A DNA stretch of 54,707 bases from Beijerinckiaceae bacterium. Its GTDB lineage: Bacteria > Pseudomonadota > Alphaproteobacteria > Rhizobiales > Beijerinckiaceae. The translations under genes were made by a program, and so were the position numbers. Numbering within the stretch: the first letter of the stretch is position 1; every line of letters begins with the position of its first letter. Of this stretch, positions 1 to 54,707 are shown piece after piece. The DNA is taken from the NCBI GenBank assembly GCA_947474545.1, contig CANJJI010000008.1, positions 1 through 54,707 on the forward strand, in the 5' to 3' direction. Below the pieces are notes generated by a model that worked only from the letters and a program-made list of their open reading frames with translations, made no database searches and had not been told where the DNA came from.

Positions 1-157
1 GCAAGCGGCGGATGCCGCGCGTCCGCAATCACGGAAAATGGGCCATGCAAGGCCAGAACGGTATGGCGAACGCCCGGAAACAGCGCTATCCGGCAAAATC
101 AGCCCCAAGCTGGCGAATCCCCCGAAGAGTTTTGCAAGAGGCTCCTATGTCTATGGA

Positions 158-319
158 ATGAGCGATACCGCCGCACAGACTTGGATGCCCGGCTGGGTCT
201 GGTTCACACTTTTGGCCGTGGGTTTGCCGCTGCTGTGCTTCCTGCCGACGCATTGGATTTTGTGCCGGTTCTGGCCAGCAGAAGCGGAGCTCCGCCTCGA
301 TCAGCCGCCTAACGCCTGA
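158..319 (+). CDS. Small hypothetical single-span membrane protein
   Basis: A 53-residue reading frame from an ATG at 158. A hydrophobic stretch of about 20 residues around positions 12-33 ([10 protein letters not shown]...) looks like one membrane span, followed by a short charged tail. The frame stays open upstream to an ATG at 38, but the N-terminal part from there is arginine-rich and unlike a protein start, so the later ATG is preferred. It runs convergently to adk and overlaps its 3' end by 19 bases. I recognise no family. It may be a genuine small membrane protein or a chance frame. Confidence 0.35.
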
Positions 320-882
320 TCGATGGCTTTTGAGACATCCGCGATCGGCATCATGCCATCGACCTGCTTGAGTGTCCCCTTGCCTGCATAATAGGCCGAA
401 ACAGGCGCCGTCTGAGCGCGGTAGGCGTCAAGCCGTACCTTGAAGGCATCGGGATTATCGTCAGCGCGAACAGTGCCGCCAGCAGCTACCGTTTCCTTTG
501 CACGCTTCTCGATACGCGCCAGTAAAGCCGCCTCATCGACCTTCAACTCGATGATGCCATCGAGTTTGAGCTTCTTTTCGCCGAGCATCTTGTCCAGCGC
601 TTCGGCTTGCGCCACTGTGCGCGGAAAGCCGTCGAGGATGAAGCCCTTTTTCGCGTCAGCCTCATCAAAACGGTCAGCAATAATGCCAACCACGATCTCG
701 TCAGAAACCAGCCCGCCCGCTTCCATCACTGCTTTCGCCTTCAGACCAACGGGCGTACCCGCCTTCACAGCTGCGCGCAGCATATCGCCTGTCGATAATT
801 GCGGAATACCGTGTTTTTCAACCAGACGCGTTGCCTGAGTGCCTTTGCCGGCACCAGGCGGCCCCAAAAGTATGAGCCTCAT
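301..882 (-). CDS. adk: Adenylate kinase
   Basis: Cytosolic enzyme that interconverts ATP + AMP and 2 ADP. It is 193 residues long, the short form. The P-loop [10 protein letters not shown] lies at residues 7-16, the AMP-binding STGDMLR follows near 30, and LDGFPRT sits near 83. The LID region is short and has no cysteine quartet, so this is the zinc-free, short-LID type common in alphaproteobacteria. It starts 12 bases after the secY stop and is the last gene of the spc operon in this window. rpsM, which usually follows in related genomes, is not found in the remaining 300 bases. Confidence 0.97.
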
Positions 883-894
883 AAGTCAAACCCC

Positions 895-2226
895 TCACCG
901 CTTGCGGCCCCTCAATCTCGCCTTCTTGACGAGGCCCTCATATTGTTGCGCCTGCAGATGTCCATGCACCTGCGAGACCGTGTCCATCGTCACACTCACA
1001 ACAATGAGGAGAGATGTACCGCCAAAATAGAACGGCAGAGCCCAATAGGATATTAGGAATTCTGGTAAGAGGCAGATAATCACAAGATAAGCTGCACCCA
1101 GAACAGTGATTTTCATCAGCACTTCGTCGATGAACTGAGCAGTGCGCTCGCCGGGCCTGATACCTGGGATGAATCCTCCGTGCTTTTTCAGATTATCAGC
1201 TGTTTCGGCAGGATTGAACACAATTGCAGTATAGAAAAACGCGAAGAACAGAATCAGAAGCGCATACATCAACATGTACAGTGGCCGGCCATGGCCGAAA
1301 TAGGTGTTGAAAGTCGCCAACCAGCCCGTGCCATCGCCCTGCGAGAAGTTCGCAATCGTGGTCGGCAGCAGCAGCAGCGAGGAAGCGAAAATCGGCGGGA
1401 TGACGCCCGATGTATTCAGCTTTAATGGCAAGAAGGACGATTGCCCTTCATACATCTTGTTGCCCACCTGCCGCTTGGGATAGGTGATCAACAAACGGCG
1501 CTGCGCGCGCTCCATGAACACGATGAAAGCGGTCACGAACAGAGCCATAATGATCACGGCAATGATCAACCCGGTGTTGATCGCGCCCTGACGCCCCAGT
1601 TCCAGTGTCGAGATAATCGCCGAGGGAAAGCCGGCAACGATGCCTGCAAAAATGATCAACGAGGACCCATTCCCGATGCCACGCGACGTGATCTGCTCAC
1701 CCAGCCACATTAGGAACATAGTGCCGCCCATCAGCGACAAAACTGTCGAGATCCGAAAAAACCAGCCGGGATTGCTGACGATGCCCGCCTGCCCTTCAAG
1801 ACCAATGGCAATGCCATAGGCCTGAAAAACGGCCAGGACGACTGTCAGATAACGGGTATACTGGTTGATGACTTTGCGCCCGCTTTCGCCCTCTTTTTTG
1901 AGGGTTTCAAGTGACGGCACGACGGATGTCAGTAGCTGGATGATAATCGAGGCCGAGATATACGGCATAATATTCAATGCGAAGATCGCCATGCGCTGCA
2001 CTGCGCCACCGGCGAAAAGATTGAACAGCTCAAGAACCCCCTGCCCCTTGCCGGTAAAGCTCTGCTCGAATGCCGAGGGGTCGATGCCGGGCAACGGAAT
2101 ATAGGTGCCGAGCCTGTAGATCACGAGCGCCGCCAGCGTGAACCAGATGCGTTTCTTTAGCTCCTCGGACTTGCCGATCGCCGAGAAATTGATTGAAGCT
2201 GCGAGCTGTTCGGCTGCCGATGCCAT
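895..2226 (-). CDS. secY: Preprotein translocase subunit SecY
   Basis: Central channel subunit of the SecYEG translocon in the inner membrane, which moves unfolded preproteins and inserts membrane proteins. At 443 residues it has normal family length. It shows the typical N-terminal segment (KKRIWFTLAALVIYRLGTYIP at about 24-44), a plug region with GGAVQRMAIFALNIMPYI, repeated hydrophobic spans consistent with ten helices, and the conserved cytoplasmic loop GIRPGERTAQFID before span 9. It lies in the spc operon between rplO (127-nt gap) and adk (12-nt gap), so export and ribosome production are co-expressed. Its partner SecE is encoded at 35.5 kb in this window. Confidence 0.98.
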   Translation of the reverse strand: MASAAEQLAASINFSAIGKSEELKKRIWFTLAALVIYRLGTYIPLPGIDPSAFEQSFTGKGQGVLELFNLFAGGAVQRMAIFALNIMPYISASIIIQLLTSVVPSLETLKKEGESGRKVINQYTRYLTVVLAVFQAYGIAIGLEGQAGIVSNPGWFFRISTVLSLMGGTMFLMWLGEQITSRGIGNGSSLIIFAGIVAGFPSAIISTLELGRQGAINTGLIIAVIIMALFVTAFIVFMERAQRRLLITYPKRQVGNKMYEGQSSFLPLKLNTSGVIPPIFASSLLLLPTTIANFSQGDGTGWLATFNTYFGHGRPLYMLMYALLILFFAFFYTAIVFNPAETADNLKKHGGFIPGIRPGERTAQFIDEVLMKITVLGAAYLVIICLLPEFLISYWALPFYFGGTSLLIVVSVTMDTVSQVHGHLQAQQYEGLVKKARLRGRKR

Positions 2227-2353
2227 GTCATGCTCCGATGGGCGCGCGGCCCGGGCTATGCGTCAAGAAGAAACGGGGCACAAGGTATGACCCTCGCACC
2301 CCGCCTGATCCATATGGAACTTCCGGGGGATTTTGTCATCCCTCAGAAAATTA

Positions 2354-2833
2354 TCAGGCGTCAGCCGCGGCGGCTTCACCCAGCAGTTTCACCGAACCGC
2401 CAGCCTTTTCGATAGCTGCCTGAGCAGATTTCGAGGCGCCTGCCACTTCGAAAGCAAGTTTAGCCTTGAGTTCGCCTGCGCCAAGAATGCGTACGCCGTC
2501 GCGCGCCTTGGTGCAGATACCCGCAGCCATCAATGATTCGATATTGACCGTTGCGCCTGCAGCCAGCTTGCCCGCGTCGACAGCTTCCTGAATCCGGCCA
2601 AGGTTCACTTCGTTGTAAACCATCGGGTTGAGAGCGTTAAAGCCACGCTTGGGCAGGCGGCGATGCAACGGCATCTGGCCGCCTTCAAAACCATTGATGC
2701 GAACGCCCGAACGCGCTGTCTGGCCTTTGCCACCACGTCCCGATGTCTTGCCCGAGCCCGAACCGATGCCGCGTCCCAAACGGGTGCGGCTCTTGGAGGA
2801 GCCATCATTGTCCCTGATGTCGTTCAGTTTCAT
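2354..2833 (-). CDS. rplO: 50S ribosomal protein L15
   Basis: Large-subunit protein that helps assemble 23S rRNA domains. It is 159 residues from the ATG at 2833 (MKLNDIRDN), the conserved family start. A longer frame upstream would overlap rpmD and is not used. The N-terminal half carries the basic glycine-rich segment with [19 protein letters not shown] and the [17 protein letters not shown] motif, both diagnostic. It follows rpmD by 10 bases and precedes secY after a 127-nt gap, the usual spc order. Confidence 0.97.
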
Positions 2834-2843
2834 GGCGCGATCC

Positions 2844-3041
2844 TCACTTCGTCTCAATGACGCGCACAAGATGCGCAACGCGTGCAATCATCCCGCGCAC
2901 AGCCGGGGTATCCTCAAGCGAGGACTGGCGGCCGATCTTGTTCAGACGCAGACCTATCAAAGTCTGGCGCTGGCTGGCCTCACGGCCAATCGCGCTGCCG
3001 GTCTGCTGGAGCGTGATTGTCTTCTTCGCTGGTTCTGACAT
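2844..3041 (-). CDS. rpmD: 50S ribosomal protein L30
   Basis: Small large-subunit protein of 65 residues. The start is the ATG at 3041 ([11 protein letters not shown]) rather than an upstream alternative that would run into rpsE. The diagnostic L30 stretch is present: TGSAIGR near 15, then [21 protein letters not shown] with the tail VAHLVRVIE. It lies 13 bases after rpsE and 10 bases before rplO. Confidence 0.96.
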
Positions 3042-3054
3042 GGTCCGTCTCCCC

Positions 3055-3633
3055 TCACGAATCCGACGCTTCGGCTTCACCGCCAACGCGGCGAGCCTGA
3101 AGAACAGAAACTTTCACACCACGGCGCGCAGCCACAGTGCGCGGCGAGTCTTCGGCCTTGAGCGCATCGAACGTCGCGCGAACCATGTTGTAGGGGTTTG
3201 AAGACCCCTGCGACTTGGCGACAACATCATGCATACCCAGCGTTTCGAACACGGCGCGCATAGGACCGCCGGCAATGATTCCAGTACCCGCAGGCGCCGC
3301 CCGCAGAATGACGCGCCCGGCGCCATGGCGCCCAATCACGTCATGATGCAGAGTACGGCCTTCGCGCAACGGCACCCGGATCAGACCGCGCTTGGCGGCC
3401 TCTGTAGCCTTGCGGATAGCTTCAGGAACTTCGCGCGCCTTGCCATGGCCAAAACCGACCCGGCCACGCTGATCGCCAACCACCACTAGAGCTGCAAAGC
3501 CGAAGCGGCGTCCGCCCTTCACGACCTTGGCCACCCGGTTAATGTGGACGAGACGGTCCACGAATTCGCTGTCGCGCTCTTCGCCCCGGTCGCGTCCGCG
3601 GCCACCGCCGCCGCCTTCACCTTCACGTGCCAT
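3055..3633 (-). CDS. rpsE: 30S ribosomal protein S5
   Basis: Small-subunit protein near the mRNA entry channel, involved in decoding accuracy and helicase activity. It is 192 residues, longer than the E. coli protein because of a glycine- and arginine-rich N-terminal extension of about 20 residues ([18 protein letters not shown]). The double-stranded-RNA-binding fold follows ([20 protein letters not shown]), then the second domain with [17 protein letters not shown]3 in the same cluster has a similar glycine/arginine tail. It sits between rplR and rpmD. Confidence 0.97.
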
Positions 3634-3720
3634 ATTTCTCTTCCGTCACTTGCGCGGATGCGCCTTTCCGGCAACACCGCTCGCTTCGTTGCGCCGCCTC
3701 ATAGCAGAGGCGGACGTATT

Positions 3721-4086
3721 TTAGAAATTCAGACCACCCTCACGAGCGCCATCGGCCAGAGCCTTGACGCGGCCGTGATACATATAGGGGCCACGGTCGA
3801 ATACGACGTCCTTAACGCCAGCCGCCACTGCCCGCTCGGCAAGCAGTTTGCCGATGATGCGGGCGGCTTCGACATTGGCGCCGCTTTTGAGCGCCGAACG
3901 CTGATCCTTTTCGAGCGAAGAAGCCGCGACCAGAGTCGTACCCTTCACATCGTCGATGATCTGCGCATAGATCTGCATCGAGGAACGATGCACAGAAAGC
4001 CGCGGCTTGCCGTAAGCGCGTGCACGGATTGACCGGCGAACGCGGGCCTTGCGGCGCAGGGCAGTATCGTTGTTGTTGCTTGCCAT
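3721..4086 (-). CDS. rplR: 50S ribosomal protein L18
   Basis: 5S rRNA-binding large-subunit protein of 121 residues from the ATG at 4086 ([18 protein letters not shown]). An upstream in-frame start would overlap rplF and is rejected. Family motifs present are [19 protein letters not shown] in the basic N-terminal part, YAQIIDD, and the C-terminal block [19 protein letters not shown](GAREGGLNF). It follows rplF by 10 bases. The following 87-nt gap before rpsE is the longest in this part of the spc operon. Confidence 0.97.
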
Positions 4087-4096
4087 GTGCCCGTTC

Positions 4097-4630
4097 CTAC
4101 TTCTTCTTGCCTTCCTTGCGGAAGATGAATTCGCCCTCATACCTCACACCCTTGCCCTTGTAGGGCTCAGGCGGACGATAGGCACGGATTTCAGCGGCTA
4201 TCTGGCCAACCTCGCGGCGGTCAGACCCGGCAATGACTATTTCCGTCGGCTTGGGCGTCGTGATAGCGATGCCAGCCGGGATCGGATAAGTCACATCATG
4301 GCTGTAGCCCAACGAGAGCTGCAGGTTCTTTCCTGCGACAGCGGCCTTGTAACCGACGCCGGTAATTTCAAGCTTGCGCTCGAATCCCTTGCTGACACCA
4401 GTCACCAGATTGTTGATCATCGCACGTGACATGCCCCACATGGCGCGGGCGCGCTTGGTTTCAAAGCGCGGATCGACCTTGATCATACCGCCATCCAGAG
4501 AGACAGCGACATCATCGGGAACATCGAATTTCAGTTCGCCCTTGGCGCCCTTCACAGAGACGTGCTGACCGTCAACCTTTGCGGTGACGCCGGCGGGAAC
4601 GGGGACTGGTTTCTTACCTACACGAGACAT
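4097..4630 (-). CDS. rplF: 50S ribosomal protein L6
   Basis: Large-subunit protein near the factor-binding site, 177 residues, normal length. It begins [15 protein letters not shown] and ends with the conserved [20 protein letters not shown] block. The two related halves of the L6 fold can be followed, with the second carrying [22 protein letters not shown]. It lies between rpsH (15 nt) and rplR (10 nt), the usual spc order. Confidence 0.98.
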
Positions 4631-4645
4631 GGACCATCCTCCGGA

Positions 4646-5041
4646 TCAGAAGACCCGGCAGAGCACTTCACCACCGACATTCTGCTCGCGAGCAGAATGA
4701 TCGGCCATGACGCCCTTGGGGGTTGAAACAATGGTGATACCGAGGCCATTAGCGACGCGCGGCATGGCGTCGACCGCCGAATACACACGGCGGCCAGGCT
4801 TCGAAACACGCTGGATTTCGCGGATGACAGGTTCACCCTCAAAATATTTCAGCTCGATTTCAAATTCCATACGGCCGTTGCCGAATTCGGCAGTGGAATA
4901 GCCGCGGATATAGCCTTCGTCCTTCAGAACATCCAGCACATGGGCGCGCAAACGCGAACCAGGAGTCGAAACCTTCGACTTGCGGCGCATCTGGGCGTTA
5001 CGGATACGGGTGAGCATATCACCAAGCGGATCGTTCATCAT
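4646..5041 (-). CDS. rpsH: 30S ribosomal protein S8
   Basis: 16S rRNA-binding small-subunit protein and, in studied bacteria, the translational repressor of the spc operon. It has about 131 residues, with [16 protein letters not shown] at the start and the C-terminal signature [21 protein letters not shown]. Two adjacent ATGs exist at 5041 and 5038. A GGAGG Shine-Dalgarno lies 6 or 9 bases upstream of them, so either could be used. rpsN ends 12 bases before it and rplF follows. Confidence 0.98.
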
Positions 5042-5053
5042 AGTCCGCCTCCC

Positions 5054-5359
5054 TTACCAGCTTGACTTGACAAGGCCCGGAACCAAGCCACGCGAACCAA
5101 GTTCACGCAACGCGATGCGGGACATTTTCATCTTGCGATAGAACGCACGGGGACGGCCAGTGATCTCGCAACGATTGCGGATGCGCGTGGCAGAACCATT
5201 GCGCGGCAATTGTGCCAGTTTCACGGTCGCTTCAAAACGCTCTTCGGTCGACAGCGTCTTGTCCATAGCGATCTTCTTCAAGCGGCTGCGAGGGCCAGAG
5301 AATTTCTTCACTGTCTTGCGGCGCTTTTCATTATTCTCTACCGAGCTCTTTTTAGCCAT
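5054..5359 (-). CDS. rpsN: 30S ribosomal protein S14 (zinc-independent type)
   Basis: Small-subunit protein of the 30S head, 101 residues. It is the long form without the CXXC pairs of the zinc-binding paralogue; a single cysteine is seen, in [11 protein letters not shown]. The C-terminal signature [20 protein letters not shown] is intact. It lies between rplE (39-nt gap) and rpsH (12-nt gap). Confidence 0.97.
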
Positions 5360-5398
5360 GAGCCTCTACCTCTGGTTTCCGCGTCTGAGGCGGATGCC

Positions 5399-6070
5399 TC
5401 ACTGCCGGAACGGGAAGTTAAACGCACGCAGGAGAGCGCGCGCCTCGTCGTCGGTTTTCGCCGTCGTACAAACGATGACGTCCATGCCGATGATCGATTC
5501 TGTTTTGTCGTAATCGATTTCAGGGAACACGATGTGCTCCTTGATGCCGAGCGCGAAATTACCGCGACCGTCGAACGACTTGGGATTGAGACCGCGGAAA
5601 TCTCGAACGCGCGGCAGCGCGACCGTGATCAGACGATCCAGAAATTCATACATACGCGCCTGGCGAAGTGTGACCTTCGCGCCAATCGGCATGTTCTCAC
5701 GTACCTTGAAGGTCGAAATGGCCTTCCGGGCACGCGTCACAATCGGCTTCTGGCCGGCAATAAGCGCCAGTTCAGCGGCCGCATTCGTAACCTTCTTCGT
5801 GTCGTTGACGGCTTCGCCCACACCCATGTTCAGCACGATCTTTTCGATACGCGGAACCTGCAAGGCATTTTTGTAGCCGAATTCCTGCACCAGAGCGGGG
5901 CGTATCACCTCCTCATAGTGCTTCTTCATACGCGGCAAATAGCCTTCGGGAAGACCAGCAACCTTGCCAGCCGCACCGACATCTACGCTACCGCGTTTGC
6001 CCTTGACCTTCGGTTCGGTCTTGACCTTGGCCGAATCCTTTGGCGGCAGCTCTTTCTTTGCATCAGCCAT
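5399..6070 (-). CDS. rplE: 50S ribosomal protein L5 with lysine-rich N-terminal extension
   Basis: 5S rRNA-binding large-subunit protein at the central protuberance. The normal core begins around residue 47 ([20 protein letters not shown]) and runs through [13 protein letters not shown] and [13 protein letters not shown]. At 223 residues it is about 40 longer than the usual 180-185. The extra N-terminal part is rich in Lys, Glu and Pro. The start at 6070 overlaps the rplX stop by 8 bases and has a GGAG motif 9 bases upstream, which supports the long form and translational coupling. A later start would leave an untranslated gap of more than 100 bases. Confidence 0.95.
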
Positions 6071-6380
6071 CGATCAAGTCTCCGGAACGCTTGGCGAAGC
6101 GGACTTTGCGTCCGTCATCGAGTGTCTTGAATCCAACCCGGGTCGGCTTGCCATCCTTGGGATCGGCAACCGCCAGGTTTGACAGCTGGATCGGCATTTC
6201 CTTGGAAATGATGCCGCCCTCTGTCTGCTGGGTGGCGCGGGTGTGGCGCTTGACCATGTTGATGCCACGCACCAGCGCGCGATCTTCAACCGGCCGCACC
6301 TCGACCACTTCGCCCGAACGGCCCTTGTCACGGCCGGCGAGCACGATCACGCGATCGCCCTTTTTGATTTTCGCAGCCAT
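6063..6380 (-). CDS. rplX: 50S ribosomal protein L24
   Basis: Assembly-initiating large-subunit protein with a KOW fold, 105 residues. It starts [20 protein letters not shown], where the KOW motif lies, and carries [19 protein letters not shown]. The ATG at 6380 shares its A with the rplN stop (TGATG), a coupling arrangement. A GTG one codon upstream is an alternative. Its 3' end overlaps rplE by 8 bases. Confidence 0.96.
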
Positions 6381-6748
6381 CACAGCACCTCCGGCGCCAG
6401 CGAGATGATTTTCATGTGGTTCCGGGCGCGCAACTCACGAGGCACTGGTCCGAAAATACGAGTTCCGATCGGCTCGGACTGATTGTTGATCAGCACCGCA
6501 GCATTGGAGTCAAAACGGATCACCGAACCGTCAGCGCGCTTGATATCCTTGGCAGTGCGGACGACCACGGCCTTCATCACATCGCCCTTTTTCACGCGAC
6601 CGCGTGGAATGGCTTCCTTGATGGACACGACAATAATGTCGCCGACACCGGCATAACGGCGCTTGGAACCTCCAATCACCTTAATGCACATGACACGGCG
6701 GGCGCCGGAATTGTCCGCCACGTCGAGATTGGTTTGCATCTGTATCAT
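6380..6748 (-). CDS. rplN: 50S ribosomal protein L14
   Basis: Large-subunit interface protein, 122 residues, exactly the family length. It begins [20 protein letters not shown] and contains the L14 signature [17 protein letters not shown] and the C-terminal [11 protein letters not shown]...[11 protein letters not shown]. It starts the rplN-rplX-rplE coupled run and is separated from rpsQ by 97 bases, a position where S8-type control sites occur in other bacteria. I did not recognise such a site here. Confidence 0.98.
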
Positions 6749-6845
6749 GACTTCAGTCTTTCATTTCAGATCGGTTTCCAGCGCGGGAAGACCCCGGTAC
6801 TGGACTTCGCCTGAAGGGAACATAAATTCCCTTGGTTCACTTATC

Positions 6846-7091
6846 TCACGGCTGGGGCGGCGTCTCGCCGACAACGATCCAGCGTTTCAACTTGGACAGC
6901 GGCCTCGTCTCCTCAATGGAAACAATGTCACCAACCTTGCAGGCTTCCTTCTCATCATGCGCATGATAGTTCTTGGAACGGCGCACGGTCTTCTTCAGAA
7001 GCGGATGTGTAAAACGCCGCTCGACTTTCACAACGATTGTCTTGTTCTGCTTGTCGCTGACGACAACGCCTTGCAGGATGCGTTTAGGCAT
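6846..7091 (-). CDS. rpsQ: 30S ribosomal protein S17
   Basis: 16S rRNA-binding OB-fold protein, 81 residues. It begins [21 protein letters not shown] and carries the family signature with [19 protein letters not shown] and [18 protein letters not shown]. It lies 12 bases after rpmC in the conserved rplP-rpmC-rpsQ order. Confidence 0.97.
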
Positions 7092-7103
7092 AATCGAGGA
7101 CCC

Positions 7104-7316
7104 TTACTTGTTCGCCGAGGCGCGTTTCAGAGACGCCAAGGTCTTGGCGCGCGCGATGTCGCGGCGCACGACGCGCACGCGTGATGTGTTTTCCAATTGG
7201 CCGGTAGCCTTCTGGAAGCGCAGATTGAACTGCTCCTTGCGCAGCTTGAGAACTTCTTCTTCAAGCTGATCTTCAGTCAGGGCGCTGAGGTCGGAGACGC
7301 GTTGTTTCGATTTCAT
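7104..7316 (-). CDS. rpmC: 50S ribosomal protein L29
   Basis: Large-subunit protein at the peptide exit, which forms the docking platform for SRP and trigger factor together with L23. It has 70 residues from the ATG at 7316 ([14 protein letters not shown]). An upstream start that overlaps rplP is rejected. The two-helix signature [23 protein letters not shown] followed by [12 protein letters not shown] is clear. Confidence 0.96.
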
Positions 7317-7326
7317 CGTTCTGTCC

Positions 7327-7740
7327 TTACTCGGCAATACGTTCGATGAAGCGCGTCTTGATCGGCAGCTTCGCAGCCGCCAATGTCAGCGCTTCCTTGG
7401 CGACCTGAACCGGCACGCCATCGAGCTCGAACATGATGCGGCCAGGGGCGACACGAACGCACCAGAATTCCGGCGAGCCCTTGCCTTTGCCCATGCGGAC
7501 TTCGACAGGCTTTTTGGAAACCGGAACGTCCGGGAATATCCGGATCCACACACGGCCAGCGCGCTTCATGTGACGGGTCATCGCACGGCGAGCCGCCTCG
7601 ATCTGACGGGCGGTGATGCGCTCTGGCTCCATCGCCTTCAGGCCGAACTGACCGAAGTTCAGCTCGAAACCGCCCTTTGATACGCCACGGATGCGGCCCT
7701 TGAAGGCCTTCCGGAATTTTGTACGTTTAGGTGACAGCAT
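7327..7740 (-). CDS. rplP: 50S ribosomal protein L16
   Basis: Large-subunit protein next to the A site and peptidyl-transferase centre, 137 residues. It starts [17 protein letters not shown] and has both family signatures, around [20 protein letters not shown] and [16 protein letters not shown]. It lies 37 bases after rpsC and 10 before rpmC. Confidence 0.98.
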
Positions 7741-7777
7741 GGTCTTGCTCTCAAATCTTTCTTAGCGCTGCAGCCGT

Positions 7778-8524
7778 TCAGGCCGCGTCGCGGTTATCAC
7801 GTTCACGGTCACGGCGGCCACCGCCCCCGCGGCGTTCACCGCCACCACCGGAATTGTCGGATTCAGCAGCCCGCTTCTCCTGGGCCATGGGATCATGTTC
7901 AAGGATTTCTCCCTTGAAGATCCAGACCTTGATACCACAGGTACCGTAGGCTGTGTGCGCTGTTGCAACACCATAGTCAACGTCGGCGCGCAGCGTATGC
8001 AATGGCACGCGTCCCTCGCGATACCATTCAAGGCGCGCAATTTCCGCACCGCCAAGACGGCCCGAACAGTTGATACGGATACCGAGCGCACCCAGGCGGA
8101 TAGCCGACTGCACAGCACGCTTCATCGCGCGGCGGAAGGCGACACGGCGCTCGAGCTGTTGCGCGATGGAATCGGCAACCAGTGTCGAGTCGATTTCCGG
8201 CTTGCGCACTTCGACGATGTTGATCACAACTTCGGATTCCGTCAGAGCCGCAACAAGCTTGCGGATCTTGTCGATATCAGCGCCCTTCTTGCCAATCACC
8301 ACGCCAGGACGCGCCGAATGCACAGTCACGCGGCACTTCTTGTGCGGACGCTCGATGATGATCTTCGATACAGCCGCCTGCTTCAGCGCCTTCATCAGCG
8401 CAGCGCGAATGGCGATGTCTTCGTGCAGCAGTTTGCCGTACTCACCCTTGCGAGCGAACCAGCGTGAGTCCCACGTCCGGTTGATGCCGAGGCGAAGACC
8501 GATTGGATTGACTTTCTGACCCAT
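7778..8524 (-). CDS. rpsC: 30S ribosomal protein S3 with Gly/Arg-rich tail
   Basis: Small-subunit protein at the mRNA entry channel with helicase function. It has 248 residues from the ATG at 8524 ([16 protein letters not shown]). The KH domain includes [16 protein letters not shown]. The C-terminal domain holds [18 protein letters not shown] and [13 protein letters not shown]. It ends in a glycine/arginine-rich tail of about 25 residues ([18 protein letters not shown]), similar in composition to the N-terminus of S5, its neighbour on the ribosome. It lies 10 bases after rplV. Confidence 0.98.
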
Positions 8525-8534
8525 CGTTAACTCC

Positions 8535-8918
8535 TCAGGCCCCGGCCTGCTCAACTTCGCGCACAACGATCGTCAGATGTGCGAATGGTTTTTCAACACG
8601 GCCAGCACGGCCACGGGCGCGAGCATGAAATCGGCGCATAACCAGACCGCGGCCCACATGCGCCTGTGCAACGACGAGATCGTCAACATCCAGCGAGTGA
8701 TTGTTTTCCGCATTGGCGATGGCACTCTCGAGCGTTTTCTTCACCGCAAGAGCGATGCGCTTGCGCGAGAATTCCAGATCGGCCAGAGCAGTCTCAACTT
8801 TCTTGCCGCGAATGAGCTGAGCAAGCAGATTGAGCTTTTGCGGGCTGATACGCAGATTGCGGGCGACAGCCTTGGCTTCGTTATCAGGCAGATCGCGTGG
8901 AGCTTTGGGTTTCGACAT
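8535..8918 (-). CDS. rplV: 50S ribosomal protein L22
   Basis: Large-subunit protein lining the nascent-peptide tunnel, 127 residues from the ATG at 8918 ([17 protein letters not shown]). A longer frame upstream would overlap rpsS and is not used. Family features are [20 protein letters not shown] and the C-terminal tunnel hairpin [20 protein letters not shown]. The start lies one base after the rpsS stop, implying coupled translation. Confidence 0.97.
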
Positions 8919-8919
8919 A

Positions 8920-9198
8920 TCAGCCTCTCTTGGCTTTCTTGTCGGCAGCATGGCCCGGGAATGTCCGCGTAGGCGAAAATTCACCGAACTTGTGGCCGAT
9001 CATGTCTTCGGTCACGGCCACAGGAATATGCTTGTGACCGTTGTAAACGCCGAACGTCAGGCCGACGAACTGCGGCAATATCGTAGAACGGCGGCTCCAG
9101 ATCTTGATGACGTCGTTGCGGCCGGTAGCGCGCGCAGCATCTGCCTTCTTGAGCATGTAGCCGTCGACGAACGGGCCTTTCCAGATTGAACGGGTCAT
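8920..9198 (-). CDS. rpsS: 30S ribosomal protein S19
   Basis: Small-subunit head protein, 92 residues. It starts [16 protein letters not shown] and has the conserved [19 protein letters not shown] and [20 protein letters not shown]. It lies 4 bases after rplB and 1 base before rplV, within the S10 operon. Confidence 0.98.
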
Positions 9199-9202
9199 CG
9201 GC

Positions 9203-10042
9203 TCAGCCCTTCTTCTTCGCCTTGTGACGCGAGGTCACAATGAACTTGGTGGTCGACTTGTTGGAACGGGTCTTCTTGCCTTTGGTCGGCTTACCCCAAG
9301 GCGTCACAGGATGACGGCCACCAGAGGTGCGGCCTTCACCACCGCCGTGAGGATGGTCGACCGGGTTCATGACGACGCCACGGTTATGGGGACGGCGACC
9401 GAGCCACCGCTGGCGGCCAGCCTTACCGATCGAGATATTCATGTGATCAGGATTGGATACGGCGCCGATCGTGCCAAAGCACTGGCCGTGAATCAGGCGC
9501 TGTTCACCCGAGTTCAGTCGAACCGTAACCCACCCCTGATCGCGACCCACGATCTGAGCATAATTACCTGCTGAGCGGGCAATCGCGCCGCCCTTGCCGA
9601 TTTTCATTTCCACGTTATGCACGATGGTGCCGACAGGAATATTGGCAAGCGGCATCGCGTTGCCGGGCTTGATGTCAACCTGGTTACCCGAGATGACTTC
9701 ATCGCCAACCGACAACCGCTGCGGAGCAATGATGTAGGACTGCTCGCCATCCGCATATTTGATCAGCGCAATAAAGGCTGTCCGGTTCGGATCGTATTCT
9801 AGCCGTTCAACTTTCGCAGCGACATCCAGCTTGCGGCGCTTGAAGTCGATGATGCGATAGCTGCGCTTGTGACCGCCGCCACGAAAACGCACCGTAATGC
9901 GGCCCGTGTTATTGCGTCCGCCGTTGGACGACTTGCCTTCGGTCAAAGCCTTGAGCGGCTTGCCCTTCCACAGCTCCGAGCGGTCGACGATGACCAGCTG
10001 GCGCAGCGACGGCGTGATCGGCTTGAAATGTTTCAGTGCCAT
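9203..10042 (-). CDS. rplB: 50S ribosomal protein L2
   Basis: Core large-subunit protein needed for subunit joining and peptidyl transfer, 279 residues. The N-terminal OB-fold part carries [18 protein letters not shown]. The C-terminal signature [16 protein letters not shown] contains the conserved histidine near residue 230. It lies between rplW (22 nt) and rpsS (4 nt). Confidence 0.98.
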
Positions 10043-10064
10043 GATCGTGTTCCCTGCCCCTCGC

Positions 10065-10373
10065 TCACAGGCCCGTCGTCACGTCGATGCGCTGACCCTC
10101 AGCCAGGGTCACCACCGCGTTCTTGACGTCGCTCTGCGTACCGCGTGTGCCGCGGAAAATCTTGGTCTTGCCCTTGCGGACAATGGTGTTGACGGCTTCG
10201 ACTTTCACGTCGAAGAGCTTTTCAACCGCAGCCTTGATCTGCGGCTTGGTTGCATCGCGCGAAACACGGAACACAACCTTGTTTTGTTCGGACGCAGCCG
10301 TCGCCTTTTCCGTAATCACGGGAGAGACGATGATGTTGTAATGGCGCTCGTCGGCAAATCGGGCCTGACTCAT
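10065..10373 (-). CDS. rplW: 50S ribosomal protein L23
   Basis: Large-subunit protein at the tunnel exit and docking site of trigger factor and SRP, 102 residues. It contains [14 protein letters not shown], the classic N-terminal motif, and the signature [20 protein letters not shown]. Its ATG directly abuts the rplD stop (TAAATG), so the two are translationally coupled. Confidence 0.97.
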
Positions 10374-11018
10374 TTAATTCGCGCCTCCAGCGCCAGCTTT
10401 GTTGAAGCGCGAAACGAGCGCCTCAATGGCCGCGCGTGTCAGCACTAGCTTATCGCGGCGAACGATGTCGTAAACATTGATACCCTGCACCGGCAGTACA
10501 TCCACATTAGGAATGCTGCGCGCCGCAAGCTGGAAATTGATCTGCGGCTCGGCGCCATCAATAATCAGCGCATTGTTCAGGCCGATCTTCTCGAAAGATG
10601 ACCGCAGGAACTTTGTCTTGGGCTCGGCGATATCGGCATTCTGCCAGATGATCAGCGAACCATCCTTGGCCTTCGCCGACAGCGCATGACGCAACGCGAG
10701 CGCACGAACTTTCTTCGGCAGATCATGCGCATGGCTGCGAACTTGCGGCCCGAAGGCGCGGCCACCACCGCGGAACTGCGGCACGCGGGCCGAACCGTGA
10801 CGGGCGCCGCCGGTCCCCTTTTGCTTGTACATTTTCTTGCCGGTGCGCCAGATTTCAGCGCGATTTTTGACGGCATGAGTACCGGCGCGCCGGGCGGCGA
10901 GCTGATAGCGGATCATGCGGGCAATCAAGTCGGCGCGAGGCTCCAGGCCGAAGATCTCGTCATCGAGATCAATCGAGCCGTTGGCCGAGCCGTCGAGGGA
11001 CAATACGTCGATCTTCAC
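10374..11018 (-). CDS. rplD: 50S ribosomal protein L4
   Basis: Large-subunit protein of the tunnel wall, 214 residues. The extended tunnel loop is present: [25 protein letters not shown] begins near residue 63, with [20 protein letters not shown] following. In E. coli L4 is the autogenous regulator of the S10 operon; no matching leader was recognised here. It lies 3 bases after rplC and abuts rplW. Confidence 0.97.
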
Positions 11019-11021
11019 GGC

Positions 11022-11762
11022 TCAGGACTCCTTGTTTTCTTCAGCAGAAGGCGCAGCCGCCTCAGCAGCAGGCGCATCAGCCTTGGCGCCGACACGGAAC
11101 TTGCCGGGAACAGGCGCATCCTTGTGCAGCGGGCGTTTGATCGCATCGCGCAGATAAATCCAGCCGCCGGCTTTGCCGGGAACGGCGCCTTGCACCAGGA
11201 CCAGACCGCGTTCCACATCGGTCTGCACCACTTTAAGGTTCAACGTGGTGATACGCTCGGCCCCCATATGGCCGGCCATCTTTTTGTTTTTGAAAGTCTT
11301 ACCAGGATCCTGACGGTTACCGGTCGAACCATGCGAACGGTGCGACAGCGAAACACCATGCGTTGCGCGTAGCCCCCCAAACAGCCACTTCTTCATCGGG
11401 CCGGCGAAGCCTTTACCGATCGAAATGCCGGTTACATCGACAAACTGACCGGCGACATAATGATCCGCAGTGATTTCCGCGCCGACAGGAATGAGTTTGT
11501 CAGCTTCGACACGAAATTCCGCGAGTTTCATTTTCGGCTCGACTTCGGCCTTGGCAAAGCGCTCACGCTCAGCCTTCGATACATTCTTAACCTTCGCCTT
11601 GCCGACACCAAGCTGCATGGCTGTATAGCCATTCACTTCGTCCGTGCGGTGAGCAACAACCTGACAACCATCCATCTTCAAAACCGTCACAGGGATATGT
11701 TCCCCAAGATCGGTGAAGATGCGGGTCATGCCCACCTTCTGTGCGATAACTCCTGACCGCAT
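11022..11762 (-). CDS. rplC: 50S ribosomal protein L3 with Ala/Glu-rich tail
   Basis: Large-subunit assembly-initiator protein near the peptidyl-transferase centre, 246 residues. The start [16 protein letters not shown] and the signature around [18 protein letters not shown] are clear, as is [20 protein letters not shown]. The C-terminus carries an acidic, alanine-rich tail of about 25 residues ([16 protein letters not shown]), which explains the length above the usual 205-215. It follows rpsJ after 129 bases. Confidence 0.97.
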
Positions 11763-11891
11763 GTCCTTAAACCCTTCGAGGCTCCCGCCTCTTTCCTAAA
11801 CAATCAGGCTGCTGCCCTCTTGCTACAACATGGGACTTTCGCCCCTTTGGCACATTCCCCAAGGAAGAGGTGCCGGTTCCTTATCGACAAC

Positions 11892-12200
11892 TCAGAGCTT
11901 GATCTCGACATCCACACCAGCGGCGAGATCGAGTTTCATAAGAGCATCGACGGTCTGCGGCGTGGGATCTACAATATCGAGCACACGCTTGTGCGTACGG
12001 ATTTCGAACTGCTCACGCGACTTCTTGTCGACGTGCGGCGAGCGGTTCACCGTGAATTTTTCAATCTGCGTTGGCAGCGGGATCGGTCCGCGCACCTGCG
12101 CACCCGTCCGCTTCGCCGTCGAGACGATTTCCTTCGTCGAGGCATCGAGGATCCGGTGATCGAATGCCTTGAGACGTATGCGGATATTCTGACCGTTCAT
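11892..12200 (-). CDS. rpsJ: 30S ribosomal protein S10 (NusE)
   Basis: Small-subunit head protein that also acts as NusE in transcription antitermination together with NusB and NusG. It is 102 residues, with [19 protein letters not shown] at the start and the signature [19 protein letters not shown] followed by [17 protein letters not shown]. It stands 140 bases after tuf, behind an 11-bp hairpin, and 129 bases before rplC. Confidence 0.98.
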
Positions 12201-12292
12201 CGTTTCGTCCTTAATCGATCATCCCGCCGTCACAATAAGCACTGACAAGTGCCCACCGCCGCTTGAAGAACAATCTTTCCTGCAGAACAATC

Positions 12293-12331
12293 CGCTTCCC
12301 GGGCCTAGCGGAACGCCAGCCCCGGGAAGCG
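12293..12331 (-). repeat. Large hairpin between tuf and rpsJ
   Basis: Perfect 11-bp stem CGCTTCCCGGG (12293-12303) with CCCGGGAAGCG (12321-12331), enclosing 17 bases that can form a small inner stem (GCG/CGC). It begins 9 bases beyond the tuf stop. No U-run follows, so it may act as a partial terminator, an RNase-processing site or a 3'-end protector separating the str and S10 units. Confidence 0.5.
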
Positions 12332-12340
12332 AAACGTTAT

Positions 12341-13531
12341 TTATTCAATAATGCTGGCAACGACGCCTGCACCAACAGTACGGCCACCTTCGCGGATAGC
12401 GAAGCGGAGCTTCTCTTCCATCGCAATCGGCACGATGAGGGCAACGTCCATCGTCACGCTGTCGCCAGGCATAACCATTTCCGTGCCTTCCGGCAGAGTG
12501 CAGATGCCTGTCACGTCAGTTGTACGGAAGTAGAACTGTGGGCGATAGTTCGTGAAGAATGGCGTATGACGGCCGCCTTCGTCTTTGGTGAGAATGTAGG
12601 CTTCGGCCTTGAACTTTGTGTGTGGCTTCACCGAGCCGGGCTTGCAGAGAACCTGACCACGCTCAACGTCTTCACGCTTCGTGCCACGTAGCAAAGCGCC
12701 AATGTTGTCGCCAGCCTGACCCTGATCGAGCAGCTTGCGAAACATTTCAACGCCGGTAACAACAGTCTTCGTCGTCGCGCGCAGGCCGACGATTTCAACT
12801 TCTTCGCCAACCTTGACGATGCCGCGCTCGACACGGCCCGTGCACACAGTGCCACGGCCCGAAATCGAGAACACGTCTTCGACTGGCATCAGGAAGGGCA
12901 GATCAATCGGACGCTCGGGCTGCGGGATATAGGAATCAACCGTTTCCATAAGCTTCAGAATGGCTTCGCGGCCAATTTCCGGAGAACGGTCTTCAAGTGC
13001 GCAGAGTGCTGAACCCTTGGTGATCGGTATATCGTCACCGGGGAATTCATACTTCGAGAGAAGCTCACGAATTTCGAGCTCAACCAGTTCCAGTAGCTCA
13101 GCATCGTCGACCATGTCGACCTTGTTCATGAACACGACCAGCGCAGGAACGCCGACCTGACGGGCCAGCAGGATGTGCTCACGGGTCTGCGGCATTGGGC
13201 CGTCAGCTGAAGACACAACCAGGATCGCGCCGTCCATCTGCGCGGCGCCTGTAATCATGTTCTTCACATAGTCGGCATGGCCGGGGCAATCGACGTGGGC
13301 GTAATGGCGGTTCTTGGTCTCATATTCCACATGCGCCGTGGATATGGTGATGCCGCGAGCCTTTTCTTCCGGAGCCTTGTCGATCTGGTCATAGGCGGTG
13401 AACGTTGCGCCGCCCGTTTCCGCCAGGATCTTCGTGATCGCTGCGGTCAACGAGGTCTTGCCATGGTCAACGTGACCGATGGTGCCGATGTTGCAGTGAG
13501 GCTTGTTACGCGAAAATTTCTCTTTAGCCAT
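12341..13531 (-). CDS. tuf: Translation elongation factor Tu
   Basis: GTPase that brings aminoacyl-tRNA to the ribosome, 396 residues, normal length. G-domain motifs are GHVDHGKTS (residues 19-27), the switch-region segment [39 protein letters not shown] and GSALCALE. Domains 2 and 3 follow, ending [14 protein letters not shown]. It is placed 42 bases after fusA in the str operon. No second tuf copy occurs in this window; in particular none lies upstream of secE. Confidence 0.99.
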
Positions 13532-13573
13532 AGTTGGGCTCCTCTAACTCGCTGTTTCCTGGCGATTCAACGA

Positions 13574-15649
13574 TCAGGCGTATTTGGCCTGAATCTTCTC
13601 GGCTTCATTACGCGGCACTTCCGCATAATGATCGAATTGCATGGTGTAACTGGCGCGGCCCTGTGAGAAAGACCGCAGATTGTTCACGTACCCGAACATG
13701 TTGGCGAGCGGCACCATCGCACTCACCACATTCGCATTGCCGCGCATGTCCTGACCCTGGATCTGGCCACGGCGGGAATTCAAGTCACCGATGACGCTGC
13801 CGGTGTATTCTTCCGGGGTCACCACTTCGACTTTCATGACTGGCTCAAGCAAGACGCAGCCAGCCTTTTGCAACGCTTCACGCAACCCTGCACGCGAGGC
13901 GATTTCGAACGCCAGAGCCGACGAATCCACTTCGTGGAAAGCGCCATCGATCAGCGTAACCTTGATGTCGACGACCGGGAAGCCAGCAACGATGCCGGCC
14001 CCAAGAACGGACTCGAGCCCCTTGTTGACACCAGGAATGTATTCTTTAGGCACTGCGCCGCCCACGATCTTGGACTCAAATTCAAATCCCTTGCCAGCTT
14101 CGTTAGGCTCGAGAATGAACTTGATACGCGCAAACTGACCCGTACCACCTGATTGCTTCTTGTGGGTATAGTCGTGCTCGACAGTTCGCGTCGCCTTTTC
14201 GCGATAAGCGACCTGCGGCGCGCCAACATTCACTTCCACCTTGTGGGTGCGCTTAAGTATGTCGACCTTGATGTCGAGATGCAGTTCGCCCATGCCCTTG
14301 ATGATGGTCTGACCGGATTCCTGATCGGTCGACACACGGAAGGAAGGATCTTCGTTGGCGAGCTTCAGCAGCGCCGTCGTCATCTTTTCCTGATCGGCCT
14401 TGGTCTTCGGCTCGACCGCCATTTCAATGACAGGCTCCGGGAATTCCATCTTTTCCAGAATGACTGGCTTCAAAGGATCGCACAGGGTTTCGCCAGTACG
14501 GGTATCCTTCATGCCAACCAGCGCGACGATGTCTCCAGCATAGGCTTCGGAAATTTCTTCGCGGTTGTTGGCATGCATGAGAACCATGCGGCCAACACGC
14601 TCGTTCTTGTCGCGCGTCGAATTCAGCAGCGCTTGCCCCTTGCCGAGTACACCCGAATAAACGCGCGCAAAAGTCAAGACGCCGTAGGGATCGTCCATGA
14701 TCTTGAACGCCAGCAGAGACAATGGCTGATCGTCACCCGGCAGACGCTCGGTTTCTTCACCGGTCTTGAAATCAACGCCCTTGATCGCGCCACGATCGAG
14801 TGGCGAAGGAAGGTAATCGACAACCGCATCAAGCAATGGCTGAACGCCCTTGTTCTTGAAAGCCGAGCCGCACAGAACCGGGAAGAAGGCGCTGGTCAGA
14901 ACCGCCTTGCGAATGAGCTTCTTGAGGGTCTCTTCGTTTGGCTCGTTACCATCAAGGTAATCGGCCATCGCATCGTCGTCCATTTCGACAGCCGCTTCGA
15001 TCAGCGCGAAACGATATTCCTTGGCCTTTTCGACCATGTCCGCGGGAATGTCGAGATTGGCATCGAAATCCGCGCCCAGCGATTCACCAGACCAGACTAC
15101 AGCCTTCATGCGGATAAGATCCACGAGGCCAACGAAATCGTTCTCAGCGCCGATCGGCAACTGAATCGCAATCGGCTTGGCACCGAGGCGGGTCTTGATG
15201 TCCTCAAGGCATTTGTAGAAATCAGCGCCTGTCTTGTCCATCTTGTTGGCGAAAACGATGCGGGGCACACGATACTTGTCACCTTGACGCCAGACAGTTT
15301 CAGTCTGCGGCTCAACGCCCTGGTTGGAGTCAAGAACGCATACAGCGCCATCGAGCACGCGCAGCGAGCGCTCAACTTCAATCGTGAAATCGACATGGCC
15401 AGGAGTGTCGATGATGTTCAGGCGCTTGCCATTCCAGATTGCAGTGGTCGCAGCAGAGGTGATCGTGATACCACGCTCCTGTTCCTGCTCCATGAAATCC
15501 ATGGTGGCGGCGCCATCATGAACTTCACCAATCTTGTGGCTCTTACCGGTATAATAGAGCACGCGCTCAGTCGTCGTGGTCTTGCCAGCGTCGATATGAG
15601 CCATGATCCCGAAATTGCGGTAATCGGCGAGTGCATATTGGCGGGCCAT
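13574..15649 (-). CDS. fusA: Translation elongation factor G
   Basis: Translocase GTPase, 691 residues from the ATG at 15649 ([20 protein letters not shown]). A longer frame upstream overlaps rpsG and is rejected. The P-loop [13 protein letters not shown], the switch segment [33 protein letters not shown] and [10 protein letters not shown] are visible, followed by domains II-V with [17 protein letters not shown] near the C-terminus. It lies between rpsG (49 nt) and tuf (42 nt). Confidence 0.99.
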
Positions 15650-15698
15650 AATCTTATCCTCTTTGCAGGCTGCTACAGCCCGGCAATTTGATAGGGGG

Positions 15699-16169
15699 TT
15701 ACCAGCGGTAATGGGCGAAGGCGCGGTTGGCTTCGGCCATACGATGCGTGTCTTCACGCTTCTTGACCGCATTACCGCGATTGTTGGCAGCATCCATCAG
15801 CTCGGCTGACAGACGATCTTCCATGGTCTTATCGTTTCGGGCGCGCGCAGCGGCAATGAGCCAACGGATGGCGAGGGCCTGACGGCGCTCTGTGCGAACT
15901 TCAACGGGAACCTGATAAGTAGCACCACCGACACGGCGCGAACGCACCTCAACGGCGGGCGAAACATTCTCAAGCGCCGTACGGAACGTGACAAGCGGAT
16001 CGCTCTTCAGCTTCGCTTCAACCTGATCGAACGCACCATAGACAATACGCTCAGCGCCAGACTTCTTGCCGGCATACATGATGGCGTTCATGAACTTCGC
16101 AACAACCTCGTCGCCATACTTGGCGTCGGGTGTCATCTCGCGTTTTTCTGCACTGTGACGGCGCGACAT
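15699..16169 (-). CDS. rpsG: 30S ribosomal protein S7
   Basis: Head-organising small-subunit protein that binds 16S rRNA and is the autogenous str-operon regulator in E. coli. It has 156 residues, beginning [20 protein letters not shown]. The family signature appears as [19 protein letters not shown], and [18 protein letters not shown] precedes [14 protein letters not shown]. It lies 26 bases after rpsL. Confidence 0.98.
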
Positions 16170-16195
16170 TGGGTCTACCTCTTGATTCGCGATAC

Positions 16196-16567
16196 TTACT
16201 TCGGACGCTTGGCGCCATATTTCGAACGGCGCTGCTTGCGGTCCTTGACGCCTTGCGTATCCAGAACGCCGCGCAGAATGTGATAACGAACGCCAGGAAG
16301 ATCCTTCACGCGACCGCCGCGGATCATGACGACCGAATGCTCTTGAAGGTTATGACCTTCACCGGGAATGTAGCCGATCACTTCAAAGCCATTGGTGAGG
16401 CGCACCTTGGCAACCTTACGAAGCGCCGAGTTTGGCTTCTTCGGGGTCGTCGTATATACGCGCGTACATACACCGCGCTTCTGAGGGCAGGCCTCCATGT
16501 GGCGAGCCTTCTCACGGTACACTTTCGGTTGCCGCGGTTTGCGGATCAACTGACTGATCGTCGGCAT
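16196..16567 (-). CDS. rpsL: 30S ribosomal protein S12
   Basis: Decoding-centre protein and first gene of the str operon, 123 residues. [16 protein letters not shown] and [16 protein letters not shown] are intact, including the lysines whose mutation gives streptomycin resistance in other bacteria, so the sequence looks wild type. It is preceded by a roughly 370-nt leader with several strong inverted repeats, one of them 26-44 bases before the start codon. Confidence 0.98.
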
Positions 16568-16592
16568 ATCAAGCCCTTCTCAGACAACATGT

Positions 16593-16611
16593 GCCAGACG
16601 GTAAGTCTGGC
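16593..16611 (-). repeat. Hairpin just upstream of rpsL
   Basis: Perfect 7-bp inverted repeat GCCAGAC / GTCTGGC with a 5-base loop, ending 26 bases before the rpsL start. In the mRNA it would lie close to the ribosome-binding region and could influence initiation. The function is inferred from position only. Confidence 0.45.
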
Positions 16612-16686
16612 CGAATGGATTCGAGCTATTCCGGACATCCGGAAGCGCCCTTGAGCCCCATGAAAGTTGCAGATTCCGGAGAACCT

Positions 16687-16717
16687 GCGCAGATTCATGC
16701 GCAAAGCGAATCTGCGC
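16687..16717 (-). repeat. 10-bp inverted repeat in str leader
   Basis: Perfect pairing of GCGCAGATTC (16687-16696) with GAATCTGCGC (16708-16717) around an 11-base spacer. There is no U-run after it, so it is not a standard intrinsic terminator. It probably forms a stable stem in the untranslated leader of rpsL. Confidence 0.45.
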
Positions 16718-16939
16718 CATAAGCCCTTCCGGACTTTTAGCGCAGCCTGTGCATAGGACCGTGATACAATCGTGCCCGAAGGCCCGGCATCAAGGTCTTA
16801 CCTCATGTACCAGCTTGGACCCTAAGGGGTTTTGCCGGAGTGACTTCCGTCTCAGTGAGGTCAACAGCGTTTAGTTTCTGATGTTCTGGGCTAGGCGCCT
16901 GGAAGCGGAAGAAACTACGGCCTGTTTCAATGTTGGCCG

Positions 16940-16968
16940 TTCCTAATCGTATGACAGCCGCTCGTCAA
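16940..16968 (-). promoter_or_regulatory. Candidate sigma-70-type promoter of the str operon
   Basis: TTGACG at 16963-16968 (minus strand) is a near-consensus -35 box. With 17 bases of spacing the -10 would be TAGGAA (16940-16945), or TTAGGA with 16. The -10 match is weak, so the exact promoter is uncertain, but this is the best -35 box in the region. Confidence 0.35.
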
Positions 16969-17124
16969 GTCCTTTCGCACTGCAAAACGCATTGAATTGA
17001 CTCAATTAACGGCTACGCCGCTGCGCCAACAATGCCGAGCATCGCATTTTTGGTAAACAACGCGTTAACAAGAGGTTGCGCCCAAGACGACGATTAACTT
17101 TTCTGACAAATTCATCCGCAACTT

Positions 17125-17583
17125 TCATTCGAGCGATAGAACGACTACCGATTTGAGAAGCTGTACCGCCAATTCCGGCGCCTCTGGAACTGGCACGGCG
17201 CTCAAAGAGAGCCGTTTGCCCTGCAATGATTCCAAAACCGCAGATTCGCGTTTGATTTCGCTTCCAGACAATCCGCGGGCGATTAACGCTTCGATCACTG
17301 AATTTGCAGCGGCAGTCGCGCCCACCATATGTTCGCTGACAATGCTGATCATACCCTGCATCATGGACTTCGCACGCTCACTGGTGTGCAGGACCCGCCC
17401 GGACTCGTCTAACAGGATCGTCCCTAAGGCCATCATCTCATAGGCGTCTACGATACCCCGTGCCCGCGCTCCCGCCAACATCGGAGCAATGAAGCCGGCG
17501 GGAACCATGTCCACAGGCGCTGCCGGATGAGCGGGATGGATTCCGGCGCTGGCCGCACCTTCCGCTCCGATCTGCCTCTTCAT
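17125..17583 (-). CDS. Lone PAS-like domain protein
   Basis: A 152-residue protein starting at the ATG at 17583. A GGGGAG Shine-Dalgarno lies 6 bases upstream, better than the GTG at 17601 that would put this signal inside the gene. Residues 54-74 (GTILLDESGRVLHTSERAK) followed by a helical stretch and strands near 118-132 and 143-151 resemble the PAS-like sensing domain that precedes the LuxR-type DNA-binding domain in some regulators. No helix-turn-helix follows, since the stop comes directly after the last strand. It sits alone between rpoC (behind a terminator) and the str operon. It could be a small sensor or scaffold, or a truncated regulator. Family assignment is tentative. Confidence 0.6.
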   Translation of the reverse strand: MKRQIGAEGAASAGIHPAHPAAPVDMVPAGFIAPMLAGARARGIVDAYEMMALGTILLDESGRVLHTSERAKSMMQGMISIVSEHMVGATAAANSVIEALIARGLSGSEIKRESAVLESLQGKRLSLSAVPVPEAPELAVQLLKSVVVLSLE

Positions 17584-17745
17584 GCCGCACTCCCCAATCA
17601 CGCTGACGCTCTCAGTCTTAGGCGATGGCGTTGAGATTGGACCATCGGAAACCCAGCCGATGTGCGAAATCGCACACGCTGAAACATTCAGTAAAGATTC
17701 GTTAAGCTTTATTCATGACTGCGGATTGGCAATTGAATGGCGGTA

Positions 17746-17767
17746 GTTTGCCAAATTGGCGGCAAAC
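17746..17767. repeat. Inverted repeat upstream of the PAS-like gene
   Basis: GTTTGCC (17746-17752) and GGCAAAC (17761-17767) form an inverted repeat around an 8-base spacer that can partly pair with itself (GCC/GGC). It lies about 165 bases upstream of the PAS-like gene and directly next to the rpoC terminator. It could be an operator or part of the terminator region; no function is shown. Confidence 0.3.
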
Positions 17768-17798
17768 AAAAAGGGCCACCCGAAGGTAGCCCTTTAAA
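17768..17798 (-). terminator. Intrinsic terminator after rpoC
   Basis: On the minus strand the sequence reads AAAGGGCTACC, a UUCG tetraloop, GGTGGCCCTTT and then further T residues (TTTTT in total). This is an 11-bp stem with one G-U pair and a C(UUCG)G closing, 22 bases beyond the rpoC stop. It should end the rplJL-rpoBC transcript. Confidence 0.88.
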
Positions 17799-17820
17799 GT
17801 TGAAGTTGATTGGCGCCAGC

Positions 17821-21999
<4,179 letters not shown>

Positions 22000-22060
22000 A
22001 TCTGTCTCCTGAAGCAAGGGACCGTGTTATTCACGTTCCCGCCGGTTGGATATTGTCTTT

Positions 22061-22078
22061 GCGGGGGCAAGCCCCCGC
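22061..22078 (-). repeat. GC-rich hairpin between rpoB and rpoC
   Basis: Perfect inverted repeat GCGGGGGC / GCCCCCGC with only two bases between the arms, in the 93-nt rpoB-rpoC spacer. No U-run follows, so it is more likely an mRNA processing or stability element than a terminator. Confidence 0.5.
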
Positions 22079-22092
22079 TTCACGCACGCGGA

Positions 22093-25000
22093 TTATTCGG
22101 CAGCTTCGGCCGGGGGAGGCAGTTCCACCGGCAGGGTATTCGTCAGTTCGACATTGAGGCCAAGCGAACGCATTTCCTTGACAAGCACGTTGAAGCTCTC
22201 GGGAATGCCTGATTCAAACGCATCGTCGCCACGCACGATAGCCTCATAGACCTTGGTACGGCCTGCCACGTCGTCGGACTTCACGGTCAGCATTTCCTGC
22301 AGTGTATAGGCAGCGCCATAAGCTTCGAGCGCCCAGACCTCCATTTCGCCGAAGCGCTGTCCGCCGAACTGCGCCTTGCCGCCCAACGGCTGCTGGGTGA
22401 CGAGTGAGTAAGGCCCGATCGAGCGCGCATGGATCTTGTCATCGACAAGGTGATGCAGTTTCAGGATGTAGATGTACCCGACAGTCACTTTACGATCGAA
22501 GGCTTCGCCCGTACGGCCGTCGAACAAGGTCACCTGCCCCGATGAATCGAGACCGGCGCTTTGCAGCATATCAACAATGTCCTTCTCGCGCGCACCGTCG
22601 AACACGGGGGTCGCGATCGGCACGCCTTTGCGGAGGTTTTCACCAAGCTCCAGCACGGCGCCATCATCGAGATCCTTGATATGACCGGCATCGCCATAAA
22701 TCGTGCCTAGCTTTTCGCGCACCGGCTGGATGTTGCCATTCCTCAAGTAAGCATTGACGGTCTCGCCGACTTGCTTGCCAAGACCTGCACAGGCCCAGCC
22801 AAGATGCGTCTCAAGAATCTGACCGACGTTCATGCGGCTCGGCACGCCCAACGGATTGAGCACGACGTCCACAGGTTGGCCATCAGCCAGGAATGGCATG
22901 TCTTCACTGGCCAGAATGCGTGACACGACACCCTTGTTGCCATGGCGTCCCGCCATCTTGTCGCCCGGCTGGATCTTGCGCTTCACAGCAACGAAGACCT
23001 TGACCATCTTCATCACGCCTGGTGGCAATTCGTCACCACGTTGCAGCTTTTCGACCTTGTCGAGGAAGCGATTCTCGAGGCTTTTCTTGGCCTCATCATA
23101 TTGCTTCCGCATCGCCTCGATTTCACCCATTACGGCGTCATCTTCGATGGCAAAGGTCCACCATTGAGAACGCGGATATTCGTCCAGCGTCTCGCGAGTG
23201 AGCTTCGAATCTTTTTTGAAGCTCTTCGGGCCGGATGTCGCAACCTTGCCTGTAAGGACACTGGAAAGACGCGCATAGACGTTGCGGTCGAGGATAGCTA
23301 ATTCGTCGTCGCGATCCTTGGACAGACGTTCGATTTCCTCGCGCTCAATGGCCTGCGCGCGCTCGTCCTTTTCGACGCCATGACGATTGAACACGCGCAC
23401 TTCCACGATCGTGCCTTGAACGCCCGGCGGCACACGCAGCGAAGTGTCGCGAACGTCCGCAGCCTTCTCGCCGAAGATCGCGCGCAGAAGTTTTTCTTCT
23501 GGCGTAATCGGGCTCTCGCCCTTGGGCGTGATCTTGCCGCAAAGAATGTCGCCCGCCTGAACTTCCGCACCAATGTACACGATGCCGGCTTCATCGAGAT
23601 TCTTCAGCGCTTCTTCCGACACGTTGGGAATATCACGCGTGATTTCTTCCGGCCCTAGCTTGGTGTCGCGCGCCATCACTTCGAACTCGTCGATGTGAAT
23701 GGAAGTAAACACGTCATCGCGCACGATGCGCTCATTCAGCAGGATCGAATCTTCGAAGTTATAGCCATTCCACGGCATGAACGCGACGAGCACGTTGCGG
23801 CCGAGAGCCAGTTCGCCAAGATCGGTCGAAGGACCATCGGCAATGATGTCGCCCTTGCGCACAAAATCGCCAACCTTCACCAGCGGACGCTGATTGATAC
23901 AGGTGGACTGGTTCGAGCGCTGGAACTTCAGCAAGCGATAGATATCGACCCCAGGCTTGGATGGATCAGCTTCTTCGGTCGCGCGCACGACGATACGGGT
24001 TGCATCGATCTGATCGACGATACCCGTGCGGCGTGCGGCAATCGCGGCGCCGGAATCGCGCGCCACAATCATTTCCATACCTGTTCCGACCAGTGGAGCA
24101 TCGGCTTTAACCAGCGGCACGGCCTGACGCTGCATGTTAGAGCCCATCAGCGCGCGGTTCGCGTCATCGTTCTCAAGGAACGGGATGAGCGCCGCTGCTA
24201 CAGACACGAGCTGCTTGGGAGAAACATCCATGTAATCGACACGATCACGCGGCGCCATCATCACGTCGCCGGCGTGGCGGCAGACGATGAGATCTTCAGC
24301 CAGCATTCCATTCTTGTCTATGCTGGCATTGGCCTGCGCAACATAATGTTTCTGCTCCTCCATTGCCGAAAGATACAATACTTCGTCGGTAACGCGGCCA
24401 TCCTTCACACGGCGATAGGGCGCTTCGATGAAGCCATATTTGTTCACGCGCGCAAAAGTTGCCAGCGAGTTGATCAAGCCGATGTTCGGGCCTTCCGGCG
24501 TTTCAATCGGGCAAATACGGCCATAATGGGTCGGATGCACGTCGCGTACTTCGAAGCCAGCACGTTCACGGGTCAAACCACCCGGTCCAAGCGCCGAGAG
24601 ACGGCGCTTGTGCGTGACTTCAGATAGCGGATTCGTCTGATCCATGAACTGCGACAACTGCGAAGAACCGAAGAATTCACGCACGGCTGCAGCCGCCGGC
24701 TTGGCGTTGATGAGATCCTGCGGCATGACTGTATCGATATCGACACTGGACATACGCTCCTTGATCGCTCGCTCCATGCGCAGCAATCCGAGGCGATATT
24801 GATTTTCCATCAGCTCGCCGACCGAACGCACGCGGCGGTTGCCAAGATGGTCGATGTCGTCGATGTCGCCGCGCCCATCGCGCAGGTCCACCAGCGCCCT
24901 GGCGACAGCCAGAATGTCGTCCTTGCGCAGAACCCGAACGGTGTCTTCCGCATCCAGATCAAGACGCATGTTCATTTTCACGCGCCCAACGGCGCTGAGA

Positions 25001-26253
25001 TCATAGCGTTCGGAATCGAAAAACAGCGAGTTGAACATGTTCTCCGCTGTATCAATCGTCGGCGGCTCACCGGGCCGCATAACGCGATAAATGTCGAACA
25101 GCGCTTCTTCGCGTGTCGAGTTTTTGTCTACTGCAAGAGTGTTGCGGATATAGGGGCCGACGTTGATGTGATCGATATCGAGAATCGGCAGATCATGAAA
25201 GCCTTGTTCGACCAGCGAGGTAAGAACCTTGGCGTTCAATTCGTCGCCCGCCTCTGCAAAGATTTCACCGGTGTTGGGATTGTAAAGATCCTCGGCGAGA
25301 TATTGCCCGTAAAGATCCTCATCCTGCTGGCGCAGGAACTTGACACCACGCTCGGCGAGCTGACGTGCACCGCGAACTGTGAGCTTCTTGCCGGCCTCCA
25401 CAACAACCTGACCGGAATCTGCGTCTATAAGATCGACAGACGCCTTCATGCCCTTCATACGATCGGCATCATAAGGCACGCGCCAATAGGCTTCCTTGGT
25501 CTTGGGATCTTCGTGGCGGGTATAGGAAATTGTCTTGTAGAACGTGGACAGGATGTCCATTCCATCCATGCCCAGCGCATACAGCAGCGATGTTACATGG
25601 ATTTTGCGGCGGCGATCGATACGCGCATAAACAATATCCTTGGCGTCGAATTCGATATCGAGCCATGAACCGCGATAAGGAATGATACGAGCAGCAAACA
25701 AAAGCTTGCCGGAGGAATGTGTCTTCCCCTTGTCATGATCAAAGAAGACGCCTGGTGAACGGTGCATCTGCGAAACGATCACACGTTCGGTGCCGTTGAC
25801 AACGAACGTACCATTCATGGTCATGAATGGCATATCGCCCATATAAACGTCCTGCTCCTTGATGTCCTTGACCGACTTGGCGCCTGTATCCGGATCGACA
25901 TCGAACACGATGAGGCGGAGCGTGACTTTCAGAGGCGCAGCATAGGTCATGCCGCGCTGACGGCATTCATCAACATCATATTTCGGTGCCTCAAACTCGT
26001 AACGTACGAATTCCAGCAATGAAGTCTGGGCAAAATCGGAAATCGGGAACACCGATTTGAAAACCGACTGCAAACCTTCGTCGCCACGCCCGCCCTTGGG
26101 CTCGTCGACCATCAGGAACTGGTCGTAAGATGCTTTTTGGACCTCAATGAGGTTAGGCATGGCCGCAACTTCGCCAATGCTTCCGAAGAATTTGCGAATG
26201 CGTTTGCGACCGGTGAAGGATTGAGCTGCAGTTTGAGCCGGTGTCTGAGCCAT
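22093..26253 (-). CDS. rpoB: RNA polymerase subunit beta
   Basis: Second large catalytic subunit of RNA polymerase, 1386 residues. The N-terminal lobes begin [24 protein letters not shown]. The rifampicin-binding cluster [19 protein letters not shown] and [13 protein letters not shown] is intact in the wild-type form. Further on come [12 protein letters not shown] and the C-terminal clamp part with [20 protein letters not shown]. It is preceded by a 291-nt spacer carrying an 11-bp hairpin after rplL and followed by rpoC. Confidence 0.99.
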
Positions 26254-26477
26254 ATCTTTATTTCACCTCGTCTTGTGGCGGGCCCCGCCGGAGGCCGCAC
26301 GCCCGTCGAATTCCAGTACAGAACCCGTAATTCTTCACTCAACTACGCACGAAATTTTCAGTTCGGCGCGTTCCCGGTTGTTCGCAATCATGCACAGGAC
26401 AAGCCCGCTGCGAACACGATTGCCGTCAAAATATGCCTTTAGAATGGCGTCTAACCGGCATGTTTTGAAGGCAGCAA

Positions 26478-26503
26478 CGGTCCCGGAGCGAACTCCGGGA
26501 CCG
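26478..26503 (-). repeat. UUCG hairpin between rplL and rpoB
   Basis: Perfect 11-bp stem CGGTCCCGGAG / CTCCGGGACCG with a TTCG tetraloop on the transcribed (minus) strand, 42 bases after the rplL stop. No U-run follows. In E. coli an attenuator and an RNase III site lie in the equivalent spacer and set the ratio of ribosomal protein to RNA polymerase. A similar role here is an inference from position. Confidence 0.55.
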
Positions 26504-26544
26504 CGATACGCATGGATCCGATTGCATATGCAACCGGTTCAAAA

Positions 26545-26919
26545 CTACTTGAGTTCGACCTTGGCGCCAGCCTTTTCGAGCTGTGCCTTGAGCTTCTCGG
26601 CCTCGTCCTTGTTGACGCCTTCCTTGACAGGCTTGGGAGCGCCTTCGACCAGATCCTTGGCTTCCTTGAGGCCCAGACCCGTGATCGCACGCACTTCCTT
26701 AATGACTTCGATCTTCTTGTCGCCGGCAGCAGCCAGCATGACAGTGAACTCAGTCTGCTCTTCAACAGCGGCAGCAGGACCGGCAGCCGGGCCAGCGGCA
26801 ACAGCCACGGCAGCAGCGGCGGAAACGCCCCATTTTTCTTCGAGCATCTTGGCGAGCTCAGCAGCCTCAAGCACGGTCAAGCTCGAGAGGTCATCAACGA
26901 TCTTTTCAAGATTTGCCAT
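26545..26919 (-). CDS. rplL: 50S ribosomal protein L7/L12
   Basis: Stalk protein that recruits translation GTPases, 124 residues. The N-terminal dimerisation and L10-binding helix pair comes first ([21 protein letters not shown]), then an Ala/Gly-rich hinge near 34-52. The globular C-terminal domain carries [20 protein letters not shown]. It lies 47 bases after rplJ and is separated from rpoB by 291 bases. Confidence 0.98.
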
Positions 26920-26966
26920 TTTTTCAGTTCCTTAGATGTGTCTGTTTGGTTGGTACAAAAGGCCTC

Positions 26967-27482
26967 TCAGGCCGCGTCCTTGTTGGCATAAGCCCCGAAA
27001 ACCCTTGCGAGCTTGGCCGCTGGCGCATTGGCCAGCTGGGCCAGCTTGGTAGCGGGCGCATTGATGAGCCCGATAAGCTTGGCGCGCATTTCGTCGAGAG
27101 ATGGCATGGTAGCCAGCGTCTTGACGCCGTCAGGGTTCAGGGAAGTCGCACCCATCGCGCCGCCGAGGATGACAAGCTTGTCAAAATCCTTGGCGAAGGC
27201 GACTGCGACCTTCGGCGCCGCGACCGGATCGTCCGAATAGGCGATCAGGGTTGGTCCCTTGAGCAAGGGAGCAATCGAGGCGACACTTGTGCCTTCAAGA
27301 GCGATCTTCGAGAGACGGTTTTTGGTGACCTGAACGGTCGCACCAGCTTCACGCATCCGCTTGCGCAGATTCTGAAGATTGGCGACGGTCAGGCCGGAGT
27401 AGCCCGCAACGACGACAACAGACGCTTTCGTAAAGACGCCATGCATGTCCTCGACGAACTGCTTTTTCTCCGCTCTTTCCAC
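26967..27482 (-). CDS. rplJ: 50S ribosomal protein L10
   Basis: Stalk base protein that binds 23S rRNA and L7/L12 dimers, and autoregulates its own mRNA. It has 171 residues from a GTG at 27482 (encoding [13 protein letters not shown]), the position where the family starts. GGAG lies 9 bases upstream. A frame 27 residues longer exists, but that part shows no L10 similarity and would cover the Shine-Dalgarno. Typical segments are [12 protein letters not shown] and [11 protein letters not shown]. The C-terminal helix is Ala-rich and holds repeated L12-binding motifs. An L10-type leader lies 195 bases upstream. Confidence 0.96.
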
Positions 27483-27676
27483 TTTGGCTCTCTCCGGATG
27501 ACGTAATAGCTGCGACAATTTGAATCGCACAATTCCGCCGGTTGCACTCTGCGCTTCCTTCAATCCTTCTGGACTTCAGGTCACGCGCTGTGTGCCTGTC
27601 CCCGCAACATTTCAATTACGGAACGAAGGTTCCCACCAAACACAAACTGTTCAAAGAACAGAAGAAATCCGGTTTT

Positions 27677-27757
27677 CCCCGTCTATGCTGGCGCCAGAAA
27701 TTCTGGAATTAAGCAGCTTCAGGCAGGCCTGAATCCGCGCCGGCAGTCTCGGACAAG
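27677..27757 (-). ncRNA. L10 leader (autoregulatory mRNA structure)
   Basis: Untranslated structure that in many bacteria binds the L10-(L12)4 complex and represses rplJL translation. On the minus strand an outer stem TGC-C-GGCGC pairs with GGCGC-A... GCA (27737-27745 with 27686-27695, one C.A mismatch). It encloses hairpins TTCAGG-CCTG-CCTGAA and CCAGA-ATT-TCTGG. The conserved-looking unpaired motif GCTTAATT lies at 27707-27714, and GAGACTG precedes the outer stem, as I recall for the known L10 leader family. It lies 195 bases before rplJ and downstream of a candidate promoter, the expected place. Confidence 0.7.
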
Positions 27758-27904
27758 TACATGGCCGCACGCACACAGAGCCAGAGCTCCGGGTCCGCCG
27801 GCCGTTCTGCCTCACGATGGAATTACTGGCGAATTCGCCAAGAAAACCTCCGTGCGGAAGCTGAATGAGGATGTATGGCACCATCCAATCGTGCCATCCC
27901 CGGG

Positions 27905-27933
27905 TTCATAGCCGGGTTTTGCCAGGATGCCAA
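27905..27933 (-). promoter_or_regulatory. Candidate promoter of rplJ-rplL-rpoB-rpoC
   Basis: TTGGCA at 27928-27933, 17 bases of spacer, then TATGAA at 27905-27910 (minus strand). The architecture matches the candidate promoters of secE and mcd in this window. It would start a leader of about 415 nt that includes the L10-binding structure, making the operon independent of the genes inserted upstream. Confidence 0.5.
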
Positions 27934-28316
27934 GGGGGTATTTGCCGAATTTGCTGCGTTGTGAGACGATCCATGCTTATTCCGGCCAGAGTCATGGCTC
28001 ATCATTTGCCCATGTGCCTGGGGACAGTTGGCGGAAAGACTTTGGCGTCAATGCCTATTTCTTTTGGCCCATCGGGCTGTGCGTTGCGGAACTCTGATGC
28101 ATTGATCTCTGTAAGTAGGTTTATCAAACTCGGGTTGTCCTTGAGATGGTCTGTCCTGAGATCGCAATCGCCTGACAGTTGGCCACATGTCCGGAGGGGC
28201 GCGGGACCGCAACAGTCGGGCGCGCCCGCAGGGGGCAATTTAGTTTTATTTGGCCGCCTGCCGGGCGGGTTTGATGAGGTCGTCAGACCTAACCTCAAGC
28301 CAGAAGGAAAAAGATC

Positions 28317-28385
28317 ATGACCACGGAGGACAAGATTGCACGCTGCAAGGCCGCCTGCTGATTGGCCCAGGCATAGAAATCTCCT
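28317..28385 (+). pseudogene. Decayed IS481-type transposase start
   Basis: An ATG at 28317 with an AAGGAAAAAG Shine-Dalgarno opens a 14-codon peptide, MTTEDKIARCKAAC, ending at 28361. From memory, IS481-family transposases start MTTEDKIARRKLSLLELA. Just after the stop the bases still read L-A-Q-A, and with small deletions would continue as a G-N-V-S-like stretch, as in that family. Nothing further of the transposase is visible. It looks like a relic left at the boundary of the inserted block. Confidence 0.35.
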
Positions 28386-28476
28386 TCGTAAAGAGTACGA
28401 TTGGCGAGCATAAGAATAATTCAATGATCACCGGTGGCGAAGTCCATTGTCTTTGCTCCCGAAGGATAAGACTGGC

Positions 28477-29784
28477 TCAAGCCACCACTACCTTGCGCCG
28501 CCACAACGAGCCGCCGCCCTCCCCTGCACGCACACCCAACACCAGAATCGATGCAATCAGGCACGCGATGCCCGCGGCGAAAAACGCCGGAAGGTAAGTA
28601 AGAAAGGCTGTACGGGAGAGGCCGCTTCCATAGGCAGAAATAGCCGAACCCAATTGATGGCAAGCAAACAGCCAGCCATAAACAATTGGCGCTTTCTCTC
28701 GCCCGAAAATTGACCCGCACAGTTTGACTGTCGGCGGCACGGTGGCAATCCAGTCGAGCCCATAAAGCACGGCGAAAATCGACAGGCCAACAACAGACAA
28801 ATCCGAAAACGGCAAATAGAGCAGCGACAGTCCGCGTAAGCCATAATACCAGAACAACAGCCAGCGGCTGTCGAATTTATCCGAAAGATACCCCGAGCCC
28901 AACGATCCCGCCACGTTGAACACACCCATCATTGCGAGTGTCGATGCGGCCACCACCGCGCTTATGCCATAGTCCGCACAGAACGGAATGAAATGTGTCT
29001 GAATCAGGCCGATCGTCGACAACCCGCAAACGAAAAAACTCGCTGCGAGAATCCAGAACATAGATGTCCGCGCTGCCTCGCCTAGCACCGCAAATGACCG
29101 CTTGACCGCCATCAACGGAGTTCCTGTGACGGCAGGCGCAGGCAGCAACGCAGTTTCGCCAAGAGGCGGCAGGCCAACATCCACAGGACGTTCCCGCAGT
29201 AGCAATATGATCAGGAACGCGACGATCACGATAACACTCATGGCTGGCCAAAGCGCCATGCGCCAACCAACCTTCTCGATGAGCGAGGCGGTCATCGGCA
29301 GAAACACCAATTGGCCGCTGCCAACCGCCGCCGTGAAAATGCCGATGACCAGCCCGCGCTTTTGGGTAAACCAGCGGTTCGCCAGGGTGACGCCCAGCGC
29401 CATGGACGTCAGCCCCGTGGCAAAACCATCCACGAAGCCCCAAACGAATATTAATTGCCACAGCTGCGTCATGAATTGGGTAATCGTCATGCTGGTCAGG
29501 ATCAGGCAGAGCGACGTAAGCATGATCCGGCGCATGCCATAGCGCTCGATCATCACAGCCGCGAAAGGCGCCATCAGGCCAAACAACATCATGCGAATGG
29601 CAAGCGCGCTCGAAATCTGCGCCGTATCCCAGCCAAATTCCTTCGAAAGAGGCAGGATAAACGCCCCCGGCAACCCCACTGCACCCGCTGTTGCCAGCGC
29701 CGAAAGGAACGCAACCGCCACAGCGACCCAGCCATAGAAGACGCCACGGGCTGCCAGCGATCTGGCAAGTTGGTCTGCGAACAT
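28477..29784 (-). CDS. MFS transporter, monocarboxylate/oxalate-type
   Basis: Inner-membrane secondary transporter, 435 residues with about twelve hydrophobic spans in two halves separated by a cytoplasmic loop near residues 200-235. The start at 29784 has GGGGGA 5 bases upstream. The segment FYGWVAVAVAF and the MIERYGMRR loop between spans 2 and 3 resemble the oxalate/formate and monocarboxylate branch of the major facilitator superfamily. The substrate is unknown. It is the last gene of the block inserted between rplA and rplJ and starts 113 bases after dgkA. Confidence 0.85.
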   Translation of the reverse strand: MFADQLARSLAARGVFYGWVAVAVAFLSALATAGAVGLPGAFILPLSKEFGWDTAQISSALAIRMMLFGLMAPFAAVMIERYGMRRIMLTSLCLILTSMTITQFMTQLWQLIFVWGFVDGFATGLTSMALGVTLANRWFTQKRGLVIGIFTAAVGSGQLVFLPMTASLIEKVGWRMALWPAMSVIVIVAFLIILLLRERPVDVGLPPLGETALLPAPAVTGTPLMAVKRSFAVLGEAARTSMFWILAASFFVCGLSTIGLIQTHFIPFCADYGISAVVAASTLAMMGVFNVAGSLGSGYLSDKFDSRWLLFWYYGLRGLSLLYLPFSDLSVVGLSIFAVLYGLDWIATVPPTVKLCGSIFGREKAPIVYGWLFACHQLGSAISAYGSGLSRTAFLTYLPAFFAAGIACLIASILVLGVRAGEGGGSLWRRKVVVA

Positions 29785-29897
29785 TCTGATCCCCCGATGG
29801 ATTTGGCGGCAAAGCGCTAGTTTGGAGGTCAGCCTAACCGCGAAAAGCGGTCAATGCCAATTAAGAAAATCAGTCAAAGCAGGCGGCCGCTTGATTG

Positions 29898-30320
29898 TTA
29901 AAATGCCTTGAAAAAATAGGGCCAGAAGGTCAGAACACCGATCATCGCCGCAGCGCCTGCGCAAATCAACACCGCTCCAGCCGCGATATCTTTGGCCTTC
30001 TCAACTGAACCGTGAAATTCGGGCGCAACGACATCACACAGAAACTCAAACGCCGTATTCATGGTCTCTCCAAGCCACACGAACGCAACCGCCGCAATGA
30101 CCCAGCGCCAATCTGACGCTGTCAATCCAAACAACAGGCCGACGAGCGTGACCACCACCGTTATACCCAGATGAACCCATGCGTTATGCTGACTTTTCAG
30201 CATGAAATGGATGCCGGAGGCTGCAAAGCGAAAGCTTTTCAACCGCCCGGCAATTGAGAAATCGCCGGTCCTTATTGCTGGGGACGTGTAGACGTGAGCA
30301 TCATCGCTATTCTCAGACAT
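29898..30320 (-). CDS. dgkA: Diacylglycerol kinase-type lipid kinase
   Basis: Small integral-membrane kinase that phosphorylates diacylglycerol or undecaprenol, 140 residues, about 20 longer than usual at the N-terminus. Three spans are visible (about 50-67, 71-86 and 113-135). The conserved catalytic region reads GETMNTAFEFLCD (Glu85, Asn88, Glu92, Asp96) and EKAKDIAAGAV (Lys108, Asp111). An AGGAG motif precedes the start by 10 bases. It stands between the Ldi-like gene and the MFS gene with gaps above 100 bases, so it need not be cotranscribed. Lipid versus undecaprenol specificity cannot be told. Confidence 0.85.
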   Translation of the reverse strand: MSENSDDAHVYTSPAIRTGDFSIAGRLKSFRFAASGIHFMLKSQHNAWVHLGITVVVTLVGLLFGLTASDWRWVIAAVAFVWLGETMNTAFEFLCDVVAPEFHGSVEKAKDIAAGAVLICAGAAAMIGVLTFWPYFFKAF

Positions 30321-30451
30321 CTCAAATTTTCTCCTTTTGTTTTGCAGCTCGCCAAGCTACGGCGCTATACGGAGGCCGGGCGCCCTGCCAATATCTTATG
30401 ACCGAAAGCAGAATTCCAAACAGGCCCGCAATCAGCGCACAACAGGCCATC

Positions 30452-32392
30452 TTACAACTCCAGAACGAGTTTCAATTCATGTTGCGGTTGGGCCCTGATT
30501 GAAAGCAGCCATTCTCCTTGAGCGGAAGCCGTGAAAGCGGCATGCGAATGCCCCGCGAGCCGGTAGTTTTTGCCGGGCTTCAACCCTCCGAAGGCAACAT
30601 CTAGTTCTTGCCCAGGAGACTGTGGCGCGATGACAGCCGTAAGATTGTTATTATCGCGGCGCGCAGAAAGGCAAATCGCTTCAGGATAGGTCAATGATTT
30701 GATATAAGGTCCTTCCTTTGGCTTCGCCAAACCGATCAATTTGCTAAATTCATTCCTCTGTCCCGCTCGCGCGCATATCTCCACGGCATGCGCCCATACC
30801 GACGCTGCGGGCCTGTGAGTTACTCCATCAACTGTGACGGCAGGACATTCCTCGTCCAGCGCATCCAGGCAGCTTACAGCTATCTCGCAATCTCCCATTT
30901 CATTCGCGGCAAGTGCTGTTGCGGCGTAGGCTGCGGCGCGGCTGAACCGATAATTCCCCGTATCGACAGGCCAGAATGCCTTGCGGTCCAATTTGCCTGC
31001 ATGCCAAATCCGTTCACGCACAAGAAGCCACTGCCGCAGGGCGACGTCCGGCATAATTGCGTTCAGGAAGAAACAAGGCATGGCTTGCGGCATGATTCCT
31101 CCAACCATGGGAAATCCAAATCCCGTTCTTGCAGAACGGCAGCTGACGAACCGGCCGGTTGCGTCAATAAATTCCGCTTCCAGACCGGTACGAAAATGCG
31201 GCATGAGATTTTCCCAGCGTCGCAAATCAAACTGTGTATCGTAAGCTCGTATCGATGAAGCACCAATTGTGTTGCAAATGGGATAGATCCAGTTTGGTTC
31301 ACAGGCAATCAACCCAAATGGCGAAGCAGCCATATGGTCCGCTGTAATGCGAACGAGATCGGCAAACGAATATGCAAAGTTGCGTCCGCTTCGATCCCGA
31401 AGTTGGAGCCCATATTCAACCCCTGAAGCGCTAAGCGGCGAAGCAGCCTGTGCCATCGCCATCTGCAACGCCCCAAAACCGGTGTACATAATATTTTCGC
31501 GCCGGCATGGATCTGGATTCACATCCAGATTCCCCCAAATATTTTCCAGCCGCCAATAGCTCCAAATCCTGTGATCAGATAGTTTCGCGTTAAGCCGGAG
31601 TTGCGCTTCATTGAATGGCCCAGCAAGTGCTGGAGCATACCGGGCCTGAATTGTCGCAAGCGCATAAGCACAAAAATTGATCTGGTAACGCACGGCCGCC
31701 GTTTGAAACTGATCGAGCCATTCAAAGCCCTCAAAAAAATTGACAGGCTGTAAGGCACGGTCGAACAAAAAACGGACGCGTGCAGCATCTTCCAGGCTAA
31801 GTGCGCACTTCTGGGTATTTTCTTCCCGGACAGGCTGAAAAACCGCCACTCGCAATTTGGCATTTGTGGCATCGCGCGCCCGCTTTGCGGTTATACCTCG
31901 CACATACATACCAGCGAATATGAACGCCACACCGGCCAATGCCAAAACTGGCACGGCAACGCGCAATACCGGCCATTCGGCTGGCCCCTGCATCAAGCCT
32001 GCTGAACACGCTGTTAAAAACCAGACCAAGGGTGCAAGCAGGATATTGCCTGTCGCAAACCACATAAAAACTGCCATAGCGAAAAAGCCCATGGACAGCA
32101 TGAACAACATGATGTGCAAGAGACCGTGCCCATGCATTCCCCCATGAAGGAGAAATCCTGCGCCTGGCGCAACTAGGCCCAATCCGAAAGCATCCAGCCC
32201 GCTTCGTGGAAAGCCGAGCGCCAATACAGCGCCAACAACAATAAACAAAGTCCACAGACCCAGAGTTTTATTGATGCGTGAACGAGTCGCCGGGCCGTGC
32301 AGGCTCGCTTTGCCCGGCAAAAGCAATACCCCGGCCTCCCCGCCAATTTCAGCAATTATTGTGTCTGGCGAGCTTAGTCCGGGATTCGACAT
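30452..32392 (-). CDS. Membrane-anchored linalool dehydratase/isomerase-family protein
   Basis: A 646-residue protein from the ATG at 32392. The N-terminal part (about 45-165) holds four or five hydrophobic spans with a His/Gly-rich loop (LLHGGMHGHGLLH, 81-93). From about 200 on it matches linalool dehydratase/isomerase (Ldi) of Castellaniella as I remember it: VRYQINFCAYALA (234-246), ENIMYTGFG (299-307) and CEPNWIYPIC (364-373). The cysteine pair has the same nine-residue spacing as catalytic Cys171/Cys180. Ldi has His after the NIMYKG segment (His129), whereas here it is Phe306. Asp211 may match Asp39, and Tyr45 is not evident. The fold is therefore probably the (alpha/alpha)6 barrel, but substrate and even activity are open. 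A frame 43 codons longer exists without a convincing start. The upstream neighbour is a CE4 deacetylase. Confidence 0.75.
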   Translation of the reverse strand: MSNPGLSSPDTIIAEIGGEAGVLLLPGKASLHGPATRSRINKTLGLWTLFIVVGAVLALGFPRSGLDAFGLGLVAPGAGFLLHGGMHGHGLLHIMLFMLSMGFFAMAVFMWFATGNILLAPLVWFLTACSAGLMQGPAEWPVLRVAVPVLALAGVAFIFAGMYVRGITAKRARDATNAKLRVAVFQPVREENTQKCALSLEDAARVRFLFDRALQPVNFFEGFEWLDQFQTAAVRYQINFCAYALATIQARYAPALAGPFNEAQLRLNAKLSDHRIWSYWRLENIWGNLDVNPDPCRRENIMYTGFGALQMAMAQAASPLSASGVEYGLQLRDRSGRNFAYSFADLVRITADHMAASPFGLIACEPNWIYPICNTIGASSIRAYDTQFDLRRWENLMPHFRTGLEAEFIDATGRFVSCRSARTGFGFPMVGGIMPQAMPCFFLNAIMPDVALRQWLLVRERIWHAGKLDRKAFWPVDTGNYRFSRAAAYAATALAANEMGDCEIAVSCLDALDEECPAVTVDGVTHRPAASVWAHAVEICARAGQRNEFSKLIGLAKPKEGPYIKSLTYPEAICLSARRDNNNLTAVIAPQSPGQELDVAFGGLKPGKNYRLAGHSHAAFTASAQGEWLLSIRAQPQHELKLVLEL

Positions 32393-32489
32393 TTTAAGAA
32401 TGATCCTGATACCAGCTTTATTTTTAAACTCCAGATTGCGGCAAGCAAATGTCCGCGGCGGGCTCAAACGCCTTCTTGTACAGGATGTT

Positions 32490-33446
32490 CTAAATCGATC
32501 CCCGCAAACCAAACGTCTCAAGTCTCAACGTAGCAGCAAATACATCCTGTGTGGCAGGCACTGATTTCTCTCCGGGCTTCGCCATCGCTGTCATGATCGA
32601 GAGTTTTTGCTGTGCACGCGCCATCGCGGTCTGGAATTGTTTTGTTTGCGGAGCACCCAGCCCGGCGACGGCTGCGCGCGCCTCATGAATGTCCGGCACT
32701 ATGTGCACCACCTTGTAACCCCGCTCTTTCAATTGCCTGAGCAATTCCGGCAATATGGCAATCGTGCGTGCCTGGATATCGTGCATCAGCACGATGCCTT
32801 TCCCGCGTGCTTCCAGCTGTTGCAACGGCCGCCGCAGCACGTCTTCCGGGGAAATCTTGCGCCAGTCCTGGCTGTCGATATCGACCGACATGGCAATCAG
32901 TCCGTGATCCACCACAAACTGATCCAAAGCTTTGGAATGGCCAAGGCCTGGAAACCTGAAAAACGGCGACAATTGTTGGCGCTGGCCCGGATCTAGGATC
33001 ATATTGGCTGCTTGAAGCCCGCCGGAAATCTGCGTGGCGGCACCCTGTCCATTGCGCCTGCGATGGAGATAGGCGTGTGACCAGGTATGTGTCCCGATCG
33101 TATGGCCATTATCGGCGACCTGCCGCAACAGTTCGGGATATGCAGCAGCCATCGAGCCGACAGCGAAGAATGTCGCCTTCACACATTCCCGCGCCAGCGC
33201 CTCCAGAACCGCTGGTGTGCGCTTTGGCATCGGCCCATCATCGAACGTAAGCATCACTTCGCGATCCGCCAGATCCAGAGTTTTGCGGTAACTGACTAGG
33301 CCTACCGGGCCATCTCCGGCAGACACTTTCATCGTCCGCGTGGTGCCCAAAACATCCGTGCGGCCAGCGCAATCATTCGCGAAGGCGGCAGCAGAAAAAA
33401 GCAGTAAAAAGCCGGCCGCGCCGGAACGCAAAAACGCAGGACGCAA
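32490..33446 (-). CDS. Secreted polysaccharide deacetylase (CE4, NodB fold)
   Basis: Metal-dependent deacetylase of N-acetylated glycans, probably periplasmic. It has 318 residues from a TTG at 33446, 6 bases after GTGGAG. It opens with a signal peptide (MRPAFLRSGAAGFLLLFSA, cleavage after AFA near 24). CE4 motifs are TFDDGP (Asp69, Asp70), the metal histidines in GTHTWSH (His120, His124), FRFPG (Arg164), DIDSQDW, and IVLMHD (His222), so the active site is complete. A GTG at 33458 is another possible start. It lies just beyond the rplA terminator and is the first gene of the inserted block. Confidence 0.85.
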   Translation of the reverse strand: MRPAFLRSGAAGFLLLFSAAAFANDCAGRTDVLGTTRTMKVSAGDGPVGLVSYRKTLDLADREVMLTFDDGPMPKRTPAVLEALARECVKATFFAVGSMAAAYPELLRQVADNGHTIGTHTWSHAYLHRRRNGQGAATQISGGLQAANMILDPGQRQQLSPFFRFPGLGHSKALDQFVVDHGLIAMSVDIDSQDWRKISPEDVLRRPLQQLEARGKGIVLMHDIQARTIAILPELLRQLKERGYKVVHIVPDIHEARAAVAGLGAPQTKQFQTAMARAQQKLSIMTAMAKPGEKSVPATQDVFAATLRLETFGLRGSI

Positions 33447-33537
33447 AGGTAACTCCACACAGGCAAGCAAAGCATACGAAGACTGTCCAATGTTAACTAT
33501 AAGCCATTGAGAAATGATTGATGGCCTGACGCAACGC

Positions 33538-33566
33538 AAAAAAACGGCGGCCCGATGGGCCGCCGG
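33538..33566 (-). terminator. Intrinsic terminator after rplA
   Basis: On the minus strand a perfect 9-bp stem CGGCGGCCC / GGGCCGCCG with a 3-base loop is followed by seven T residues. It starts 24 bases beyond the rplA stop. It closes the secE-nusG-rplK-rplA unit, so the cargo genes and rplJ must rely on other promoters or on readthrough. Confidence 0.9.
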
Positions 33567-33590
33567 TCGATTCCACGAATAATATAGGTC

Positions 33591-34298
33591 TTACGTCCCG
33601 GTCTGCTGCGCGGTCATGACGGTGGCTGTTTCCACCTTCACGCCCGGACCCTGCGACGAGGAGATCGCCACGCGCTGCAGATAGGTGCCCTTGGCGCCTG
33701 CCGGCTTGGCCTTGTTCACGGCGTCGACGAACGCCTTGATGTTCTCGACGAGCTTGCCCTGATCAAAGGACGCCTTGCCGACGAGACCCTGCACGATGCC
33801 GGCCTTTTCGACACGGAATTCGACAGCGCCACCTTTGGAAGCTTTCACCGCCGCGGCAACGTCCATCGTGACAGTGCCGACACGCGGGTTTGGCATCAGG
33901 CCGCGCGGGCCGAGCACCTTACCCAGACGGCCAACGAGGCCCATCATATCAGGGGTTGCGATACAGCGATCGAAATCAATCGTGCCGCCTTGCACCAGCG
34001 TCACCAGATCTTCCGCGCCGACCACGTCGGCGCCCGCCGCCTTGGCTTCATCGGCCTTGGCGCCGCGGGCGAACACGCCGACACGAACCGTGCGGCCCGT
34101 GCCATTGGGCAGATTGACCACGCCGCGCACCATCTGGTCCGCATGCTTGGGATCAACGCCGAGGTTGAGCGCGATTTCGATGCTTTCATCGAATTTTGCG
34201 CTGGCGCGTTCCTTGACCATCTTCACCGCATCATCGACTGGATACAGTTTGATGCGATCGATACCCTCACGGGCCTTGTTGATTCTCTTACCGCTCAT
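33591..34298 (-). CDS. rplA: 50S ribosomal protein L1
   Basis: L1-stalk protein that helps release deacylated tRNA, and in E. coli represses its own rplK-rplA mRNA. It has 235 residues, beginning [20 protein letters not shown]. The family signature [20 protein letters not shown] is intact, as is [14 protein letters not shown]. It starts 3 bases after rplK and is followed by a strong terminator instead of rplJ. Confidence 0.98.
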
Positions 34299-34301
34299 GG
34301 C

Positions 34302-34751
34302 TTAGCCCTCCACCACATCAAGACCCATGGCGCGGGCCGAACCTTCGATCATGGACATTGCTGATTCAATCGTGTGGCAATTGAGATCGATAATTTTCTT
34401 CTCGGCGATTTCGCGAACCTGCGATTTCGTCACCTTGCCAACCTTGGCGCGGCCAGGCGTCTTGGAGCCCGAAGCCGGCTTCTTGCCGATCTTCAGATTG
34501 GCAGCCTTCTTGAGAAAGAAGGTGACCGGTGGCTGGCGCATTTCGAACGTGAAGGAACGATCCTGGAACGCGGTAATCACGACCGGAATCGGCGTACCTT
34601 TTTCAATCTGCGCCGTCTTGGCGTTGAACGCCTTGCAGAATTCCATGATGTTCAGACCGCGCTGACCCAGCGCGGGGCCGATTGGTGGGGACGGATTTGC
34701 AGCGCCCGCAGGCACCTGCAACTTTATATAACCTGTTATCTTCTTTGCCAT
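34302..34751 (-). CDS. rplK: 50S ribosomal protein L11
   Basis: GTPase-centre protein of the large subunit, also needed for stringent-factor activation, 149 residues. [20 protein letters not shown] and the proline-rich [19 protein letters not shown] lie at the N-terminus. The C-terminal rRNA-binding domain has [13 protein letters not shown] and [13 protein letters not shown]. It follows nusG after 141 bases, a spacer that may contain an L1-binding operator. Confidence 0.98.
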
Positions 34752-34811
34752 TTTTCTACCCAGTTTGAGCCAGCCCGTGCGCAGGGCCCGTGCTGGCGGT
34801 TGAGTTCCGTG

Positions 34812-34856
34812 GTCTGATACGTGATCCCGGATGGCGTCCGGGCATATCCGCCACGT
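34812..34856 (-). promoter_or_regulatory. Candidate L1-binding operator before rplK
   Basis: In the 141-nt nusG-rplK spacer the minus strand can fold ACGTG (34852-34856) with CACGT (34818-34822) around an inner 6-bp stem CCCGGA/TCCGGG, separated by an asymmetric internal loop. It is followed by ATCAGACCACGG. Two short helices with an asymmetric loop is the general shape of L1 sites in rplK leaders. The match is structural and loose. Confidence 0.3.
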
Positions 34857-34892
34857 CTATTCGGGGAAGCAAGCCTCCCCTGCGCAGTCAGA

Positions 34893-35426
34893 TCACGACA
34901 TTTTGTCGACCTGACTGTATTCGAGTTCTACAGGCGTTGCGCGGCCAAAGATAGAGACCGCCACTTTGACGCGTGAACGCGCCTCGTCGACTTCCTCCAC
35001 AATGCCTTCGAAGGAAGCAAACGGCCCGTCGTTAACGCGCACACGCTCGCCTGTTTCGTATTGGACCGAAGCTTTCGGCCGCTCGACACCGTCCTGAACC
35101 TGCCCCTTGATGCGAGTTGCCTCAGCATCAGAAATCGCCATCGGCTTGTTGTCGGCGCCAAGAAAACCCGTAACCTTCGGCGTATTTTTGATGAGATGGT
35201 AGATATCGTCGGTCAGGTCGCATTTCACCAGCACATAGCCCGGAAAGAATTTCCGCTCGGAATTGATCTTCCGGCCACGGCGGACCTCGACGATATTCTC
35301 GGTCGGAACCAGAATCTCCTCGAACTTATCCGTCAGCCCGCGCTGGGCGGCCTGCTCGCGAATGGATTCTGCGACCTTCTTTTCGAAGTTCGAATAGGCG
35401 TGCACGATATACCAGCGAATGCTCAT
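34893..35426 (-). CDS. nusG: Transcription termination/antitermination factor NusG
   Basis: Elongation factor that binds RNA polymerase and couples to Rho or to S10/ribosomes, 177 residues. The NGN domain runs from RWYIVHAYSNFEKKVAE to about 115 and includes FFPGYVLVKCDL. The C-terminal KOW domain has GERVRVNDGPFASFEGIVEEVD. It lies 53 bases after secE, the usual order. Confidence 0.98.
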   Translation of the reverse strand: MSIRWYIVHAYSNFEKKVAESIREQAAQRGLTDKFEEILVPTENIVEVRRGRKINSERKFFPGYVLVKCDLTDDIYHLIKNTPKVTGFLGADNKPMAISDAEATRIKGQVQDGVERPKASVQYETGERVRVNDGPFASFEGIVEEVDEARSRVKVAVSIFGRATPVELEYSQVDKMS

Positions 35427-35479
35427 CGAAAGGTCCGCAAAAACAGAAGCGTGAAGCCCCGGGGTTGGTTAGATTAGCG

Positions 35480-35671
35480 CTATTTGCCAAGCGTGAGGAT
35501 AACGCCGATCAGATTCTTGATGGTCCAGTCCACCGACACAAAAAAGATTGACGCCAGAACCACCATCAGCAGCACAAGCGCTGTCGACACCAGCGTTTCG
35601 CGCCGGGTTGGCCACGTGACCTTGTTCGCTTCTGCGCGAACCTGCTGAAGAAATTCAAATGGATTGGCCAT
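35480..35671 (-). CDS. secE: Preprotein translocase subunit SecE
   Basis: Small clamp subunit of SecYEG, 63 residues with a single membrane span. It starts at the ATG at 35671 (MANPFEFLQQVRAEANKV); a longer frame adds 13 residues without family similarity. The conserved amphipathic segment KVTWPTRRETLVST precedes the span VLLMVVLASIFFVSVDW. It is the first gene of secE-nusG-rplK-rplA and has a good promoter about 120 bases upstream. Unlike in most relatives, tRNA-Trp is not next to it. Confidence 0.97.
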   Translation of the reverse strand: MANPFEFLQQVRAEANKVTWPTRRETLVSTALVLLMVVLASIFFVSVDWTIKNLIGVILTLGK

Positions 35672-35791
35672 ATTTCCGCACCGGTGCTCTCGTTCAGGCC
35701 GGGATCGCAAATGGACATATAGCGTCCAATTTCCGAGTCCCGAAAACAGTCGCGGCGCGGGACCGGAGGGTCGCGCGCCACTGTGGGTGGG

Positions 35792-35820
35792 CTTATAGCG
35801 GGTTAGGACGGGGCCGCCAA
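35792..35820 (-). promoter_or_regulatory. Candidate promoter of secE-nusG-rplK-rplA
   Basis: TTGGCG at 35815-35820, a 17-base spacer and TATAAG at 35792-35797 on the minus strand. The predicted transcript start is about 115 bases before secE. It lies between secE and the small secreted-protein gene, so the ribosomal unit does not depend on the genes inserted between it and tRNA-Trp. Confidence 0.65.
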
Positions 35821-35881
35821 GAGAAATTTGTGACAGTCAAATTACCACGTGAAGGCGGCAGCAGAATCCCATCCGCAGACC

Positions 35882-36292
35882 TCAGGGCCTGTCCGTAGCT
35901 GTCCAGTTCTCGAGTCCCGTATCCTGCTGTCCAATCCCGGTCCATATACCCTGCCCGATCCGGTCGTTCTCTATCGTGAACACGGCGATGCCTGGCCGCC
36001 CAGGCCCGGAACCCGGCGAAAACGTTTGAAAAACGACAGAAAAAGTCTTGTCCACGACAATTCCTGTACCGAATTGCGGGGTCTGGCCAACTTTCCAGAC
36101 AACTGAATAGGTACGGCCAGTCCGCTTGACCTGCGCCTCGCCCTTATATGTGCGCTGCTGGCCCGGATTCTGGCCCTCGATTTCGTAAGTCCCCTCAATA
36201 GCCTGGGCGCGAGCCCCAGAGCCGGGTAGCAAAGCCGCGCAAAGGACCAGCCCGCACACCAGCTGCTTCAGATCGATCAAATACATGCGCAT
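35882..36292 (-). CDS. Small secreted protein of unknown function
   Basis: A 136-residue protein from the ATG at 36292 with GAGGG 5 bases upstream. A signal peptide is evident (hydrophobic LVCGLVLCAALLPGSG, cleavage after ARA near 28). The rest is a beta-rich domain beginning EGTYEIEGQNPG and including TGRTYSVVWKVG and GTGIVVDKTFSVVFQ. This resembles uncharacterised periplasmic domains that open with a G-x-Y-x-x-x-G strand. An upstream arginine-rich extension is rejected. It is divergent from the MetE-like gene at 36480. Confidence 0.7.
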   Translation of the reverse strand: MRMYLIDLKQLVCGLVLCAALLPGSGARAQAIEGTYEIEGQNPGQQRTYKGEAQVKRTGRTYSVVWKVGQTPQFGTGIVVDKTFSVVFQTFSPGSGPGRPGIAVFTIENDRIGQGIWTGIGQQDTGLENWTATDRP

Positions 36293-36479
36293 GGGCACCC
36301 TCGCGAGCCGCCGGCGCCGCCGCAGGGGCTGATCAAACAATGCCGTCCAACCCGGCAATCCACAACCTGAACTAGCATTGCTGTGCAGGATATCAACCGG
36401 CAATCGACGGCTTGCCTGCCGGGCTCGTTCACGACACAGTGACCGCAATCAAAATCACAGACGATTCCGGGAGAGACCC

Positions 36480-37580
36480 ATGGCTCAGCCTCCATTCCGC
36501 GCCGACCAGATCGGCTCGCTCCTGCGCCCACCGGCCCTGCTGGACCTGCGCCGCCGCGCGGAAACAGGCAGTGTCAGCGAGGCCGAGCGGATCGCAGCCG
36601 AGGATGCCGCGATCCGGGCCGCTGTCCAGATGCAGGAGCGCGTTGGCCTTGAGGTCATCAGCGACGGAGAATTCCGCCGCAACTCCTATCACAGCTATTT
36701 CTTCTCCAAGCTCGGCGACCTCAAGCCCGATTGGCGTCCCGATGAAGGCAAGCCCCGCATTCCCGGCACACGCGCCGCCCAGCCCATCGCCCTGATCGGC
36801 AGCAAGGTGCAGTGGACCGCGCCAATCCATGTGGGCGATTATCGCTTTTTGAAATCACTGACGCCACAAACGCCGAAAATCACAATCCCCGGCCCCTGCG
36901 CCCTGCACTTTCGTGGCGGCGATGCGGCCGTGCTGAAAAGCGCCTACACAAATATGGATGATTTCTGGAACGACACAGTGACAGCCTTCCGCAAGGAATT
37001 GTTCGCGCTGGCCGGGGACGGCTGCACTCTCGTGCAGATGGATGAAACCTCGCTGGCCAAATTCGGCGATCCCGAAGTGCAACAGCGCCTGAAAGCGCGC
37101 GGCGAGACATGGCAGGATACGATCGATCTCTATGTCGATATCATCAATCGCACAGTGCGCGATCTGCCCAAAAGCCTGCGCATCGGCATACACCTTTGCA
37201 GAGGCAATTCCGGCGGCCAGTTCCACGCGGAAGGCGGCTATGACGTTGTGGCGGAAAAACTATTCAACGCCATCGATCTCGATCTGTTTTATCTGGAATA
37301 CGATTCAGACCGCGCCGGCGGATTCGAGCCGCTGGCCGCAGTGCCCAAAGACAAGAGCGTTGTGCTGGGCATAGTCTCAACCAAGACAGGAGCACTGGAG
37401 TCAGCACCAGCAGTGCGCGCGCGCATAAATGCAGCCGCCAAATTCATGCCGCTCGAAAACCTCGCCCTTTCCCCCCAATGCGGCTTCGCCAGCGCCGACA
37501 TCGGCAATCCCTTGACGCAGGAAGAACAGGAAGCGAAACTGAAGCTGGTGGTGGATGTGGCGAAGGATGTGTGGGGGTGA
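36480..37580 (+). CDS. MetE C-terminal-like zinc methyltransferase
   Basis: Stand-alone homologue of the catalytic domain of cobalamin-independent methionine synthase, 366 residues. The ATG at 36480 is preceded by GGGAGAG. Zinc ligands of the family appear as HLC (His238, Cys240), Glu273 in YLEYDSD and Cys334 in PQCGFAS. DQIGSLLRP near the N-terminus and SDGEFRR (61-67) are typical of the short family annotated as methionine synthase II or epoxyalkane:CoM transferase-like. The short form lacks the N-terminal half of MetE, so its methyl donor and acceptor (methylcobalamin protein, homocysteine or another thiol) are unknown. It is the only plus-strand gene in the secE/tRNA-Trp interval. Confidence 0.85.
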   Translation: MAQPPFRADQIGSLLRPPALLDLRRRAETGSVSEAERIAAEDAAIRAAVQMQERVGLEVISDGEFRRNSYHSYFFSKLGDLKPDWRPDEGKPRIPGTRAAQPIALIGSKVQWTAPIHVGDYRFLKSLTPQTPKITIPGPCALHFRGGDAAVLKSAYTNMDDFWNDTVTAFRKELFALAGDGCTLVQMDETSLAKFGDPEVQQRLKARGETWQDTIDLYVDIINRTVRDLPKSLRIGIHLCRGNSGGQFHAEGGYDVVAEKLFNAIDLDLFYLEYDSDRAGGFEPLAAVPKDKSVVLGIVSTKTGALESAPAVRARINAAAKFMPLENLALSPQCGFASADIGNPLTQEEQEAKLKLVVDVAKDVWG

Positions 37581-37593
37581 TCAGGCTAATTAG

Positions 37594-38301
37594 TCAATTT
37601 TTGATCGAAAACACATTTTCCCCAAAATAAAGAAAGTCTCTATTCCTGCTGCTGATCGCCTTGAGAAAGATCTCTGATGTCCGCTGCTTTGGCAAAAGCC
37701 AATCATGTAACTCAATTATGAGAATAGGAAACGAATCTATCCAATCCACATTTGCAGAAAATAACTCTCGCTCACCACCTTCAATGTCAATTTTCACGAG
37801 GAATGGAACATAACCTTGCTGCTGCATGTCGGCCAAAAGCCGCCCCGCGCCAATCATTTTCGTCAATCCATTAACATCTAATTCGGTCCGATACCCCCAT
37901 TCGCCTTCACCAGGATCAACCAAACTTACCTTTGCATCCTGCGACCCTATCGCTGCTTGATAAATATCGACATTGAGATCAACGGTATTTTTTTGAAGTA
38001 ATGCGTAGTTGTCTGCGTCTGGTTCAATACCCACAATATGCGCGCCCGGAAAAGTGATCGAAAACCATACAATGCTGGCTCCTATATTTGATCCAGCATC
38101 CAAAATAAGAGGTCGCAAGCCAGCCGCAAGTTGCGCTTGATATAACTGAAAAATCTCGCGGCCACGTCCCAGTTTATGGAGCGAATAATCTTGAGATTTG
38201 AACATTTGTTGTATAACGCCATGGTCGGCTTTAGTTCCACGATGCAGAAACTCTCGTTTCGATCCATCCGATAGTTGCAATGTAAACCTATGCAGCGTCA
38301 T
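37594..38301 (-). CDS. FkbM-family methyltransferase
   Basis: SAM-dependent O-methyltransferase, 235 residues, of the family often found in polysaccharide and antibiotic clusters. The SAM-binding motif LILDAGSNIGAS lies near 65-76, the acidic loop IEPDADN near 96-102, and VKIDIEGGERELF near 168-180. The start at 38301 has AGGAG 7 bases upstream. The gene is clearly more AT-rich than its surroundings, as is the GT25 gene before it, which points to recent acquisition. It probably methylates a surface sugar. Confidence 0.85.
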   Translation of the reverse strand: MTLHRFTLQLSDGSKREFLHRGTKADHGVIQQMFKSQDYSLHKLGRGREIFQLYQAQLAAGLRPLILDAGSNIGASIVWFSITFPGAHIVGIEPDADNYALLQKNTVDLNVDIYQAAIGSQDAKVSLVDPGEGEWGYRTELDVNGLTKMIGAGRLLADMQQQGYVPFLVKIDIEGGERELFSANVDWIDSFPILIIELHDWLLPKQRTSEIFLKAISSRNRDFLYFGENVFSIKN

Positions 38302-38370
38302 TTAGCATCTCCTAGTGTTAGATTTTCAAACTAAAGCTTCTCCTGCATATCATGCTGGCTGGAAGAATAT

Positions 38371-39174
38371 TTATTTGCTCCTGAATTTTGTCGACAGACG
38401 TACGGCAAGGATTTTCGAAAAATGTAATGTCTCGGGATCACTGACATCGTCAACAATCGCCGTGAGATGTTTGTTTAGTGAATTCATATCCCGATCAATG
38501 TACATAAGCTTTCTGAATTCATTCCACACAAAGTCGGCAATTTGCGTATCTTTCTGTTGAATTTGCGAGTCCAGCGCAAATTCGGAGATTGGTGTCGCAA
38601 AAGGAAAAATGAATTTTGCTCGAACCTGTCTTGCCATGATGATCTTGCGAAGAACCATGGCATAAGGCGCCTCGCCTAAACTCGCCTCCACAAGGTCTGT
38701 AAAAACTGAAAGTTTTGAGTTGTTGACGATATAACATGTCGAACTAAAAAATGGATATGTAGCTAGGTCTATAAGCTGCGCTTTATAGTCACTCATCAAC
38801 TGTCGCCGTAGAAGAAGCAGTTGTATCATAATTTGCGGATTCGCAATGCCGATTTCAGGGAACAGAACATCCCAATCTCTACCTGTTTTATTGACAAAGT
38901 GAGACAACAATCGACCGCTTGCCTCTCCAAACAGTACGTCATCCTCGCAGATCAGGAATGGAGCTTCGGCGTTTTTATTACTACGCAGGAGTTCAAGATG
39001 ACTCCGGTAGCAGCCGGCCGCTCCTCCTCGGATTTTCCAACTCTGCGATGCCTCTCCCGTGAGTGCTGGAAAACGATGCAACCGCCAATCGGCGGGTATA
39101 AATCGCTTGAAATTTTCTTCTACCTTGGCACGCCGTTCAGTTTGCGTATCCAAATTGATATAGTAGCAATCCAT
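38371..39174 (-). CDS. Glycosyltransferase family 25-like protein
   Basis: Probable LPS or capsule sugar transferase, 267 residues, starting at the ATG at 39174 (MDCYYINLDTQTERR), 8 bases after GAGG. Family 25 marks are YINLDTQTERR at the start, GCYRSHLELL near 63-72 and the metal-binding-like ICEDDVLF near 84-91. The gene is AT-rich and stands 33 bases after mcd and 69 before the FkbM gene. Together the pair looks like a fragment of a surface-glycan locus. The donor sugar is unknown. Confidence 0.75.
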   Translation of the reverse strand: MDCYYINLDTQTERRAKVEENFKRFIPADWRLHRFPALTGEASQSWKIRGGAAGCYRSHLELLRSNKNAEAPFLICEDDVLFGEASGRLLSHFVNKTGRDWDVLFPEIGIANPQIMIQLLLLRRQLMSDYKAQLIDLATYPFFSSTCYIVNNSKLSVFTDLVEASLGEAPYAMVLRKIIMARQVRAKFIFPFATPISEFALDSQIQQKDTQIADFVWNEFRKLMYIDRDMNSLNKHLTAIVDDVSDPETLHFSKILAVRLSTKFRSK

Positions 39175-39207
39175 CCAAACTACCTCATCAAAAATTTGAT
39201 ACAATGT

Positions 39208-40833
39208 TCAAGCGGATCGCCCCAGCAACCCCCGCGCAATCACCTGCGCCTGAATCTCTGCGGCACCTTCAAAAATATTCAATATCCTGGCGTCGCACAA
39301 GAGCCGTGACACCGGCGATTCCAGTGCGTAGCCGGCGCCGCCGTGGATTTGCAATGCATTGTCCGCACAGGACCATGCAACGCGGGCGGCCAGCAATTTG
39401 GCCATGCCCGCTTCCACATCACAGCGGCCGCCCTCTTCCTTGCGGCGCGCGACGGACAGAACAAGCTGGCGCACCATCATCGTCTCGATGGCCATCCATG
39501 CGAGCTTGTTGTACACACGCGGAAATTCAACAATGGCTCTGCCAAACTGCTTTCTTTCACACGCATAAGAGAACGCCAGCTCAAACGAATTCTGCGCCAC
39601 GCCCAGCGCCCGCGCGGCGGTTTGAATCCGGGCCAATTCAAACGTCGCCATCAACTGCCTGAAACCTTCGCCCTCAAAATCGCCTAGCAATGCGGAGGCA
39701 GGAATGCGCAGTCCGTCGAACGCCAGCTCATATTCGCGCATGCCACGATAGCCAAGCACCGGAATTTCGCTCCCCGAGAGGCCCGGCAGCGGAAACGGAT
39801 CAGCATCGCTGCCCCTGGGCTTTTTCACCAGAAACATGGAAATGCCGTTGTGCCCGCTCCCCGCTTCACCGGTGCGCGCCAATACCAGCATGAGATCGGC
39901 CCGCGCAGCATGGGTAATCCAGGTCTTCGCCCCATAAAGCACGAAGTGATCGCCATCGCGTTCTGCCCGCGTCGTCAGACTCGCAAGGTCCGAGCCTGCG
40001 TTAGGCTCGGTGAAAACCGCCGTTGGCAAAATTTCGCCGGAGATTATGGGTTTCAACCAGCGCGCTTTCTGTGCCTCGGTGCCACCCTTGCGGATGAGTT
40101 CGACCGCAATTTCCGAACGCGTACCAAGAGAGCCCGCGCCGATATAGCCGCGCGAAAGCTCCTCGGTCACCGCACACATGGCAGCGACGCCAAGGCCCGA
40201 ACCACCGTCCGTTTCGGGCGCTGTGAGGCCAAAGACACCAAGGTCAGCCAGCTTTTTGATGAGCTGAGCCGGAAGCAATTGGTTCCTTCGATGCCAGTCC
40301 TGGGCATGAGGCTCAATTTCGCGGTTCGCAAAGGCACGGAACTGGCTGCGGACCATCGCCAGCGTCGGATCGGCATCGCTGAGATCAGCCAGGCTCTCAA
40401 CTCCGGCCTGTTGAAGCAAAGCCACCAGTTCAGAGCGGCACTCGCGTGACGCTTCCGCCGTCAGCCCGGCAGCTTCTCTTTGCAGGCCGAAATCGGCCGG
40501 CCGCACATATTCGTCTTGAGACATGGCGATAGCCGAAGCCATCTGCGCCAGATATTCTCCCGTCCCGGCCATGGCGATCAATTGCGCCGCCCGGCTGAAA
40601 CGTCCCGCCCCTTCAAGGGTCTCAGCCCATCGCGCGGTTGCAACGATCGCCGCCGCGTAGGATTCAATCCAGGCATACCCATGCGTCTGGTGCTGGAACC
40701 GGCTCATGAGTGCAGGATCGAGCTTGCCGGCAGGCGCGCAGAGGGGCCCTAGCCGCGCGCGAACCTTGGCGGCATAGTCGAGAGCCGCCTGCGCACGGCT
40801 TTGCAACGTCTTGATTTCCATTGAAGCGGCCAA
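39208..40833 (-). CDS. mcd: (2S)-methylsuccinyl-CoA dehydrogenase
   Basis: FAD-dependent acyl-CoA dehydrogenase of the ethylmalonyl-CoA pathway, which oxidises (2S)-methylsuccinyl-CoA to mesaconyl-CoA. At 541 residues it has the N-terminal domain of about 160 residues that marks Mcd (FQHQTHGYAWIESYAAAI, GTGEYLAQMASAIAMSQ). The dehydrogenase core follows, with FTEPNAGSDLASLTTRA, ARIQTAARALGVAQ and IHGGAGYALESPVSRLL. The catalytic glutamate is probably Glu522 in the IFEG motif. The start is TTG at 40833, 7 bases after AGGGAG; an ATG 4 codons later is possible. It has its own candidate promoter and lies directly after tRNA-Trp. No other pathway genes occur in the window. Confidence 0.85.
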   Translation of the reverse strand: MAASMEIKTLQSRAQAALDYAAKVRARLGPLCAPAGKLDPALMSRFQHQTHGYAWIESYAAAIVATARWAETLEGAGRFSRAAQLIAMAGTGEYLAQMASAIAMSQDEYVRPADFGLQREAAGLTAEASRECRSELVALLQQAGVESLADLSDADPTLAMVRSQFRAFANREIEPHAQDWHRRNQLLPAQLIKKLADLGVFGLTAPETDGGSGLGVAAMCAVTEELSRGYIGAGSLGTRSEIAVELIRKGGTEAQKARWLKPIISGEILPTAVFTEPNAGSDLASLTTRAERDGDHFVLYGAKTWITHAARADLMLVLARTGEAGSGHNGISMFLVKKPRGSDADPFPLPGLSGSEIPVLGYRGMREYELAFDGLRIPASALLGDFEGEGFRQLMATFELARIQTAARALGVAQNSFELAFSYACERKQFGRAIVEFPRVYNKLAWMAIETMMVRQLVLSVARRKEEGGRCDVEAGMAKLLAARVAWSCADNALQIHGGAGYALESPVSRLLCDARILNIFEGAAEIQAQVIARGLLGRSA

Positions 40834-40856
40834 GGCGTCACTCCCTCTGATGAGCC

Positions 40857-40885
40857 CTTATAGCCAAGCCACCATGCAGGCGCAA
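40857..40885 (-). promoter_or_regulatory. Candidate promoter of mcd
   Basis: TTGCGC at 40880-40885, 17 bases, then TATAAG at 40857-40862 on the minus strand. The -10 is 24 bases before the TTG start codon. It is the same architecture as the secE promoter. Confidence 0.5.
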
Positions 40886-40935
40886 AGCCGCTCCGTCTAA
40901 CTCAAGATCCTGATTTCAGACTAGTTATGGAAAAA

Positions 40936-41013
40936 TGGCAGGAGTGGAGGGACTCGAACCCGCAACCCTCGGTTTTGGAGACCGATACTCTAACCAAATT
41001 GAGCTACACTCCT
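40936..41013 (-). tRNA. tRNA-Trp (anticodon CCA)
   Basis: A 78-base tRNA with CCA encoded. The acceptor AGGAGTG pairs with CACTCCT, with G as discriminator. The D arm is GCTC/GAGT. The anticodon arm TCGGT-CTCCAAA-ACCGA gives CCA. The T arm reads GCGGG-TTCGAGT-CCCTC, where one position is a C.U mismatch in place of the usual G.U pair. The promoter TTGCAG-N17-TAAATA lies about 47 bases upstream. In most related genomes this gene immediately precedes secE; here about 5.2 kb separate them. Confidence 0.95.
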
Positions 41014-41059
41014 GCAAGCACGCAAACCGGGCAAACGCCACCGGTTCCCGCGACGGCTC

Positions 41060-41088
41060 TATTTACGCCGAAGTGTTTTTTCCTGCAA
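41060..41088 (-). promoter_or_regulatory. Candidate promoter of tRNA-Trp
   Basis: TTGCAG at 41083-41088, a 17-base spacer and TAAATA at 41060-41065 on the minus strand, 47 bases upstream of the mature tRNA 5' end. It lies in the 93-base space to the divergent gene at 41107. Confidence 0.6.
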
Positions 41089-41106
41089 GCTTGAATTGGC
41101 CGTTAA

Positions 41107-42378
41107 ATGAGTGACAAATCAGAGCCCCTGCGTGATAAACGGCTTATGCAGCATGTCAGGCGCAGATTGGTCTTCTATGTGGGCGGGTTCGATCCCCGTG
41201 GCGCCTCCTATTACCATGGCCTGTATTCCCGCGAAGCGGCAAAACAGGCCGCAGTCAATGGCATGAGGATCGAGACCGGGCCACGAAAACGCGCCGGGCG
41301 GCTCGTCAGCCATTGGAAGGTCCACGCACATGATGCCGGCGGCGAGGTCGAGGCAGATTATTGCTATCTCCATTGGGACGATATCGTCCGCGCCCGCTGG
41401 ACGAAGAACCCGCTCATAGTTTCCGCCCAGGCGCTGTCTGCCTTCTGGTTCATGGTGCGGACAGGCGCATTGAAACGATTCTACCGCCTGTCCTGGCCTT
41501 TCGCGTTGACTGCGGCCTATCCGTTTCTGCAGATGGTGGTGACTTTGCTGGCCGCCTTAATCGCTGGCCTCGTCGTATACGCGGGGGCGGCTTGGTTAGG
41601 CCAATCGCCCGTTTGGGCAAATGCGCTGGTCGCAATCGCTCTGGGCCTCGGAGCGGGCGCATTCGTGCTAGAACGGGCCGCGCGCGCCAATGTCTTCTGG
41701 ATCGGACGCGTCACCACGGTCATGTCGGCCTTCATGCGCGAAGCCATACCGGAAGTGGAGGAGCGCGCCGCGGCGCTGGCTGGCGAAATCATCGCACGGC
41801 GCAAAACAGCCGAAACCGGCCCGGGATGTGACGAAGTCGTTATCGTCGGCCATTCCGTCGGCGCCGACATCGCCACCCGCATCATCGCGCGGATTCTGGA
41901 ACTTGATCCGGACTTTGCGTCTGGCTCTGTGCCTGTCAGTTATCTCACCCTTGGCCAGCTCGTGATCTTCGAAGCCATGCCGGAAGGCTCTCCAGGATTC
42001 CGCCAGGACTTGGCGAAAGTCGCCTGCGCACATGGTCTGACCTGGATCGATTTCGCAGCACCAGCCGATCCTGCCTGCATCGCTCTGGTCGATCCTCTGA
42101 AAGGCAGCCTGATCGACCGGCCCGCTGGCGCGGAGATTCGCCCCAAACTCCTGTCGCCGCGCTTTCCAAAACTCTTTGCCCCGGAAGCCTATCAAAAATT
42201 GCGCAAGGAAAAGATGACCATGCACTTCATGTATCTTCAGGCGACGGACATCGCCGGAGACTATGACTATTTCGCCATTACGGCCGGCTCCCGGACTCTT
42301 GCTGCGCGTTACGAGCATCTGGACTCAAACAGCAAATTTGATCTTTTGCAGGGCGGCATTCTCGGCGGTAAGACATGA
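41107..42378 (+). CDS. Membrane alpha/beta-hydrolase-like protein of unknown function
   Basis: A 423-residue protein. It opens with a soluble segment containing FYVGGFDPRGASYYH (about 23-37), then two membrane spans (about 135-160 and 168-188), then a domain with the nucleophile-elbow motif VGHSVGAD (Ser250) typical of alpha/beta hydrolases. The acid and histidine partners cannot be assigned by eye. It ends 49 bases before the broken P450 gene and is on the same strand, so the two probably formed one unit. A lipid- or ester-directed activity is possible, but the substrate is unknown. Confidence 0.7.
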   Translation: MSDKSEPLRDKRLMQHVRRRLVFYVGGFDPRGASYYHGLYSREAAKQAAVNGMRIETGPRKRAGRLVSHWKVHAHDAGGEVEADYCYLHWDDIVRARWTKNPLIVSAQALSAFWFMVRTGALKRFYRLSWPFALTAAYPFLQMVVTLLAALIAGLVVYAGAAWLGQSPVWANALVAIALGLGAGAFVLERAARANVFWIGRVTTVMSAFMREAIPEVEERAAALAGEIIARRKTAETGPGCDEVVIVGHSVGADIATRIIARILELDPDFASGSVPVSYLTLGQLVIFEAMPEGSPGFRQDLAKVACAHGLTWIDFAAPADPACIALVDPLKGSLIDRPAGAEIRPKLLSPRFPKLFAPEAYQKLRKEKMTMHFMYLQATDIAGDYDYFAITAGSRTLAARYEHLDSNSKFDLLQGGILGGKT

Positions 42379-42427
42379 GCCTGCCAAAGCGAACGCCCCC
42401 ATACCCGCCAACACCCGGGCCGAAGCA

Positions 42428-43835
42428 ATGACCGATTATATCCCGCCGTTTCCGACGCCCTTAAAGAAGCGTCCCGGCCTCTTCCGGCGCTGGTTCAAGG
42501 CAAGCGGCTGTCCCCTGCGTTCATTGACCGAACGCAACTACAGGATGAAGCTGGGCGAAAGCAATATCTTGGGCAACAGGCGTTATATCGTCGTTGAGCC
42601 CAGACTGGTCAAACCCCTCCCTTGATGACAAGGAGGAGATATATCCCAAAAGCCGTCTTGTACGGCGCATGCTTTATCCGGTCATCGGCAACAGCATCTT
42701 CATCACAAATGGCGAGACCTGGAAAAGCCAGCGGCAATTGCTGGAGCCGGCCTTCTCAGTCACCCGCATTCAGGATTCCTTTGAGCGCATGAATCGCGCC
42801 GTCGATGATATGCGGGCGCGACTGTCTAAAATTCCCGACGGTGGCGTATTTGAAGTCGAGCCGGAAATGACGCACGTCACGGCAGACGTCATATTCCGCA
42901 CCATTTGTTCACTGTCGATCAGCCAGAAGGAAGCCACCGAAACGTTTGAAGCGTTTCTGGAATACCAGCGGTTTTCCTATGGCGACAGCGTTCCGAGCCT
43001 GATCAATATTCCAAAATACCTGTCGTTGCGCTGGTGGCGTGGACGGCACGCAGCTACCCGCATCCGCAATGTTCTCGATCCCATGGTACAATCGCGCTAT
43101 GAGAACTTCGTCAAGGGGGAGCCTGATAACAATAACGACATGCTCTCGGCTTTACTCAACGCTTCGCGCAGCGAGACTGGAAGCGCCATGAAATTCACCT
43201 ACAAGGAACTGGCGGACCAGATCGCCATGTTGTTTCTGGCGGGCCACGAAACTTCGGCCTCCGCGCTATCCTGGGCGACCTACCTGATCGCGGCCCAACC
43301 CGAGATCCAGGAACGCATGCATGCTGAAGCTATGGCCGTCATGGGGGCAGATACGCCGCAATTCCAGCACATGAAACGGCTGACCTTGACGCGCGACGTC
43401 TTCCGCGAAACCCTTCGCCTATATCCCTCTGTGCCCTTCTTCACGCGCGAGTCCACGCGCCGCGAAAAAATGCGCGACAAAGTAATCGAAGCAGGCGCAT
43501 TGCTCGTCTTGTCGCCATGGCTGAGCCATCGTAACGAGACATTGTGGGACAAACCGCACGTGTTCGATCCCGACCGTTTCGACCGGCCGGAAACACAGGA
43601 GAGCGTGCGCAACGCCTACTTCCCCTTCAGCGCAGGCCGGAGGGTCTGTCTTGGCGCTGCCTTCGCCCTGCAGGAAGCCGTTCTCGTCCTGGCGGTCATC
43701 GTGCGCGATTACAAGCTTGAAGTCCTCAAGGGGGATGAACCCATGCCCCTCGCACGCGCTACCATTCGCACCTACGGCGGCATTCGCGTCCGGTTGACGC
43801 GCCGCGACAAGACAGGCGTTACTCAGTCAGCATAA
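42428..43835 (+). pseudogene. Cytochrome P450 with a single-base frameshift
   Basis: Heme-thiolate monooxygenase of about 468 codons in two frames. The N-terminal part starts at the ATG at 42428 (MTDYIPPFPTPLKKRPGLF) and runs into a stop at 42624. The remainder continues in the next frame from about 42615 to 43835. Removing one C from the CCCC run at 42614-42617 restores a continuous reading (LVKPSLDDKEEIYPKS) that matches the P450 family at this place. The rest is intact: I-helix AGHETSA (nt 43239), ETLR (nt 43407), and the heme loop FSAGRRVCLG with the ligand cysteine at nt 43647. It may be a sequencing error, a phase-variable or programmed frameshift, or a recent pseudogene. Confidence 0.85.
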
Positions 43836-43856
43836 GACCGCCGATACGTTGCGAGC

Positions 43857-44177
43857 TTATAATGGCTCCACACGCACTGCTGTGCCGTAACACAACACTT
43901 CGGTTATACCCGCCATGATCTCTGTCGCATCATAGCGCATGGCGATAATCGCATTTGCGCCACCCTGCCCTGCATGCTCAACCATGTGATCGAAAGCTTC
44001 CTGCCGGGCATTTTCGGCCAGGGTCACATAGACCTGGATTCGTCCGCCAAAAATAGCCGCGAGACCGCCGACAAAATTGCCGACTACTGAACGCGAGCGG
44101 ACAGTGATGCCGCGAACCATGCCCAGATGCTGGACAATGCGATAACCGGCGATTTCGTTGGATGTAGAAACAAGCAT
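43857..44177 (-). CDS. YbjQ family (UPF0145) protein
   Basis: A 106-residue protein of the YbjQ family, which folds as a small pentameric alpha/beta protein with a proposed but unproven metal-binding role. It shows the characteristic GMVRGITVRSRSVVGNF near 19-35, GGRIQVYVTLAENARQEAF, and GANAIIAMRYDATEI. It is convergent with the P450 gene and stands alone. Confidence 0.85.
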   Translation of the reverse strand: MLVSTSNEIAGYRIVQHLGMVRGITVRSRSVVGNFVGGLAAIFGGRIQVYVTLAENARQEAFDHMVEHAGQGGANAIIAMRYDATEIMAGITEVLCYGTAVRVEPL

Positions 44178-44283
44178 GGTGAACCTCAGAATTCAGGAGC
44201 ACTCAGTTAACACGCATATAATTTCGATTGTGTGACCTTTCGCACATCATAACTCAATTCGAACAAAGTATTCACAGGCCTCG

Positions 44284-45108
44284 TCAGACCTTCTCCCACG
44301 CTTCCACCATCTTTTTCCTTTGCGCAGCATCGGGCATCACACCAACGCCTGCCGCGACATTGTCACGTACATGTTCCGGCTTGCCAGTACCGGGAATGAC
44401 ACATGTGACTTCAGGATGACCAAGCAGATATTTGAGAAAGAACTGCGCCCAGCTGGTCGCGCCGATTTCCGCCGCAATAACCGGCAGGGCCCGGCCTCTG
44501 GTTTTGCCGAACAAGCCGCCACTTCCCAACGGACGATTTATCAACGTGGCGACGCCGCGCTCTGCCGCTACAGGCAGCAATCTCTGAATTGGCGCACGTT
44601 GACCGATAGAAAAGGCAAATTGAACAAAGTCGATTTTTTCCGTTCGCATGATTGCCGTGAGATCATCCAGCGCTGCATCGGTATAATGAGTGATGCCTAT
44701 ATAGCGGATGCGGCCCTCGTCTTTCCATTTGCGCAAGGTTTTCAGATGCACTTTCCAATCCAGCAGATTGTGAATTTGCATGAGATCAATCACTGGCGCC
44801 TGCATCTTGACCGATGAAGCCTGCATTTCGTGTATGCCCGCGGCCTCCCCGCTTGTCCAGACTTTGGTCGCGACAAAAGCCTTGTTGCGCGCGTTCATCT
44901 CGCCCAACAACGTGCCGGTTACTGATTCCGCGCGGCCATACATCGGCGAGGAATCCACAACCTTGCCGCCAGCCTCGAACAGAATTCGCAACACTTCCCT
45001 GCGCGGATCAAGTTCAGCCCGGCTGTTGCCTATATCGAACGTCTGCCAGGTGACTACACCAACAACTGGCAGAGCCTCACCGCTGGAAGGAATAGGACAT
45101 GTCAACAT
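44284..45108 (-). CDS. Aldo/keto reductase
   Basis: NADPH-dependent reductase-type TIM barrel, 274 residues. The catalytic tetrad is recognisable: Asp52 and Tyr57 in VDSSPMYGRAES, Lys82 in VATKVW and His113 in LMQIHNLLDW. RYIGITHY and the C-terminal CVIPGTGKPEHV (cofactor phosphate region) also fit. It lies 43 bases after the molybdenum hydroxylase large subunit on the same strand and may reduce or oxidise an aldehyde or ketone in the same pathway. The substrate is not predictable. Confidence 0.85.
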   Translation of the reverse strand: MLTCPIPSSGEALPVVGVVTWQTFDIGNSRAELDPRREVLRILFEAGGKVVDSSPMYGRAESVTGTLLGEMNARNKAFVATKVWTSGEAAGIHEMQASSVKMQAPVIDLMQIHNLLDWKVHLKTLRKWKDEGRIRYIGITHYTDAALDDLTAIMRTEKIDFVQFAFSIGQRAPIQRLLPVAAERGVATLINRPLGSGGLFGKTRGRALPVIAAEIGATSWAQFFLKYLLGHPEVTCVIPGTGKPEHVRDNVAAGVGVMPDAAQRKKMVEAWEKV

Positions 45109-45151
45109 GGCGGCAACTGCTCCATTTTGTTATGTCCATATCAAATGGAGC

Positions 45152-47431
45152 CTAACCAGCCTTCGCGCCCGCCTCCATCAGCGCCAACACTTTGGCCGGC
45201 GTCATCGGCAGCGAACGCGGGCGGATGCCTATGGCGTTGCCAATGGCATTGCCGATCGCCCCCATCGCTGGTGTCAGTGGCACTTCGCCAACGCCACGCA
45301 GACCATAGGGATGTTTGGGATTGGGCACTTCCACGATGACCGTATCAATCATTGGCACATCCGAGGCAACGGGCATGCGATAATCCAGAAAGCCCGGATT
45401 TTGCAGGCGTCCGTCATCGCCGAAAATATACTCCTCGTTGAGCGCCCAGCCTATGCCTTGCACGGCAGCGCCCTGAAATTGCCCTTCCACCTGCAGCGGA
45501 CTGATCGCCTTGCCCGCATCCTCGACAATCGTATAGCGCTTGACCGAGGTGAGGCCCGTTTCCTTGTCAACTTCCACATCAACGATATGCACGGCAAAAC
45601 CCGGGCCCGCCCCGGTGACATTCATTTCCGAATGACCGGCGATAGCACCCATCGTATATGTGGTTTTGGAAGCGATGTCCTTCATCGACAACGGCTCGAA
45701 ATTGCCGACGTTGGAACTCGCCGGACGGCAATGTCCATCCTCAAAGATCACGCCTTCTTCAGGCACATTCCAGATTTTTGCAGCACGGCGGCACAATTCT
45801 GCAATGATCTTGCGCGCAGAATCGATAACGATCATGCCGCTGGAAAATGTCGTGCGGCTGCCTGCTGTCACGCGATTATAGCCCAGCGAATTGGTGTCTG
45901 CGAGAACCGAACGCACGCGATCCACGGGGATACCGAATTCTTCGGCCGCCATCATCGACATCGACATGCGCGAACCCGCAACGTCGGCAGTGCCGAGGAT
46001 GATGTTGACCGTACCATCAGGCGCAAGGTTCATTGTGCCCGTTGTTTCACCACCCCGATTGAACCAGAAGCCGGTGGCAATGCCTCGCCCCTGCCCTTTG
46101 GGCACGGGTGACTTGTAATGATCGCAATTCTTGGCGGCCTCCAATGTCTCGACAAAGCCGATACGATTGAACGTTTCGCCATAGATTGTTTTATGGCCCT
46201 CGACGATGGCGTTCTTCAGACGAAAATCCAGTTCATCCATGCCCACCTTGCGCGCCAGTTCGCTGACGCAATCCTCGACGCCAAACACGACCTGCGGCAC
46301 GCAGGGCGCGCGGAACGAACTGACCTTCGGCCTGTTGGACACAACTTCATAGGAAACCGTGCGAACGTTTTTCAACTCGTAACGCGTCAGCATTGCCTGC
46401 GGCGCATTGGTGAATGCCGAACCTGTATAGGGGCCTGTCTGAAATATCAGCGTCGAATCGACAGCAACGATTGTTCCATCCTTCTTGCAGCCCATCTTGA
46501 TTGTCGACTGCGTGCCCGACACCGGGCCGGTAGCGCGCAACACTTCGCTTCGTGTCAGCGTCATCTTCACGGGGCATTTGGCTTTGCGTGAAAGAACGAT
46601 GGACAAAGGCTCCAGATAAAACGTCGTCTTGCCGCCAAAGCCGCCGCCGAGTTCCGATTGCTGGATACGGATTTTCGAAGAATCAATCTTCAAAATTTCC
46701 GTCAACCGGTCGCGGTAGACCCAGGGCGCCTGCGTGCAGCACCACAGATCGACCTGGCCGTCATCGGAATAATTGGCGATGCAGGATTGCAGCTCGATAT
46801 AGCCCTGATGCATGGGCTTGGTGTCATAGGTATGCTCGACGATAAAATCGGCTTGCGCAAAACCAGCGTCTACATCACAAATCGCGAGCACGCTGCGTTC
46901 AACCACATTGGTCGGCTTTTCTGCGTCCGGCCCCTTCGCGCCTTTGGTACGCATGTAATCATGCAGGATTGGCGCATCCGGCTTCATGGCCTCAACGGGA
47001 TCGATGACATGCGGTAGCACTTCATAGTGCACGTCAATCAGCTTCAGAGCTTTTTTAGCGATGGATTCACTTGTGGCCGCAACAGCTGCAACCGGATGGC
47101 CTTCCCAATAGACCTTCTCGCGCGCCATCGCGATACGCGTCATATCACCTGCGCCCGTGCCTTGCTTGATTTCTGGAAAATCATCGCGCGTGATGACGGC
47201 CTTCACGCCGGGTAGCGCGGCAGCCTTCGAGATATCGATGCTTTTCAAAACTGCATGGGGATGGGGAGAGCGCAAGACTTTGCCAATCAGCATGCCCGGC
47301 AGGAACGCGTCGGCAGCGAATTTCGCGCGGCCCGTTACCTTGTCGAAACCATCATGTTTGACCGGCGAAGTGCCGACAATCTTGTATTGCCGGTCCGGAT
47401 TGAAGCCGGGCTTTTCGAGAATTGTCGCCAT
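45152..47431 (-). CDS. Molybdenum hydroxylase, large (molybdopterin) subunit
   Basis: Catalytic subunit of the xanthine dehydrogenase/aldehyde oxidase superfamily, 759 residues. It binds the Mo-molybdopterin cofactor; the N-terminal domain starts at KVTGRAKFAADAFLPG. GGGFGGKTTFYLEP and FRAPCVPQ mark the cofactor region. The catalytic glutamate is Glu716 in RGVGEVP. It lacks the AYxCSFR loop of CO dehydrogenase, so it hydroxylates an aldehyde or aromatic/N-heterocyclic compound instead. It is last in the medium-small-large operon, 3 bases after the small subunit. Confidence 0.9.
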   Translation of the reverse strand: MATILEKPGFNPDRQYKIVGTSPVKHDGFDKVTGRAKFAADAFLPGMLIGKVLRSPHPHAVLKSIDISKAAALPGVKAVITRDDFPEIKQGTGAGDMTRIAMAREKVYWEGHPVAAVAATSESIAKKALKLIDVHYEVLPHVIDPVEAMKPDAPILHDYMRTKGAKGPDAEKPTNVVERSVLAICDVDAGFAQADFIVEHTYDTKPMHQGYIELQSCIANYSDDGQVDLWCCTQAPWVYRDRLTEILKIDSSKIRIQQSELGGGFGGKTTFYLEPLSIVLSRKAKCPVKMTLTRSEVLRATGPVSGTQSTIKMGCKKDGTIVAVDSTLIFQTGPYTGSAFTNAPQAMLTRYELKNVRTVSYEVVSNRPKVSSFRAPCVPQVVFGVEDCVSELARKVGMDELDFRLKNAIVEGHKTIYGETFNRIGFVETLEAAKNCDHYKSPVPKGQGRGIATGFWFNRGGETTGTMNLAPDGTVNIILGTADVAGSRMSMSMMAAEEFGIPVDRVRSVLADTNSLGYNRVTAGSRTTFSSGMIVIDSARKIIAELCRRAAKIWNVPEEGVIFEDGHCRPASSNVGNFEPLSMKDIASKTTYTMGAIAGHSEMNVTGAGPGFAVHIVDVEVDKETGLTSVKRYTIVEDAGKAISPLQVEGQFQGAAVQGIGWALNEEYIFGDDGRLQNPGFLDYRMPVASDVPMIDTVIVEVPNPKHPYGLRGVGEVPLTPAMGAIGNAIGNAIGIRPRSLPMTPAKVLALMEAGAKAG

Positions 47432-47434
47432 GGT

Positions 47435-47914
47435 TCAGGCTCCTCTCATTTCAGTAGCTGCGGCCATGACCGCGCGAATGACTTTGTCGTATCCGGTACA
47501 GCGGCAGAGATTGCCCGCCAGCCAGTAACGCACTTCTGTTTCAGACGGGTCGGGATTTTTTTCGAGCAACGCGCGCGCCGCCACCAAAATACCGGGGGTG
47601 CAGATGCCGCATTGCAGACCATTCAGCTCAAGGAACTTTTGCTGAAGCGGGTGCAGTGTGTCGCCCTTCGCCATGCCTTCGATAGTCTCAATCTTCTTGC
47701 CGCCAGCTTCGACGCCGAGCACGAGGCAGGAACATACGAGGCGGCCGTCCATCATCACGCTGCAGGCGCCGCAATCGCCTGTGGCGCAGCCTTCTTTCGT
47801 GCCTGTCAGCATGAGATTGTCGCGCAGCACGTCAAGCAGGCTCTGTTGCGGCTCGCAGAGAAAATCATATTCGTCGCCGTTGACGCTGGTGGTAACGTGA
47901 TATTTCTTGCTCAT
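47435..47914 (-). CDS. Molybdenum hydroxylase, small 2x[2Fe-2S] subunit
   Basis: Electron-transfer subunit, 159 residues. The plant-type cluster ligands are Cys43, Cys48, Cys51 and Cys63 (C-x4-C-x2-C-x11-C). The second cluster uses Cys102, Cys105, Cys137 and Cys139 (C-x2-C ... C-x-C). Both are complete. The start overlaps the end of the FAD subunit by 4 bases (ATGA), and the large subunit follows after 3 bases. Confidence 0.93.
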   Translation of the reverse strand: MSKKYHVTTSVNGDEYDFLCEPQQSLLDVLRDNLMLTGTKEGCATGDCGACSVMMDGRLVCSCLVLGVEAGGKKIETIEGMAKGDTLHPLQQKFLELNGLQCGICTPGILVAARALLEKNPDPSETEVRYWLAGNLCRCTGYDKVIRAVMAAATEMRGA

Positions 47915-48783
47915 GCTACATGCCTCGCCCGTTCCAGCGCCTTTTGGGCAACCCGTTTTGCCAGCACCCTGGCCATCTTGATGCGAAATTCCTTGGTGCC
48001 GCGTTTGTCATCAATCGGGCGGCAGGCAGCAGCCGCTGCCGCGGCCATCTTGTCTATGGCGGCCTCATCGACTTTTGTGCCGATCAAGGCGTCTGCGCAT
48101 TCCTTCACCAGAAGAACCGTCGGCGCCACAGCGCCAATCGCAACGCGTGCTGCCGTGCATACGCCCGCAGTGTCGAGCGTCAGATTGACCGCAACGCCCA
48201 CCACGGCAATGTCCATTTCCGTGCGCGGCGTGAAACGCAGATAGGCGTCGCCGGAGTTGCGCGCCCGCGCTGGCAGAAAGAAACTTTCGATGATCTCGCC
48301 TTTAGTGAGCGAAGTCTTGCCAGGGCCGACTGGAATCTGTTCGACCGGCACATCGCGCGCGCCGTTCGGCCCAACCACATGCGCAATTGCCCCCGCTGTC
48401 ACAAGGGGCGGCACGGAGTCAGCGCCCGGCGAAGCATTGCAGAGATTGCCAGCCATTGTGGCCCGGCCTTTCACCTGAATGGAGCCGATGAGCTTTACCC
48501 CGTCAATCAGGCCCGGCCATGTCGCGCACAGCGCTGCATGCTCCATCATCTCCATGCCGCTGACGGTCGCGCCGATGCGAAAGCCGCCATTCTCGGCCTT
48601 GATTTCGCGAAGACCTGGAATGTGCTTGATGTCGAGCAGCAATTCCGGATCGATCATATCCATTTCCATCTGCACGATAACGTCTGTGCCACCGGCCAAA
48701 ATTCGCGTAGGACCACCCGCTGCAGCCAATAGTTTAATCGCGCTCGCCACACTGTCTGGCGCCTCGTAACGAAGTTCGGACAT
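47911..48783 (-). CDS. Molybdenum hydroxylase, medium FAD subunit
   Basis: FAD-binding subunit of the CoxM/CutM type, 290 residues. The two flavin motifs are present as LAGGTDVI (about 30-37) and TMAGNLCNASPGADS (about 108-122). It is the first gene of the three-subunit operon, in the order medium-small-large as in CO dehydrogenase-like enzymes. The 3' end overlaps the small subunit start by 4 bases. Confidence 0.92.
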   Translation of the reverse strand: MSELRYEAPDSVASAIKLLAAAGGPTRILAGGTDVIVQMEMDMIDPELLLDIKHIPGLREIKAENGGFRIGATVSGMEMMEHAALCATWPGLIDGVKLIGSIQVKGRATMAGNLCNASPGADSVPPLVTAGAIAHVVGPNGARDVPVEQIPVGPGKTSLTKGEIIESFFLPARARNSGDAYLRFTPRTEMDIAVVGVAVNLTLDTAGVCTAARVAIGAVAPTVLLVKECADALIGTKVDEAAIDKMAAAAAAACRPIDDKRGTKEFRIKMARVLAKRVAQKALERARHVA

Positions 48784-48854
48784 TTCAACTCCCCGGTTTT
48801 TTTCAGGTTCCCGCCATCTTGGCGCAAATTTTCAGCTTCGCCAAATCTGACAAT

Positions 48855-49634
48855 TTATCGCTGCATGAGAGAACCAAGCCCCTTGACGGTGCGCATTTCG
48901 CCAAGCTTCGGCTGCAACGCTTTCAGACAGGCCCATATCGTCGCCTGATTGGAATTCACCACAGGCTTGCCGAGCATGCGTTCGACCCGCTCGACCACAT
49001 CGATCTGCGTTGTATTGGTGCAGGAGAGAAAATATCCATCGGCGTCATCTCGCTGATTATCCTTTACGACATCAATCCAGCGTGAGGGCGGCACCGAAAG
49101 ATAACCCTTCGACATCGGCACTTTCAGCGCGACATCATGCAACGTCTGGAAGCCGAAGTCCCGGAGATAGTCGATCTCGTGATCGTTCGTCTCCTGTTCA
49201 TATGGTGAAATCAGAACCAGCTTCTTTATGGAGACGGCCTTCAGTGCATCAATGACAGCCTGCGCTGTTGTCAGCGCAACAGCATCCGATTGCGAACGCA
49301 CAGCATCAAGCAAAACTTTTTCCCCCGCCGAACCGTGTTCCATTGAATTGCCCGTACAATGAAACACGATGACATCGCATTTGGCGTCCGCGAGAGAACT
49401 GGCGGCGATTTCCACTTCCTTCGCCAGCACATCCAGCGGCTTGCTGTGACGTCCTGTCATCTGCAGCCGCGTAACGTGGATGCCGATGTCATCAGGCATA
49501 TAGGCGCGGAAATGTGGCTCCGTCAGCCTATTGCTGGAGGGAATGATGAGGCCCACGCGGGCGCGCGCAAAGCCTGTGGAGTCCTCAATATCGAGCGCAT
49601 CGAGCCCAGATGCAGGTCTCGCATGAATGTTCAT
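48855..49634 (-). CDS. Asp/Glu racemase-superfamily isomerase, maleate isomerase type
   Basis: A 259-residue enzyme starting at the ATG at 49634 (GGAGG 7 bases upstream). The longer frame upstream has no family similarity. It shows the pseudo-symmetric superfamily with two active-site cysteines, Cys93 in FHCTGNS and Cys205 in SCTNT. Asn35 in PSSN and Tyr145 in SPYEQE are at the places used by maleate cis-trans isomerase. Arylmalonate decarboxylases keep only the second cysteine, so isomerase or racemase chemistry is more likely. It lies next to a molybdenum hydroxylase operon, on the same strand, 71 bases upstream. Confidence 0.8.
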   Translation of the reverse strand: MNIHARPASGLDALDIEDSTGFARARVGLIIPSSNRLTEPHFRAYMPDDIGIHVTRLQMTGRHSKPLDVLAKEVEIAASSLADAKCDVIVFHCTGNSMEHGSAGEKVLLDAVRSQSDAVALTTAQAVIDALKAVSIKKLVLISPYEQETNDHEIDYLRDFGFQTLHDVALKVPMSKGYLSVPPSRWIDVVKDNQRDDADGYFLSCTNTTQIDVVERVERMLGKPVVNSNQATIWACLKALQPKLGEMRTVKGLGSLMQR

Positions 49635-49786
49635 AGGCAATCCTCCAATCCTATTTTGTCGGCATGTTAGCGCAAGGCAGCAAAAAAGCGAAAGAGTGCA
49701 AAGCGCAAAATCAGCAGAGACTTGCCAAAGATGAAATCCGCAGTCATCCTGCTCCGAAATTTGACAATCCGATCTGGGGATGGACC

Positions 49787-50809
49787 ATGCGCACTTCAAG
49801 CCTTTGCGGCGCTGCGGCATTTTTTTTGGCATCCGCCCTTTATGCGCAGGCGCAGTCGCCCGCCGAATTCTATGCACGCAAGAATGTGCGCATGATGGTC
49901 GGCTATGGACCCGGCACCGGCTTTGATGTCTATGCCCGTGCAGTCGCGCGTCACATGGGCCGCCATATCCCCGGCCAGCCCAATATGGTTGTTGAAAACA
50001 TGCCGGGCGCAGGCGGCCTTACAATGGCAAATTATCTATATAACGTCGCCCCGAAAGACGGCACAGCCATTGGTCTTGTCGTCAATGTCTTCATGGAACC
50101 TTTATTCAAGAACGATGCAGTGCGTTTCGACGTAAAAAAATATACGTGGCTGGGCAGCGTCAGCCGTTCAACGCCCTTGTGTTTTACCTGGGACACCAGC
50201 GGCATCAATCGCTTTGAGGATGTGTACGCAAAGGAAACATTGGTCGGCGCCATCGGCCGCTTTACGGACAGCTATCTCTTTCCACAATTGATCAATGATT
50301 TTCTGGGCACGAAATTCAAACCCGTGAGTGGCTATCCCGACAGCGCCGCCGTTGGCATCGCCATGGAGCGCGGCGAATTGCACGGATTCTGCAGCTTTAC
50401 TTTGGCCAGCGTGAAATCAGCGCGGCCCGAATGGCTCGCCAAGAAGCAGATCAATATCCTGGTTCAGCTCGGGCTCACAAAGAATCCGGAAATACCAGAT
50501 GTGCCCATGATTCTTGATCTTGTGAAGGAGGACACGGCCAAGCAGATCATGACCGTCATGGCCAGCAATTGGGAAGCGGCGCGTCCCGTTGGCGGTCCTC
50601 CCGGCATCCCCAAGGATAGACTGGATGCGCTGCGCAAAGCCTTCATGGATACGATGAAAGACCCGGAATTTCTCGCCGAAACCAATAAACTGAATATCGA
50701 GGTGGATCCGCTGGACAGCACTGCGGTCGAGAAGGTCCTCGACCGGCTTTATGATACGCCTCAGCCTGTCATTGACCGCATGATTGCGATCAGGGCCAGG
50801 GATTATTGA
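49787..50809 (+). CDS. Bug/TctC-family periplasmic solute-binding protein
   Basis: Receptor of the tripartite tricarboxylate transporter type, 340 residues. The ATG at 49787 follows GGGGA. A signal peptide of about 22 residues ends at AQAQS. The mature part begins AEFYARKNVRMMVGYGPGTG and has MPGAGGLTMANYLYNVAPKDGT, the ligand-binding loops typical of Bug receptors for carboxylated compounds. No membrane subunits TctA or TctB are nearby, as is common for orphan Bug proteins. It is divergent from the maleate-isomerase-like gene across 152 bases and probably supplies a substrate for the same pathway. Confidence 0.85.
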   Translation: MRTSSLCGAAAFFLASALYAQAQSPAEFYARKNVRMMVGYGPGTGFDVYARAVARHMGRHIPGQPNMVVENMPGAGGLTMANYLYNVAPKDGTAIGLVVNVFMEPLFKNDAVRFDVKKYTWLGSVSRSTPLCFTWDTSGINRFEDVYAKETLVGAIGRFTDSYLFPQLINDFLGTKFKPVSGYPDSAAVGIAMERGELHGFCSFTLASVKSARPEWLAKKQINILVQLGLTKNPEIPDVPMILDLVKEDTAKQIMTVMASNWEAARPVGGPPGIPKDRLDALRKAFMDTMKDPEFLAETNKLNIEVDPLDSTAVEKVLDRLYDTPQPVIDRMIAIRARDY

Positions 50810-50835
50810 CAGCCCGCGCTGGGCTGTCGCGTTTT
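50808..50835 (+). terminator. Intrinsic terminator after the Bug/TctC gene
   Basis: GACAGCCC (50808-50815) and GGGCTGTC (50821-50828) form a perfect 8-bp stem with a 5-base loop, followed by GCGTTTT. It overlaps the stop codon. On the opposite strand it may also slow the convergent transcript from 50852, though without a U-run there. Confidence 0.7.
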
Positions 50836-50851
50836 CCGGGATGACGCCAAA

Positions 50852-53185
50852 CTAAACTCTCCTCGCCCTCGCCTCCTCGATCGCCCGCCACACTTTATCC
50901 GGCGTTGCGGGCATCGAAATATTCTTGATCCCCAAGGGCGCGAGCGCGTCATTGATAGCGTTCATCACGGCAGGCAATGCGCCCACAGTGCCGCATTCAC
51001 CAGCCCCTTTCACCCCCAGAGGATTGGTCTTTGTCGGCACAGGATTGCGATCGATTGTGAAAGAAGAGAAATTATCAGCGCGCGGCATAGCGTAATCCAT
51101 GAAAGAGCCGGAGAGCATCTGCCCGCTGCCTTCTTCATAGACGATGGTTTCCATCATCGCCTGCCCCGCCGCCTGCGCGATGCCACCATGCACCTGGCCC
51201 TCAACCAGAAGTGGATTAAGCTCGACACCGACATCATGCACAGCCGTATAGCGGTCAATTTTTAGGACACCCGTTTCGGGATCCACTTCCACTTCGCATA
51301 TATGGCAGGAATTGGGGATGTTACCGCTATCGGGCGACCATGTCGCCGTCTCGTAAAGCCCGATTTCAATATCCTTTGGCAGTTTCGATGGCTCGAAGGC
51401 AGCCATCGCTACATCGGCGAATTTCACGCTGTGATCAGTGCCCGCGACGCTGAAAACGCCGTTGTCGAACTTCACGTCGTCGACACCGGCTTCCAGCATA
51501 TGCGCAGCGATGCGTTTGGCTTTCGCGATAATTTTTTCGGTCGCCTTGAACACCGCTGTGCCGCCGATTGTGGCCGTGCGCGCAGCGCCTGTGCCAGTAC
51601 CCCACGACAATTTATCGGTGTCACCTTCAATCACGCGAATATTCTCGGCTTCCATGCCCAGCGTCTGCGAAACGATCTGCGTATAAATGGTCTCGTGGCT
51701 CTGCCCGCCTGCTGTGGAGCCAACGAGAATAGTGACAGTCCCGCCTGGATCAAAGCGCAATTCGGCCGCTTCTGGCGATGGTCCTGCGGAAGGGTCAATG
51801 CTGCAAGACAGCCCGACGCCACGCAAAAGTCCCTTGGCCTGCGAGTCTTTTCGCCGTTGGGCTGCGCCCGCGTAATCGGCAGTCTTGATGCATTTTTCCA
51901 GTAGCGCAGGAAAATCGCCGCAATCATAGGTCGCGCCATTGGCCGTCTTGTAGGGCATCGCAGAGGGCGGAATAAGATTGCGGCGGCGGATTTCAGCCGG
52001 ATCCATGCCGATTTCCCGCGCCGCCATATCGACAAGCCGCTCGATCACATAAGCGCTGGGCGCGCCGCCAGGCGCACGATAATTGGACACCGGCAGCGTA
52101 TTGGTCAGCATCGCCGCCGCTTCCGAAAAGATGGCGGGCATCTGATAGGGACCGCCGACATCATTGATGATGTTGAGCGTCGACAAAAATCCCAGCATGG
52201 AAATATAGGCGCCAACATTGTTGCGAGATGAAAAGCGCACGCCCAGAAACTTGCCATCCTTATCGAGAGCCAGCTCCGCATCAATCACCATATCGCGGCC
52301 CTGGTCATCGGCAACCAGCGCTTCACTGCGTTCGCAATTCCATTTGACAGGACGGCCCACACGCTTGGAAGCCCAGGCGACAACAGGTACTTCTGTATAA
52401 AGCCCACCTTTCATACCGTAGGAGCCGCCGACATCGCCCGCGATGATGCGCATCTGGTTTTCACCAATGTTGAAAACGAATTTCGTCATCATCGAACGCC
52501 AGACATAAGGCCGCTGGTGGCAGGCATAGATCGTGTAGTGTTCGCGGCCCGCATCGTAATCGGCAACGACAGCGCGCGGCTCCATCGTGTTGGCTGCGAC
52601 ACGATTGACGATGAAGCGGTCTTTCACGATATGCGCCGCGCTGGCAAAGGCCTTGTCGGTAGCCTCGCGGCTGCCTTTCATCGCATAGACGGGCTCATTG
52701 TTGGCGCACTCATCCCAGACAGCAGGTGCACCGGCAACATTGGCGGTTGCCGTATCGAAATGTGCAGGCAGAACCTTGTATTCAACTTCGATGCGTTCAG
52801 CGGCGTCTTTCGCTTCGGCAATGGATTCGGCGATCACGATAGCCACGGTCTGGCCGATGTGGCGCACCCGATCGCGCGTAATGCCGGGCCGCGGCGGGCG
52901 GAACATGGGCGAGCCATCCCGCTTTTTAGCCGGCGAGAGGCCCTTCACATCGCCCAGCCCGTCGGCTGCATAATCCTCGCCGGTCAGAATGGCGTAAACG
53001 CCGGGCATCTGGTTAGCGGCGGAAACGTCCATGCTGACGATCTCCGCATGGGCATGGGGCGAACGCAGAAACACCGCATGGGCCTGCCGGTCGAGCATGA
53101 TATCGTCCGTGAACCGCCCCTGCCCTTTCATCAAACGCGGCGCTTCCACCTGGCGCACAGGCTGGCTGATCGAATATCTGGTCAT
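50852..53185 (-). CDS. Second molybdenum hydroxylase large subunit (orphan)
   Basis: Mo-molybdopterin subunit of the xanthine dehydrogenase superfamily, 777 residues from the ATG at 53185 with AGGA 6 bases upstream. The N-terminal domain has RLMKGQGRFTDDIML. GDVGGSYGMKGGLY and YRAPGGAPSAYVIERL mark the cofactor domain. The catalytic glutamate is Glu730 in GAGECG. The active-site loop is not of CO dehydrogenase type. No FAD or iron-sulfur genes flank it, so it either uses those of the 45-49 kb operon or has partners elsewhere. It shares only the fold with the 45.2-kb large subunit. Confidence 0.88.
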   Translation of the reverse strand: MTRYSISQPVRQVEAPRLMKGQGRFTDDIMLDRQAHAVFLRSPHAHAEIVSMDVSAANQMPGVYAILTGEDYAADGLGDVKGLSPAKKRDGSPMFRPPRPGITRDRVRHIGQTVAIVIAESIAEAKDAAERIEVEYKVLPAHFDTATANVAGAPAVWDECANNEPVYAMKGSREATDKAFASAAHIVKDRFIVNRVAANTMEPRAVVADYDAGREHYTIYACHQRPYVWRSMMTKFVFNIGENQMRIIAGDVGGSYGMKGGLYTEVPVVAWASKRVGRPVKWNCERSEALVADDQGRDMVIDAELALDKDGKFLGVRFSSRNNVGAYISMLGFLSTLNIINDVGGPYQMPAIFSEAAAMLTNTLPVSNYRAPGGAPSAYVIERLVDMAAREIGMDPAEIRRRNLIPPSAMPYKTANGATYDCGDFPALLEKCIKTADYAGAAQRRKDSQAKGLLRGVGLSCSIDPSAGPSPEAAELRFDPGGTVTILVGSTAGGQSHETIYTQIVSQTLGMEAENIRVIEGDTDKLSWGTGTGAARTATIGGTAVFKATEKIIAKAKRIAAHMLEAGVDDVKFDNGVFSVAGTDHSVKFADVAMAAFEPSKLPKDIEIGLYETATWSPDSGNIPNSCHICEVEVDPETGVLKIDRYTAVHDVGVELNPLLVEGQVHGGIAQAAGQAMMETIVYEEGSGQMLSGSFMDYAMPRADNFSSFTIDRNPVPTKTNPLGVKGAGECGTVGALPAVMNAINDALAPLGIKNISMPATPDKVWRAIEEARARRV

Positions 53186-53428
53186 GACGTTTCCTGCGGT
53201 TTTTGATTGTCTGGGCGCACGGCGGCGCTGTTGCTGACACGTCAGCATAATCGCATGACATGCGCAATATGGGCCGCGATTCTGGAACGGCCTGCAGATA
53301 AATCAACCCGCAGCGCGGGCCCCCGGCCCGCTTTTGCGCAGGTGTGAGCCAGTGGCTCGCGCTCCCAGCGCCCAAACCCCCGCCGTGCATTGCACGCGAG
53401 GCAGGAAGGCCGGGGGATAATGGTTTTG

Positions 53429-53776
53429 TCATGACGTATTGCGCGCAACTGGCAGCACATTCCGCGCGAGCCAGTCGCATTCGCGCAACACGTGATCGAT
53501 CTCGAGACACGGTTTGACACGGAAGCCCGGCGGGCGTCCCGGCTGCATGGGTGCTCGCATTTTCAGATGGGGAAATTTCTGGCGCCGGGCCAGTGCGCGG
53601 GCGAGACGCCTGGCCTGACGCGGCAAATCCTCAAGCGCGCCGATCACGGCCTCAAGCCGCCGCAGGAGATTGATGGGGCTTATGTCCTGCACTTTTTTCT
53701 CCGCCGGAGGCGGAGCATTGAGACCCTCTTTAAGTCTGCGGAGGCCCTCATCGGTGAGCGAAATAATGCGCGGCAT
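53429..53776 (-). CDS. Conserved-looking hypothetical protein
   Basis: A 115-residue protein starting MPRIISLTDEGLRRLKEGL. The middle is helical and arginine-rich (RRLEAVIGALEDLPRQARRLARAL). The tail reads IDHVLRECDWLARNVL...NTS, a pattern I recall from uncharacterised rhizobial proteins. The ATG shares a base with the stop of the preceding gene (TGATG), so the two are translationally coupled. There are no membrane spans, and the function is unknown. Confidence 0.6.
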   Translation of the reverse strand: MPRIISLTDEGLRRLKEGLNAPPPAEKKVQDISPINLLRRLEAVIGALEDLPRQARRLARALARRQKFPHLKMRAPMQPGRPPGFRVKPCLEIDHVLRECDWLARNVLPVARNTS

Positions 53777-54141
53777 CACGGCGGGGACTTTATTCTTCGC
53801 GGAACGTTGACGATAGAAACGCGAACGGGGATCGAAAAGCGCAAAAGACTGACGCTTTTTGCCCTGCCCTTTTCCCTCGCCCTTGCGGCCAAGGCCCGGA
53901 GGGACGGAACCCGATTGGGCGCGCGAGGCGGCGCTTTAACGCCGGAAATATTGACCAGAACCACAATCAACCGCCGCACGGCAGATTCCGCTGGACGTAG
54001 CACCCGCACTATTGAGCGATGCAATTCCATGGAAATCCGCAACGGCAAGCCCTTCCCCGCCCCGCCCAGCAGCGTATAGAGCCCCGCGATGATGCGGATG
54101 AGGAGCGTTTTGTTGAGATCGATGGCTTTGGGAAAATCCAT
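53776..54141 (-). CDS. Conserved-looking hypothetical protein
   Basis: A 121-residue protein from the ATG at 54141 (MDFPKAIDLNKTLLIRIIAG). A frame 17 codons longer would start upstream of the predicted transcript start. LIRIIAGLYTLLGG near 14-27 is hydrophobic, followed by ISMELHRSIVRVLRPAESAVRRLIVVLV, which resembles an uncharacterised rhizobial family, and a basic tail. It is coupled to the next gene by TGATG. A well-formed promoter overlapping a LexA-like motif lies just upstream. The function is unknown. Confidence 0.6.
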   Translation of the reverse strand: MDFPKAIDLNKTLLIRIIAGLYTLLGGAGKGLPLRISMELHRSIVRVLRPAESAVRRLIVVLVNISGVKAPPRAPNRVPSLRALAARAREKGRAKSVSLLRFSIPVRVSIVNVPRRIKSPP

Positions 54142-54162
54142 GGCGCGGCTGGTTGTGTAAGG

Positions 54163-54177
54163 AAACAAAACAGGAAC
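54163..54177 (-). promoter_or_regulatory. LexA-like box overlapping a promoter
   Basis: Plus-strand AAAC-N7-GAAC (54163-54177), one base from the alphaproteobacterial SOS box GAAC-N7-GAAC. It overlaps the -10 and start region of the promoter at 54175-54203. A near match of this kind can occur by chance. Confidence 0.3.
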
Positions 54178-54203
54178 ATATGGTATGGACATATTCTTGT
54201 CAA
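54175..54203 (-). promoter_or_regulatory. Promoter of the hypothetical gene pair
   Basis: Perfect TTGACA (54198-54203), a 17-base spacer and TATGTT (54175-54180) on the minus strand. The predicted start gives a leader of about 27 bases before the ATG at 54141. It is the best sigma-70-type match in the accessory part of the window. Confidence 0.65.
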
Positions 54204-54356
54204 ATGGAATTTTATCCCAACCGCGATTCGAGCATCCTGCAAGTAAAACTCAGGGCCGGTGCCTGCAGCCTTTTGGGGCGCAAAACAGGCCCGTCGTTCC
54301 CCGTCTGTTATTTCCCTCGCGTGTCCTTTCGCCCGCAGCGCGCTATCGCACCCCCC

Positions 54357-54656
54357 CTACCGCCGCCCGAATTCGCGCTCCAGCCAGTTGTAATACAATG
54401 GCTGCTTGTCTTTCAGATTCTGCCGCGTGAAGGGATCGCGCGCCGCCGAACCGTGCAGAAAAACGGATGCAGTCATCGCGAAATATTCCCCGCCGTTCGC
54501 AAGCATGTAGCTCCCCGCCGGATAGAGCCCCGGCGACTTCGCTCTATTATAAAAGGCCAGTGAGCCAATTGCAAAACCGCGATTGCGCGCTGATTTTTCG
54601 CCCTGAAAGGGAATAAATCGAGGCATCCGGGTCCGAACCTGGCATGGTGTTTCCAC
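54357..54656 (-). CDS. Hypothetical protein or C-terminal gene fragment
   Basis: A 99-residue frame from a GTG at 54656, directly after an in-frame TGA at 54663-54665; an ATG at 54626 is another possible start. The segment PAGSYMLANGGEYFAMTASVFLHG and the end KDKQPLYYNWLEREFG look conserved and recall the C-terminal part of some metallopeptidase-like domains (E-Y/F-F-A ... P-x-Y-x-x-L). No HExxH is present, so it could be the remnant of a longer gene cut at or before the window edge. Confidence 0.45.
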   Translation of the reverse strand: METPCQVRTRMPRFIPFQGEKSARNRGFAIGSLAFYNRAKSPGLYPAGSYMLANGGEYFAMTASVFLHGSAARDPFTRQNLKDKQPLYYNWLEREFGRR

Positions 54657-54707
54657 GACAAATCACCAACAGGCGAGTGCCTCGAAATGCCTCTGCGCGA
54701 GACGCTA

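Follow-up and report, generated by a model that had tools for sequence, protein, structure and literature searches.

A membrane-anchored Ldi-family enzyme encoded with a vicinal-cysteine microprotein and a DgkA-type kinase: a candidate operon for isoprenoid alcohols

A 54,707-nucleotide stretch of DNA from a Beijerinckiaceae bacterium (hereafter, the window) encodes on its minus strand a 646-aa protein (30452..32392, ATG at 32392) that was originally predicted to be a relative of linalool dehydratase/isomerase (Ldi), fused to a multi-span membrane domain and deprived of the catalytic histidine. The locus raises the question of whether such a protein can be an active enzyme and, if so, on which substrate and with which partners it acts. 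The family, fold, catalytic residues, clade, gene order and conservation of a neighboring microprotein were computed for this locus and are described in the following sections.

The enzyme and its known relatives

The relationship to Ldi was borne out at the level of sequence and structure. The Pfam Ldi profile (PF18566) matched residues 235-532 with 220.4 bits (E 5.5e-65), far above the cut-off of 26.1 bits, and phmmer matched the sequences of crystallised Ldi at E 7e-10 to 2e-8 over residues 221-514; NCBIfam profiles assigned no family to the protein. The AlphaFold model (pLDDT 92.1, pTM 0.92, 45 aligned sequences) displays the helical barrel of the Ldi crystal structures: Foldseek retrieved nothing but Ldi among the 27 best PDB matches (E down to 8e-12, target TM-score 0.71), followed by far weaker matches that include GH127 and other glycosidase barrels. 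The protein genuinely belongs to the Ldi family, carries a membrane domain at its N-terminus and is, as a family member, ordinary.

The membrane domain comprises residues 34-183 (31844..32293), modeled as helices at 34-60, 65-74, 78-81, 90-114, 119-133 and 143-183. Combined with hydropathy, these correspond to four membrane helices (34-60, 90-114, 119-133 and 143-163, the last being the start of the long helix 143-183) and a short one at 65-81, in agreement with the "four or five" spans that had been anticipated. The Ldi-type barrel extends over residues 200-553 (30734..31795) and is followed, past the Ldi-like part, by a beta domain at residues 563-644 (30461..30706). The claim that the C-terminal 430 residues match Ldi holds for about 300 of them, the last ~80 being this separate domain.

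The Ldi of Castellaniella defragrans (PF18566; PDB 5g1u, 5hlr, 7ad2) and the window enzyme share the barrel fold and the CEP...C motif with its nine-residue spacing, and they align at Met302 and Tyr236, positions which we take to lie in the Ldi pocket. Unlike the window enzyme, the Castellaniella protein is periplasmic, has neither a membrane domain nor the C-terminal beta domain, and carries a His at the position of F306. In the stretch that contains the Cys48-Cys101 disulfide of Ldi, the two proteins align only with uncertainty. As the original prediction stated, C364 and C373 in the motif CEPNWIYPIC (31274..31303, which also contains E365) align with the Ldi Cys pair with exactly this spacing, and both the phmmer alignment to Ldi and the alignment of homologs place F306 (31475..31477) at the His of ENIMYKGH, that is, His129.

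The conservation of these residues was examined in 82 aligned membrane-type sequences (rows), consisting of the window, 78 of 80 genome loci and the loci L086, L094 and L095. The 80 loci, many from metagenome bins, are the best of 86 obtained with a two-peptide-motif scan, so that the sample favors relatives of the window protein; L085 (identical to L084), L053 (truncated) and L003 (on the same contig as L017) were left out. The near-identical pairs L007/L008 and L015/L018 inflate the counts, and L015, labeled Anaerolineae, is so close to the alphaproteobacterial L018 locus that its label is probably a binning error. None of the 82 rows deviates at C364, E365, C373, N374, W280, E283 or M302. 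The position of F306 is always aromatic, being F in the 28 rows of the clade to which the window belongs, Y or W in the eight rows of the clade of the linalool isomerase Lis, and W, F or Y in the other 46; a His occupies it in no aligned sequence but the Ldi-type rows L096 and L005, and the soluble long forms L002 and L004 have Y.

Known Ldi had been described in the prediction as a soluble enzyme, which omits the membrane-anchored Lis of Thauera linaloolentis 47Lol (ENO87364); the membrane fusion itself is thus not new. Lis is a 644-aa protein with four predicted N-terminal membrane helices and a cytosolic Ldi-like domain, its activity was located in the inner membrane and required a reductant, and it was inactive once expressed in Escherichia coli, either whole or truncated; the accessible portion of that report mentions no partner in the expression of lis (PMC4791888). 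The protein of locus L094, read from codon 4, has 644 aa, a computed mass of 71.83 kDa and GRAVY values of -0.115 overall, 0.94 for residues 1-139 and -0.406 for the rest. Length, mass and the three GRAVY values equal those published for Lis, and the difference in pI (6.72 vs 6.06) may reflect the method (PMC4791888, in its accessible portion). L094 is therefore taken to be Lis.

Lis and the window enzyme are alike in length (644 vs 646 aa), in the four N-terminal membrane helices, the Ldi-like C-terminal domain and the Cys pair, as well as in having an aromatic residue (W in L094) where Ldi has His129. Provided that L094 is Lis, there is an active isomerase without His129, and the absence of this residue is no sign of a dead enzyme or of different chemistry. 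The suggestion that the window protein follows a different chemistry or is a non-catalytic barrel was discarded on these grounds, given the constant aromatic residue and the invariant Cys pair and Glu in the membrane-type rows.

A clade defined by a DgkA-type kinase

The window enzyme differs from Lis in its phylogenetic position and in its genomic context. The gene is flanked upstream by a NodB-type deacetylase gene and downstream by a gene for a 140-aa DgkA-type integral membrane lipid kinase (29898..30320, minus strand; PF01219, E 1.7e-26), which is followed by an MFS protein. In an 85-row tree (of the "quick" type, with SH-aLRT support only), the rows with such a kinase form a single clade that requires one change of state (28/28, support 99), with the window inside and L094 outside. 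In all 28 clade rows, which span Alpha-, Beta- and Gammaproteobacteria, the kinase gene lies on the same strand and no more than 650 bp downstream of the enzyme gene; in contrast, it was found in none of the 54 other membrane-type rows, for which the flanks reached at most about 8 kb in either direction (L035 ends at the end of the gene). L086, L094 and L095 were labeled "no DgkA" in the tree, and a later profile scan of their flanks agreed, with no DgkA match.

Like other members of PF01219, the window kinase keeps the E..N...E and KD motifs, which we take to be catalytic and which are retained by all 28 clade kinases. In half of the clade (14/28 rows) the kinase differs from the family in an N-terminal extension that corresponds to the small protein encoded between enzyme and kinase in the window, yielding fusions of 150-205 aa, ten of which were aligned. 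The enzymes of the clade are also set apart by positions including W474, R527 and H535; R527, present in 26/28 clade rows where the other rows mostly have Y, may be linked to a different substrate.

The window genome contains a second, separate DgkA, and NCBIfam profiles assigned no family to the two DgkA copies. Among ten clade genomes checked, three have two DgkA copies, while in the other seven the copy in the cassette is the only one. The cassette kinase is thus a dedicated paralogue in some genomes at most, and it may serve general diacylglycerol recycling.

At four of the 28 clade loci (L012, L014, L015 and L018, two of them near-identical) the gene directly upstream of the enzyme encodes a UppS-type cis-prenyltransferase. 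A fifth case is the plasmid pAU20b of Aureimonas sp. AU20, in which a hypothetical protein, a regulator, uppS, a "hypothetical protein" corresponding to the enzyme and a "diacylglycerol kinase family protein" succeed one another, all confirmed by profiles built in this work. The genomes of L012, L014 and L018 have two UppS copies, and seven other clade genomes have one. The five cassette copies (PF01255, PRK14839-like) keep the family motifs intact and are 46-87% identical among themselves, compared to 40-41% with the only UppS of the window genome, which is located on another contig, the window cassette containing none. In 12/28 clade rows the enzyme is preceded by a conserved pair of genes, one for a membrane protein that has no significant match in Pfam and one for an HTH_34 winged-helix regulator, and in four of these rows UppS lies between regulator and enzyme; the two genes of the conserved pair overlap, as in L012 (6013-6684 and 6656-7051) and 11 other clade loci. 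A B12-binding radical-SAM protein adjoins the enzyme in four clade loci, L011 (6445-7983), L017, L022 and L027; the copy of L011, the sole one tested, passes the NCBIfam cut-off for BchE, and its host is labeled Methylotenera.

The survey of co-occurring genes that had been proposed thus provides genomic evidence for the isoprenoid-lipid direction of the original prediction, consisting of DgkA behind the gene throughout the clade, UppS in front of it at five loci and a second UppS in three of the genomes checked. The same prediction had named a glycan deacetylase and a lipid kinase as neighbors. Both are present, but the deacetylase has no counterpart elsewhere: with a threshold of E 1e-3, phmmer did not detect it in any of the remaining 81 loci, and BLAST yielded no partner at 1e-10 among the called genes. 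It was ruled out as a functional partner and should not guide interpretation.

Relatives of the enzyme were detected in six plasmid records. None was confirmed in viral_contigs, the search of phages for the pAU20b homolog returned none, and there is no sign of a viral home. Genes for an FkbM-type methyltransferase and a family 25 glycosyltransferase are present at 37594-39204 of the window.

The CC microprotein

Between enzyme and kinase, the window contains a 42-aa ORF (30322..30450, minus strand) that was overlooked in the original prediction, located 1 nt past the enzyme stop and 1 nt before the DgkA start. The product, designated here CC protein, has the plan M-x-C-C, one membrane helix and "xWR" (MACC... 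in the window). Under a strict rule, namely a start codon, any residue, Cys-Cys and a hydrophobic stretch without charged residues at positions 5-12, a CC ORF adjoins the enzyme gene in 67 of the 82 membrane-type rows, including all 28 clade rows, always downstream, and 39 of the 54 others (36 upstream, 3 downstream). Another count, 71/84, includes chance matches such as L059, and 67/82 is the figure to rely on. The lack of charge at residues 5-12 proves nothing, as the rule itself demands it.

Fifteen rows have no adjacent CC ORF by the strict scan. L050, L062 and L076 lie near a contig end, the candidate of L084 fails the strict rule, L040 has a ~319-aa MACC protein just upstream of the enzyme, and in L094 and L095 the CC gene is 8 kb from the enzyme gene; the others are L042, L045, L046, L047, L059, L064, L066 and L080. 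In pAU20b the CC protein has 38 aa and is missing from the PLSDB gene table, which is itself incomplete. At L007 and L008 an extra gene (9913-10398 and 9931-10389, respectively) separates the enzyme from the CC-DgkA pair, which stays together.

Over residues 13-45 of 67 CC copies, 347 K/R were counted vs 108 D/E. Based on the positive-inside rule, this bias suggests that the xWR end faces the cytoplasm and the Cys pair the outside. DgkA begins in the cytoplasm, and the CC-DgkA fusion therefore fits the predicted topology. The model of the L014 fusion is middling (pLDDT 78), with values of 46-71 for its first 40 residues.

The CC protein of the Lis-clade locus L086 identified a homolog (32% identity, E 1.1e-11) in the genome taken as that of T. 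linaloolentis, encoded on the contig and strand of lis, 8.1 kb upstream. Compared to the adjacent 42-aa protein of the window, this is a longer form of 127 aa; by eye, it is flanked by acyl-CoA synthetase-like and enoyl-CoA hydratase-like genes, and a sister genome (G654) is arranged alike. Lis was placed in the 24-kb atu region, a terpene-catabolic cluster, whose intervening genes "were annotated as hypothetical proteins" in the accessible text of the report (PMC4847356). The CC microprotein is likely a general partner of membrane-type Ldi/Lis enzymes, new as far as our searches show, and its absence may explain the inactivity of Lis in E. coli. If confirmed as a subunit, it would account for that failure and open access to a group of regioselective isomerases, a matter of interest for terpene biotechnology.

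Possible function of the operon and alternative readings

In beta-methyl allylic alcohols, Ldi and Lis transfer the hydroxyl between C1 and C3, and the head of any polyprenol is built in this way. The best reading of the locus, to which we give nearly even chances, is that the genes for enzyme, CC microprotein and DgkA (32392-29898) form a single compact operon whose products, an isomerase, its small subunit and a prenol kinase, act on an isoprenoid alcohol in the inner membrane; no terminator was predicted between the three genes (13 found in the scan vs 8.6 expected), and the promoter scan stayed at background (2 vs 3.0 expected). As far as our searches show, the cassette is new: no literature was found that joins linalool dehydratase to undecaprenol, or linalool isomerase to polyprenol or diacylglycerol kinase, nor any on PF18566, in a search covering mostly papers outside subscription journals.

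From the gene order and the conserved residues we infer activity, substrate and channelling as follows. The enzyme would be an allylic-alcohol isomerase of the Ldi/Lis type, using the pocket of Cys364, Cys373 and Glu365 to move the hydroxyl of a prenol between C1 (primary) and C3 (tertiary) of its head isoprene. The CC protein, as a one-helix subunit, would be needed to assemble or activate it. The lipid kinase behind the enzyme and the cis-prenyltransferase in front of it at some loci suggest that the substrate is an isoprenoid alcohol, most likely a long-chain polyprenol taken from the bilayer, and that a prenyl phosphate is the product; DgkA would phosphorylate the primary alcohol, and UppS, where present, would supply the cis-polyprenyl chain. 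In half of the clade DgkA carries the CC protein as a fusion, which makes it probable that kinase and isomerase are in contact and that the product is handed over.

A more specific version is held only tentatively. It proposes a hitherto undescribed membrane complex in which the polyprenol head is isomerised from a primary into a tertiary allylic alcohol and then delivered to a polyprenol kinase that is either fused or co-assembled. The vicinal-cysteine microprotein would be a subunit common to membrane-type Ldi/Lis enzymes, among them the Lis that was inactive in E. coli. Such an isomerisation might provide a way of exchanging cis and trans at the first isoprene, and a kinase clade acting on polyprenols would represent an unrecognised bacterial step in how the lipid carriers for cell-wall and surface-glycan synthesis are metabolised. 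Against polyprenols, UppS adjoins only 4/28 rows and the single UppS of the window genome lies on another contig; the radical-SAM neighbor in another 4/28 is something that a polyprenol pathway does not predict.

That neighbor, BchE-like in L011, is a hint that the alcohol may be related to chlorophyll in some hosts, and chemistry and kinase would also fit a salvage route for shorter isoprenoid alcohols in free form (farnesol, geranylgeraniol, phytol or tertiary isomers), the isomerase producing a primary alcohol that the DgkA homolog phosphorylates. With the UppS neighbors pointing to cis-polyprenyl chains and several hosts not being known as phototrophs, salvage is considered unlikely, though worth keeping in view.

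An ordinary linalool isomerase feeding geraniol into monoterpenol degradation would agree with the architecture and length shared with Lis and with the SDR, aldehyde dehydrogenase, enoyl-CoA hydratase, acyl-CoA dehydrogenase, acyl-CoA synthetase or CaiB-like genes found beside 32/53 non-DgkA loci. Catabolic genes are not far from the enzyme in the window either: a separate, catabolic-looking region at 39208-53248, 7-21 kb upstream, contains an acyl-CoA dehydrogenase (39208-40833), a P450 (42594-43835), two CO-dehydrogenase-type molybdenum large subunits with a FAD subunit and an arylmalonate-decarboxylase-like gene. However, the window protein falls outside the Lis clade, the same markers, which are generic, occur in only 7/29 DgkA loci (the window among the seven), and the catabolic genes of the window are at least 7 kb away, the dehydrogenase and P450 lying 7-12 kb upstream, past ribosomal genes, with no such gene among the immediate neighbors. 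No lipid kinase is known from the monoterpenol degradation pathway, and a role in this catabolism appears rather improbable. The accessible part of a report on steroid degradation names no Ldi-type step (PMC11061730).

Co-transcription of kinase and enzyme by history alone, with DgkA as a general lipid kinase and the barrel in another, perhaps regulatory, role, would accommodate the genomes in which the cassette DgkA is the sole copy (7/10), but it is very improbable in view of the linkage in 28/28 rows across three proteobacterial classes, the fusion of the small partner of the enzyme to the kinase in half of them and the invariant catalytic Cys and Glu residues. Finally, the idea that the CC microprotein is a chance ORF, which its length of only 42 codons and the lack of any noteworthy Pfam or NCBIfam match in the forms tested could suggest, can be all but dismissed, since a Shine-Dalgarno-like GGAG precedes the window ORF, 27 starts fall within -10..+30 nt of the enzyme stop by a looser test vs 0.07 expected, and the strict pattern found in 67/82 rows occurs only once in the remaining 2.25 Mb, counting both strands.

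Two loci of the sample encode more than one candidate member of the family. L005 has two adjacent short genes (1165-2316 and 2274-3455), the first for a soluble Ldi-type protein with His and the second for what may be a very divergent relative. L068, a Mycolicibacter locus, has two membrane-type Ldi copies (4932-6851 and 10050-12140) with a protein of ~293 aa, belonging to cluster c16, encoded between them.
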